64,000 nucleotides of DNA from Chamaelirium japonicum (lineage: Eukaryota; Streptophyta; Magnoliopsida; Liliales; Melanthiaceae). Position numbers and translations under genes: made by a program. The notes beneath the pieces were generated by a model. The model had not been told where the DNA came from and did not search any database. It saw nothing but the letters and a program-made list of their open reading frames with translations. The DNA lies in NCBI GenBank assembly GCA_947650365.1, contig OX393550.1, forward strand, positions 49,275,594 through 49,339,593. Reading direction: 5' to 3'. Positions 1 through 64,000 of the stretch are shown one piece after another; the first letter of the stretch is position 1; each line of letters opens with the position of its first letter.

Positions 1-1998
1 ATTTCGAGCTACGAAAACAGCTGAACCCCCGGATCCTTTCTTCGCATCCTGTACAAAGTCAGCCCTTCCAGCAAAGTCTTTAGGAACAATAAAGAGTTCA
101 TACGAACCACCGTCCACATCGGAACAGATCAAGACAGCATTCTCCGTGGCGCTGAAAGACAGTGCCCTAGGTCCCTGGTTCAAGCTTACGGAGCCGGGTC
201 TTCTTATCGAAACAACTTGAATATCCTTTTGAGACGAGAACTCATAAAATCGCAAGAAGCGATCCTTGACATAGTACAGAGAATCCCCGCTCACAGAAAA
301 AGCAGGCCGTTCCCTCTCCAATTTAAAGACGATCATACCGCTGTCATGACCAGCTGCAAGAAGGTTCATCTCTGGATGTGCAGCGAGAATCCAGAAGCGG
401 TCATGCTCACGACGAAATGTCTGAACTCCGGTGCGCTTTGTAGCGTCCCAGATGCGAATGCTTTTGTCCTCCGAGTTGGACACAATAAGGTCCTGCTTCG
501 CATGGAACATTACGCAAGACACATTATTCATGTGCCCTCTCAGCGTGTCCACTTCCCAAGCCTTTGTATCTGTAAATACAATTTCCATCATACTAAAAAC
601 ATCAAAATTATTTAGAAATTTCCCCATTTTATCAACAGAATCATTAAAGAAATGACATAATTACACTTGATTTCCCATTCAAGAAACTTACAAGGTTTTA
701 ATAGTATACGCGAAATTCATCATACAATAACGATTCACTGTAACATGATAATATTTCATTTTTTTCATATATTTTAAAGTAATTGTTTCCTTAATTTGAT
801 GAACAATTAAAGATAGGTCTATGTTGGTTGTCAGTGTGGCCAAGTGATTCTTTTTAGTAGAGCACAGAACAGATGCATCATATATTATAAAACAAGTAGG
901 AGGGTTACGTCGGGTTATTACCATTCATTCGCCAAAGTTTCACTTGTCGATCATCTGCTCCAGAAACAATAAGAGGCAGTGTCGGATGGAACGATGCCCA
1001 GTTGACTCCACGATCATGACCTTCCAACACATATTTAACGACCGCATCGACTCCCCCGAAGAGATCCGTGTTCATCTGGCTCAGACGCAAGACGTCGTCG
1101 GCTGGGGACACCGTCTTCTTCCTCAATGTGCTGATGTCCCATACACGGATCGTCTGGTCAAGGGAAGCCGACACGACCAGGTCCTCCTTGGGATGGAAGG
1201 AGGCGCACATGACATAGTGGTTGTGCCCGGTCAGCACGGAGATGCAGGTGCGCGACTGCCAGTTCCAGACCCTGATGGTCTGATCGTCGCTCGCGCTCAC
1301 GATCCAAGGGTACTCCTCGTGGAATTGGACCGTTCGAATGTAATCGAGGTGGCCCAGAAAGGTGAATAAGCACCTGTGAGTCTTGTAATTCCATACCTTG
1401 ATCTTATAGTCATCTCCTGCAACATTCAGCACTAGGATTACAACTATCGACAACATATACAGTCAAATTAGGGTTTCCTTTCGGCAGAGATAGAACAATC
1501 TCAAAATAAAAAGAGGATCATTTATGTCTAAAGGTGAGATACTGAATCAAACACATCAATGATTAGCAAAAGATCGGAGAAATACACAGAGATCGGATTC
1601 CGATAGTTGATGTGCATCCAATATCACCAGTTAATCCATTTACATAATGCGATTTAAAGACAAATGACTAGATCTACACAGGAACCAATAGATCACCGAA
1701 AAGTAAGAAATTTCAATGCGCCGATTTCGAAAATGCAATGAACAATCAAATGGGGAACAGATGGGAAAAGCGAGATGATGGGGTTATCACCTCCGGAGAC
1801 GAAGAGGGGCTGGGATTTGTGGAAGTGAACGCCGCGGACGGGGCCATCGTGCTCATCGAAGCGGTCGATGAGGGTGCCCATCCGGTAGTCCCATAGCTGG
1901 ATCACGCCACTGTGGAGGCTGGCGAGGATCCACGGCCGCTTGGTGTGAAAGCTCAGCCCCTTCACCCGGTTACTCTTCGTCTCGAACTTGGTCAACAT
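1..1998 (-). CDS. COPA: Coatomer subunit alpha (alpha-COP), N-terminal part
   Basis: Encodes the start of alpha-COP, the WD40 subunit of the COPI coat that drives Golgi-to-ER and intra-Golgi vesicle traffic. Three exons are visible: 1998-1791, 1416-922 and 569-1, with GT-AG introns 1790-1417 and 921-570. Together they give 424 codons without a stop; the full family protein is about 1,200 residues, so the gene continues beyond the left edge. The protein begins [18 protein letters not shown] and contains successive WD repeats (for example IRVWNWQSR and VKLWRMN), matching the alpha-COP beta-propeller almost without gaps. The start is the first ATG upstream of the first WD blade and fits the family N-terminus. 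No frameshift is seen in the exons, so this looks like a functional gene. It lies right next to the repeat-rich region but contains no insertion here. Confidence 0.95.
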
Positions 1999-2550
1999 CT
2001 CCGCAATCCTCCTTTAATCTCTCTACAAACCGACGGGATCTCTGCAAACCCTAATCAGCAGAGTCCTGCGAGTTCGGAACTGATACAAGATCTGCGGGGT
2101 AAGGAGGGATCAAATTGCAGGTTTAGAGTTCGATTCAGGTCCGGATCTGTAAGGATAGATTGTGGGTGGGTTAGGAGGATGGATTCTGACCTCGGGATCT
2201 CAGATCTGGGCCCGCAGAGCGGGAGCGAGGTGTCTGGCCTTGGAGGAAGCGATTACCAACGATAGACCGGGAGGAAACGATTACCGCCGTCTTCGAGATC
2301 GCCGATCACCGATCGCCGACGCCGATAGGGATGGAGGTTATGCACCAAAACTCTCTCTCTCTCTTCTCTCTCTAAGATTTGGCTACTTTTCTTTGGTTTT
2401 TTTTTGCATACTTGCACCCCTAATTTAATGAAATAGCAAAAATACCCTCTGGTCCTTAAGGAGACAGCATCCACTGGGACCGTTGCAAAAACCGAAATGA
2501 TGAAACTCCCACCAACCGGTGAATAGCACTCAACCCTCCGATCCAAAGAT
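1999..2550 (-). promoter_or_regulatory. 5' leader and promoter region of alpha-COP
   Basis: This is the region directly upstream of the alpha-COP start codon. It contains a short TC-rich tract at about 2349-2386 (GA-rich in the gene's sense), of the kind common in plant 5' leaders. No certain TATA box was identified. Open frames here have no recognisable protein similarity. Confidence 0.35.
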
Positions 2551-2553
2551 GAG

Positions 2554-2807
2554 TGTTTTCAAAACCGGACCGGACCGGGTGGTTCGACCGGTTTGGACCA
2601 AAAACGGAACATGTTTCGGTTCGATCATTGGATAAACCGGTTTATTTGTTAACCCATGAATCAAACCTTGTCATTGAAGAATTTAGTAAATATCTATTTA
2701 AAAAAATATATTTTTATGCGGTTCAAACGGTTGAACCACTGGTTTGAACTGATTTGGACCGAACCTGATGCCCTTTCGGTTCGCCTTCCGGTTCGGTTTT
2801 GAAAATT
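2554..2807. repeat. Short inverted-repeat element rich in CCGGTT/AACCGG
   Basis: The ends are inverted copies: TTTTCAAAACCGGACCGG on the left and the complement of the motif ending GGTTTTGAAAAT on the right. The body is a degenerate series of CCGGTT-like units. It resembles a non-autonomous DNA element or decayed short-period repeat. No clear target duplication was found. Confidence 0.45.
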
Positions 2808-2910
2808 GTTCCTTCCCCATATGCCTACATGGAAGTGATCATCAATGATCCAACTTGCATCAGATGGTTGTGGTATTGTTTACCACATCAGCATATGTAA
2901 AGGGCAAGGC

Positions 2911-3569
2911 ATTCAATTGGGTCCGTCTAATGCACCCATGGAATTTAGTGATGGCACTTGAATCTGCCTCGGCCCCAACCCATTTTGGTCATCGTCCATG
3001 TCCGACCGGCTAGCCCACCTCGGCCGTCACCGCCGAGCCCTGCCCGGACACTCTCCTCCTTTATTCCTCCTCCATCTTTTCCACACTGTACCCTTAGACG
3101 TCGGCCTCCTTCCTCCTCCCCCTTCCTCTTCATCCTCCTCCTCCTCCTCCTTCCTCCATCTTCCCCACACCTGAACCCTAGCCTATGTTCTATCCTCCTC
3201 CCTCCTTCTCCTTCTTCCTTCGTCGGCCAGCTACTAGAGTTCAAGTGCGGGAAAACGAAGGAAGAAGAAGAAGGGAGGAGGAGGATGAAGGATGAAGGGG
3301 GAGGAGGGCCAGTTGGTTAGGGGTTCGGCGGGAATATGGAGGAAGAAGAGGGAGGAGGGAGGAGGGAGGAGGAGGAGGAAGAAGAAAGAATGAAGGAGGA
3401 GGGAGGAGGAAGAGGAGGGCGATGTGGCGGTGGCCGAGGTAGAGGGCGATGGGACCGACATCAATGATGACCGACTGGAGGTTGGGGTTGAGGGTGAACA
3501 TGGAATTAAAAAATAATAATAAAAGATTCGGTGCCATCCATGGGTGCAAATAGACCCATTCGACTGAAT
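2911..3569. mobile_element. Foldback element with pyrimidine-rich and purine-rich halves
   Basis: The two ends are imperfect inverted repeats. The left has ATTCAATTGGGTCC followed by TGCACCCATGG and TGATGGCAC; the right carries the complement of the same blocks in order. The left half is almost pure CT (3050-3215), the right half almost pure GA (3250-3440), so the whole element can fold back. Open frames inside are low-complexity artefacts. Confidence 0.5.
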
Positions 3570-3775
3570 AATTTCTCCTTCTGCCCTCTAATTTTTTTGC
3601 TTATTTAAAAAAGCACAATTATGAAAATAGGTGCTTAGCCTACAATGAAAGAGTATAATGTGTCACTTACCACAAGATGTTGGGGTTGTTCCATCTAACA
3701 CTACCGGTCGAGACTAAGTGCCATTCACGTATCACGATTGCTTGCCATCGAATGGCCAGAACTACTGTGTCAACT

Positions 3776-4049
3776 TTTTTTTTCTTTTTGAAGGCACCAC
3801 CATAGTGGTCAATATATCACTTGTTAGTGCACCAGCACAAAATAGGCCAAGCAAGGATCAAAACCCACAACAAATAGCAAAAGAAATGTCTCAATTTTCA
3901 ATACCTCCATAGGTATAAAAGCTAATCATTAAGGCAAAAGGGAGGCCCACCATTACAAAGTAGGATGAAAATATGATGTAGCATTTATTTGAACCCTTGA
4001 CCGAGGTCATAAGTAGTATGTCTTACCAACTGAGCTATCAATTGGAGAC
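3776..4049 (-). mobile_element. tRNA-derived SINE
   Basis: Read on the minus strand, the element starts near GTCTCCAATT and has a pol III A box TAGCTCAGTTGG (4026-4037) and a B box GGTCAAGGGTTCAAAT (about 3988-4003), spaced as in a tRNA. The tRNA-unrelated body runs to an A-rich tail (T-rich on the plus strand, 3776-3798). It is not an intact tRNA because no acceptor stem closes. Target duplications were not resolved. Confidence 0.6.
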
Positions 4050-4226
4050 AGATTGTTGTTTCAACTAGTGTAAAAGGTTTTGGTGTTCTGAGTAGATACG
4101 TTAAGAATTAAACATGAATCAGACAAACCTGATGCTATAGTATGGTGTATTTAGCATGAGTTGAAGAATATTAAGGGCTTGACCGGTCTAAATTTTGCAA
4201 GAAAGTTTCTTTGAAGTATTTGAAAA

Positions 4227-4408
4227 GAGCAATGCTATTTAGCCAAAGGTTTTCCTCGATTCTGCTTAGCCCGATTGACGTGGCAGCGTGCAACTGGTGG
4301 TGTAAAAGACTTTAATATCGCTAGTGTGTTTTAGCCACCAATTGCAAGCTGCCATGTCAATCGGGCTGCTGAAATCGGGAAAACCTTCGGGCTGAATAGC
4401 ATTTCTCA
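4227..4408. mobile_element. MITE with 75 bp terminal inverted repeats
   Basis: Left end GAGCAATGCTATTTAGCC and right end GGCTGAATAGCATTTCTC are inverted copies. The similarity extends inward for about 75 bp through CCCGATTGACRTGGCAGC, leaving only a short loop. The element is non-coding. Its AATGCTAT end resembles that of the MITEs at 8347, 30888 and 44271. Confidence 0.65.
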
Positions 4409-4592
4409 TTTTAAAAATGAGGCTACAATAGGGCAGAGTTTCGTAACTTGCGATAAGGAAGCCTTCGTAATGGAAGATTCAAAGTTGATAGGGGATTGGC
4501 ATCATCTACAACGTGAAACTTGTCGGTGGTTTCATGTTCTAAAGAGTTCCTAAACTAATTATCCCTTACACTTGCGCAAGATCACAAAAGAT

Positions 4593-9556
<4,964 letters not shown>

Positions 9557-11605
9557 AAAGGGATCCCCCTCCCGTCTCCGATGTCACGATCTCGCATAGC
9601 TGGTGCTGCGATCTCCCCTCCTAACCACCAATGGATCTCCCCTCCCGACCACCCGTCGATCTCCTTCTTCGTCAACAACCTCGAGGCGCCATGATCTCCA
9701 GACCACCGGCTCCCGGATCTCTCGGCACCTGCGCTGCGATCTCCTGACCACTGGCGATCTCCTGACCACTGGTATGCTGGTTTCCATTTTGTTGCATATT
9801 GTGAAATCCAGTTCGTTTATCGACTTTGCTAAGGTTCTGATCAATCATAGTAATGTTTCTTTACTTCTCTATATTTGTTTTTTTCTGTTCTCTAGGTTGT
9901 AACCACAAGATGCGTGTGATTGAATTGCTGGCTATATACATGATTGAATTCCGTGGCATTGGATAGGCTAAGGAATCCAGGAACTCAGATGACAAATCCG
10001 GTGGGCCTCGTTGTCTGCTGCGACTCCAACTGATGTACACAAACCAATTATTGGTTGATACTTGTTGTCGGGCATCATGTAAAAATCCGGAAAAAATCAT
10101 ATCCATCTTTGTATTGGATTTCCTTTCAATGTTGTTTACCAGACTTTCAGTGGTTTGTGTATTAATCGAAAGCAGTTATTATCAGGTTGAAATTAACTTA
10201 TATATGATCAGACATTGTCTCCAGACTTTCATTTGTCTTTAACCATTATGATTCTGATACAGTTGATGGCTGTTAACCATTCAATTCTGTTAAGTTTCTC
10301 TTGATGATCATGTCGTGTTCTGAATAAAACCAAGTTTTCCCAACCTTTGTGTTTGTTAAGTTTCTCTTGATGATCATGTCGTGTTCTGAATATAGGCTGA
10401 CAGCCCATTTTCAGTTTATATGCCATTGGAATCAACTGGAAAAAAAAAAAAGGAAGGAAAAGTTTTGCAATTTTCGGGTATAGGTGATGCTTTCAATCAA
10501 CAACAAGAACACTCCATTTCTATTTTGTATGAACCAACAGGTACAGGGGCTTTGAAGCCTTCAACTGGTGGCTGCTCTACATCAAACCATGTGGAAGGAT
10601 TAAAAATAAATCTATCAGAAGCTGGTTGTTTATGATTCTATGGTATTCGATGAGCGCATGCAGGTATATTGTTTATAATCGGTGGAATCGATAGCCGAAG
10701 AAATGTTCATTAAGACCGAGACAAAGCCTTGATGTTATGGGCTTTTTGTTTAGTGAAAGTATAATATTGTTCTTTAGGTTGTTATTAACTGTCATACGGT
10801 CCCGGTCACCTGCAAACAGCACTAAGACCTCCAATCAGAACACCCTCAATCACAACTCTCAGCCCCGATCCATCGGCCGGAGCTCACCGAGGACGGCCGA
10901 GCACTCACCCCATAGAAGGAACCCCTTGGCCGAAATCGACCAGAACACCCTCAGATCAGAACAGCAGCACAAGGGCAACAAGAAGATGCAGACGAACAGA
11001 GATGGGGAGGAGGAAGGGGTGAGGGAGCCCAGCCAATCACACACCAGGGTGAGGCACACACAACTCTCCATCTCTGTAGTTTTCCTTTGATCTTGTTTTG
11101 GGTTTTTTTACATCTACTGATAGCTGCTGATTCTTGGGTCACTGCAGGGAGCAATCGAAAACAACTCTCGAATTTCAAACTCAGATTCTCGAATTTCAAA
11201 TGGGGTTAAGGGAAACCAGGTCACCGGCAACTGCGCCGGCGAGCAGCCGATAAGCTGCTGCAGAGTCAAGGAGCCGCAACCGGAGTCGGAGACAGTGGAA
11301 GAAGCTGAAGAGGTGAAAGGGGTTAATCCAAAGCCTATTGGGGTTCCATTCACAAGAGCTGGGGTGGAAAGTCTCAACCCAAGATCCATAACAAGCACCA
11401 GATCTTCAAGGAGAGCTTCCAGAGATCTGGATCATAATCTTGGCTTGAACTCAACTCCACCACAACATTTGAATCAATAAGAATATCAGGTGTAGAGTTG
11501 TTTGAAGGCCGGAAGAAGCACCATTGAGCTCTTTAAGAAGCACATCAATTCAGAAATCGAGATTTTACAAAATTTGATTATTCAGAAGCATCACAAAGGC
11601 TTATA
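9557..11605. other. Distal half unique to the left Mutator-like copy
   Basis: This 2 kb is absent from the right copy, where an inverted repeat of the other end replaces it. It contains a 67 bp direct duplication (10288-10393 area, unit beginning GTTAAGTTTCTCTTGATGAT) and a stray internal copy of the terminal motif, ATAGGCTGACAGCCCATTTT, at about 10392. A plus-strand frame to 11480 ends PFTRAGVESLNPRS...PPQHLNQ and is flanked by a possible acceptor (CACTGCAG, 11147). It could be a captured host fragment but I do not recognise it. A possible intron or spacer fills the remainder. Confidence 0.4.
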
Positions 11606-11848
11606 GTGCCTTCTTCTTTCCCTTGCTGGTATTCGAAACCTTCTTCAGTTTTTTCTGCCTCTTGTACTCTCCATACAGGCTTATGGATGACACCGTGTGA
11701 TTCAGCTCCGCCCTCAGTCTCTCGTTATCGGCGATGCCTCTAAGCACCGTGAAATGCTCTTCCAACTTGCTCTTCACCTCGTCGTCATTCTCCAACATAT
11801 TCCGACACTTGCTGTTCTTTTGGAGCAGATGCTTTAGCGTGACCAAGG
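11601..11848 (-). CDS. Possible last exon of a second element-borne gene
   Basis: Preceded by a good acceptor (TATTGCAG, minus strand), this 248 bp exon reads through LVTLKHLLQKNSKCRNMLEN and ends in a lysine-rich tail with the stop after KGKKKAL. The composition (charged, helical, no low complexity) is protein-like and the frame is kept in the right copy. The family is not recognised; it could be a captured host exon or a second Mutator gene. Upstream exons are not certain. Confidence 0.45.
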
Positions 11849-11869
11849 CTGCAATATGTTAAAACAAAA

Positions 11870-12226
11870 TTAACGATGTAACCATGATTCTAGTAATTTT
11901 TTTGCAAGAGACAGGGCATCATTTATACTCATAGAATGCCCATCCACTGTACTTGGAGAAACATGATAGGGTGTCGGTGGTTGCAAATAAAAATGATATG
12001 TAGAATGAAATGATGTGTCAAGCGGGGGGGATTTGGGATTTGAGTTTTTGCTACGATTTGACTCTTCTAAAGTAACAATTTTACACAAATGTCTAATAAT
12101 GAAATCATGATTTACTACAACTAAGCATGCCTCATTAAGTACTGACTCTTGACTCCTGGGAAAAAAAAACATGAAGTACAAACCAAATGCAGCCAAAGAT
12201 AACAAATACAGGATCACCACAATCAA
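11870..12226 (-). CDS. Hypothetical open frame of the element (118 aa)
   Basis: The frame is likely to begin at the acceptor-like TTTCCCAG near residue 24; from there it reads SQESVLNEACLVVVNHDFII and ends SLAKKLLESWLHR and stop. The N-terminal hydrophobic segment probably comes from intron sequence. It lies between the transposase gene and the exon at 11601-11848 on the same strand. The identical frame exists at 28071-28427. Function unknown. Confidence 0.3.
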   Translation of the reverse strand: MIVVILYLLSLAAFGLYFMFFFPRSQESVLNEACLVVVNHDFIIRHLCKIVTLEESNRSKNSNPKSPPLDTSFHSTYHFYLQPPTPYHVSPSTVDGHSMSINDALSLAKKLLESWLHR

Positions 12227-12709
12227 TTTAAGACTAACTGAGTATGTATAGAAGCCATGTAGTAAAGGTTACAAAATCTGCAAAAAAATCAGAAAAATGA
12301 CATTTTCCCACATTTGACTCACATACCAGCACTTGCTACCCTTGAAGTGTGGGTTCTATTGCTCACAAAAAAACAATTGAGGAAGTACAACTACTCCAAC
12401 CATTCACTACTTGCTCACATCGTTTATAATAGAAAGAGTGAGATTAGTAAAATTGATACCAATGGTAATGGTAAGAGAGAGTGAGATTAGTAAAATTGAT
12501 ACCAATGGTAATGATATTTAGCCACATTGCATGCAAGATTCCATGATAATTACAGTTCTTAAAGAGAGAGAAGGGCAAACAACGAAGCCGTAGGCAGTAA
12601 CTAATCATTTGAGGTAGGTTCCACATTCATCTTTGTCCACATTCTTTTTTTTTCCTCCCATACATTCACCTCATTTAAATAGGTCATGATTGTGAGAAGA
12701 CATATACTG

Positions 12710-15324
12710 TCAAATGCTTGAAAATACAGATTGATCATCACATGCAGCAGCAGCAACAGCAGTAGCCGCCTCCTGAAAAGTGTACCTCATGAATAACTAA
12801 AAGTGTTCAAAGAGTAGGAAGTTATACATTAAAATTCAGTAGGATCATACCTTGGCTTTGATACACCCGGTTTTGTAATGGCCCTTTTCCCCACAAAACC
12901 CACATGTTCGTGGCTTCTTACGACTTTCCTCTTGTGACTCCTCCAATCCACTTCTTATTCTGGTAGCGATTCTCGGTCGCCCTTTAGTTTTGACGGGTCC
13001 CGTCGGATCACGAATCGTAATATCAGGAAATATATCTTTGTTTTGGGAGATAGGTATTACCGAAGAACCATCTTGGCTAGCAAGTACTTGGGATAATGGA
13101 TCAAACTCAACTGTCTGAGTTGTTTTTTTCCGGTTATCAACTTCTGCCAACGTCTTTGACAAGATCGTGTCAAATTCCTCAGCGAATGTAGATGACTTGT
13201 ATGCTTCTTCTAAAGCCTTATTGCATTTATATCGAATGCTCCAATAAAGATCGCGATCCACTTCGGTAGGTGCACTGTCACCTAGGCCAACAGAAAGACA
13301 TCGATGTCGTGCATCTATAGTCCATCGCTTCAGAATATATCTATCCGGAATCTCTGAAACATGTTTCTTCCATAAAATATTTAGTGCGTGCCTACATAGT
13401 AATCCAACGAACTCAAATTGTTTGCATTCACAAGAAACCACTACCCCATCAGAATTATCGTACGTGACAGTTTTCCATTTGCTTTGGTCCGATTGCGGGC
13501 GTCCAACAATGAACTTAGTTAAGGTCCCCTCCTTATGCACCTTGTCAGCCCAATAACCGAATGCATCTTTCAACTCTTGCTTGAATATGACAAATAAGGC
13601 TTTGGTGTAGCATCTTGCAGCTTGCTCCTCAGCTTTCCATCCCAAAGTTAGAACGGGTTTTGAGTTCATGGTATTGAAATCTTCATCTTCCTCAGCAGAA
13701 CGACGACTTGCTAATGCCTTATCGTACTGGACGACAAATTCGTGCAATGCTGTGTTTGCATTAACAAATGTATCGAAGAATGAATTTATACTTTCAGCCC
13801 TTTGACTCGTTCTCGTGCCAGCAAGAAATGTATCCTTTAGATAACAAGGGATCCAACTTTCTCGTTTCCCCCATAACTTTGGCAGCCAACTTTTCTCTGC
13901 CAATTTATACCTTGTCATCAACTCTTTCCAACATTCCTCTGCTTCAAGTATAGTGTTACTACCCCACAATCTGTTAAAGTATATTTCAAACTCTATACCG
14001 TGTATAGTTTTTAAATGCACTATATGCTCACCAATATTCCTGTCAAGATGCCAATCACAATATCGATGTCGAGTATTTGGAAAAACTTTAGTGATTGCAT
14101 TTCCAATAGCTGCATCCTGATCGGTAATGATAGCTCCCGGTGCTTTACCATGCATACATGTAAGCCATTGATGAAACAACCAAACAAAGGTTTCCTCTGT
14201 CTCATCGGCTAGTAATGCGCAACCGAACAAACTTGACTGTCGATGGTGATTGATACCAGTGAAAGGAGCAAATGGTAAACAGAAGCTATTAGTACGATAT
14301 GTGACATCGAATATAATAACGTCACTAAACTTAGCATATGATTCTCGTGATCTCCCATCTGCCCAGAATACACTTCTTAAAGTTAAATCTTCGGCCACTT
14401 CAAAAGAAAAGTAAAAATCTGAATCATTGGCTTTTTTCTCTTGAAAGTGTTTAATAACTTTAGCACAATTTTGACCGATATTGTTCTTTCTTTCAATTCT
14501 CAAGTAATCATGAACTTGTTGTGGAGTTACAATGTCATTCTGGCTTGATTCCAATACATTGACAACCTTTGCAATTTTTGAATTTGTTATTCCTTCACTA
14601 TGAAGCTGCGTAATTAAATTCTTGACTCGTGGCTGTCGATGAACATTCTTGTGTGAACGATGCTTCGATGTCTTTGTTGGACTAGTCAGCTCATGATTGT
14701 CATGTTGCTCAACAAACATGGTAACTCTCCAAGTGTCAGAATTAGTAAGAATAATCTTCATCCTTGCATTACATCCTACCCGTAGTTGACGATTATGAAC
14801 TACTTCTTTGTCTGCCTCTCCTTTACTATTCTTCAGTGTAATCTGACCCTCTTTGTTACAAACAAATTTTCTAGATATGACTTTGTTTTTATCTGTCCTG
14901 GACTTATTGGTCGACGACCATCTTACACCAAATCCTGTCTTCAAAGCATACCGATTATAGAAGTCATATGCAGCTTTCTGACTAACAAACTCCATTCCTA
15001 TCTGTGGTGTAATAGAATCATCTCTTTCATCATCTTCCAAATTATATATATCATCATATTCGGGGTTGTCCTAAAAATAAAAAGATCAAGAATATAGTGA
15101 GACATTACATCATGTAGTACGAACTATGTTTTCAATACATTTCAACCAAGAATCAAGAATCGTTTATGTTTGAATAATTAAAATATATATCATGATATAA
15201 AGCCAATCATAATTACCTGGTTTATTATTTCAGGGCAGTGAGAAAAGCCTGTTTCGTAATTCACATCTCCATCAGAATGTCCAATTTCGTGAAGTAAAGG
15301 GTCATGTTGATTGTTAATAACCAT
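12710..15324 (-). CDS. FAR1/FHY3-type Mutator-like transposase (left copy)
   Basis: Predicted 796 aa transposase that would cut and integrate the element's ends. Exons: 15324-15217 (ATG, 36 codons), 15070-12851 and 12772-12710, with GT-AG introns; a CAG just upstream of the ATG suggests an intron in the 5' leader. Domains in order: acidic N-terminus; FAR1 DNA-binding zinc finger of the WRKY-GCM1 fold (about 60-165, ending HDNHEL); MULE DDE domain with Asp291 (IIFDVTY), Asp353 (IITDQDAA) and Glu462 (SQRAESIN); SWIM zinc finger Cys583/Cys585/Cys595/His597; CCHC zinc knuckle Cys759/762, His767, Cys772. All catalytic residues are present and no stop interrupts it. It differs from the right copy at four residues: Lys201, Ala361, Trp405 and Lys487 here. 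A domesticated FAR1-related host gene is the alternative, but the transposon ends on both sides argue against it. Confidence 0.88.
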
Positions 15325-15469
15325 TGTCCTCCCTGAAACCAATTGTATACTGTGTTTTGTAAAAATAACTTACAGACATCAACATTAAAAAAAAACATAC
15401 TAATCTCCTGATTTACATTTATTTCAGTTTGAATTTTAAAAAAATATCTTAAGTACAACTGATGCTGCA

Positions 15470-17629
15470 GCACATGTCATGATCTATGAAAACCTGGGTG
15501 ACTATATTTCCCATGAAGTTCCTACCTTAAGAAATTTTATGGGCAACTATGAGAACCAGAGTTCTATGATACCATCCTTGGCAGCTAGTTCATATGCCAT
15601 GCGGTTGCTTCAAAGGTGTGAGCATTATTTGTCACGTTTACAAATTATTTATCAGTTATGTCACCTTGTTATATGTTTGTTTAAAAATATTGCTTCTTTT
15701 TCTTGCTGATTATTCAAATGTACAATTATTGGGAAAAATTGTTCCATACTCGTTGAATGGTGTTTCATTTCAGCTCTTTGGATTATAATTGTCCCACAAA
15801 GTTGGTTGCCAAGCTTAATCTGCCTAACCAGGAACGTAGATATCCTACCCACCAACTAGCCTTGTAGGTCTCTTGGCATGCCCCTCTATTTCTAAGTTGC
15901 ATTGGTCCAGTTTTACTGCACCAATGTTTGATGGTTGACATCTGGTTGACACCTAGTTGGAAAACTCCTATCAATCTTCCCTATAGTCAACCCCAGCAGA
16001 TCCATCTTGACTGTATAAGACTGGGATGATGATTATTTGACTTGTGTCTCCTCATCCATCAGACAATTTAGAATACCTCGATTTGCTTGCGTTCCGGGTT
16101 GTCAAAAAATGTTTTAATATTGACACCATAAAAATGAGCAAGCAATTATGACAATAACATCATTTGTTCCTTTGAGTGCATATAAACATAGAAGCTGCCT
16201 ACATATATTATGTCAGGCCATGCGGCTGTCAGAGTGCTAGTTTGATAAATATTTATTTTTAAATTATTCTTTTGAATAATAAATCCCTTTACTGGATTAA
16301 AATTGGATTTTAGAGTATTTCTTGATTTCTAATATCAAAATAGATTCTAACAGCAGAAAAAAGAAAAAAAAATTCAACCAACCCATATGGGTGTTCACCT
16401 CCAGACACCGACGACGACTTGCAACACAAACGGCTTCTACCTGAATCCATCCTAACCAAAATGGGCTCTCCTCTATGAAATATTTCAGACCCAATTTTTT
16501 TTTTAGAAAAATTACATTGTAATCATCTCACCCAATTTAGTTTATCCTAACCAAATTACCTTTCTTTTCCTCATTATATCCAACACAAATTGGTTTTTAA
16601 AAAATAAGAAAAAAAATTCTCACGGTGCTTCCGTTCATATATATGATCAAGACCCATGAACAACGATGAGATGAGAAGCGAAGAGAGATTAATTCTCATG
16701 GGTTTCAGAGAAAATTTCAGAAAGAGAGATTACCAGTGAGGACGCCGAAGCCGTCGGGATGAGGACACGGGTGCCGCCGGAGCAGTCGGGGATGACGCGG
16801 GCGGAGCCGTCGGTGGTTGAGGACGCGGGCACCACCGGAGCCGTCGGGGATGAGGACGCGACAGCCTAAAATTGAATCCTGAACTTGAATCCTGATCGAG
16901 CATCAAGCGGCCGGAGACGGGAGAGGAGATCACAGCCCCGGCGATCTCCTGTAGCCGGTGAGGCTGTGTGCACGAATCTCCTGTAGCCGGCGAGGCCAGC
17001 CGGTAGCAAAATCCTAGGTTTCGTGGTCGCGTGGGGACGAAGGCAGCAAGGGTGAGGGCACAGCGAGACGGGAGGGGAGATTCGTGCGTAGGGTGGGGAC
17101 GGGTGAGGGCCAACCGGCAGCCAATCTCTGTGCGTAGGGTGGGGACGGGTATCAAGCGGCCGGAGACGGGAGGGAGATCACAGCCCCAGCGATCTCCTCC
17201 GGCGATCTCCTGTAGCAGGCGAGGCTGGGTGCATCGGAGACGGACGCGGGCGGAGAGATCGGGCGGCGATTGGGATGACCGGACCGGGGCTCGGGGGTAG
17301 AGGGCGGAGAGATCAGGCGGAGCCGATCTCTGTCGGCGATGAGGACGCGGGCGGAGAGATCGGTTGGAGATCGGGATGAGGACCGGACCGGGGCTCGGGG
17401 GTTGAGGGCGGAGAGATCAGGCGAAGCCGATCTCTCTCTCTGTGGTCTTCTCTCTCACCGAAACAGAGAGACAGAGAGGTCGTGGACTCGTTGGTTGGCC
17501 GGATGGTGGATTTCTCTCTCTCTCATCAGAGGGGCAGCCTAAACAATCTGAGCCATTCACTCGTTAAGAATCGGATGGCTGACAGCGGCAGCCTATATTG
17601 AAAATAAGCTGTCAGCCCATATCCCGTTT

Positions 17630-17633
<4 letters not shown>
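15470..17633. repeat. Right terminal 2,164 bp of the left Mutator-like copy
   Basis: This segment recurs at 22664-24827 (inverted) and 28688-30851 (same orientation), each exactly 2,164 bp long. It holds the terminal repeat, GC-rich CGGAGAGATC-type units and about 1.3 kb of AT-rich non-coding sequence. No gene is recognised in it. Confidence 0.93.

Positions 17634-17696
<63 letters not shown>
17634..17696. repeat. (TA)n microsatellite
   Basis: About 31 TA units between the element end and the MITE at 17697. The mirror tract at 22577-22663 has about 43 units. Confidence 0.97.
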
Positions 17697-18238
<542 letters not shown>

Positions 18239-19886
18239 AGTGTTACGTTGCGCTGTGCGCTGCCCCGCCTACAAAATGCGTTGTACGTTTCTGGCCGTCC
18301 GATCGCGCGGATCGGCTGAAACAGCGTTCAAATCCCCCGCTTTGTCCCCCGGCCGTCTAATCCTATCGGTCAACCGTCTGATCGCGTGCATGCACAGACG
18401 CCCGGTCGTCTGCGATGGGTCGTTCGATTCCCATAAGTTGGATCGAGTGTTTTATAACTACAAAGCAACAAAATCAAAACCCTTCTTGGTATTTTTCTTC
18501 AAACTATCCTTGAGCGAGTGTTTTGAATCTAAAATACATAAAAATCAAGTTTTGGGTTCTGAATATAAGCACATCCTATGGACCAGGTAACACCAAATTT
18601 TTATATCATAATCTAATTCAGTAATTTGAGTTAGAAAAACTCTATTTATCAAATTTTTTTAACTGTTTCTTATGTTCAAACTCACTCTGGTAGTCCCTTG
18701 TTTCAAATGTTGTTTTGTTATCCTTGTAAAGGTTCAAGGCACTGTTTCAAAGGTTCATATTAAAGAAGATCATATAGTATAAAAAAACAAAGATTGTAAT
18801 ATATTTAACCTACTTGATCAATATATGTTTGACAATATGTTTGTCGATGGACATCGTACAAATAACATTACTCATTTGCTACCCGATTGATTTGCTTGCA
18901 TTTGCCTGGCGGTTGGGATTTGGGGGGTGAGTGCGATTCAATGATCGGAGGCGGCAAAGAGAGAGAGAGAGAGAGATCTGGGGGTAGCGAAGTCGGATAT
19001 CATGCAATATATGTAGCATCATAACTATCACAACCCACCAAGAGAAATCAATCATATCATTATTGCATTAATGTCAATGATATATATCTCATGGGAATTT
19101 TAACTAATCTTCAACACTAAGAAGCTTTTCAAATGCCCATATCTACCTTTTCAATCTAATTATAAATCCTAACATAAATTTCAAATTAGTAATAAGAAAA
19201 AACATAGTCCCCAATTTCGAAATTTAAAGCCACACACACACACACATACACAAAGGAGTACCAAGTGGGCCCAAACCTTCGGCGACCACCACTACCAGCA
19301 ATTGGGCCCAGACCTCCGGCGACTACCTGCAATTGGGCCCAAACCTTCGGCGACCACCACTACCAGCAATCTAATTGGCATTGATGGTGCCCGTCATCGC
19401 GCGCCGGCCGGGAATGAGTGAGATTAACCTGCTCGCAGGTCGGAGCTGGGCTCTTCGGGTGCTTGTCGGTCTAGGCCAGGCTGGGGCCTACCCTCTCTCT
19501 CTATATAAAAAAAAAAGGAAAAAAAAAATACTATTTTTTATAACCAATGTTGATACCACATTAAAATTCTTCAAATGGTTAAACAGAGCCATTGTTTAAA
19601 GAATCATCTTCTCCAACATTGTAAAAACCTAATCAATCAAAACATTGTAAAACCTGATAATCAAAACACTTTTAAAACCTGATCAATCAAAACCACAGTT
19701 TTTAAAAAAAATGTGGAGTGGCATTATGACACACAGTTTCCTCTGTTCTTTTGCAAGCAGAGAAAAAAAACGATGAACTATCTATTTTCAGATAAAAAAT
19801 ACAAAGGAACTTCTTGTTAAAGAAAAAAGTGGAACAATCAGATTACACTAAAATTATCTGTGTCTGGACGTTAAAAAAATTAGAAA

Positions 19887-19947
<61 letters not shown>

Positions 19948-22096
19948 TATCTTCAGATCGCAAATGGGTTCTCTCTCCAAATCTGACTCCCCTTCCTCCT
20001 TCTCCCCATCACGCTCAACATCATGCCCACGATCTCTCCTAGCGAAGCGCCGAACGAAATTTTTTTTGCTATCTCCAATGATCAGTTCACTCATGGCCAC
20101 CCTTTTCCTCCTTCTCCTTCCTAATCGGCTTTTTATTCCGATTGTTCTTGAATTTTCCTTTGAATTTTTTCCATCTTGGGTTTCCTTTTTTACTATTCCT
20201 GTGTTTTTTTTATTTTATTATGGAGTTTTTAGTTTTTTTCGTCTCCTCTGTTTTTTTTTTGAAATACATAGCAATATTTCTTATTATTGTATTTAGGTTT
20301 TTGTTTTTTTTTTTAAATGGGGTTTCATATATTTGGGTTTCCTCTCCTCTGTTTTTTTTTTTTCTGAAAACAGATCATACATTTGGGCTTCCTCCTTCTC
20401 CGATTTATTTTTTAAAACGATTTCTTCCTCTGTTTTTTTTTTCTATCTTTGTTTCTAATTTTTTTAACGTCCAGACACAGATAATTTTAGTGTAATCTGA
20501 TTGTTCCACTTTTTTCTTTAACAAGAAGTTCCTTTGTATTTTTTATCTGAAAATAGATAGTTCATCGTTTTTTTTCTCTGCTTGCAAAAGAACAGAGGAA
20601 ACTGTGTGTCATAATGCCACTCCACATTTTTTTAAAAAACTGTGGTTTTGATTGATCAGGTTTTAAAAGTGTTTTGATTATCAGGTTTTACAATGTTTTG
20701 ATTGATTAGGTTTTTACAATGTTGGAGAAGATGATTCTTTAAACAATGGCTCTGTTTAACCATTTGAAGAATTTTAATGTGGTATCAACATTGGTTATAA
20801 AAAATAGTATTTTTTTTTTCCTTTTTTTTTTATATAGAGAGAGAGGGTAGGCCCCAGCCTGGCCTAGACCGACAAGCACCCGAAGAGCCCAGCTCCGACC
20901 TGCGAGCAGGTTAATCTCACTCATTCCCGGCCGGCGCGCGATGACGGGCACCATCAATGCCAATTAGATTGCTGGTAGTGGTGGTCGCCGAAGGTTTGGG
21001 CCCAATTGCAGGTAGTCGCCGGAGGTCTGGGCCCAATTGCTGGTAGTGGTGGTCGCCGAAGGTTTGGGCCCACTTGGTACTCCTTTGTGTATGTGTGTGT
21101 GTGTGTGGCTTTAAATTTCGAAATTGGGGACTATGTTTTTTCTTATTACTAATTTGAAATTTATGTTAGGATTTATAATTAGATTGAAAAGGTAGATATG
21201 GGCATTTGAAAAGCTTCTTAGTGTTGAAGATTAGTTAAAATTCCCATGAGATATATATCATTGACATTAATGCAATAATGATATGATTGATTTCTCTTGG
21301 TGGGTTGTGATAGTTATGATGCTACATATATTGCATGATATCCGACTTCGCTACCCCCAGATCTCTCTCTCTCTCTCTCTTTGCCGCCTCCGATCATTGA
21401 ATCGCACTCACCCCCCAAATCCCAACCGCCAGGCAAATGCAAGCAAATCAATCGGGTAGCAAATGAGTAATGTTATTTGTACGATGTCCATCGACAAACA
21501 TATTGTCAAACATATATTGATCAAGTAGGTTAAATATATTACAATCTTTGTTTTTTTATACTATATGATCTTCTTTAATATGAACCTTTGAAACAGTGCC
21601 TTGAACCTTTACAAGGATAACAAAACAACATTTGAAACAAGGGACTACCAGAGTGAGTTTGAACATAAGAAACAGTTAAAAAAATTTGATAAATAGAGTT
21701 TTTCTAACTCAAATTACTGAATTAGATTATGATATAAAAATTTGGTGTTACCTGGTCCATAGGATGTGCTTATATTCAGAACCCAAAACTTGATTTTTAT
21801 GTATTTTAGATTCAAAACACTCGCTCAAGGATAGTTTGAAGAAAAATACCAAGAAGGGTTTTGATTTTGTTGCTTTGTAGTTATAAAACACTCGATCCAA
21901 CTTATGGGAATCGAACGACCCATCGCAGACGACCGGGCGTCTGTGCATGCACGCGATCAGACGGTTGACCGATAGGATTAGACGGCCGGGGGACAAAGCG
22001 GGGGATTTGAACGCTGTTTCAGCCGATCCGCGCGATCGGACGGCCAGAAACGTACAACGCATTTTGTAGGCGGGGCAGCGCACAGCGCAACGTAAC

Positions 22097-22099
<3 letters not shown>
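18239..22099. mobile_element. Large foldback element at the palindrome centre
   Basis: A 3.86 kb element with arms of about 1.65 kb (18239-19888 and 20450-22099) and a 561 bp loop. The terminal sequence GTGTTACGTTGCGCTGTGCG followed by CTGGCCGTCCGATCGCGCGG matches the small foldback element at 7636-8230. Each arm includes a short tandem repeat around GGGCCCAAACCTTCGGCGAC (19267-19370 and mirror), a (CA)n or (GT)n tract, and a possible inserted GC block ending in CTCTCTCTATATAAAA. The mirror-image open frames in the arms have no recognisable domain. Confidence 0.8.
19889..20449. other. Unique 561 bp spacer of the palindrome
   Basis: Begins with (TC)n (19890-19947), then GC-mixed sequence with a frame starting MGSLSKSDSPSSFSPSRSTS, then very T-rich sequence to 20449. 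The frame could be a captured host first exon because its composition differs from the flanks, but after about 50 residues it becomes low-complexity and I do not recognise it. Confidence 0.4.

Positions 22100-22175
<76 letters not shown>
22100..22175. repeat. Compound (TC)n(TA)n microsatellite
   Basis: About 17 TC units and about 20 TA units. Mirror of the 18097-18238 tract but much shorter. Confidence 0.97.
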
Positions 22176-22178
<3 letters not shown>

Positions 22179-22574
22179 AAAGGGTAGCCTACTCCATGGA
22201 GTAGGCTACTTATCTACTCCATGGCCTAAATAGACGCCACATGACACTTTTAAATCGGGTATTTTGTTGATGTATGGTCAATCCAAAATGGATAGATTAG
22301 GATTATGAAAAAAAAACCGAAGAAAAAAATCTCAATCAACTCGATCAAGTTGTAACAAATTTAACGGTAAATTATGCATCGTAAAATTTTTTTTTTTTTT
22401 GCATGCTAAAAATACTACTTGGCATGTTTTTTCTCAAATTTTTTTCTTGACAATTATTGAGAGGGATGAACCTAAGTTGATAAAGTCTTATCTCCGGTTA
22501 AAAAGTGTTACATGGCATCCATTTAACCCATGGAGTAGATAAGTTACCTACTCCATGGAGTAGGCTACCTTGCC

Positions 22575-22576
<2 letters not shown>
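22176..22576. mobile_element. Foldback MITE, GCCTACTCCATGGAGTAGG family (right, mirror)
   Basis: Inverted copy of 17697-18096, differing by about 1 bp in length. It belongs to the right arm of the giant palindrome and is therefore a duplicate, not an independent insertion. Confidence 0.8.

Positions 22577-22663
<87 letters not shown>
22577..22663. repeat. (TA)n microsatellite
   Basis: About 43 TA units between the MITE and the left end of the right Mutator-like copy. Confidence 0.97.
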
Positions 22664-22667
<4 letters not shown>

Positions 22668-24827
22668 AAACGGGATATGGGCTGACAGCTTATTTTCAAT
22701 ATAGGCTGCCGCTGTCAGCCATCCGATTCTTAACGAGTGAATGGCTCAGATTGTTTAGGCTGCCCCTCTGATGAGAGAGAGAGAAATCCACCATCCGGCC
22801 AACCAACGAGTCCACGACCTCTCTGTCTCTCTGTTTCGGTGAGAGAGAAGACCACAGAGAGAGAGATCGGCTTCGCCTGATCTCTCCGCCCTCAACCCCC
22901 GAGCCCCGGTCCGGTCCTCATCCCGATCTCCACCCGATCTCTCCGCCCGCGTCCTCATCGCCGACAGAGATCGGCTCCGCCTGATCTCTCCGCCCTCTAC
23001 CCCCGAGCCCCGGTCCGGTCATCCCAATCGCCGCCCGATCTCTCCGCCCGCGTCCGTCTTCGATGCACCCAGCCTCGCCTGCTACAGGAGATCGCCGGAG
23101 GAGATCGCTGGGGCTGTGATCTCCCTCCCGTCTCCGGCCGCTTGATACCCGTCCCCACCCTACGCACAGAGATTGGCTGCCGGTTGGCCCTCACCCGTCC
23201 CCACCCTACGCACGAATCTCCCCTCCCGTCTCGCTGCGCCCTCACCCTTGCTGCCTTCGTCCTCACGCGACCACGAAACCTAGGATTTTGCTACCGGCTG
23301 GCCTCGCCGGCTACAGGAGATTCGTGCACACAGCCTCACCGGCTACAGGAGATCGCCGGGGCTGTGATCTCCTCTCCCGTCTCCGGCCGCTTGATGCTCG
23401 ATCAGGATTCAAGTTCAGGATTCAATTTTAGGCTGTCGCGTCCTCATCCCCGACGACTCCGGTGGTGCCCGCGTCCTCAACCACCGACGGCTCCGCCCGC
23501 GTCATCCCCGACTGCTCCGGCGGCACCCGCGTCCTCATCCCGACGGCTTCGGCGTCCTCACTGGTAATCTCTCTTTCTGAAATTTTCTCTGAAACCCATG
23601 AGAATTAATCTCTCTTCGCTTCTCATCTCATCGTTGTTCATGGGTCTTGATCATATATATGAACGGAAGCACCGTGAGAATTTTTTTTCTTATTTTTTAA
23701 AAACCAATTTGTGTTGGATATAATGAGGAAAAGAAAGGTAATTTGGTTAGGATAAACTAAATTGGGTGAGATGATTACAATGTAATTTTTCTAAAAAAAA
23801 AATTGGGTCTGAAATATTTCATAGAGGAGAGCCCATTTTGGTTAGGATGGATTCAGGTAGAAGCCGTTTGTGTTGCAAGTCGTCGTCGGTGTCTGGAGGT
23901 GAACACCCATATGGGTTGGTTGAATTTTTTTTTCTTTTTTCTGCTGTTAGAATCTATTTTGATATTAGAAATCAAGAAATATTCTAAAATCCAATTTTAA
24001 TCCAGTAAAGGGATTTATTATTCAAAAGAATAATTTAAAAATAAATATTTATCAAACTAGCACTCTGACAGCCGCATGGCCTGACATAATATATGTAGGC
24101 AGCTTCTATGTTTATATGCACTCAAAGGAACAAATGATGTTATTGTCATAATTGCTTGCTCATTTTTATGGTGTCAATATTAAAACATTTTTTGACAACC
24201 CGGAACGCAAGCAAATCGAGGTATTCTAAATTGTCTGATGGATGAGGAGACACAAGTCAAATAATCATCATCCCAGTCTTATACAGTCAAGATGGATCTG
24301 CTGGGGTTGACTATAGGGAAGATTGATAGGAGTTTTCCAACTAGGTGTCAACCAGATGTCAACCATCAAACATTGGTGCAGTAAAACTGGACCAATGCAA
24401 CTTAGAAATAGAGGGGCATGCCAAGAGACCTACAAGGCTAGTTGGTGGGTAGGATATCTACGTTCCTGGTTAGGCAGATTAAGCTTGGCAACCAACTTTG
24501 TGGGACAATTATAATCCAAAGAGCTGAAATGAAACACCATTCAACGAGTATGGAACAATTTTTCCCAATAATTGTACATTTGAATAATCAGCAAGAAAAA
24601 GAAGCAATATTTTTAAACAAACATATAACAAGGTGACATAACTGATAAATAATTTGTAAACGTGACAAATAATGCTCACACCTTTGAAGCAACCGCATGG
24701 CATATGAACTAGCTGCCAAGGATGGTATCATAGAACTCTGGTTCTCATAGTTGCCCATAAAATTTCTTAAGGTAGGAACTTCATGGGAAATATAGTCACC
24801 CAGGTTTTCATAGATCATGACATGTGC
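22664..24827. repeat. Left 2,164 bp inverted repeat of the chimeric element
   Basis: Pairs with 28688-30851 over its whole length with no net length difference. A few substitutions are visible, such as CGCGTGAGGACGAA against CGCGTGGGGACGAA (complement of the area around 23262). Confidence 0.93.
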
Positions 24828-24972
24828 TGCAGCATCAGTTGTACTTAAGATATTTTTTTAAAATTCAAACTGAAATAAATGTAAATCAGGAGATTAGTAT
24901 GTTTTTTTTTAATGTTGATGTCTGTAAGTTATTTTTACAAAACACAGTATACAATTGGTTTCAGGGAGGACA

Positions 24973-27587
24973 ATGGTTATTAACAATCAACATGACCCTT
25001 TACTTCACGAAATTGGACATTCTGATGGAGATGTGAATTACGAAACAGGCTTTTCTCACTGCCCTGAAATAATAAACCAGGTAATTATGATTGGCTTTAT
25101 ATCATGATATATATTTTAATTATTCAAACATAAACGATTCTTGATTCTTGGTTGAAATGTATTGAAAACATAGTTCGTACTACATGATGTAATGTCTCAC
25201 TATATTCTTGATCTTTTTATTTTTAGGACAACCCCGAATATGATGATATATATAATTTGGAAGATGATGAAAGAGATGATTCTATTACACCACAGATAGG
25301 AATGGAGTTTGTTAGTCAGAAAGCTGCATATGACTTCTATAATCGGTATGCTTTGAAGACAGGATTTGGTGTAAGATGGTCGTCGACCAATAAGTCCAGG
25401 ACAGATAAAAACAAAGTCATATCTAGAAAATTTGTTTGTAACAAAGAGGGTCAGATTACACTGAAGAATAGTAAAGGAGAGGCAGACAAAGAAGTAGTTC
25501 ATAATCGTCAACTACGGGTAGGATGTAATGCAAGGATGAAGATTATTCTTACTAATTCTGACACTTGGAGAGTTACCATGTTTGTTGAGCAACATGACAA
25601 TCATGAGCTGACTAGTCCAACAAAGACATCGAAGCATCGTTCACACAAGAATGTTCATCGACAGCCACGAGTCAAGAATTTAATTACGCAGCTTCATAGT
25701 GAAGGAATAACAAATTCAGAAATTGCAAAGGTTGTCAATGTATTGGAATCAAGCCAGAATGACATTGTAACTCCACAACAAGTTCATGATTACTTGAGAA
25801 TTGAAAGAAAGAACAATATCGGTCAAAATTGTGCTAAAGTTATTAAACACTTTCAAGAGAAAAAAGCCAATGATTCAGATTTTTACTTTTCTTTTGAAGT
25901 GGCCGAAGATTTAACTTTAAGAAGTGTATTCTGGGCAGATGGGAGATCACGAGAATCATATGCTAAGTTTAGTGACGTTATTATATTCGATGTCACATAT
26001 CGTACTAATAGCTTCTGTTTACCATTTGCTCCTTTCACTGGTATCAATCACCATCGGCAGTCAAGTTTGTTCGGTTGCGCATTACTAGCCGATGAGACAG
26101 AGGAAACCTTTGTTTGGTTGTTTCATCAATGGCTTACATGTATGCATGGTAAAGCACCGGGAGCTATCATTACCGATCAGGATGCAGCTATTGGAAATAC
26201 AATCACTAAAGTTTTTCCAAATACTCGACATCGATATTGTGATTGGCATCTTGACAGGAATATTGGTGAGCATATAGTGCATTTAAAAACTATACACGGT
26301 ATAGAGTTTGAAATATACTTTAACAGATTGCGGGGTAGTAACACTATACTTGAAGCAGAGGAATGTTGGAAAGAGTTGATGACAAGGTATAAATTGGCAG
26401 AGAAAAGTTGGCTGCCAAAGTTATGGGGGAAACGAGAAAGTTGGATCCCTTGTTATCTAAAGGATACATTTCTTGCTGGCACGAGAACGAGTCAAAGGGC
26501 TGAAAGTATAAATTCATTCTTCGATACATTTGTTAATGCAAACACAGCATTGCACGAATTTGTCGTCCAGTACGATACGGCATTAGCAAGTCGTCGTTCT
26601 GCTGAGGAAGATGAAGATTTCAATACCATGAACTCAAAACCCGTTCTAACTTTGGGATGGAAAGCTGAGGAGCAAGCTGCAAGATGCTACACCAAAGCCT
26701 TATTTGTCATATTCAAGCAAGAGTTGAAAGATGCATTCGGTTATTGGGCTGACAAGGTGCATAAGGAGGGGACCTTAACTAAGTTCATTGTTGGACGCCC
26801 GCAATCGGACCAAAGCAAATGGAAAACTGTCACGTACGATAATTCTGATGGGGTAGTGGTTTCTTGTGAATGCAAACAATTTGAGTTCGTTGGATTACTA
26901 TGTAGGCACGCACTAAATATTTTATGGAAGAAACATGTTTCAGAGATTCCGGATAGATATATTCTGAAGCGATGGACTATAGATGCACGACATCGATGTC
27001 TTTCTGTTGGCCTAGGTGACAGTGCACCTACCGAAGTGGATCGCGATCTTTATTGGAGCATTCGATATAAATGCAATAAGGCTTTAGAAGAAGCATACAA
27101 GTCATCTACATTCGCTGAGGAATTTGACACGATCTTGTCAAAGACGTTGGCAGAAGTTGATAACCGGAAAAAAACAACTCAGACAGTTGAGTTTGATCCA
27201 TTATCCCAAGTACTTGCTAGCCAAGATGGTTCTTCGGTAATACCTATCTCCCAAAACAAAGATATATTTCCTGATATTACGATTCGTGATCCGACGGGAC
27301 CCGTCAAAACTAAAGGGCGACCGAGAATCGCTACCAGAATAAGAAGTGGATTGGAGGAGTCACAAGAGGAAAGTCGTAAGAAGCCACGAACATGTGGGTT
27401 TTGTGGGGAAAAGGGCCATTACAAAACCGGGTGTATCAAAGCCAAGGTATGATCCTACTGAATTTTAATGTATAACTTCCTACTCTTTGAACACTTTTAG
27501 TTATTCATGAGGTACACTTTTCAGGAGGCGGCTACTGCTGTTGCTGCTGCTGCATGTGATGATCAATCTGTATTTTCAAGCATTTGA
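24973..27587 (+). CDS. FAR1/FHY3-type Mutator-like transposase (right copy)
   Basis: Mirror duplicate of the gene at 12710-15324. Exons: 24973-25080 (ATG, 36 codons ending EIINQ), 25227-27446 and 27525-27587, joined by GT-AG introns in phase 0; 796 aa. The short last exon encodes an alanine-rich tail ending SVFSSI. Catalytic Asp291, Asp353 and Glu462, the FAR1 finger, the SWIM finger and the CCHC knuckle are all retained. Differences from the left copy are Glu201, Thr361, Arg405 and Thr487; none is a catalytic or zinc-binding residue. The two genes are divergent, with both 5' ends pointing at the palindrome centre. The ATG in the small first exon was chosen because no later ATG precedes the DNA-binding domain in frame. 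Confidence 0.88.
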
Positions 27588-28070
27588 CAGTATATGTCTT
27601 CTCACAATCATGACCTATTTAAATGAGGTGAATGTATGGGAGGAAAAAAAAAGAATGTGGACAAAGATGAATGTGGAACCTACCTCAAATGATTAGTTAC
27701 TGCCTACGGCTTCGTTGTTTGCCCTTCTCTCTCTTTAAGAACTGTAATTATCATGGAATCTTGCATGCAATGTGGCTAAATATCATTACCATTGGTATCA
27801 ATTTTACTAATCTCACTCTCTCTTACCATTACCATTGGTATCAATTTTACTAATCTCACTCTTTCTATTATAAACGATGTGAGCAAGTAGTGAATGGTTG
27901 GAGTAGTTGTACTTCCTCAATTGTTTTTTTGTGAGCAATAGAACCCACACTTCAAGGGTAGCAAGTGCTGGTATGTGAGTCAAATGTGGGAAAATGTCAT
28001 TTTTCTGATTTTTTTGCAGATTTTGTAACCTTTACTACATGGCTTCTATACATACTCAGTTAGTCTTAAA

Positions 28071-28427
28071 TTGATTGTGGTGATCCTGTATTTGTTATCT
28101 TTGGCTGCATTTGGTTTGTACTTCATGTTTTTTTTTCCCAGGAGTCAAGAGTCAGTACTTAATGAGGCATGCTTAGTTGTAGTAAATCATGATTTCATTA
28201 TTAGACATTTGTGTAAAATTGTTACTTTAGAAGAGTCAAATCGTAGCAAAAACTCAAATCCCAAATCCCCCCCGCTTGACACATCATTTCATTCTACATA
28301 TCATTTTTATTTGCAACCACCGACACCCTATCATGTTTCTCCAAGTACAGTGGATGGGCATTCTATGAGTATAAATGATGCCCTGTCTCTTGCAAAAAAA
28401 TTACTAGAATCATGGTTACATCGTTAA
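28071..28427 (+). CDS. Hypothetical open frame of the element (118 aa, right copy)
   Basis: Identical in sequence to the frame at 11870-12226. The part after the acceptor-like CCCAG near 28141 is the most protein-like. Function unknown, and it may be exon plus intron sequence. Confidence 0.3.
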   Translation: MIVVILYLLSLAAFGLYFMFFFPRSQESVLNEACLVVVNHDFIIRHLCKIVTLEESNRSKNSNPKSPPLDTSFHSTYHFYLQPPTPYHVSPSTVDGHSMSINDALSLAKKLLESWLHR

Positions 28428-28448
28428 TTTTGTTTTAACATATTGCAG

Positions 28449-28927
28449 CCTTGGTCACGCTAAAGCATCTGCTCCAAAAGAACAGCAAGTGTCGGAATAT
28501 GTTGGAGAATGACGACGAGGTGAAGAGCAAGTTGGAAGAGCATTTCACGGTGCTTAGAGGCATCGCCGATAACGAGAGACTGAGGGCGGAGCTGAATCAC
28601 ACGGTGTCATCCATAAGCCTGTATGGAGAGTACAAGAGGCAGAAAAAACTGAAGAAGGTTTCGAATACCAGCAAGGGAAAGAAGAAGGCACATGTCATGA
28701 TCTATGAAAACCTGGGTGACTATATTTCCCATGAAGTTCCTACCTTAAGAAATTTTATGGGCAACTATGAGAACCAGAGTTCTATGATACCATCCTTGGC
28801 AGCTAGTTCATATGCCATGCGGTTGCTTCAAAGGTGTGAGCATTATTTGTCACGTTTACAAATTATTTATCAGTTATGTCACCTTGTTATATGTTTGTTT
28901 AAAAATATTGCTTCTTTTTCTTGCTGA
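28449..28927 (+). CDS. Chimeric exon of the second element gene, fused to the inverted arm
   Basis: Starts at the same acceptor as the left-copy exon 11848-11601 and encodes the same residues up to KGKKKA. It then crosses the rearrangement junction at 28688 and continues in frame into the duplicated arm (HVMIYENLGDYISHEVPTLR) for about 80 residues to a stop at 28927. The left copy has only AL and a stop after this point, so the normal C-terminus was replaced by the rearrangement. Confidence 0.5.
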
Positions 28928-30847
28928 TTATTCAAATGTACAATTATTGGGAAAAATTGTTCCATACTCGTTGAATGGTGTTTCATTTCAGCTCTTTGGA
29001 TTATAATTGTCCCACAAAGTTGGTTGCCAAGCTTAATCTGCCTAACCAGGAACGTAGATATCCTACCCACCAACTAGCCTTGTAGGTCTCTTGGCATGCC
29101 CCTCTATTTCTAAGTTGCATTGGTCCAGTTTTACTGCACCAATGTTTGATGGTTGACATCTGGTTGACACCTAGTTGGAAAACTCCTATCAATCTTCCCT
29201 ATAGTCAACCCCAGCAGATCCATCTTGACTGTATAAGACTGGGATGATGATTATTTGACTTGTGTCTCCTCATCCATCAGACAATTTAGAATACCTCGAT
29301 TTGCTTGCGTTCCGGGTTGTCAAAAAATGTTTTAATATTGACACCATAAAAATGAGCAAGCAATTATGACAATAACATCATTTGTTCCTTTGAGTGCATA
29401 TAAACATAGAAGCTGCCTACATATATTATGTCAGGCCATGCGGCTGTCAGAGTGCTAGTTTGATAAATATTTATTTTTAAATTATTCTTTTGAATAATAA
29501 ATCCCTTTACTGGATTAAAATTGGATTTTAGAGTATTTCTTGATTTCTAATATCAAAATAGATTCTAACAGCAGAAAAAAGAAAAAAAAATTCAACCAAC
29601 CCATATGGGTGTTCACCTCCAGACACCGACGACGACTTGCAACACAAACGGCTTCTACCTGAATCCATCCTAACCAAAATGGGCTCTCCTCTATGAAATA
29701 TTTCAGACCCAATTTTTTTTTTAGAAAAATTACATTGTAATCATCTCACCCAATTTAGTTTATCCTAACCAAATTACCTTTCTTTTCCTCATTATATCCA
29801 ACACAAATTGGTTTTTAAAAAATAAGAAAAAAAATTCTCACGGTGCTTCCGTTCATATATATGATCAAGACCCATGAACAACGATGAGATGAGAAGCGAA
29901 GAGAGATTAATTCTCATGGGTTTCAGAGAAAATTTCAGAAAGAGAGATTACCAGTGAGGACGCCGAAGCCGTCGGGATGAGGACGCGGGTGCCGCCGGAG
30001 CAGTCGGGGATGACGCGGGCGGAGCCGTCGGTGGTTGAGGACGCGGGCACCACCGGAGCCGTCGGGGATGAGGACGCGACAGCCTAAAATTGAATCCTGA
30101 ACTTGAATCCTGATCGAGCATCAAGCGGCCGGAGACGGGAGAGGAGATCACAGCCCCGGCGATCTCCTGTAGCCGGTGAGGCTGTGTGCACGAATCTCCT
30201 GTAGCCGGCGAGGCCAGCCGGTAGCAAAATCCTAGGTTTCGTGGTCGCGTGGGGACGAAGGCAGCAAGGGTGAGGGCGCAGCGAGACGGGAGGGGAGATT
30301 CGTGCGTAGGGTGGGGACGGGTGAGGGCCAACCGGCAGCCAATCTCTGTGCGTAGGGTGGGGACGGGTATCAAGCGGCCGGAGACGGGAGGGAGATCACA
30401 GCCCCAGCGATCTCCTCCGGCGATCTCCTGTAGCAGGCGAGGCTGGGTGCATCGGAGACGGACGCGGGCGGAGAGATCGGGCGGCGATTGGGATGACCGG
30501 ACCGGGGCTCGGGGGTAGAGGGCGGAGAGATCAGGCGGAGCCGATCTCTGTCGGCGATGAGGACGCGGGCGGAGAGATCGGGTGGAGATCGGGATGAGGA
30601 CCGGACCGGGGCTCGGGGGTTGAGGGCGGAGAGATCAGGCGAAGCCGATCTCTCTCTCTGTGGTCTTCTCTCTCACCGAAACAGAGAGACAGAGAGGTCG
30701 TGGACTCGTTGGTTGGCCGGATGGTGGATTTCTCTCTCTCTCATCAGAGGGGCAGCCTAAACAATCTGAGCCATTCACTCGTTAAGAATCGGATGGCTGA
30801 CAGCGGCAGCCTATATTGAAAATAAGCTGTCAGCCCATATCCCGTTT

Positions 30848-30851
<4 letters not shown>
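28688..30851. repeat. Right 2,164 bp inverted repeat of the chimeric element
   Basis: Inverted copy of 22664-24827 and direct copy of 15470-17633. It begins right at the GCAC microhomology and ends at the terminal motif before (TA)n. Confidence 0.93.

Positions 30852-30887
<36 letters not shown>
30852..30887. repeat. (TA)n microsatellite
   Basis: About 17 TA units between the chimeric element and the next MITE. Confidence 0.95.
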
Positions 30888-30890
<3 letters not shown>

Positions 30891-31011
30891 GCATGCTATG
30901 CTGCGACATGCGGTACGTGCGGCACCGCACCGCAACCGTCTGATGCACGCAGCGCGTGCATCAGACGGCATGCGGTAGGTGCCGCACTTACCGCATGCCG
31001 CATTATAGCAT
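30888..31011. mobile_element. Hairpin MITE, GCGGCATGCGGT family (copy 2)
   Basis: Ends GGGGCATGCTATGCTGCGAC and the complement of GCATGCCGCATTATAGC pair along almost the full 124 bp, with a GCACGCAGCGCGTGC loop. It is flanked by (TA)n on the left and (TC)n(TA)n on the right. Confidence 0.8.
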
Positions 31012-31012
31012 T

Positions 31013-31083
<71 letters not shown>
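31012..31083. repeat. Compound (TC)n(TA)n microsatellite
   Basis: About 14 TC units and about 22 TA units; the right end of the microsatellite-linked train. Confidence 0.95.
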
Positions 31084-31085
<2 letters not shown>

Positions 31086-32560
31086 ATATAATATTTCAGG
31101 GTTTTGTGGGGGGGACAAACATTTAATTGAGTCGAGAGACAAACCGTAAGATAAACACAGCCGTTCATTGCTGTTAGGGTGAGTGCCATTCACTTGGAAG
31201 AGATGGATTAACGATTGTGATTGATCCGACCAGTCCTTAAAAAATGGAAGATGATTATGTCCGTTCGAACCGGATTCAATGGATAGGTATACCGTGGGTT
31301 AAAAATAAATGATGATGATACCGGTCCGGTCCGGTCAGAGATGGGTTAAAATGGAAAGCGAATTCAATCTGATCCCCAAATTCTGCCGTCTCCTCTCTAA
31401 ATTCGGCAACTCTGCCCAAATCTTGCCGTCCGTTTCACCCTAACCCCTCCCCCCACTCCATCCCTCTCTTTCTCGATCCCCTTTAGTCTCAGCCCGGCGC
31501 CTTCTCTATCTTTCTCTCTCTCGCGCCTCTCTCTCTCTCTCTCTCTGGCCCTTTCTCTCTCCGATCACTGTCGGCCAAACCTCCCACCCATGGATCAAGG
31601 CGTCAGGAGTCCTCCTCCGCCTCCGTCTCCGTCCGATCGCTTCAGGTGGCCTCCTCCTCCTCCGCCGGGCAGAGATCGCGCCCCTTCGCCTCCGTCCGAT
31701 CGCTTCAGGAGGCCTTCTCCGCCGGGCTGAGATCGTGCCCTTCCTCCTCCGCCTCTAACTCCGCCGGCTGCAACCAACGCCCACACCCCCTCAGTCTCTC
31801 TCTTTCTCTGATCGCTGTTTTTTTTTTCTTTTTTTGCCAAGCAGAGGAAGGAGGGGAGCGGACTCAGTGGAGGAGGGGAAGAGGGTGCGGGGGGGACGTC
31901 GAGATCCAGGTCGAAGGGGGAATTGATCGGCCCTTCCTCCTACGCCTCTGCCTGCTACGACCAACACCCACACCCCCTCATTCTTTCTCTCTCTCTGTCT
32001 CTCTTCTCTCTCTGATCTCTGTTTTTTTTTCCCAGAGCAGAGAAGGGAGAGAGGTGGGTAAGACGTGGTGAGAGGATGAGAGGGAAAGGCAAAGCGAGTT
32101 GGGGGAAATGGAGATCACAGAAGGATGGTAGTCGGAGAGGGAGAGGGAGAGAGATCGAGGCGGTGGTGGTGCGCCGGTGACAGGGCGCATGTGCGAAGGG
32201 CACCAGCGATCAACGTCGGTGAGCCGGTGACAAGCGCAGGTGACAGATCGAGAGAGAGGTTAGAGGGAGGGCCGGAGGCCCTGACTGCGTCGGTCGGCAC
32301 GGAGGGCGGTGCCGGGGAGGTACGGCCGACGAATCGGTGCCGGATCAGGCCGATCGAGGCGGTGGTGGTGCGGTGGTGACAGGGCGCAGGTGCGAAGGGC
32401 ACCGGCGATCGGGCCGGGTTGCCAACGCAGAGAGAAGGAGAGAGAACAGAGGTTTGAGAGAGAGAGAGCCCAGCTTCGCCGGTCGTCGGTCGGCCTGGCT
32501 ACGTGCGATTCTCTAAGAGGGCGTTCGCATGGTTGGCCGCTACAACAGTAACCTGTTCGA
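31084..32560. other. CT/GA-rich non-coding stretch, no clear gene
   Basis: Contains several (TC)n runs (31510-31560, 31793-31810, 31985-32020) and purine-rich segments. A short frame from ATG 31590 reads MDQGVRSPPPPPSPSDRFRW, repeats the SDRFR block and stops after about 45 codons; it is proline-rich and not credible as a full gene. Tandem GGCGGTGGTGGTGC blocks recur near 32158 and 32356. It could be a gene 5' region or part of a non-autonomous element. Confidence 0.4.
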
Positions 32561-34585
32561 AGAGGGCATCAATCCCTACATATGAGTTCAAACACTAATT
32601 AACCACTCTGTTTGCTTCCAAATTTTACTTTTGCATTGCTTTTTTTAATTTGAGGAAATTCGAATTTCTTATAGATTTTTTATTGGATCTGGAGAATAGA
32701 TGTAGTGATACTACCGTAGCTAATTTTTTTGCAGAAGATTTACTTTCAAGTGCTAATTTTTTAAATGTTGCAGAAGATTTTTTTGCGGCCCGTCAAAATT
32801 TGCACTCGAAGTAGCGATACTATTGTAGAGTGTTTGATTATGTCATTAATTAAGAGAAGTTATCACCGGTGAACAATTGCAGAATGGTTAAGGTTTGATA
32901 GCATTTCTTTGTGATATAGAAGTTTTTTGTTGTTTTTATTGGATTCTCATGTGGTAGAGTCATTATAGAAGTGAACAAATATGTAATGTTGTGCCAAATA
33001 CCAGTTGTAAGTAAGTGAGGAACTTTAATCTCTCTCTCTCTTTCTCTCTGTCTCTCTCTCTCTCTCTCCCTCCCCCCTCGAGGCCTGACTGATTTTCTTA
33101 CTTAGGATTGTTTTATCTCTTTTTTCTAAGAATCACTATTATAATTTTGTTTTGTTTCTATTTTATTTTGCGAGTTATCGTAAGATGACGGTTGTCATTG
33201 CTAGAAATTGAATCGAATGCAGAGAAGTTGAGTTGAAATATGTTGTTTGGGTTGCACGTGCCTGTAGCTCTGGCCGAAGATCATGCTTCGGAAATGACTC
33301 AAGATCAGCTCCAAGAACTCCAACTTCTGTGCCGACAAGGTAGACACCACATAGAGTGTGCTCGAGTATGAAGGATTGCAAGGATGGTTAATTCTTCCTA
33401 GGTTTTCTTTCTAATATCCTATCATGGGATTTGCTTGATATGTTCATTTACCTTATTTGGCTACTTCGGTGCGAGAGGCGATTGCGCAATGATGCAAGGA
33501 GACTTGATGGGCTTGGTGGTAATTTTATTTTTATGTGAGTTTTGCTGGTTGTTGAGTTGGTGCAATTATATTGTTTCGTTCACTTTCTTGGTCATTTGAT
33601 TTGGCCGAATTAAATGGTAATTTCTCTCTGCTATATTTAACTGGTAAAAAAAAAAATTCTTCAATTATTACTGCATAAATGCTGCTATTTTTTGTTATTG
33701 AGAAATTTTCTGTGGCTTCAGGAGATAAATCATGCGCTGATGAGCTAATGATTTGAGTCCTGTATCATTCTATGAAATCATAATCATCTCTTTCTATTAA
33801 TTCTCTGTTTCTCACAGTGTTTGTGCGATAGTTTTAGTCTTTTATTAAACACTTTATAACAAAGTATGTAGACATAAACAAACTATACTTACCACCCTAC
33901 ATGGAAGTTCCTTTTTTCCTTATTTGACATCAGGTTAAAGATTTTTTTGCTAAGTTTTATATTATACAGATTATTAGGTTTTTTCCTTTTTTTTATATTA
34001 TACAGATTTTTCGGTTAAGTTTTATATTATACAGATAATATACATATGCTTATATTTTTAAGAGTTAGGGAAAGTTAGAGTGACATGTTATAGAAAGGGA
34101 GGAGGGAGATGAAATGTTTTTTTTTTCCTTTGCTGTTCCTATTTTTTTGGTGTCTGCCATCACCGAATTTGAGATGCTCATTTTAGAATTTTTTCACAAT
34201 TACTGTTTTAAGTCGAGTATTTGAGATGCTCATTTTAAAATCCAATATTTTTTTTGTTGCAATTATTTAAAGGCCAATACAATTTATATTGGCTATATAT
34301 TTAAAGGCCAATATATTGTTGCTCATTTCATATGGATCTGATGTGCCTTTTTTTTGTGTGTTGTTCTAAGCATCAATGACCTATATTTTAGCATGCAGAG
34401 GTGTTGCGAAGTTTTTTCTGCTCACCCCTAAAGCTGTTGTAAGAAGATGTTAGACATTTTTAGGACCAGCTCGATGTATAAACAAGAGAAATTAAGGAAA
34501 ATAGAAAATTACTATTTGTACCATTCGTACCGAGTGCATGGCTCGATGTATAAACAGGAGAAATTAAGGAAAATAGAAAATTACT
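32561..34585. other. AT-rich stretch without a recognisable gene
   Basis: I see no protein family, RNA gene or clear terminal repeat here. A (TC)n run lies at 33030-33067. A 45 bp direct repeat (GCTCGATGTATAAACARGAG onward) occurs at 34469 and 34541. Confidence 0.4.
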
Positions 34586-34803
34586 ATATATAGGGAATAG
34601 GGAACACGGTTATCACCCTCAAAAATATTGTTGCTGCTCACGAAATGCTTTGTTGTCATCTTTGAAATATTATCATCATCCTCGAAATATTGTCTCCGTC
34701 CTCGAAATCTTTTGTTGCCACCTTTGAAATGTTACCATCTTCCTCAAAATATTGTCCCCGCCCTTGAAATCTTTTACGTGCCGACAGGCACGAGCATTAC
34801 TAG
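34586..34803 (+). mobile_element. Helitron 3' end (short non-autonomous element)
   Basis: The sequence ends with the hairpin CGTGCCGACAGGCACG, a short GCATTA spacer and CTAG at 34800-34803, followed by T, which is the Helitron 3' signature. Upstream are four degenerate TYYTCGAAATATTGTC-type units. The 5' end is uncertain; CTATATATAGGG at about 34586 is a candidate. Confidence 0.6.
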
Positions 34804-34820
34804 TATATATATATATAATG

Positions 34821-35195
34821 GAATGTTATAGTGAGCTATGAGCTGTCGGTTTAGAAAGTGAGCTGCAGGTATTTTGGCCCCCCTAGGAGTTTTGGAATTT
34901 GATAAAATTTGGTGAGGGTGTTGTTTAGGGTACGATGCTTATCCTCACCAATTTTTATCAAATTCCAAAACTTCTAGGGGGGTCAAATCGTCGAAGCAAA
35001 ATCTGCAGATTTTAACAGTGACTGCAGACAACAGATTTTGCTTCGACCATTTACCCCCCTAGTAGTTTTGGAATTTGATGAAAATGGGTGAGGATGATCA
35101 TCTTACCCTAGACAACACCCTCACCAATTTTCATCAAATTCCAAACCTTCTAGGGGGATCAAAATACCCGCAACTCACAGCTCAACGTAACAACC
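34821..35195. mobile_element. Multi-hairpin foldback element flanked by (TA)n and (TC)n
   Basis: Outer ends GAATGTTATAGTGAGCTATG and the complement of ACAGCTCAACGTAACAACCC are inverted. Inside, each half holds its own smaller hairpin built on TTTTGGAATTTGATRAAAWT and its complement, and the two halves meet at paired GCAAAATCTGCAG/CAGATTTTGC blocks. It lies just after a Helitron end and before (TC)n and (CA)n. Confidence 0.7.
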
Positions 35196-35208
35196 CTCTC
35201 TCTCTCTC

Positions 35209-35258
<50 letters not shown>
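35196..35258. repeat. (TC)n followed by (CA)n microsatellite
   Basis: About seven TC units then about 23 CA units. The CA run is the only long one in this window. Confidence 0.95.
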
Positions 35259-35261
<3 letters not shown>

Positions 35262-35264
35262 AGA

Positions 35265-35540
35265 GTAGTAATGCTTGTGCCTGTTGACACTTGGACGGTC
35301 GTCTTCAACAGCAAAACACTTTCGGTGAGGACGCCCACATTCGATCGTGGCATCCACATTTGGTTGTGGCGCTCATTTTCAGCGGTAGCGCCCACCTACG
35401 GCAATAAAATTTGTTGGTATCGCCAACGTTCGGCTGGGGCACCCAAACTTAGCAAGGGCGTCCTAATTCGTCGTTATCTCTCATATTCAGCGAGGGTGCC
35501 CACATTCAACACTACAACTACCGTCTTTTGAAGCAACACT
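35265..35540 (-). mobile_element. Probable decayed Helitron-like 3' end with internal minirepeats
   Basis: On the minus strand the segment ends GTCAACAGGCACAAGCATTA plus a degenerate CTA, close to the Helitron ends at 34803 and 61264. The body is a series of GCGCCCACATTCGGC-like units of about 25 bp. The 5' end was not found. Confidence 0.45.
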
Positions 35541-37440
35541 AAACATTCGACTTTGGCAGCAAAAGTTAAGACTGGCATAGAGATTAGTTTGGATAAATTT
35601 TTTTGATATGGGTTGATTTTATAGTAGGCAAAGATAACAGAAGAGCCAAGTTTTTCTTCTTCCCTACACTATGATCTCTCTCCTTGCACCTCTCATTTAT
35701 TGTAATTTTCTTATGATATATCATATGTTTTGTAAAATTAAAATTTGATCTTTTTTGTAAGGGAAACTTCTGATTTGAATGGCCATTACCTTTTTTTTCA
35801 GGTTACTACAGAGGTCCTTAAACTAATCCAGCCCAACATGCCCATGCTCATTTCCAGTAAGAATGTGAGAGACAAATGCAACTGTGCATGCAGCTTGCAC
35901 ATAATCTACCCAAAGAAAGAGAAGGTTCTAATCCACTGCACTTTTGTGAACTCAAGTATAGGTGGTGCTTTGACGTCGTGCTAGTCTACTGGTGCAAACA
36001 TTTGAACATCCCAATAGTCGAGGTATCCATGAATTGGACCAAGATACTCAGATCAAGACCTTTAAGCGTAGCTTGTAATGTTTATGATTAGAAGCAAGCA
36101 AAGAAGCTAGATAAGATGTGAAATTTTACTAACTTGTTTAGACAAAGTTGTAGCCATAGGAGAATAAAGGAGTTGATTAATGTCACTGTCAGTCAGAGGA
36201 AAAAACTTTCTACATCCTTAATAGATGTGATTTTCAGAAAAGGTCATCCCTTCTTCTTAACCACAAAATGGTTTTGGATTTGAGGAAGAGGGAAAGCCAT
36301 TATTCTTCTTTCATAAAAGAAAAAGAACAACGCTATTTTATTTTTTTAGAAACCCTCAAGGGGGGGGGGGGGGGGGGGGGGGGGGTGTTAACTAGAGGTG
36401 CTTCTTTTTATCTCTCTCAGTGCAGGTTGGCTTAACTATTACCGAGATGGTGTTATGAAAGAAATGGACCATAATAACACATGAGTTTCCAATGCCGCTT
36501 TTGTTGCAGATGATGACCCAATGCTGCCTGTAAATTTAGTTCACTTGGGTGAAATGACGCATAAATAATCTTTTGTTCCCCCCTATTGTGATAATAACAT
36601 TGCTCGATTATGATTCCATTGTGTCTCTTTTCTTCTCTTTCTCATCGTGCATGTTGGGGTAAAATACCCGTCGAGAAGGTGTTTATCAAGTAGGGCCAGA
36701 TCGACCATGAGAAAATTAAGGCAGCCACGTAAGGCTTAATGTGAAAAGAAGGCCTCCCTAGGTCCAAACCTACTTAAATAGTTTAATGCCCAATAAGAAA
36801 AGAAGGCCTCGACACACTTAAATAGCCCATAACTCAATATAAATAAAAAATATAAGGCCATATATAAAGCATAAACTTTATACAATATACCATTTTATTA
36901 TTTTTATTTATATTAGTATCCAGTTAGAGTTATTGATAATGACCACCATGGTTTCTTCACAGATTAAATGATTTCTGCTCTAGCTAAACCCTACCATCAT
37001 CAGGATGCAAGAAGAGAGGTTTTGGTTAATCACTTTGGGTATTCAACTTACCTCAAGTATCTCGGATACCTTATAAGTCATCACTCAAATATCATAAGAG
37101 TGGTACCTCAGTCGCCAAACCAACACCTTCAATCTCTGTACCATCGCCTCCGACCACCGAACCGTAGTTGATCGGTCACCGAACAACCCCCGGACCACCG
37201 GCTCCCGTCACCGATCCATCTTTATATTTTATTTTATTTTTTTACAATTTTAGTAAACTTTTTATTACTTATCTCAAATCTTATTTTAAACCAAATAAAA
37301 ACAAAATATATTTATTCCCTTTACTCGTATGCGCAAGATGAAACCCCCCCTCCTCGAATGCAACTTTATTCCTTTTCGATTCTCCACAGAAACGCCACGG
37401 GGTGCCACGTAGGAAGAACACCGCTGTTCTCGTCCCTTTC
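35541..37440. other. Non-coding stretch upstream of the membrane-protein gene
   Basis: A frame at 35745-35984 (TTEVLKLIQPNMPMLISSKN onward) is not recognised and lacks supporting context. Runs of low-complexity A/T are common. No RNA gene was found. Confidence 0.35.
36360..36385. repeat. (G)26 homopolymer
   Basis: An unbroken run of 26 G residues. Its exact length is likely to be unreliable in any assembly. Confidence 0.9.
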
Positions 37441-37470
37441 GGATTCACTTTTGGGATCCAATCCCTTCCG

Positions 37471-37477
37471 TATAAAG
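37471..37477 (+). promoter_or_regulatory. Candidate TATA box of the membrane-protein gene
   Basis: TATAAAG in the context CCTTCCGTATAAAGCCACAC lies about 160 bp before the start codon at 37635, a plausible distance for a plant core promoter with a short leader. Confidence 0.4.
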
Positions 37478-37634
37478 CCACACACCCATGAAAGAAAATC
37501 CAGAACAGGAAACAGCAGGCGGCAGCAGCAGAGCAACTACATGCAAAATGTTTCGGTCCGCATAATTCCGATAAAACAAAAGGGCGTCGTCACGAGATGA
37601 ACCTTATCAAGAGCCCAAAGCGGTAGCGGTTGAG

Positions 37635-40600
37635 ATGATGCGGAGGTCGGCGGGGATGGGCGGAGGCCGAGTCATGCGGGCGGTGGGGCGGGCGGTCGGG
37701 GCGGGGGTGAAGGGCGCCGCCTCGTCCTCGGCGAGGCCGGCCAGGCCCGCGCGGGTGGCCACCGTCCCGTCCCCGTCCTCCCCGTCGTTCGCCACCTCGG
37801 CGCCCGGGGCGGGATGGAGTTCCTCCCCTTGCTTCTGCGAGGGGGACGAGTGGGAGGCCGTCGGAGCGGCGGCGGCGGAGGATGGGAATGGCTTGTCCGA
37901 GTGGTTTGTTTTCGGGCCCGCTCCGTCCGTGGAGGAGGCCCAGGCGGCCGTCTCCACCCTTCAGCAGTAAGCGTGATACGACTACACACCCATGCTACTA
38001 TCCTGCTTCCTATTCCTTTTTCAGAAAAAAAAAAGTTTGATAATTTATATTTTCCACTGATTTGTAGAATTTCTTATTTTCTGCAATTTATGGGATTTAA
38101 TTTGAATATCATGCCTCGGATTAGTTGCTGAGATTTATTGTTAATTTTTTTTTGAACGGTAAGTAAGATTTCATTAGGAACCCACAAAAGTGGGAGGAAG
38201 GGAGATTTATTGTTATTGAGAGAATCGTAGGATTAAAGAGGGAGATTAGAAGGCTTTCGATAGGTGTATATGTGGATGCTAAGTAATAAAGTGTATGCTG
38301 ATGTGAACCCGCAGACCGTCGGTCGGGCACATGCCTAGGCGTTTATAGTTAATGATTCCTCTCGCAATTTGTCATCGACTGTAATCATGTCCACATCCCT
38401 TATTGGAGGTGACCAAGGATAATGTGCGTAATGCTATTGAACATACTGCGTGTCAACCTCGCGATGTGTGTGTGGGGTGTCGGCCAAGGTTTGGTGCGAA
38501 TCCTCATTGAGCGCCGGCCGACGCCCCCCTGCACCACCATGGGTTGTCCACGATGTTGTTCCGTAGTATGTTCAAAATAGCATTACTCTAATAATGCAAT
38601 GCCATCGTAGCTAATGTCTTGTCTCTCCCATGTGTCCGCCAATATTTTCTACAACAATTTGGGGTCTCGGAGAAGACTCCAAATTAGTAGATGTTTGTGT
38701 TGGGAATTTGGCTTGTAAAAATCTGGCCGAGGGGCAGACTATCTAGGAAAGCCGTCCGGGCGAATTGGATGCTGGCAACAAGGCAGTGCCCGGGGCAAAT
38801 TCACTCGGACGAGCCCAATTTCACCCGAGTGAATCGGGGACGGGAGCAAGGTCTGTTCCAACGGGTTTTCGATTCCTAGATGAGTTAGGAAAGCTCAAAC
38901 TTATCTTCGGTTGCTTGGATGAAGTCCTGGTCACATCCTAACCACACAAGGGACTCCGATTGCGGTATTGCCATATGAATCCTTATCCATTGGTGACCGT
39001 GGTATCACAATATATAAGAGAATGTGTGACATTAGGTTTTTTGGGGAGGGATGACGGTGAAGAGGTCTTGAACCGCACGGGGAGATAGAGCGTGTGAGAG
39101 AAGAGAACGGGAGGGAGAACCCGGTCTAGGGTTTCCTCAAGGTACTTCCCATAAGAGAGAAGAAAATGAAGGAAGGAAGAGAGAAAGGAAAAAGAAGAAA
39201 AGAAAAGGAAGGAAGAAGAAGATAATAAAAGCGAGTGGAGATCCATCTTTAGGTTCTTCTTTGGCTATTATCAGTCTTTATTCAGGCTCGGATGAGTCTA
39301 CTTCGGGTTCATCTCTTAGCGTATCCTCCAGTATTACTATGTATCTCTTGATAGCATTGTTGATCTTCTTATCTCTACGTGGATGTTCTGAGAGGGCAAA
39401 AAGATAGGTTTGCAAGGTCCGACAAGTGACTTGATGTTTATGGTTATGGTACCTATCACATTTGTAGAATTTTCTTTGGAGACGTACATGCCTTCATAGT
39501 GGTGACATCAACTGGATCAAATGGAGTGAGGCCTGTCAATCTAAAGTTCATGGAGGGCTGGGAGGTATTCATAGTGAAAATTTCAACCAAGCCCTTTTAT
39601 GCAATGGTGGTAGAAGATTGTTCAACGACAAAGGGGTGTGGCAAAACTTGATACTTAAGTGCTACTATAAAAGAAAATGGTCCCTAGACTTATCCTTAGT
39701 CTCTTTTAACATAATCTCCCTTTTCTGGAGGAACATCATGAAGAATAAAGATAAGCCTGATTTTTAAGGAAGGTATTTAGATAAAGCTAGGCAATGACAA
39801 GAAAATTTGTTTATGGACAGATAGATGGACCCTTTCTCAGCCTCTGCCTTTTTACTTTCCCTACCTCTTCTCGATAGCCCAATATCCAAATTGCTCGGTT
39901 GCATCCAACTTAGCATTTCTTCAGGCTCACATATATGATCGATCAAATTCGGTAGAGCCCTTCTTTCTTATGACAAGCTTCAACCCTTCTTAGCCATTAC
40001 ATATATTGACGGATCCCGATTCTATTCAGTGGATTCTGGACTAGCACCAACTCCTTATTGGTCTACTCAGTTTACAAAACACTATCCGTCCTATCATATG
40101 GTCAGCCCAAGAACCTTGAAAAAAAAATCAAGGCTTCCTTGTGGTCTATAATAGATCTCCATTTCAATCGTTGATTAGTTTATAACCTGATCTTGCCCCT
40201 TTTGCTCCAATCCATAAACCATTGGTCATCTTTTCCTGCTTTGCTCTGCTATCTCCCCTCTCTTGTCGTTTCTCCTCACCCCCTATGATTCTCCCACCTT
40301 GCCTAACTCAATCTTTGATCTCTAGTTGGAGTGGAGACCAACAACCATTCCTCTCCATAGAATAACAGATTGGGAGTGGGACAAATCGTAGCGGTGCTAT
40401 TGTGGTCAATTTGGACATAACAAATTCGAGGATCTTCAAGAACAAAGTAAATCCAACTAATTCTTTGCTCACGGATTGCTATGTTCTCTCAAAATATTGG
40501 GTAAGTATCCCTCTTCGTAATGGTAGGAATGCTAAGATGATTTGAATAGGTGACTCAGATCTGCCGTCATTTACTTCTTCCATAGTGTTCTTTCGAAGGA

Positions 40601-43600
40601 GTGCTTCTACTATCTTTCTGTCGTTTTTTTGGGAGCTTTTTTTGGTTTCGATAGGGACTCTTCATGATACTGTTTGGATGTAGTTTTTTTGTAAACCTTA
40701 TTTATTATTTATACTCAGGTAGGGGTATGCGGCGTATGCCTAACACCCTCATTGTACGAAGTTATTCTACACGAGAAAAAAAAGATTAAATGCATTCCTA
40801 TCTCTCATGATTTCAACTTTCGTGCTTTGAGAAATGTTGACCGGAAAATGGTATTGGCTGTGATTGATCATTGATGAATAAAACAAGCAGAATAGGCGAT
40901 AAATAGTGAAAATTGGAGGAATAGTGCAAGTTGAAGAAGTTCAATACTTGGAAGTCCCACAAATGAAGGATTTCTGCGGGATCATGCAACCTATATCTTT
41001 TCTGTACTTTCATTTGGGAATTATTGAATTAAATGTTACATATTTATGGGAACCCACAACCGCCTCTAAATCTGTCTGGAACTGGATAAATTTACAAAGG
41101 ACATAACAACTAAACAACATGTTCATTACGTTTAGCTGTTTTTTCACAATAAACACTAGAATCCGTGTTTTGTACTACTTTTATATCATTAGCCTGCATA
41201 TCTATGAATTTTTTTTTTCTTTTACCTTTCTGATCAACATTGCTTTGTTTTCTACTTGTAGGATTTTTGTCCCAGTTGCATTTTCTCAGGTCATAGAAGA
41301 TGGATGTCCTTCTTTGAACAAGGATGCAGTAGATACAATAATGATTGCAGCAGATAAGACGCAGAAGGGTTCCTCATTTGAATCAGAATCAGATTGGACC
41401 GAGCCTGCACTGCACGTGTTTAGCTCATATACTGCTCAATCTCAAGAACGTGAGAGGGTTCTAGATGCATTCCGCTTGTTGCAAATAAATCCATCCATTC
41501 AGGTGACGTTGTCTGCTAATTGTTTCATAAACTATCCTTCTAATTACTAAAGAAATTCCTTTTGTTGATGTTTATACTGAAAACATATTATTGCTCATCT
41601 TACTTATCTTCTTGTTGTTTTTAGCTCAACTGGAAACAATCCATTATTTTTGACATTTAGGTCTTTCCTTTCTACCACACTCTGTCTTGTAGAGACCTAA
41701 AATTAATTGATTTATTCCTAGGTACTCATTCCCTTAATTCTGGATCACAGGACTGGATTTCGTGATGGACTGGTTTAGACTTGGGTGGTTTATCAGTCAA
41801 GTTGGTTTTGACTTGTTAACGAATAGTCCCACATCGGTGAGGGAGGCACCCATCACCCGCTTCATATGCCCTCTGTGGACCTCCCCTTACAACCCGGGTT
41901 TTAGGGTGTGAGGGTATCTAACATTTTATCAGGTTAGGGTTTACCGTCTCCTGCTCCGAGTTCTCCCCACCGATCGTGCCTTGCCATGCGTACTCCGTGT
42001 GAAAGGATCCTTGCCACGCGTGCTTTGCGAGGGGGAGTGTTAACGAATAGTCCCATATCGGTGAGAGAGGCACCCATCACCTGCTTCATATACCCTCTAT
42101 GGACCTCCCCTTACAATCCAGATTTTAGGGTGTGAGGGTATCTAACATGACTAATGCCCAAATCCCAAACCAACCCTAGCCAAGATGCATATCTATCCAG
42201 TCCCTTGTCTAAAATATCTGGCTGTGTATTGCTTTCCTTAGCTGACTTGGTTGTCACTTAGGTTGAATATTTGTTGGGGCCTGATATAAGACATAATGAT
42301 AAGAAAAGGTCTAAGAAGAACTGAAGAAGTGAAAGTAAAAAACTATTATGTTTTACATTTTCGTAAAATTGGCTTTCTCGTATCAAATACTGGAAGAAAG
42401 ATAGTGATAACTCTTCCTTTTTTATTAAATTAAAGTGAAATCTTTAGATAGTTAAAATTATGAGGTAATCCCCTTTCGCCCTTTTTTTTAGAAATGTTAT
42501 TGTATTGTAATCATAGTGAGACAGAGACTGAGGTTTGACTTTTAACAATCGCGACACATTCTCTTCCTTTTTTATTTAGATGAGATATTGAAAGAGTTAG
42601 CTTTATTTGTCCTTTTAATACATTCCTTTTTCTACCGGTTTTATAGGAATTGTTTTGGTGGATGGTTCAGTTTTCCCCTTATTCACTTACCTCATTTGTC
42701 AGCATTTATCAAATTGATTTGCATTTTCGTTCAATTCTTATTCTTTTCATTTTATGTCAGCTTCTATGGAAAGTATTTTGGCGGAAGTTTTCTCCTCTTT
42801 TCCAATTTAATCTGACTTTTTTGGACATTTTTAGGGGGCTTTAGGTGAGGGGTCGCCTTTTCTCTTCTCTTAGACAAATATAAGAGATTGATTTTGAGAA
42901 ACCAAAGTTTGATTTGTGAGATTCGTGGTGAAATCTCTTACCTTTTTAGCGGATATGAAGAGGTATTGAAAGAGTTAGATTTCCATTCATTGTATATCCT
43001 TTTCTTTTTCTGTTAGCTTTATTGTAATTTTTGGGTGGATTGTTTCATTTCCCCCCTATTTTTTCCTTTTGTCAGCATTTATCAAAGCAGTTTTGGTTAG
43101 AGGGTCCATTTTCTTATTCTTTTCCTTTTTGCCAGCTTCACTGATAGATTTTGGTAGGTGGATCCATTCTCTTTCCAGTTTTTCTCTAAATCTTATGGAC
43201 ATTTTTAGGTGCGACCGTTTGAGACTACTTTCTCTCCTCTTAGCTTAATATATAGATAGATTGGGGAGACACAGGGCCTTGATTTGAAGAAATGTGGTTA
43301 ATCTCTTTCTTATTTGTCGAACTCTTTCTTTCTTATTTATCGGATTTTAAGATAATGGAAGAGTTAGAATTTCTCTCCTTTTATTTCCTTTTCTTTTCTG
43401 TCAGCCTTATAGGAATAGTTTTAGTGGATGGTTCCATTTTCTCCTCCTATTTTCTTTTATGTTTTAGAATTTATGAAACAACTTTGGTTGAGGGTCCATT
43501 TGCTCGTTTTTTCACCCTCTTTTTGGTCGGTTGGGATGATTCATTCTCTCTCCTTCCAATTCTCTGATTTCCTTGGCATTTTTAGATAGTTTTAGGTGTA

Positions 43601-44197
43601 GTGTTCTTTCCTCTTAGCTTTAATATGATGGATAAGCCATGACGACTGCCATTTTTCATAGGTCTACTGTTAAAACAAAGAAGAAAGAAGAAGGAAGGAA
43701 TGGAGATAGGTGTAGATGAAAGTTAATTTGATGAAGTAACAAAATGGAGAGAAGAAAATAAGAGAAGAGTAAAGAAAGAGTAGAGCACGATTAATACATA
43801 CAGATGTTCTGTTTGTAAATAAAGTAAATATTAGGTGGTCAAAAGAACATTATGCCCCAAGAATGAGCTGTTTTCCATAAACCCATTTATTCACTAGCGA
43901 GCTGGTCCAAACAAGTCAAATAAGGCCTGAAAAATATCGACAAGGCATATGTGCATCTCCACATATCCATTAGTAATGTGTTTCCTCATTCTAGAAACAC
44001 TTTCTTTTGAATACAGTTATACCTCGAATGGTTCCTTCCACTGGTGTTCCTTTTGAACATTCATGTTCTTTACTAGTACAGTTAACTTGCATTTATACAT
44101 GATGGAAGACATTTATTACTGATGGACTATGCTTATGCCTTCGGTATATATATGTTTCTCGACGGAAGTTTATTGTGCAGTCGGTAATTAGTACTGA

Positions 44198-44273
<76 letters not shown>

Positions 44274-47200
44274 GCTATAATGCGGCATGCGGTAAGTGCG
44301 GCACTGTACCGCAGCTGTCTGATGCACTGCTGCGTGCATCAGACGGCTGCGGTGCAGTGCCGCACACACCGCATGCCGCATTATAGCTGTTAGGAGACGA
44401 CGGCTAGGGTTTGGAGAGGAACAGAATGATTCCATTGAGGGACTCAAGCCCAATATATATGTACAGTAAACCCGACCCGACTATACAGTAAACCCGACCC
44501 ATTACATTACATTAACACTCCCCCTCAAACTCACGGTGGATCATGAACCGAGAGTTTGCCTAGAAAATGTCTGAAGCGAGCAGTCGTCAGTGGCTTCGTC
44601 AGAAAATCAGCAGTCTGCTCCGATGAGGGAATGAAAGGCAGGGAGATGATGTGATCGATAAACGCCTGGCGAACATAATGACAGTCAACTTCAATATGCT
44701 TTGTTCGCTCATGGAAGACCGGATTGCTAGCAATCTGAATAGCACTCCGGTTGTCACAGAAGAGAGGGGTCGGCCCGGATATCACCACTCCCAAGTCAAG
44801 CAGAAGACGTCGAAGCCAGACAATCTCGGCGGTGGTGGAAGCCATAGCCCTGTATTCGGCTTCGGTGCTGGAGCGAGCCACAGACTCCTGCTTCTTGCTG
44901 CGCCATGAAATCAGGGAGTCACCCAGAAACACACAGTATCCTGTAGTAGATCGACGAGTGTCTGCATCTCCTGCCCAATCTGCATCTGAGTAGGCGCGCA
45001 GTACCAACGGAGAGGTGGAGGGAAACAGGAGTGAACGGGTGATGGTGCCCCGGAGGTAGCGGATAATCCGCAGAACAGCTGCATAGTGTACTGACCGTGG
45101 AGCCTGAACAAACTGACTGACAATGCCAACAGCATGAGCAATGTCTGGCCGGGTCATGGTGAGATAGACAAGCATCCCAACCAACCTCTGGTAGCGGGAG
45201 ACATCCTGGAGTGGCTCACCATCGGTAGCGAGAAGCTTCAAATTGAGCTCCATGGGTGTATCAGCAGTACGTGTGTCAGTGAGGGCAGCATCAGTAAGAA
45301 TGTCGGAGATATACTTCTGCTGGGAAACCAACAGACCACGAGCTGACCTGGCAATCTCAAGACCCAGAAAGTAGCGAAGAGAGCCCAGGTCTTTCATCTC
45401 AAACTGACTCTGGAGGTGCCGCTGGAGAGAGGCAATGGTGGCACTGTCATCCCCAGTGATGATCATATCATCCACGTAGAGGAGAAGGACTGCAATGCCC
45501 TGACTGGAGGAGCGAGTGAACAGGGCATAGTCGGAGTGACGCTCAACAAACCCGGCGGCCAGAACTGCACTGCGAAAGCGCTCAAACCAGGCACGAGGAG
45601 CCTGCTTGAGCCCATAGATGGCCCGGCGCAACCGACACACGTGTCCTGGAGGAACTGAAGTGCCCGGAGGAGGAGCCATGTAGACTTCCTCGGAGAGATC
45701 ACCGTGAAGAAACGCATTGGTGACATCCATCTGATGGAGAGGCCACCCTCGAGCAGCTGCCACAGCTAAGAGGGTGCGCACAGTAGTCATCCGAGCAACT
45801 GGAGCAAACGTCTCCTCGTAGTCAATCCCATACTCCTGTGAGAAGCCACGAGCAACGAGGCGAGCCTTGTGCCGCTCAATGGAGCCGTCAGGTCGAGTCT
45901 TGACCTTGAAGATCCACTTGCAGCTAACAGGCACCACCCCGGGGGGACAAGGGACCAACTCCCAGGTCTGGGTCCGCTGAAATGCCTCAAGCTCAACTGA
46001 CATGGCCTGCCGCCACTCTGGATGTAATGCTGCCAGAAACTGGTGCAGGTGGCCCTCGTCGAGGTAGCGCTGGAAGTCCCGGGAGCGGGGGCAGTCACAC
46101 CGCTCCGGAATCAGTGAGTCCAGCTCATGCCAGTAGGCACTCATCTGACTGAAAAAGTCCTGAATGGTACGCTCCCCCTGACGGGCAGACTGCGAGTCGC
46201 AGATGAGCTGATGCCGGCGGGCGCCGCCGCGCGGGAGAAAACGGTCCCGGAGATACTCCCACATCGCGCGCGCAGTCGGAAGGCGGCCGATGGGAGCAAG
46301 GAGCGGACGAGCAACCGAGTCCAGGAGGTACGCCCGGATGGCCTGATCGTGGCGGCGCCACGTAAGAGCAGCAACGGGGACGGCCGTGGTAGCAGTCGCT
46401 GCAGAAGATGCAGCACTGCTGGTGACAGAGGACGAGCCGGAGTAGTCAGTGGGAGGAGGATCCTCGCCGGTGATGTGACCCCACAGATCACGACTGGAGA
46501 GGGCGGCCTCGACGGTGAGGGACCAGTCAGGCCAGTCGCTGGCCGCCGACAACTGGAACGCGACCGCCTTCAGCGGTGGAGAGATCGCAGCAACGGTCGG
46601 GACAGCTGGAGATGCCATGGAGGAGGCTGTAGGGTGTCGGGAGGGAATCGGGTGGGCTGAAGGGGATCGGGTGGGCTGTGGTGAGGGGATCGGAGGGCCG
46701 GTGGGGACTGGAGGGTGTGCGAGGGAGGTCGGCGGTGATCGGAGGGGCCGGGGGGGGTTCGGGTGGGGTCGGGGGGGGTCGGGAGGGGTGCGGGTGGGGT
46801 CGGGGGGGGTCGGGAGGGGTGCGGGTGGGGTCGGGGGGGGTCGCCGGTGGCTGAAGGGGCCGGGGGGGGGGAGCCGGCGGTGACCGGAGGGGCCGGGGGG
46901 GGCGGGAGAGGTTCGGGCGGTGGCTGGAAGGGCCGGGGGGGGGACCGGCAGGGACTGGAGGGGCCGGGGGGGGTGCGGAAGGGGATCGGGTGGGGTCAGG
47001 AGGGGTCGGCGGTGGCTGGAGGGGCCGGAGGGGGGGCCGGCGGTTGCTGTAGGCCGGAGGGGGGGCTGCCGATCGGATGAAGGAGGCCGGAGGGGGTTGC
47101 CGGAGGTGCTGCCGTCGCCCTAGAGCTCTGATACCATGTTAGGAGACGACGGCTAGGGTTTGGAGAGGAACAGAATGATTCCATTGAGGGACTCAAGCCC

Positions 47201-50200
47201 AATATATATGTACAGTAAACCCGACCCGACTATACAGTAAACCCGACCCATTACATTACATTAACAATAGCATGACCCTATATATATATGTAAATATAAA
47301 AGCAATTTACCGATGATATTTGTAAGTCCTGTCGGTATAAAATATATGTATACCGACGAAAATAAATATTTCCGTCGGTAAAAAGGGGCTTTCTTGTAGT
47401 GAGTTTTATTGGTGTATGCATGGTGTGCTGTTATTAAGTCCAATGGGATAATTGAGAAACATGACATAGTTATTGAAGCTTGATGTGATAATCGTAAGAA
47501 ACATTGTATTTATATCGTATCTTATATAGTAATCATCGATTCATCAACATTTACTAAAACTATCATAAATAAATATAGAATTTTCTATACAATTTTTTAG
47601 TAATTCTATGTTATAAAAATAACTTAACATCTAAATAGTTAAGAAGCCACATGTCACATATACTAATAGTAAATTAATAGGTAACTAATCTAATCATGCT
47701 AAAAAAAGTTTGCTTTTTATTTATATTAATCTTGGATAGCCGATTTGTTGCATAATTGGTTCCCTATAGGTTATAGACATTATCAATATGAGATGCATGA
47801 CATCCTTTAGCAACATAAGAAAGTGAACAACAGTTGTAGGTAGAACTTCCCTGAGGTTGTTCCAGTCAACTAATAACTATTGATGTGTTTCTTTCTATCC
47901 CCAACTTCATAGACCAAAGTCCTTTAAAAGCCACTTTAACAGTCTTGCATGTTTTTCTGTGCTTGGCTAAGGAAATGAAAGTGTAGTGTCGGTGTGACCA
48001 CACCGATATGATTTTGAATACTCAATCTTGTGCCATCTCTGTTTAGTTTGGGTGGAGAGCCGCAACAATGTTGAGTTTAAGCTAGTCAAAATTGTGTCCA
48101 CCGTTGAAAGAAGTGAAGGGTTGGAGTATAGATTGTAAGACCTCAATTCCCCATACTGGTGCGAGCCATCTCGACAAAAGTAGCTTTCAGTCCTACTTTT
48201 TTTTTTGGTATTCACTTTGAATCGTACTTTGATGCATGCAAATGTTGCTAAATCTGATAAGAGCTAGTTCATGATAGAAGATGGTGATTCTAGAATACCT
48301 ATAAATATCTTTTTTTTTCTCGTCTTCATTCTAGTAACAGAGAAATTAATAGTTCTTAAAATTTGTATGAGATGACATTCCATGTGTTAGTGTATGTGTA
48401 TTTTTACATTTTATACTTTGCCTTGTATAGGCCTCATGTATAGTCCTATATATTTGGGCCATTGGTCTCATGAATGAGATAGATTCTCCATTTTCCCAAA
48501 CCCTAGTCTCTATCTCTCTCTTTATCCATCACAGGGTTTGTCACACCATGTTATCTTGTATGACAAAATACTCATAAATGTTGTGTGTTATTGTCTTCAA
48601 GGCACATTCACTCGTCGCAGTAATGTAATTACCTAGCCATTATTTAAAATAAAATTGTAATCATTTTGTTATTTTACTCAATACCTTTTGAATTACTTTC
48701 ATAATATGAATTATGCAACGTATTTAAGGGATCTTTAAGTAGCCCATTAGCGAAAATATGTCAAAAAGTGAACATATGTTGAGGATTGTTGTATCCTTTT
48801 TTTTTCTTTCAGATTTATGATATGTTGGTAGGGGGTGGGGGTGGGATGGATTTGGGAGCACCCATTTCTTCCCCAATGGCCTTGATTCTTGTTTAGATTC
48901 ATTCATCCGTCAAATGATTTATAAATAGTTTCATGGATCTATATTAATTTAACCAAAGGCAATGTATTTTGAAAAGAAAACTGTTAGTATTTTTGCAAGG
49001 ACCAACAAAAATCACCAAATAATATCATCTCAACCCTACTGAGATCCATGTTTCAATGAAATATTCAACTTCTGGTTGGCATAAAAACTTGAAAAAGTGA
49101 TAGGACGTGAGTGGGGAGTGGAAATGACCAGCATCCGTCCGGCTGGAATGAAAAACACAATATCAAGACAATCTTGTGTCATTTATAATTTAAAAACAAT
49201 TATGCAATCATGTATCAGCCCATACCACATCATATTACAGCGATGCAGGCCAATGTGCTGATACTTCATGTTATGTGGGTGACACCATATGCCTAGTGGT
49301 ATCATCTGATAGCCTTGTGCCTTAACATGTGTCATATAATATGGCGAGCGCGCGCGGAGCTTTTCCCCCGTATAATAGTTGGATTTAGACTAACGATTAA
49401 ATCCTCAATGGAACCATCAACCTCTCCCAAAAAGTGAACCATACATCAAACATGTTATGGATCAATGAATCATTAAATCCCTCATTCCTACTTCTGTGGA
49501 GATTGTCTACACTCTACAGTATGCAAATGGACTTATTGATCATCTTGAATGATGAAGTAATAAAACTGAAACGATTGCAACTTTTTTTATCAAGGATATC
49601 CATATATTAGTAGACACCCAAGATGTTTTGAGAACATAAGCAATGCATACATTTAGCTCAACATTTAGTCATATAATCACCTAGGGAGGGAAAGAAGGTA
49701 AACTATATTCAGTGTCTTTCTGGAGAGGCCCTTAGGGTTGAAAAGATTGTAGCAACCAATAGACTCTATGAAGGATCTCGACACCAGTGATCTCTATCAC
49801 GATACCAGAAGCCTTCCTATTTGCTAGTTTACCGTTAGTACAATGTTATGTTTTGCACTATTGAAATTTTCTCTGTAACTGTAATATTTGAATTTTGAAC
49901 TCGAAGTTATTTGAACTTGGTATGGTTAATGCTGTTGACTGAAACTAAGTGCAGTTTCTTTTCTGGTTTTTATGAATTTGATTATGCAGTTGTACATGAA
50001 TTATTTTATTCATTTTATGGTCACTATGTTGCATTTTCTCTATGCAGAGGATGGTTGTTTCATTGTCATCTGATAAAGCTGTTTGGGATGCAGTTATGAA
50101 CAATGAAGCAGTACAAGAACTCAAGAAATCTTTATACGAAGGTTTGTGAAAAATATTTTCTTATAAACCAACAAAATTATCTGCAATATGTTCGAGTGAC

Positions 50201-52677
50201 GGTAACTCCCATTGTTGAGTTCTTTATGTTCACGTCTTTCTTTAATCTTACAAATGATAAACCACTTACTTCTACTGCCGAATTTGATTTTTAAACAGTA
50301 TTCTACTTTCTTTAATCATGACAAACTTCGATTTGACCAAAATTCAGGTCAAATAGACTTATCACGTGAGTTCTTTTGCCAGCTCCTTTTCTCTTATTTT
50401 ATTTTAATTCCTGAAATATTGCTTATATAATCATTCATGTAGTACCGCTATAAATCTCGCTTTTGACAAAGGATTAAAGATCCAACTTTATATGGATAAT
50501 CAATATGCCATCCACAACAGAAAAGAGAGAAATGACGATTTGTCTGTCAAAAATAAAATCTGCCAAGCTGAAAGAATTTTATCAAAACCGTGGATTGATT
50601 ACAATGGGAGGAATATCCATCCTTTTAGAGCGAATAAAAGTTAAAACTAGTACTAGAGACTAGGACAATCCTCACACTACGAAGGAACAAGACTCATTGC
50701 ATTTCTTTTCCATACTTGTTTTAGAGCGAATAAAAGTTAAAAGTCATACTAGAGACTAGGACAAATCTCACACTATGAAGGGACAAGACTCATTGAATTT
50801 CTTTTCCATACTTGTGTTCGGATTTCTTAAACAATCGGATCCCAACACTGACTGATGGCCCAGACTTCTCTAGGACTCTTATAGATGGAGGTCAAAGAAG
50901 GCTTCAGACACTTATGGGGTGTTTGGCATCATTCCCGAGGATCATTCTGTGTTCCTGCGTATACATTTTTTTCCAAAAAATGTATAGGCAGGAACAATGG
51001 AACAACCTTGGGAACGAAACCAAACACCCCCTTGAATAACTAGTCTAATAATTAACATTTAAAGGCTTCATTACTGATTTGCACTTGTTCCAGATGCACA
51101 TGTGCACCCCGACTGTGCCAACCTGTCATGTTTTCTCTGAAGACCAACCTATGGAAAGAGGTCTCTAAGTCTCTTTCGGTCATCCCCACCGGGAATCCAT
51201 TTAGAATCCTGGCATTTACCTCAGTTTTTTGACAATACACATATTCATAGTGATTAACATTGGATTCACAAAGGCACAGCCTGAGAGTAATGACAATTTC
51301 CCCCTTTTCTCCTAAACCTTCTTGATCGACAATGAGATGTTTGTCATGACCTAGTTCACTGTGGAACAGTCCGTCCTACTCGTTCAGAAATAGTGAAGAA
51401 CAGCTTTCCTGTAGCCTTAAAATCGGCCAACTCTCTCATGATAACTCTTCCACTTGGATGGAAATGGATGTGGTCTTCAACTAGTCAACCATGCCTCTAT
51501 TACATCTATTTTGATTAGTTAACGTTCTTTTGTATTTTTCCTTGACGAACTCATTGATTCTCCTGTTTTCTTTTTTCCAACGCCATATGTTGGGTTTAGT
51601 AAAATTCTAATTTGAAACCCAGCAAGTCTTTTTTTTTGCAATTAAACCCAGCAAATTTATTATCTATTTTTAACTGAAAAATAGACCGTCGGCGAAAATC
51701 TTGGTCTTTTTAATTATAAATGTGATAGTGAGTTGTTTCTCAAAATTAGGACCTGTGAATTCAATGCTTGAAGGTTCTGCTGTTCTACACAGAGCCGTAA
51801 AGTTTCAGACTTAAGTATCCAAGTAAGTTGTGAGCAAACCCCATTTACCTATCTACAAATACTTATAAAGCTGAGGCTTGTGGTTCCATGTGGCAGCCTT
51901 ACCATACCTCTCTCTCATGGGGAGCGAGATTTGGTGCCGGATGCGCAATCCAATCAAGCGGCATTGCAACCATTCGTGCATTGCACGGGATTAATACTAG
52001 TTCTGTATATAATTAGATGGCGCCATGTGTATTTGGCCATTATGCCGTTGGAAGTAGGTTGAATTTTATGAAACAGATAATTAGACAAACTGCTTTAAGT
52101 TGGACTTCTGAATAGTTTCTGTTTCTCACATGTGTGCTTGTAAAAGTAAACCTATTCTCTCTCTCTCTCGAGTCTTTCCCAACCTGTAGCTTATGATAAT
52201 TCAACATGATGCATGAATGCCAACGTATACTCGACTGTTACTCCAGAAATCACTTCACCACAATGATCATCAGGAGAAGGTCGTCGTAGAAATCACTGCC
52301 TAATCTCACTTTAGGATCATACTGCCATTACTGCTTCAGTTTCTTACTTAGTCAATGAAGGAAACGACGGATATCCCGTAGGATATCCTTTGTTGCCTTT
52401 CAGTGCCCTTCACATTATGCTGTTTTATGCAGCTAAACCACAGAGCTCTGAGGAGTGCCCGAACATTGCCGCCGGAATTCTGAGGTGGATATTGGACAAG
52501 ACCAAGGCAAAGATGGTGGAGTTTTTCGACATGGTTGCCAAGCTCGTGAATGAGGTCTTTCACTCGCAAGAGAAGGACAAGAACTCTGATAATTTTGATG
52601 CTGCACTGAGATCCTCGTTTATGCTCTCCGTCATGGTCGTCATTATTGTCGTAGTGGCACGCATCCAAAAAGCTTAG
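37635..52677 (+). CDS. Conserved plant membrane protein of unknown function, four exons
   Basis: Exons: 37635-37966, 41262-41502, 50048-50141 and 52433-52677; 912 nt, 303 aa. All introns are GT-AG and the phases (2, 0, 1) join without a stop. The N-terminus (MMRRSAGMGGGRVMRAVGRA) is glycine/arginine-rich, followed by a Ser/Pro/Ala linker, an acidic DEWEAVG motif and FGPAPSVEEAQAAVSTLQQ. The middle has a helical DAFRLLQINPSIQ segment joined to RMVVSLSSDKAVWDAVMNNE, and the C-terminus has a helical DKTKAKMVEFFDMV stretch and one transmembrane helix (SFMLSVMVVIIVVVARI) three residues before the end, as in tail-anchored proteins. This layout fits a plant-specific family of uncharacterised proteins; the biochemical role is not known. 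Exon 1 is much richer in GC than the others. Intron 2 is 8.5 kb and full of transposons, yet the coding frame is intact, so I infer a working gene. Confidence 0.8.
38000..39470. other. Intron 1, first part
   Basis: Non-coding. It contains a T-rich tract at 38140-38152 and a GA-rich run at 39165-39230. No clear element was identified. Confidence 0.4.
39480..40720 (+). pseudogene. Decayed LINE (non-LTR) reverse transcriptase, C-terminal region
   Basis: Scattered frames read like the C-terminal part of plant LINE ORF2: GLGGIHSENFNQALLCNGGR near 39556, then KGVWQNLILKCYYKRKW, then GNDKKICLWTDRWTLSQPLP (39790-39850) with the typical W-D/RW motif. Stops and frameshifts break it. It sits in the sense direction in intron 1 of the membrane-protein gene. 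The 3' end and any poly-A tail were not resolved. Confidence 0.6.
41814..42147. mobile_element. TRIM (terminal-repeat retrotransposon in miniature)
   Basis: Two 110 bp direct repeats, 41814-41923 and 42038-42147, start TGTTAACGAATAGTCCCA and end ATCTAACA. The 114 bp interior starts with a degenerate PBS-like TTTTATCAGG and ends with a GAGGGGGAG polypurine tract. A perfect 5 bp target duplication TGACT lies at 41809-41813 and 42148-42152. The two repeats differ by several substitutions, so it is not recent. It has no coding capacity and lies in intron 2. Confidence 0.88.
42575..43625. repeat. Three degenerate tandem copies of a pyrimidine-rich unit (about 385 bp)
   Basis: Copies begin at the TTGAAAGAGTTAG-like sequence at about 42588, 42966 and 43355. 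Each contains TTYTRTCAGC, GGTGGATGGTTC or GGTCCATTT blocks, and GACATTTTTAG near the end. The third copy is shorter. It is intronic and has no gene. Confidence 0.65.
43626..44089. other. Intron 2 sequence without identified element
   Basis: Purine-rich at 43675-43790. Nothing recognisable was found. Confidence 0.35.
44090..44202. mobile_element. CACTA-type element fragment, left part
   Basis: Carries CGACGGAAGT and TCGGTAAT motifs in the style of subterminal repeats of the fragment at 47279-47401. The CACTA terminus itself is not visible on this side. Confidence 0.3.
44203..44270. repeat. Compound (TA)n(GA)n microsatellite
   Basis: About 17 TA units and about 17 GA units at the left edge of the MITE at 44271, repeating the pattern seen in the 4.6-31 kb train. 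Confidence 0.95.
44271..44387. mobile_element. Hairpin MITE, GCGGCATGCGGT family (copy 3), split by a retrotransposon
   Basis: AATGCTATAATGCGGCATGC at the left pairs with GCATGCCGCATTATAGC at the right, and the hairpin is nearly perfect along its length. The last bases, ATG and onward, resume at 47272 after the copia insertion, whose 5 bp target duplication ATAGC (44383-44387 and 47267-47271) is MITE sequence. Confidence 0.85.
44388..44517 (-). repeat. 3' LTR of the copia derivative
   Basis: 130 bp, TGTTAGGAGACGACGG to CATTACATTAACA as read on the plus strand. No difference from the other LTR was seen. Confidence 0.95.
44518..44530 (-). promoter_or_regulatory. Polypurine tract of the copia derivative
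   Basis: On the minus strand the sequence GTTTGAGGGGGAG directly precedes the 3' LTR. It is the expected primer site for plus-strand DNA synthesis. Confidence 0.8.
44531..46618 (-). CDS. Copia Gag fused to reverse transcriptase/RNase H (695 aa)
   Basis: Residues 1-200 are a copia Gag of the UBN2 type (DWSLTVEAALSSRDLWGHIT; AMWEYLRDRF). At LHP/EWRQAM (about residue 200) the frame passes straight into the reverse transcriptase start (MSVELEAFQRTQTWELVP), with catalytic YVDD at 381-384 and the fingers/palm motif MDVTNAFLHGDL near 297-308. RNase H follows with Asp545 (YSDADWAG), Glu586 or Glu588 (SSTEAEYR) and Asp622 (FCDN). The zinc knuckle of Gag, protease and integrase are absent. The deletion kept the frame open, giving a Gag-RT fusion. 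The ATG at 46618 fits the copia Gag N-terminus. Nothing suggests a host function. Confidence 0.92.
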   Translation of the reverse strand: MASPAVPTVAAISPPLKAVAFQLSAASDWPDWSLTVEAALSSRDLWGHITGEDPPPTDYSGSSSVTSSAASSAATATTAVPVAALTWRRHDQAIRAYLLDSVARPLLAPIGRLPTARAMWEYLRDRFLPRGGARRHQLICDSQSARQGERTIQDFFSQMSAYWHELDSLIPERCDCPRSRDFQRYLDEGHLHQFLAALHPEWRQAMSVELEAFQRTQTWELVPCPPGVVPVSCKWIFKVKTRPDGSIERHKARLVARGFSQEYGIDYEETFAPVARMTTVRTLLAVAAARGWPLHQMDVTNAFLHGDLSEEVYMAPPPGTSVPPGHVCRLRRAIYGLKQAPRAWFERFRSAVLAAGFVERHSDYALFTRSSSQGIAVLLLYVDDMIITGDDSATIASLQRHLQSQFEMKDLGSLRYFLGLEIARSARGLLVSQQKYISDILTDAALTDTRTADTPMELNLKLLATDGEPLQDVSRYQRLVGMLVYLTMTRPDIAHAVGIVSQFVQAPRSVHYAAVLRIIRYLRGTITRSLLFPSTSPLVLRAYSDADWAGDADTRRSTTGYCVFLGDSLISWRSKKQESVARSSTEAEYRAMASTTAEIVWLRRLLLDLGVVISGPTPLFCDNRSAIQIASNPVFHERTKHIEVDCHYVRQAFIDHIISLPFIPSSEQTADFLTKPLTTARFRHFLGKLSVHDPP
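46619..47124 (-). other. G-rich untranslated leader of the copia derivative
   Basis: On the plus strand it is dominated by GGGTGGGGTCGGGGGGGGTC-like units, with an approximately 36 bp unit repeated at about 46755-46860. The transcript would therefore be C-rich, and the plus strand could form G-quadruplexes. No coding frame is credible. Confidence 0.7.
47125..47136 (-). promoter_or_regulatory. Primer binding site of the copia derivative
   Basis: TGGTATCAGAGC on the minus strand starts immediately after the 5' LTR and is the standard plant initiator tRNA-Met complement. Confidence 0.92.
47137..47266 (-). repeat. 5' LTR of the copia derivative
   Basis: 130 bp, apparently identical to 44388-44517. 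Such short LTRs are more typical of TRIM-sized elements than of copia elements with coding capacity. Confidence 0.95.
47279..47401. mobile_element. CACTA-type element fragment, right end
   Basis: Ends with GGGGCTTTCTTGTAGTG, the complement of the CACTACAAGAAA terminus of plant En/Spm elements. Subterminal units are ACCGACG, TCCGTCGGTA and CCTGTCGGTA. The partner CACTA end was not found on the left. Confidence 0.55.
47402..50047. other. Intron 2, last part
   Basis: No gene. 48384-48545 has a solo-LTR-like look (TGTTAGTGTATGTG, a TATATATTTGGGCC promoter-like block, then GAATGAGATAGATTCTCC), but neither end nor target duplication is secure. The remainder is AT-rich. Confidence 0.35.
50623..50814. 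repeat. 96 bp tandem duplication
   Basis: Two adjacent copies (50623-50718, 50719-50814) start TTTTAGAGCGAATAAAAGTT and end TTTCTTTTCCATACTTG, with about ten differences. It lies in intron 3. Confidence 0.85.
50916..51031. mobile_element. hAT-like MITE with GGGGTGTTTGG ends
   Basis: A 116 bp hairpin: GGGGTGTTTGGCATCATTCC pairs with the complement of GAACGAAACCAAACACCCCC, through TGTTCCTGC...GCAGGAACA to a TTTTTTCCAAAAAA loop. The end motif is typical of plant hAT-derived MITEs. Target duplications were not resolved. Confidence 0.7.
51032..52432. other. Intron 3, remainder
   Basis: No gene or clear element. A frame at 51880-52062 is not supported. A short (TC)n tract lies at 52157-52170. Confidence 0.4.
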
Positions 52678-54365
52678 CAAACATTCGCCGACATGACAGC
52701 TTGCAGTTTATCCCGGTGGCCTTTCAACAGAAAAGGGTATGCATGGCATCATTTCTAACATGGCAGTCTCTTGCGGTGTGAAATACTTTTGGGTGTTGGA
52801 AGACTTCCACAACAGGCTGAGAGAAGCGAACGAGGAGGTTTAATTCGAGAATATCAATGCGTAGGTGGAATGTCGCAGTTGCTTTGCATCAGAACCATAG
52901 GTATGTAAATATCAAAGACTTGCAAACTCCGGATAACTTTGCATCTGAACTATGTTAATTATCAGAAAAGAGAAAGAAAGTAAACACTGATGTGTTTAAT
53001 TATGAATTTTCAGTGTATGTGATGATTTGCTTTCCTCGACTCTTTTTTGAGTTGATAACATTTGTTCTATATGTTCAACTTGAGTACACTGTCACATGGA
53101 GTAGACTTTATGTTTGATGGTGTTATGCAGCACATCCAGTCATCTAATGGGTTGATATTAGGGAGATTTTAGTTTAATGTAAGATCGCTAGGGGTTTTAG
53201 GGCCATGATTTGCAAGTAATTAGGTATGGCCTCATGGCAACAAGTAATTAGGTTTATGTCTGAATTTCTCACTTTACCGACAAAATAATCCTTGATTTCA
53301 AGCACTGTCATCTTCCATTCTCCTGTTCCATCAGTTATTCTTTGCTTAGCATAGACGACGGCCGAGATTAAATTGCCCTTTTGAAGCCAATACCAAATCA
53401 TTTCCTTATCTCTTAACCTGTGTTTAGTGTGCAAGTAGAACTTTAAGGTCCTTAACATAGTCATCTTAACACCTTAATGCAACATCATGCTTTAATATAG
53501 AGTTGATCCTTTTCATTTATATATTTTGTTTACATTGATGTTTCGATAAAATCTGAAATCTTCAAAGATTTTCAGAGCTTCTGAAGTTGTTACTGATTTT
53601 AAATGAAGGACAGTTTGCCTGTTCTTGACTTCCATAAAAGCATGATTCCACTATAATTGTTTGGTAAGGGGGAAGAACTCCCTCGTTATAACTTTTTTTT
53701 ATTTTTTTATAACACCCTTGTTATTAAGTAATCAACTGGACAATGTTAACAGAAAGTATATCAGTTTCCTAAAATATGTATTTCTATTCAAGGTTCTAAA
53801 GTTTTTTTCAATATCGATTTTGGTTACTCATAAAAAGATATATTTTTTGAATATCAGATAAATATTGGTGGAATTTTTGTGATTGTTAAAGGAAAATTTT
53901 AGATGGAGATTTTCAGAATTTGTCGGCCAATTTCAGTTAAATGTCGGTTGAAATGGAGGTAAAAGACTGAATTTTTTTAATGAAACATTCCGATTAGCTA
54001 AAGTAAGCATAAATATGCAAGGCATTGGATTCATACATAATTTGTTAAATAATGTATAATAAGTAAAAATCACAAACACCAACTACAAATATGAAATCTA
54101 ATCTAATACCAACATGAATTCTAATCAATATTTGGTCGAAATCTTCCATTATTTGTCCGTCGAGATGACCGATAAAGCGGAGTAATTGCACTGCGGTGGA
54201 CCTTTTTCCCAACACGACTAAAATCTGTCAACAAAATCACCAAAATCACTAAAATATCGATCAAAAAGCCGTAGCATCGATATTTTCCTATATTTCTATG
54301 CTGAACTCTCCAAAAATTAGCAGATTTCGATCATTTTGATTGAAATATATCCACATTTGGTTCCA
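52678..54365. other. 3' flank of the membrane-protein gene and intergenic DNA
   Basis: The first few hundred bases are the likely 3' untranslated region. From about 53870 to 54360 there are degenerate GAAATTTTCGG and CGATATTTT-like units of the kind left by old DNA elements. The minus-strand frame at 53174-53464 is not recognised. Confidence 0.35.
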
Positions 54366-54445
54366 CGCTTCTATCATGAAGTGGCATCAATAATATCCAC
54401 AATGTTATATGGTTCTGAATGTTGGCTAGAGGAAAAACTCTTCTA
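54366..54445 (+). pseudogene. RTE-type LINE relic (LYGSECW motif)
   Basis: The frame TMLYGSECWLEEKL, preceded by FYHEVASIIS in the neighbouring register, matches the C-terminal motif of plant RTE-like reverse transcriptases. Only about 80 bp are recognisable. Confidence 0.5.
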
Positions 54446-54541
54446 AATTTCACGCCCCCAAATCTTTGTTTCATAAATTTACAATGATATTGTAAACCCT
54501 AATGGAGATGAAAAGAAAAAGGGCCCAAATACCTATTTTTG

Positions 54542-55104
54542 TCATCTTTCCGCCCAGAACCCATGAAAGCCTAGAGGGAAATTCAAGTGCTTTGGCACTT
54601 CGAGTTTCGCTACGACTGCATCATCCTCACCGATTCTCCTCGCATCCAATACCACCAGGTAGCATCTCTGCTTCGAAACCGCATACTGCACCCAAAACGG
54701 AGGAACAGAGCTGAGCAACCAAACGACACAATGAATCAGTAGCAAGCCATGTGAGTGATAGAACCTCTCACCTCGACTACTAGAACATAGCCGTCGTCCT
54801 CCCCGCCGTTCCCGGACTCGTCACCTCTGGGGACGAATATGGGCTCTCCGATGAACCTCCTGCTCCCGGCCCACCACGAAGCCACCGACCCATCGGAACA
54901 GTTGAGCTTCGCCATGGTGTCGAAGGGGAAATGTGGCAAGAATCGTCGAGAACCGGAGGTTGTGCCTGCGTATATGTAAGAGTTCCTGCGACCGGAGTAG
55001 GCCGGATTGATCGCCGGGAAGTCTGCTGGTCTGCTCCATCGTTCCGATAGGTTGGCGACCGAACATCGACCATGCGCACCATCCGCGGCCAGCTCAATTG
55101 ATAT
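54542..55104 (-). CDS. CCD7: Carotenoid cleavage dioxygenase 7, last two exons
   Basis: CCD7 cleaves 9-cis-beta-carotene in plastids in strigolactone synthesis. Two exons are visible: 55104-54772 (after the acceptor CCTCGCCTTAG) and 54685-54542, with a phase-0 GT-AG intron; 158 codons to the stop. Diagnostic stretches are WSRPADFPAINPAYSGRRNS, SGSRRFLPHFPFDTMAKLN, RRFIGEPIFVPRGDE and the C-terminal LEVPKHLNFPLGFHGFWAER, whose GFHG carries the last iron-binding histidine. The other three histidines would be in upstream exons, but no CCD7-like exon is visible between 55105 and 64000. Either the upstream intron is very long and repeat-filled, or this is a 3' fragment. The exons have no stops or frameshifts and are GC-rich, which favours a real or recently lost gene. 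Confidence 0.82.
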
Positions 55105-55189
55105 CTAAGGCGAGGAAAAGCTGCTTAGAGAGAAACCATAACAAAAAAAGCCGCATGTTTGGATACGCTTCGGATCTGGGATTAAGGCT

Positions 55190-55760
55190 ATGCAAAAACC
55201 GACCCGAACCGTCTAACTGAACAGAAACCGATCAAAATTTATCCAAAATAAGCAAACCGAACCGAACCGACTAAACCGATTAAATCGGTTTTGGTTTCGG
55301 GCCCCGAGTATGGAACACTGAACCAAAATAAAAAAAACCGACCCGACTCCGTAAATCATAAACCGAGCGGCCACTGTGCCACCCAGCACTCCGCAGTCTC
55401 CGCAAAGGATGGAGATGGTAGAATACTTTTGTTTCCAGTAAGTGCAAGTATGAAGTAATTATGTTATATCTACAATGCTACAAAAGAGTGAACGTTGGTT
55501 GATTTTGTTTTGAGCTTTCATTTCGGCACTATGTAAGGACACAATCATCCACTGATTTGTGACGAACTGACGATCAAGATTCAAGAGCCAAGGGCTCTAG
55601 CATACCTCACATCAACCGAAACCGAACCGAAAAACGATCATACCGAACCGACAAAAACCGACCATTTCGGTTTCGGTTTTGATTTTTCGAAAACCGAAAA
55701 AAAATAAAACCGACAAAACCAACACCGACATCGACCGACAAAACTGACGCTCACCCCTAA
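55190..55760. repeat. Degenerate AACCGAACCGA repeat blocks
   Basis: Two blocks (55195-55350 and 55615-55755) made of AACCGAACCGAC-like units and the complement CGGTTTCGGTTTTG flank 260 bp of ordinary sequence. They are similar in style to 2554-2807. They may be the ends of one decayed element. Confidence 0.45.
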
Positions 55761-56084
55761 TTCTACAAGCCAAGAATCCCGTAAAAAGATGAAGAGTCTA
55801 TTTGAATACAACCGGATCCCAAATAACGTTTCTTCAAAGAGCCCAAAGAGGCAAAACATGCTTTTGAGAGCCATTTTCTAGAGCCCAAAATCGCAAAAGG
55901 TGCTTCTCCGCTACCAAAACTATACTGTTCCTCCAAGTAGTAGTGCTAATCTACTATATGTATGGCAAAAAACTTTGAAAATTCATGGGTTTTTCTTTAG
56001 CACTAATTTCTTGGGGAATTCAATTCTTGAATAAAACTAGATTTTTTTTGTTCTTCTAAATAGCGCTATTTTAAAAAATTTGGA

Positions 56085-56338
56085 TAAATTACACTCTACC
56101 CCCCTGAAGGTTAGCTCAAAAACACTTAACACCGTGTAATTCATTGTGTCCCAAATCGCTCCCTAAAGTTTGAAATGTTAGCACATTATCACCCCCTTTT
56201 GTCAACAACTTAATTTTCTTATTTGGTGATTTTTATTTGATCAAAACTGAATTGAAGGGAGCAAAATATAGTTTTTTTAACTATAGCAAGATTAAGTGTT
56301 TTTTTAGCTAAACTTTAAGGGGGCAAAGTGTAATTTAA
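56085..56338. mobile_element. MITE with AAATTACACT ends
   Basis: AAATTACACTCTACCCCCCT at the left is inverted at the right (GGGGGCAAAGTGTAATTT), followed by AGCTCAAAAACACTTAA/TTAAGTGTTTTTTTAGCT blocks. Total length is about 254 bp; it is non-coding. Confidence 0.65.
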
Positions 56339-56344
56339 CAAAAA

Positions 56345-56645
56345 AAATATTATAATGGTGGTAGAGGTGGGCAGTGGAGGCCTAAAATCCATACCCGATT
56401 GTCCCTCTCACTTCTGTATAGATTGATTTTTTCACCATGTAATTGAATATGTCGACAAACTGTAGGAAAAAAAAAAAAAGGCAAGCTATACATACCGGTT
56501 ACTCGAATCAAAATCTGAATGGGTATAGGTCGGGTATGGACCCTCACATATCTATACGTGTACGAGTTGGGTATGAAACCTTCCATGCCTCGATGGGCAT
56601 AGTTGTGAGGTAGGATAGGGTCTGACCCGCCAGACCCGTTGCCAC
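56345..56645. repeat. GGGTATGG/CCATACCC-rich degenerate element
   Basis: Contains ATACCCGATT, GGGTATAGGTCGGGTATGG and GGGTCTGACCCGCC blocks; a related segment is at 57925-58110 (CCATACCCGACCCCTACCC). Both look like decayed copies of the same dispersed repeat. The element's ends are not defined. Confidence 0.4.
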
Positions 56646-56813
56646 CCTTAAATAGCATGAAGTATTTTCAAAAGTGACTCCTTGACAGCCACGTGGGCGT
56701 TGCAAAGCGCCCAACCACGCCGTCTATCATTTTTATTCCTCATGCCTAGTGAAATTTATAATAGGATTATCGATCACATAATGAGATTTTACGTACTTTT
56801 TTAAGATTAGGAT

Positions 56814-57025
56814 TATTGTTTGACATATAAAAGACGACATCCCAAAGGATGACTTTCATACGTATGAAAGCCGATAGTCGAGCTGTCGGCTTTCGAGTGT
56901 GTAGATAAGAATGACTCCAACAAACTTGTGTACATTATATGAAAGCCGGCATATGGGATAAACATTTTTATACTTAACCTTAATCCAAATATTAATCCCA
57001 CATTGTTAAGTAAACGATAATCCAA
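56814..57025. repeat. Dispersed repeat with CTTAATCCAAAT and GAAAGCCGGCAT motifs
   Basis: Shares ATTATATGAAAGCC, CTTAATCCAAATCTTAA-like and GTTAAGAAGT-like blocks with 58548-58650, 60540-60670 and 61651-61860. It is non-coding and the family is unnamed here. Confidence 0.4.
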
Positions 57026-57252
57026 TTACCTGTATATTGGATATGAAGAAAAAAGGACAACCAACGTAGCGGACCAATTTATGGCACTGTATCGCCACAT
57101 GGCTGTTAGATGACAACTTTTAAAATTACTTTATGACAAGTAACATTATAATAATTAGGAAGACCTAGCCTTAAATCCTGTTAGCAGATGTTATATTAGC
57201 TAAAGAACAAGCAATTTTTCAATATTGCATGAAGTCCCATCTTAACAGCACG

Positions 57253-57783
57253 TGTTACAGTAAGTCCCCCACCCTTCTTTGACCCCTTCAAATGATAAAA
57301 TTGTCCCTCCAATTCGTCTCCAGCAAGAGTATCCGTTCATTTCTAGCAATGAGATCAATTCGTCTCCAGCAAAAGTATCAATTCACCGGTTGACATTGTG
57401 CATGTAGCGGTTGCTATAATGATTTAACTGTAGTTGCTACAGTGAATTAACTGTAGCAATATTATCAATTCAGCTAATTGGTACTCTTTCCAAACCGAAT
57501 TGATATTGTTGCTATAGTAAAATCACTATAGCAACTATGGTGAAATCACTGTATCAACAATGTCATTTCGGCTAATTGGTACTCTTACCAAACAAAATTG
57601 ATATTATTACAATAATGATTTCACTGTAGCAGCTATAATGAAATCGTTATAGCAATAATATCAATTCGACTAATTGATACTCTTACCAAACCGAATTGAC
57701 TCTTGCTGAAGGAAAAATGGAGGACACTTTTGTCATTTAAAGGGTTGAAAAAGTCAACATTTTGGTTGGGGACTTGTTGTACA
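57253..57783. mobile_element. Foldback element with internal tandem repeats
   Basis: Ends ACAGTAAGTCCCCCACCC and the complement of GGTTGGGGACTTGTTGT are inverted, each followed by CCCTTCAAATGATAAAA-like and GTCCTCCA blocks. Between them are about three tandem copies of a 110-115 bp unit containing GCTAATTGGTACTCTTACCA and paired TGCTATAG/CTATAGCA sequences. Confidence 0.6.
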
Positions 57784-57924
57784 AACATGTATTTGGGATG
57801 GATTTTAGACTAAACCCAAATGTCGTATTTCCTTTAGCTAATATATCATCTCCTACTACGACCTAACTCATACTATTCCTAATAATTATTTTAACTAATG
57901 CTATTTAAAAAAGAAACACATTAA

Positions 57925-58110
57925 GCAACTATGGATGCCAACAGATTTGGGTCGGGTCGAACCCTACCCTGACCCATACCCATAGGAACATACCCAATCA
58001 GGTACGGCAAGCTCCATACCCGACCCCTACCCATTCGGATTTTCACGTTTTGGCTTGGGTTTTGGGTATGAATTGGGTATAATTTAACAACTTTTTTTTT
58101 CTCTACAACA
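57925..58110. repeat. GGGTATGG/CCATACCC-rich repeat, second copy
   Basis: Related to 56345-56645: GGGTCGGGTCGAACCCTACC, then CCATACCCATAGG and TTGGGTATGAATTGGGTAT. Non-coding. Confidence 0.4.
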
Positions 58111-58165
58111 TGCAATGGATTTTTATTATATTTATTTTAGTAGGGTATGAGTTCAGATAGAATTT

Positions 58166-58456
58166 GAATGTCACTAGTGATGTTTGATATGTCACTAGAG
58201 AGATTCAAAATATCAGTCGTGAGATTCAAAGGCAGGTTGGTGATTAGGTTGGCTATTGAGTTGGTTAAATAGTAATTTTTTACACAGAATGTCACTAGTG
58301 ATGTTTCATATGACACTAGTGACTTTCAAAATGTCAAAGTCAACACCATCACAAACCTGCCTATGTTGCCAGCTGCTCATTGGCTTTTGAATCTCAGTAA
58401 TGAGATTTTGAAAGTCACTAGTGTCGTATAAAGCATCACTAGTGACATTTTGTGCA
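58166..58456. mobile_element. Foldback repeat built on GTCACTAGTGATG
   Basis: ACAGAATGTCACTAGTGATG (58275) and AGCATCACTAGTGACATTTT (about 58434) are inverted and extend through GACACTAGTGACTTTCAAAA and its complement. A further direct copy starts at 58166. Confidence 0.6.
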
Positions 58457-59186
58457 AGTGCTGCCCAATGACGAACAACCACCTAGACAAGTTGGTGTTG
58501 GGGTTGGGGTTGGTTAAATAACTGGAATACATCATTCGGGATGCCTTGGTATGCGTAACACATTAATCCCAACTTTAATCCAAATCCCGACCTTAATCCT
58601 ACCTCGTTAAGAAGTTGTCATTCTAAATGCCAGCTTTATAAGAAAAAAATAAAAGGGCTAATGTGTCTAGTCCCTAACAATAGATTGGTTCGGTGAACAG
58701 GACCGTCAAGAGTAGCTTTAGCCCAAGGTCCCTGTCCGACAAATCCGTTCAGTGTAAATGATTGACATTTTTGCCTGAATTCCCAAAATATCCTCACCTT
58801 ACAACATGTAGCAGAGAAAGAATCTGATACCAGCTTTGGCGGTAGAGGGCACAAGCAACCATGGCCTCAAGTCGCAGTTGCTCGTCGCCGTCGCAGCCCT
58901 GGTGGCGGCGAGCAGCTGTGGTTTAGGGTTCCTAGGTCTAGGTTTCATAACATGGCCTATAGATCTTAGGTTTTAGGGTTCGGTTTTGGATTTCTAGGAC
59001 TAGGGTTCATCTCATGGCATATAGATCTTAGGTTTTATGGTTCAGTTTAGGTTTTAGGGTTCCAGATTAGGTTCTGTCGGTTTTAGAGGAGTGTGGAGTA
59101 CTTTTGTCTCCTGGATTGTCTATCCTATAGCTAAAACCGATCTCTTGTCAGGAACTGGTCGCTAAGTCCCCCAAAAATAAATGAGC

Positions 59187-59527
59187 CTGCGTGGGGGCAC
59201 TTTGCGGCATTGCCTCACTACGTAGCTATCAGAGTGCTACCTTCCGAATACTTATTGAAATAATTATTTAGATAACATCATTTAAGTAATATTTTAATTT
59301 TAAACAATTTTCCACATTCTAATTATGTATTAGGTACTTCTAGAATGGCAAGTTAATATTTTGCAAATGGACATGACATATTGCAACCATATAACAAAAC
59401 ATAGTTTTCAATTTTTTAAAAATAATGTTAATATAAAAAATTAAATAATAGAGAATGGAAATTTTTTTTAAAATATCACTCTGGCAGCCACGTTGAAAGA
59501 TGGCACCGTAAAGCACCCGTTACGCCA
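59187..59527. mobile_element. MITE with imperfect 55 bp inverted ends
   Basis: GCGTGGGGGCACTTTGCGGC at the left corresponds to the complement of CGTAAAGCACCCGTTACGCC at the right, then TAGCTATCAGAGTGCTACCT to ATCACTCTGGCAGCCACG. The AT-rich interior is non-coding. A similar GGCTGTCAGAGTGCTAG segment occurs inside the Mutator-like arms (for example 16220). Confidence 0.55.
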
Positions 59528-59550
59528 ACTTTTTTCTTCCATTCTTATAG

Positions 59551-60069
59551 GGAAATTTTATTCATACCCCAAAAATCTATAACTAGCCCCCCCCCCTTCC
59601 ATCCGTTTCACAATAACTTATTCAAATTTTTTAAAATATCATTTATACCCTTATCTTATACCCCACATCCAACTAAAACCTAAAACATAACCTTTTTGTT
59701 ATCGACTGCAATTGGAAAAGAATTACAGTCAAGAATCTCCCGATCGGATTCCTCCAAAGTCCAAATAAGATCTAACCCCTCTAACAATGGGGAAAGAAGA
59801 GGGACATCTCTCTCTCTCTCAACAAATGACAAATAATCAAAATAACCCTCCCCACGTCCCTACACTCTTGGGACTTCAACATCGGAAAGGAATGTGGTAT
59901 GATCAAGATGGGGTGGGCCATTTTAACTGGCGTGTATTCAAGGTGGGGTGTAAGAGGGAAGGGTATTTTTGGGATAGAAATGGGGTATGATCAAAGAAAA
60001 CGGGGTGTGTTCAAGTTTGTTGGAAACGGGGGCTAAATACAGATTTTTGGGGTATGAATAAAATTTTCC
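59551..60069. mobile_element. Non-autonomous element with 42 bp TIRs and 9 bp target duplication
   Basis: GGAAATTTTATTCATACCCC at the left is matched by the complement of GGGGTATGAATAAAATTTTCC at the right, continuing through AAAAATCTRTA and TAGCCCCC. The flanks TTCTTATAG (59542-59550) and TTCTTATAA (60070-60078) form a 9 bp duplication with one mismatch, which points to the Mutator superfamily. The interior is non-coding. Confidence 0.75.
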
Positions 60070-60080
60070 TTCTTATAAGG

Positions 60081-60312
60081 GTTATTTTGACTTTGCCCCC
60101 CAAATATTGCCTTGAATTAGACTTTACCCCCATTCTTTCATCAATTAGACTTTACCGCCCAAAACTAACTATTCCGTCAGCTCACCATCTAAGAGAAAGG
60201 GTGAGCTGACGGAAAAGAAATAAAGTTTTGGGGGATGAGCTGACGGAACAGTTAGTTTTGGGAGGTAAAGTCTAATTCAAGGCAAAATTTGCGGGGCAAA
60301 GTCAAATTAACC
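60081..60312. mobile_element. MITE with GTTATTTTGACTTTGCCCC ends
   Basis: Inverted ends GTTATTTTGACTTTGCCCCC and GGGGCAAAGTCAAATTAAC continue through TTGCCTTGAATTAGACTTTA and its complement. The inner part repeats CCGTCAGCTCA and TGAGCTGACGG hairpin blocks. Confidence 0.75.
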
Positions 60313-60317
60313 TTTTT

Positions 60318-60349
<32 letters not shown>

Positions 60350-60538
60350 TTTGAGATTGGCGGGTGTCCAGAAACCTTTCGGGCAATGGCCCATTTCAGG
60401 CTCGGACTAATCCCTCCGGGAGTGAAGCCCGACCCACTCGGCAATTCCCACTTCACTCCTGGGTAAATCGAGGGGAGGAAGAGTTGAACCCACAACCTCA
60501 TCACCAAAGCATCAGTTGTTTTGCCAACTCTCCCTTCC
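60312..60538 (-). mobile_element. tRNA-derived SINE with long A tail
   Basis: On the minus strand: GGAAGGGAGAGTTGGCAAAA (A-box-like), then a B box TGGGTTCAACTC (about 60481-60492), a tRNA-unrelated region ending CCCGCCAATCTC, and an A-rich tail (T-rich at 60312-60352 on the plus strand). About 190 bp without the tail. Confidence 0.7.
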
Positions 60539-60839
60539 TATAACTAGTAAAGCCGACATTTATAACGTAGGCTTCTATTTGAGTTCCAAATAAACTTTCA
60601 AGATCAGGATTAAGGTTTGACATATCTAAAAGCCACATGCCAAATGTTGTCTTTTATATTTACGAAACATCTCTCACTTTGGGCGAGGGGTCGCATGTTC
60701 GCATGCTGTGGATCGGTGTTAAAATCCTGACGGCTCTAGAATAGACGGTCTCGATAAGTTTCGAATCCTGATCTGTGAGTTGGTACCAGTGGGGTGTTTC
60801 TAGTAGACTGTAGCTGACTACCACAAATTAAAAAAAAAA

Positions 60840-61264
60840 TCTATATAACATGGCACGGCGGTTTTGTGCTGACTAGTCAAAACATAAGCTGACTAGGACA
60901 AGCTGATTGGACAAAAATGAACTGAACAGATCTAACCATTCATTCAAAAATCAACGCACAATCTTTGTTCCCCCGTCAACCAACTCCCTCCCCTTGGTTT
61001 CAAATCCGGATCCATTTAAACTGTACTAAATTCCTAAAATCCCGGTCCATTTAAATTGCACTAAACTTGACCGTTCATCCCGTGATCGTTGCTCGCATCA
61101 ATGGCTATTGACCCGCCTGCTAAAATTTTGGGTGTCCCTATGAATGCCGGTGTTATCGTCAAAAGTGTTTTGTTGCAGCCAAAGGCGGCCCGCTGCAGTG
61201 TCGACATATGTATTGCTGCCGAAGGCGCCCCGCTGCAGTGCCGACAGGCACGGGCATTTACTAG
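60840..61264 (+). mobile_element. Non-autonomous Helitron (first of a tandem pair)
   Basis: 5' end TCTATATAACATGGCACGGC after an A; 3' end with the hairpin GTGCCGACAGGCAC, spacer GGGCATTTA and CTAG (61261-61264) before a T. It fits insertion between A and T without target duplication. The body repeats GCTGACTAG and GGCGSCCCGCTGCAGTG units and has no gene. Confidence 0.78.
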
Positions 61265-61649
61265 TCTATATAACATGCTACGACTATTCAAGCTGATTAG
61301 GACAAAAAGGCACGGGATAGATCTTACCGTCGATCAAGATATGAAGAGACGAAGATAGAGAATTCAATCGGAACAATCTCTCCTGTGTGTGAATATGGCT
61401 CTTTTATAAATCATATTAAAAACCTACTATAAAGATAATAAAAATATACTATAAATATGATAAATATTTATTCAATGGTATTTAATGATCATTTGATGTT
61501 AATTAGTATTTTTTTTTTTGAAAGGTTAATTAGCACTCTCTTTCTAAGTGAATCACATCCCGAAGCCAGCCGCGGTTGTTCGAGTGCCGATAGGCACGTC
61601 GCTGCTGTAGGCAAAAGTTCGAGTGCCGACAAGCACGGACATTTAATAG
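61265..61649 (+). mobile_element. Non-autonomous Helitron (second of a tandem pair)
   Basis: Begins immediately after the first with TCTATATAACATGCTACGAC and ends with the hairpin GTGCCGACAAGCAC, spacer and a degenerate AATAG before T. The two elements are joined head to tail without a spacer. Confidence 0.68.
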
Positions 61650-61650
61650 T

Positions 61651-61860
61651 ATATATACAAAACCCAGCATTTGAGATACCGGCTTCATATGTGTAAGCAA
61701 TCGCTCTTGCATGTGTATTATATGAAAGCCAGCATTTGGGGAGCCGACTTTCATTTACATAAAACCTTAATCCAAATCTTGAACTTTATCCCACCCTATT
61801 AATTAAGAAGTCGACATTCTCATTGCCAGTGCCAGCTTGATTAGACATAAGAAAAAATTA
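61651..61860. repeat. Dispersed repeat copy (CTTAATCCAAAT family)
   Basis: ATTATATGAAAGCCAGCATT, CCTTAATCCAAATCTTGAAC and ATTAAGAAGTCGACATTCT match the segment at 56814-57025. Non-coding. Confidence 0.4.
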
Positions 61861-62192
61861 GTGAGCCTAAGTAACATGCACTATGTGGTGCTTGTTATTG
61901 AGTGTTATTGTTATTATTATTTTGGTTTATCAAGGTGGAAGTATTATTATTTTGCCACATGTTGATGCAAACAAACACCACCACCTGGTCAGGAACAAAG
62001 AAGCCCATCACCCGATGGAGCCACAAAACATCGCAATCTAGGTGGAACCACAGCCGCCACCCCCCGGCGGACCGTACATCCACCACAAACCGCCACCATC
62101 GGCGGAATACAAACCACGTGGTGGTTGTTGAGTGCTAATTTGGAAAATGCTTTTATCCCACCATGTTGGTTTGCCTTTTTTTTCATTATATT
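61861..62192. other. Intergenic stretch with a weak hairpin, no gene
   Basis: GTGGTGCTTGTTATTGAGTG-like sequence near 61885 and CGTGGTGGTTGTTGAGTGC near 62115 are loosely related. A GC-rich patch with CCACCCCCCGGCGG lies at 62058. Nothing else is recognised. Confidence 0.3.
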
Positions 62193-62738
62193 TGTTGGGG
62201 ATGCGATCGCACCAAATGGTCTAAGTGGAATTTCGTCGAACACGTTGCGTGTACCACACCCGGATCGTAGTCGTGCTTGAGAGATAAATCAAACATCACA
62301 CAACAACAAAACACAATCACGAGAGAGAGAGAGAGACAAGGATTTATGTGGTTCACCCAAACGGACTACGTCTATGGGATGAGCTTGTAGCTTGGAACGG
62401 GTTTTTCCAACAATGGTGGCAAGGAACAATAGTGTACACCCAACTCCTGGAACCTTCCACCAACTAGATCTACACCCATATTCTCCTAGGATTAAAAGTT
62501 AGAACCCTAGAACCAACTCCTTCCTTCTCCCTCTTCTTCTTTCTTTTCTTCTTCCTCTCTATTTCTCTCTACTTAGACAAATAGAAGGCAATAAGAAAGA
62601 AAAGAAAAAAAAATGGGAAAGAAGAAATAGCTGAACACACACCCAACAACCATCAAAAGTCATTATATAACTTTCTCTTGGGCCAAAAGAAAGCCCCCAA
62701 TTGGGCCAGGCCCACATGGGGATGGACCCAACTCAACA
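62193..62738 (-). repeat. 3' LTR of the right-hand copia element
   Basis: As read on the plus strand it starts TGTTGGGGATGCGATCGC and ends GACCCAACTCAACA (546 bp). The adjacent purine tract (minus strand GGTCTGGAGGGGGAGAT, 62739-62755) supports the boundary. It includes a (GA)n tract near 62322. Confidence 0.8.
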
Positions 62739-62782
62739 ATCTCCCCCTCCAGACCCATGGAAAGGGAGATGTCGCCTCGATA

Positions 62783-63995
62783 TCAAGTTATACCAATGAG
62801 CACTTGACAGAGCTCGTGCTTATCCTTTATCACGATCTTCGTCAACATGTCTGATGAATTCTTGCTCATATGAATATTCTCGAGCGCCATGTCATCATCT
62901 TCAATTACTTCACAGATCCAATGATAGCGAACATCAATATGCTTTGTACGCATGTGGTACGTCACATTCTTGCTCAACTCAATGGCACTTTGGCTATCAT
63001 AGTGTAGAAAGAAACTCTTTTGCTTCATGCCTAACTCTTGGAGAAAACACTTCAACCATAGAAGCTCTTTTCCAGCTTCGGTGATGACAATATATTCCGC
63101 CTCGGTCGTTGACAAAGCAACACACTTTTGCAACTTAAATTGCCAAGACACGGCTCCCCCTACAAAAGTGAAGACATAACCTGAAGTTGATATCCTCTTG
63201 TCAATATCTCCTGCCATATCCGAATCGGTGTACCCATCCAAAATTGGCTTTGTACCTGCAAGACATAAACGAAACTTCGAAGTACCCACGAAGTACCTCA
63301 AAATCTACTTGATGGTTTACCAATACACATTTTTCGGATTTGCAAGAAATTTGTTCACCATACCAACGACACGAGCTATGTTGGATCGAGTACATACCAG
63401 AACATACATCTAACTTCCCATGACCGACAAGTAGGGAATAGCCGACATCTTCTTCTTGCCCTCTTGATGGTCAGTGACATCTTCAAACTTAGATTTAATG
63501 ACTAGCAATAGGAGTGCTAACCGCTTTGACATTCTTCATATCGAACCTCTCAAGCACCCAGTCAACATAGGCTTCTTGTGACAACCACAACTTGTGCGCC
63601 TTCCGATCTCGCACAATCCTCATACCCAAAATATGTTGTGTTCGTCTAAAGTTTTTCATATCAAAGGACTCAAACAAGTCCGACTTCAACTTGTTAATCA
63701 TGCTCACATCCCGGCCCACAATCAATATATCATCGACATAGAGAAGTAGAATGATAAAGTCGATCACCGTGAAGTACCTAACCTAGACACAATGATCGGC
63801 AAATGTTCTCTTGTACCCTTGATTTATCATGAAGGAGTCAAACTTCTTGTACCATTGCCTCGAAGCTTGCTTGAGGCCATAGAGACTCTTCTTCAACTTG
63901 CACACCAAGTGCTTTTTGTCCTTTACCACGAAACCTTCCGGTTGCGCCATGTAAATCTGCTTATCAATCTCGCCATGAAGAAATACGATCTTCAC
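62783..63995 (-). pseudogene. Copia reverse transcriptase/RNase H, interrupted
   Basis: From 63995 leftwards: MKIVFLHGEIDKQIYMAQPE and YGLKQASRQWYKKFD (reverse transcriptase), a TAG stop near 63782, then LLLYVDDILIVGRD (catalytic YVDD), a stop after TPIASH near 63495, more frame breaks, and RNase H from 63301 (DGYTDSDMAGD; ALSTTEAEY; HYDSQSAIELSK) to the stop at 62783. The breaks show that this copy is inactive. The family is Ty1/copia. Confidence 0.85.
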
Positions 63996-64000
63996 ATTTA

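Follow-up and report, generated by a model that had tools for sequence, protein, structure and literature searches.

The locus at nt 8691–30851 of the window (the whole 64,000 nt stretch analysed here, C2:49275594–49339593 of the 1.52-Gb genome) is probably the product of one recent complex rearrangement of X, a (TA)n-targeting, FAR1-type MULE (probability about 0.6). The anatomy of the locus, its junctions, the family copies of X and the private mutations were observed directly, and are described below before the course of the rearrangement is considered.

The greater part of the locus is a palindrome (Table 1). Self-BLAST of the window gave inverted matches of 99.4% (11606–18138 against 28691–22134) and 99.7% (18163–19888 against 22175–20450), and the length and identity of this match exclude a chance origin. 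With microsatellites left out, 8,078 bases of the two arms can be aligned, and among these are 14 substitutions and a single indel, distributed as 12 substitutions in the 6,028 bp belonging to X, one substitution and one indel in the 400 bp of the foldback element MITE1, and a single substitution in the 1,650 bp of the repeat Q. The (TA) tracts are of unequal length (63 vs 86 bp, and 116 vs 40 bp in a second tract). A preliminary description of this DNA had recognised the inverted arms, the unequal microsatellites and the 561 bp spacer, with coordinates that self-BLAST places within 4 bases of the true ones. The palindrome it located at nt 11610–28687 therefore stands, but a third copy, T, was missed, and the complete transposon starts outside that interval, at nt 8691. 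Nor is the structure a simple duplication of one locus, since the centre consists of another, dispersed repeat in rearranged orientation and the outer ends are proper transposon ends lying in (TA)n.

Table 1. Coordinates of the palindrome, its component elements and its junctions within the window.
Feature	Position (nt)	Strand	Basis or remark
Foldback MITE flanked by (TA)n, just left of X	8347–8496	+	related sequence also right of T
Complete element X, left copy, 8,943 bp, FAR1-type MULE in (TA)n	8691–17633	- (transposase strand)	end motifs; other genomic copies
Left palindrome arm	11606–19888	+	self-BLAST of window
Left transposase gene, about 777–780 aa	exons 15324–15217 and 15070–12845	-	FAR1, MULE and SWIM domains
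MITE1, left copy, 400 bp foldback element in (TA)n	17697–18096	+	same insertion in C1338
Q fragment, left copy	18239–19888	+	arm comparison, genome search
Centre fold-back junction, end of Q arm to far (GA)n end of spacer	19888–19889	.	comparison with Q copies
Spacer, 561 bp, piece of dispersed repeat Q	19889–20449	.	normal continuity with right arm only
Right palindrome arm, inverted copy of 19888–11606	20450–28691	-	self-BLAST of window
Q fragment, right copy	20450–22099	-	no substitution against C1338 in 1,582 aligned bp
MITE1, right copy	22176–22576	-	arm comparison
R+T unit, derivative of 8.19 kb whose inverted ends measure 2.16 kb	22664–30851	.	both ends from transposase 5' side
Right transposase gene, open frame	exons 24973–25080 and 25227–27452	+	four residues differ from left
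R-T junction, 4-bp overlap GCAC	28688–28691	.	X positions 11606 and 15470 joined inverted
T, third partial copy, transposase 5' side end of X	28688–30887	+	direct repeat of 15470–17669

Both arms carry a transposase gene, and both frames are open, in agreement with the young inverted duplication with two transposase genes that had been proposed. The two proteins differ at four residues only, as also stated in the preliminary description (201 K/E, 361 A/T, 405 W/R and 487 K/T), while the length of 796 aa given there is replaced by the shorter product of the present gene model. When the two window copies are aligned with 16 of the 120 listed homologues, none of the four positions is among the columns marked invariant or nearly invariant. 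Pfam recognised the MULE domain (PF10551, E-values 7e-30 and 3.7e-29) together with FAR1 (PF03101) and SWIM (PF04434) domains; searches of PDB sequences and of Rfam gave no match. Among the matches listed, the named ones are from flowering plants, the best-scoring named relatives being FAR1-RELATED SEQUENCE 5-like proteins of Asparagus (46–47% identity), which makes a flowering plant the most likely host; other listed relatives share 35–55% identity. In the parasitic plant Orobanche gracilis, a fragmentary protein shows 66% identity over 60% of the transposase, a likeness that may reflect either horizontal transfer or simply sparse sampling.

The left gene belongs to the complete copy of X, both ends of which read GAGAAAACGGGATATGGGC inward, with nt 8691 and 17633 matching in inverted orientation. 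Its terminal inverted repeats appear in self-BLAST as a match of 88% between nt 8628–9054 and 17696–17247. A genome search with nt 11606–17600 recovered copies of at least 99.6% identity on C10, C7, C4, C3 and C1, one of 98% on C50, and many partial copies of 94–99%; 33 of 796 candidates were scored, and the copy counts are lower bounds. The C7 copy measures 8,943 bp from end to end, equal to the window copy, and that on C10 measures 8,845 bp. Matches of more than 1 kb given as 100% were found in at least 8 places (33 of 796 candidates scored), three of them inside the window, and those outside it lie on C10, C7, C4, C3 and C1, with none on a small unplaced contig among the same 33 candidates. 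The C10 and C7 copies are unbroken up to the (TA)n at nt 17696, while internal gaps occur in C4 (17419–17545) and C1 (12785–13186). Exact left ends lie in (TA)n in four of four copies (C10, C7, C4 and C3), as do exact right ends (four of four; C10, C7, C3 and C1), in some cases with a short GA/TC run in between. The exact right end motif is missing from C4 and C50, which nevertheless align up to the (TA)n at nt 17696. Since its exact ends adjoin (TA)n, X is a microsatellite-targeting MULE of the MuTAnT, SaTar or Micron kind. Target site duplications (8–11 bp for MULEs) cannot be recognised, as the X copies with found ends sit in (TA)n.

Several further observations concern X itself. On C10 (C10:3499501–3501403), a second X-like end adjoins the X copy with only 15 TA units between them, so that X can insert beside its own kind. 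Between nt 15470 and 15870 (+ strand, opposite to the transposase) is a pair of open stretches, bordered by splice-like sequence and accompanied by a stop codon, for which Pfam returned nothing above the cut-off; from their form they may be a piece captured from a host gene. Downstream of the transposase, still inside X, an open stretch of 82 residues (11848–11586, - strand) was considered as a last transposase exon and rejected, as the frame does not join, and Pfam gave no match to it.

The outer limit of the palindrome arms, nt 11606, is a junction inside X, because all six covering X copies outside the window (C10, C7, C4, C1 and the partial copies on C250 and C8) pass straight across this position; these are fetched loci, and C3 and C50 lack the region around nt 11606. 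For the same reason X reaches to the left of the palindrome arm, and the left copy is complete and not truncated. A reading that took the right arm and T for the original element, bounded by long terminal repeats, and the left copy for a truncation of it was thereby ruled out. Among the fetched loci, the right arm is the only one where the match to X stops at nt 11606. Since X runs through both 11606 and 15470, the jump of the right arm from one to the other is a rearrangement. This R-T junction is situated outside simple repeats, and an overlap of at least 4 bases at the join has a chance of about 0.016 for random bases. Beyond it, T adjoins the right arm and terminates at a proper X end in (TA)n. 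By self-BLAST, T is 99.86% identical to its direct counterpart and forms an inverted repeat of 99.82% with nt 22628–24827, and the two ends of the R+T unit are 99.8% identical in inverted orientation.

The centre of the palindrome, nt 18240–20449, is part of the dispersed repeat Q (genome search, 40 of 853 candidates scored). Eleven other Q copies are listed with both sides of the join between arm end and spacer (C2 at 10.8, 46.8 and 52.6 Mb, C1338, C3 at 28.8 and 8.3 Mb, C11 at 32.7 Mb, C8 at 40.8 Mb, C10 at 67.5 Mb, C6 at 8.3 Mb and C1844; three of the 11 fetched and compared, and 40 of 853 candidates scored), and in all 11 the spacer is inverted relative to the left join of the window. The palindrome is thus not the normal form of Q. 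The right arm and spacer retain the normal Q order, and the join at 19888/19889 is the new fold-back join, because the 11 other copies carry the spacer the opposite way. A 28-base pattern across this join occurs once in the 1.52 Gb, with up to one mismatch allowed. The join itself borders a (GA)n tract, with no microhomology seen at 19888/19889. A reading of the inner 4 kb as a transposon in its own right, bounded by inverted ends of 1.65 kb, was ruled out by the genome search, since the other Q copies have the spacer inverted.

The closest copy of Q is on a small contig, C1338. In the aligned Q sequence, with a 68-bp gap left out, it shows no substitution to the right arm and one to the left, while two other Q copies show 15–24 differences from the arms or from C1338. 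The C1338 spacer is 99.3% identical to that of the window, and its MITE1, in the same place, is 98.8% identical; among the loci compared (L009–L044), MITE1 was found in the window and C1338 only. X is absent from the MITE1-Q site of C1338. The flanks of C1338 show no match to the window in the 10 kb compared, except for MITE-family and short weak matches, and a 3.55 kb C1338 flank has no full-length partner above 93% identity, with short repeat pieces reaching 99% (40 of 4,401 candidates scored). On account of these flanks C1338 is read as a different locus, and it is unlikely to be a haplotig of the window, whose sequence its flanks did not match in the 10 of its 48.5 kb compared.

Polarisation against X copies elsewhere in the genome showed every one of the 12 arm differences in X to be private, six to the left copy (L) and six to the right (R), with none common to both, and T has no private change over 2,164 bp. 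Private mutations of this kind mean that the arms are not duplicates of the same reads, and the preliminary argument that the arm differences speak against a fold-back read artefact is strengthened by the 6 + 6 private derived changes. Ten of the 12 are C:G to T:A, as methylation of transposon DNA would lead one to expect. In five unlinked X copies the private changes number 3, 4, 5, 5 and 9. Divergence between L and R is 0.20%, that of either from C10 is 0.15%, and unlinked X copies differ among themselves by 0.13–0.28% (C50 left out). Because the arms are no more alike than unlinked copies, the rearrangement would date near the burst of the X family. Per-lineage divergence is 0.076% (14 changes over L, R and T). 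With 1.3e-8 to 7e-9 mutations per site and year, the age would be about 60–110 thousand years, an estimate that leaves generation time and methylation aside.

The rearrangement would have begun with X beside MITE1 and a Q repeat, at a site like that of C1338. During repair or replication linked to the movement of X, copying may have run on past the transposase-side end through MITE1 and into Q, with a turn at the (GA)n tract that gave the junction 19888/19889; (GA)n tracts are sites of polymerase stalling. Q, MITE1 and X would then have been copied in the opposite orientation, back to nt 11606, where a template change at the GCAC match would have led from X position 11606 to 15470, with exit at the right X end. 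The product, nt 8691–30851, is bounded on either outer side by a proper X end lying in (TA)n, and its two halves would afterwards have mutated independently for about as long as other X copies. We infer the template switching, its timing and its link to transposition, as well as the direction of the polymerase and the choice between gap repair in place and formation elsewhere followed by movement as a unit. Template switching linked to TIR transposons has been described for Pack-TIRs (PMC8277862).

This single-event reading is supported by C1338, which has MITE1 and a near-identical Q without X, and by the uniqueness of the centre junction together with the GCAC overlap, which is unlikely by chance. 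It is weakened by a centre junction that lacks microhomology, and the finding that no fetched locus has an X copy beside MITE1-Q, the proposed donor, counts against it. A search with the right flank revealed no empty site, the repeats found being at most 94% identical in pieces of at least 100 bp (40 of 2,813 candidates scored). Both outer flanks are without a match to the Q context of C1338.

Three other explanations have to be weighed against a single rearrangement. The 22.2 kb composite could have formed at a C1338-like locus and then been moved as a unit by its outer X ends, as a macrotransposon. The outer ends, 8691 and 30851, are indeed proper X ends in (TA)n, and the window lacks the C1338 sequence upstream of MITE1 and downstream of the spacer, MITE-family and short weak matches aside. 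In-place gap repair gives the same ends, however; target duplications are unreadable in (TA)n, 22 kb would be large for the X family, and there is no second composite, the centre junction having been found once, so that we regard such a transfer as possible but doubtful. An assembly error, with one locus represented twice by haplotypes or overlapping contigs fused head to head and with T as a chimera, appears unlikely. The arm divergence of about 0.2% lies within ordinary plant heterozygosity and would fit it, as would the long (TA)n tracts, hard to assemble, in which several features of the arms and the outer limits are situated. Against it stand the 12 private changes of the X arms (6 + 6, ten of them C:G to T:A), which do not derive from the same reads, and the location of the R-T junction outside simple repeats. 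Moreover, with 33 of 796 candidates scored, no small unplaced contig bears an X match of more than 1 kb given as 100%, C1338 is without the window flanks in the 10 kb compared, and its 3.55 kb flank is without a full-length partner above 93%.

The locus could also have been assembled by separate insertions, with a Q palindrome bearing MITE1 on both sides formed first, and X and an R+T derivative inserted later into the outer (TA)n. X copies are known to sit in (TA)n, R+T bears proper X ends on both sides, and L and R (0.20% apart) are no closer to each other than either is to C10 (0.15%). Two independent, mirrored insertions within 5 kb would nevertheless be an unlikely coincidence, given that the search, with 33 of 796 candidates scored, lists no more than eight places with a long X match, three of them in this window. 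The Q and MITE1 parts of the arms (2 substitutions in 2,050 bp) are no older than the X parts (12 in 6,028 bp), and the centre junction is unique; this course of events is accordingly considered very improbable.

The surroundings of the locus are rich in small repeats on the left, where nt 4597–8690 combine (TA)n, (CT)n and GC-rich segments with short foldback MITEs in an array that resembles the SaTar arrays of guayule and rice (PMC5907723). The MITE next to X begins with GGGGTATGCTAGAATG, by eye close to the MuTAnT end mask GGGGTTTGCTAGAACA, and sequence related to it is present to the right of T at nt 30888–31012. Farther to the right is a Copia-type polyprotein frame (44531–46618, 695 aa, with Pfam domains RVT_2 and Retrotran_gag_2), and on its 3' side nt 44202–44387 are 91% identical to the MITE right of T (self-BLAST). 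An exon-like stretch of a carotenoid oxygenase family gene (PF03055) at nt 54736–55104 places the locus near a host gene or gene fragment.

X can be likened to MuTAnT and AutoMuTAnT of Medicago, which, as described in PMC4486113, have a Jittery-like MULE transposase, insert into (TA)n, and are accompanied by short foldback elements with GGGG/CCCC ends, as at this locus. AutoMuTAnT is 4.9 kb in length with the TIR mask GGGGTTTGCTAGAACA (PMC4486113), compared with 8.9 kb and ends GAGAAAACGGG in X, and the X ends were judged by eye to be unlike that mask. SaTar elements and autonomous SaTar-MULEs are likewise targeted to microsatellites and form non-nested arrays, similar to the 4.6–8.7 kb region of the window; PMC5907723 contains no 'palindrom' wording, and no such derivative is described in the 12 of its 33 passages compared. 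The capture of foreign sequence by template switching in Pack-TIRs (FoSTeST; PMC8277862) is comparable to what is proposed here, and multiple-TIR MULEs, mostly non-autonomous, gain extra ends by an unsettled route, for example slippage or recombination (PMC3310237). Unlike either of these, the present locus involves a fold-back through flanking DNA, has open transposase frames, and allows the whole path to be read from one young locus.

A further parallel is Mu killer of maize, an inverted derivative of MuDR, and the structural likeness pointed out in the preliminary description is borne out. According to PMC3440606, Mu killer has an inverted duplication of transposase sequence, as has the palindrome here, and both of its ends derive from the transposase side, as in the R+T unit; it holds partial mudrA copies, proposed to form a hairpin of about 4 kb. 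The present locus differs in its two full transposase frames, captured Q, 17 kb palindrome and FAR1-type rather than MuDR origin. Titles and the beginnings of abstracts in a limited open-access literature revealed no comparable rearrangement besides Mu killer. The hairpin double-stranded RNA that had been suggested for the palindrome does not follow in the form stated, since the two genes point away from the centre and their own transcripts form no hairpin, and read-through across the centre would be required. In plants silencing MuDR, short antisense transcripts start inside the Mu killer locus, and read-through from flanking genes was rejected as their source (PMC3440606). The more Mu killer-like feature of the present locus would be R+T, in which two transposase 5' side ends face each other across one frame. 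In T lies the sequence that precedes the transposase start, beginning 146 bp ahead of the ATG; because T faces the right transposase gene, convergent transcription over that gene is possible, judging from its layout.

It is conceivable, though distinctly unlikely, that nature has here produced a counterpart to Mu killer, a composite that arose in the burst of its own family and silences X copies in trans. Were this so, convergent R+T transcripts would give double-stranded RNA over the whole gene and all X copies would be silenced, and fold-back copying by way of flanking DNA would be a general route by which microsatellite-targeting MULEs arrive at self-made silencers. The locus offers a Mu killer-like rearrangement resolved to the base, with its source element, the closest copy of the captured repeat and polarised private mutations; with these in hand, the order of events is directly testable here, as is the small-RNA prediction. 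It would also be an instance of a MULE that copied the DNA beside it, as is often postulated to happen in gene capture.
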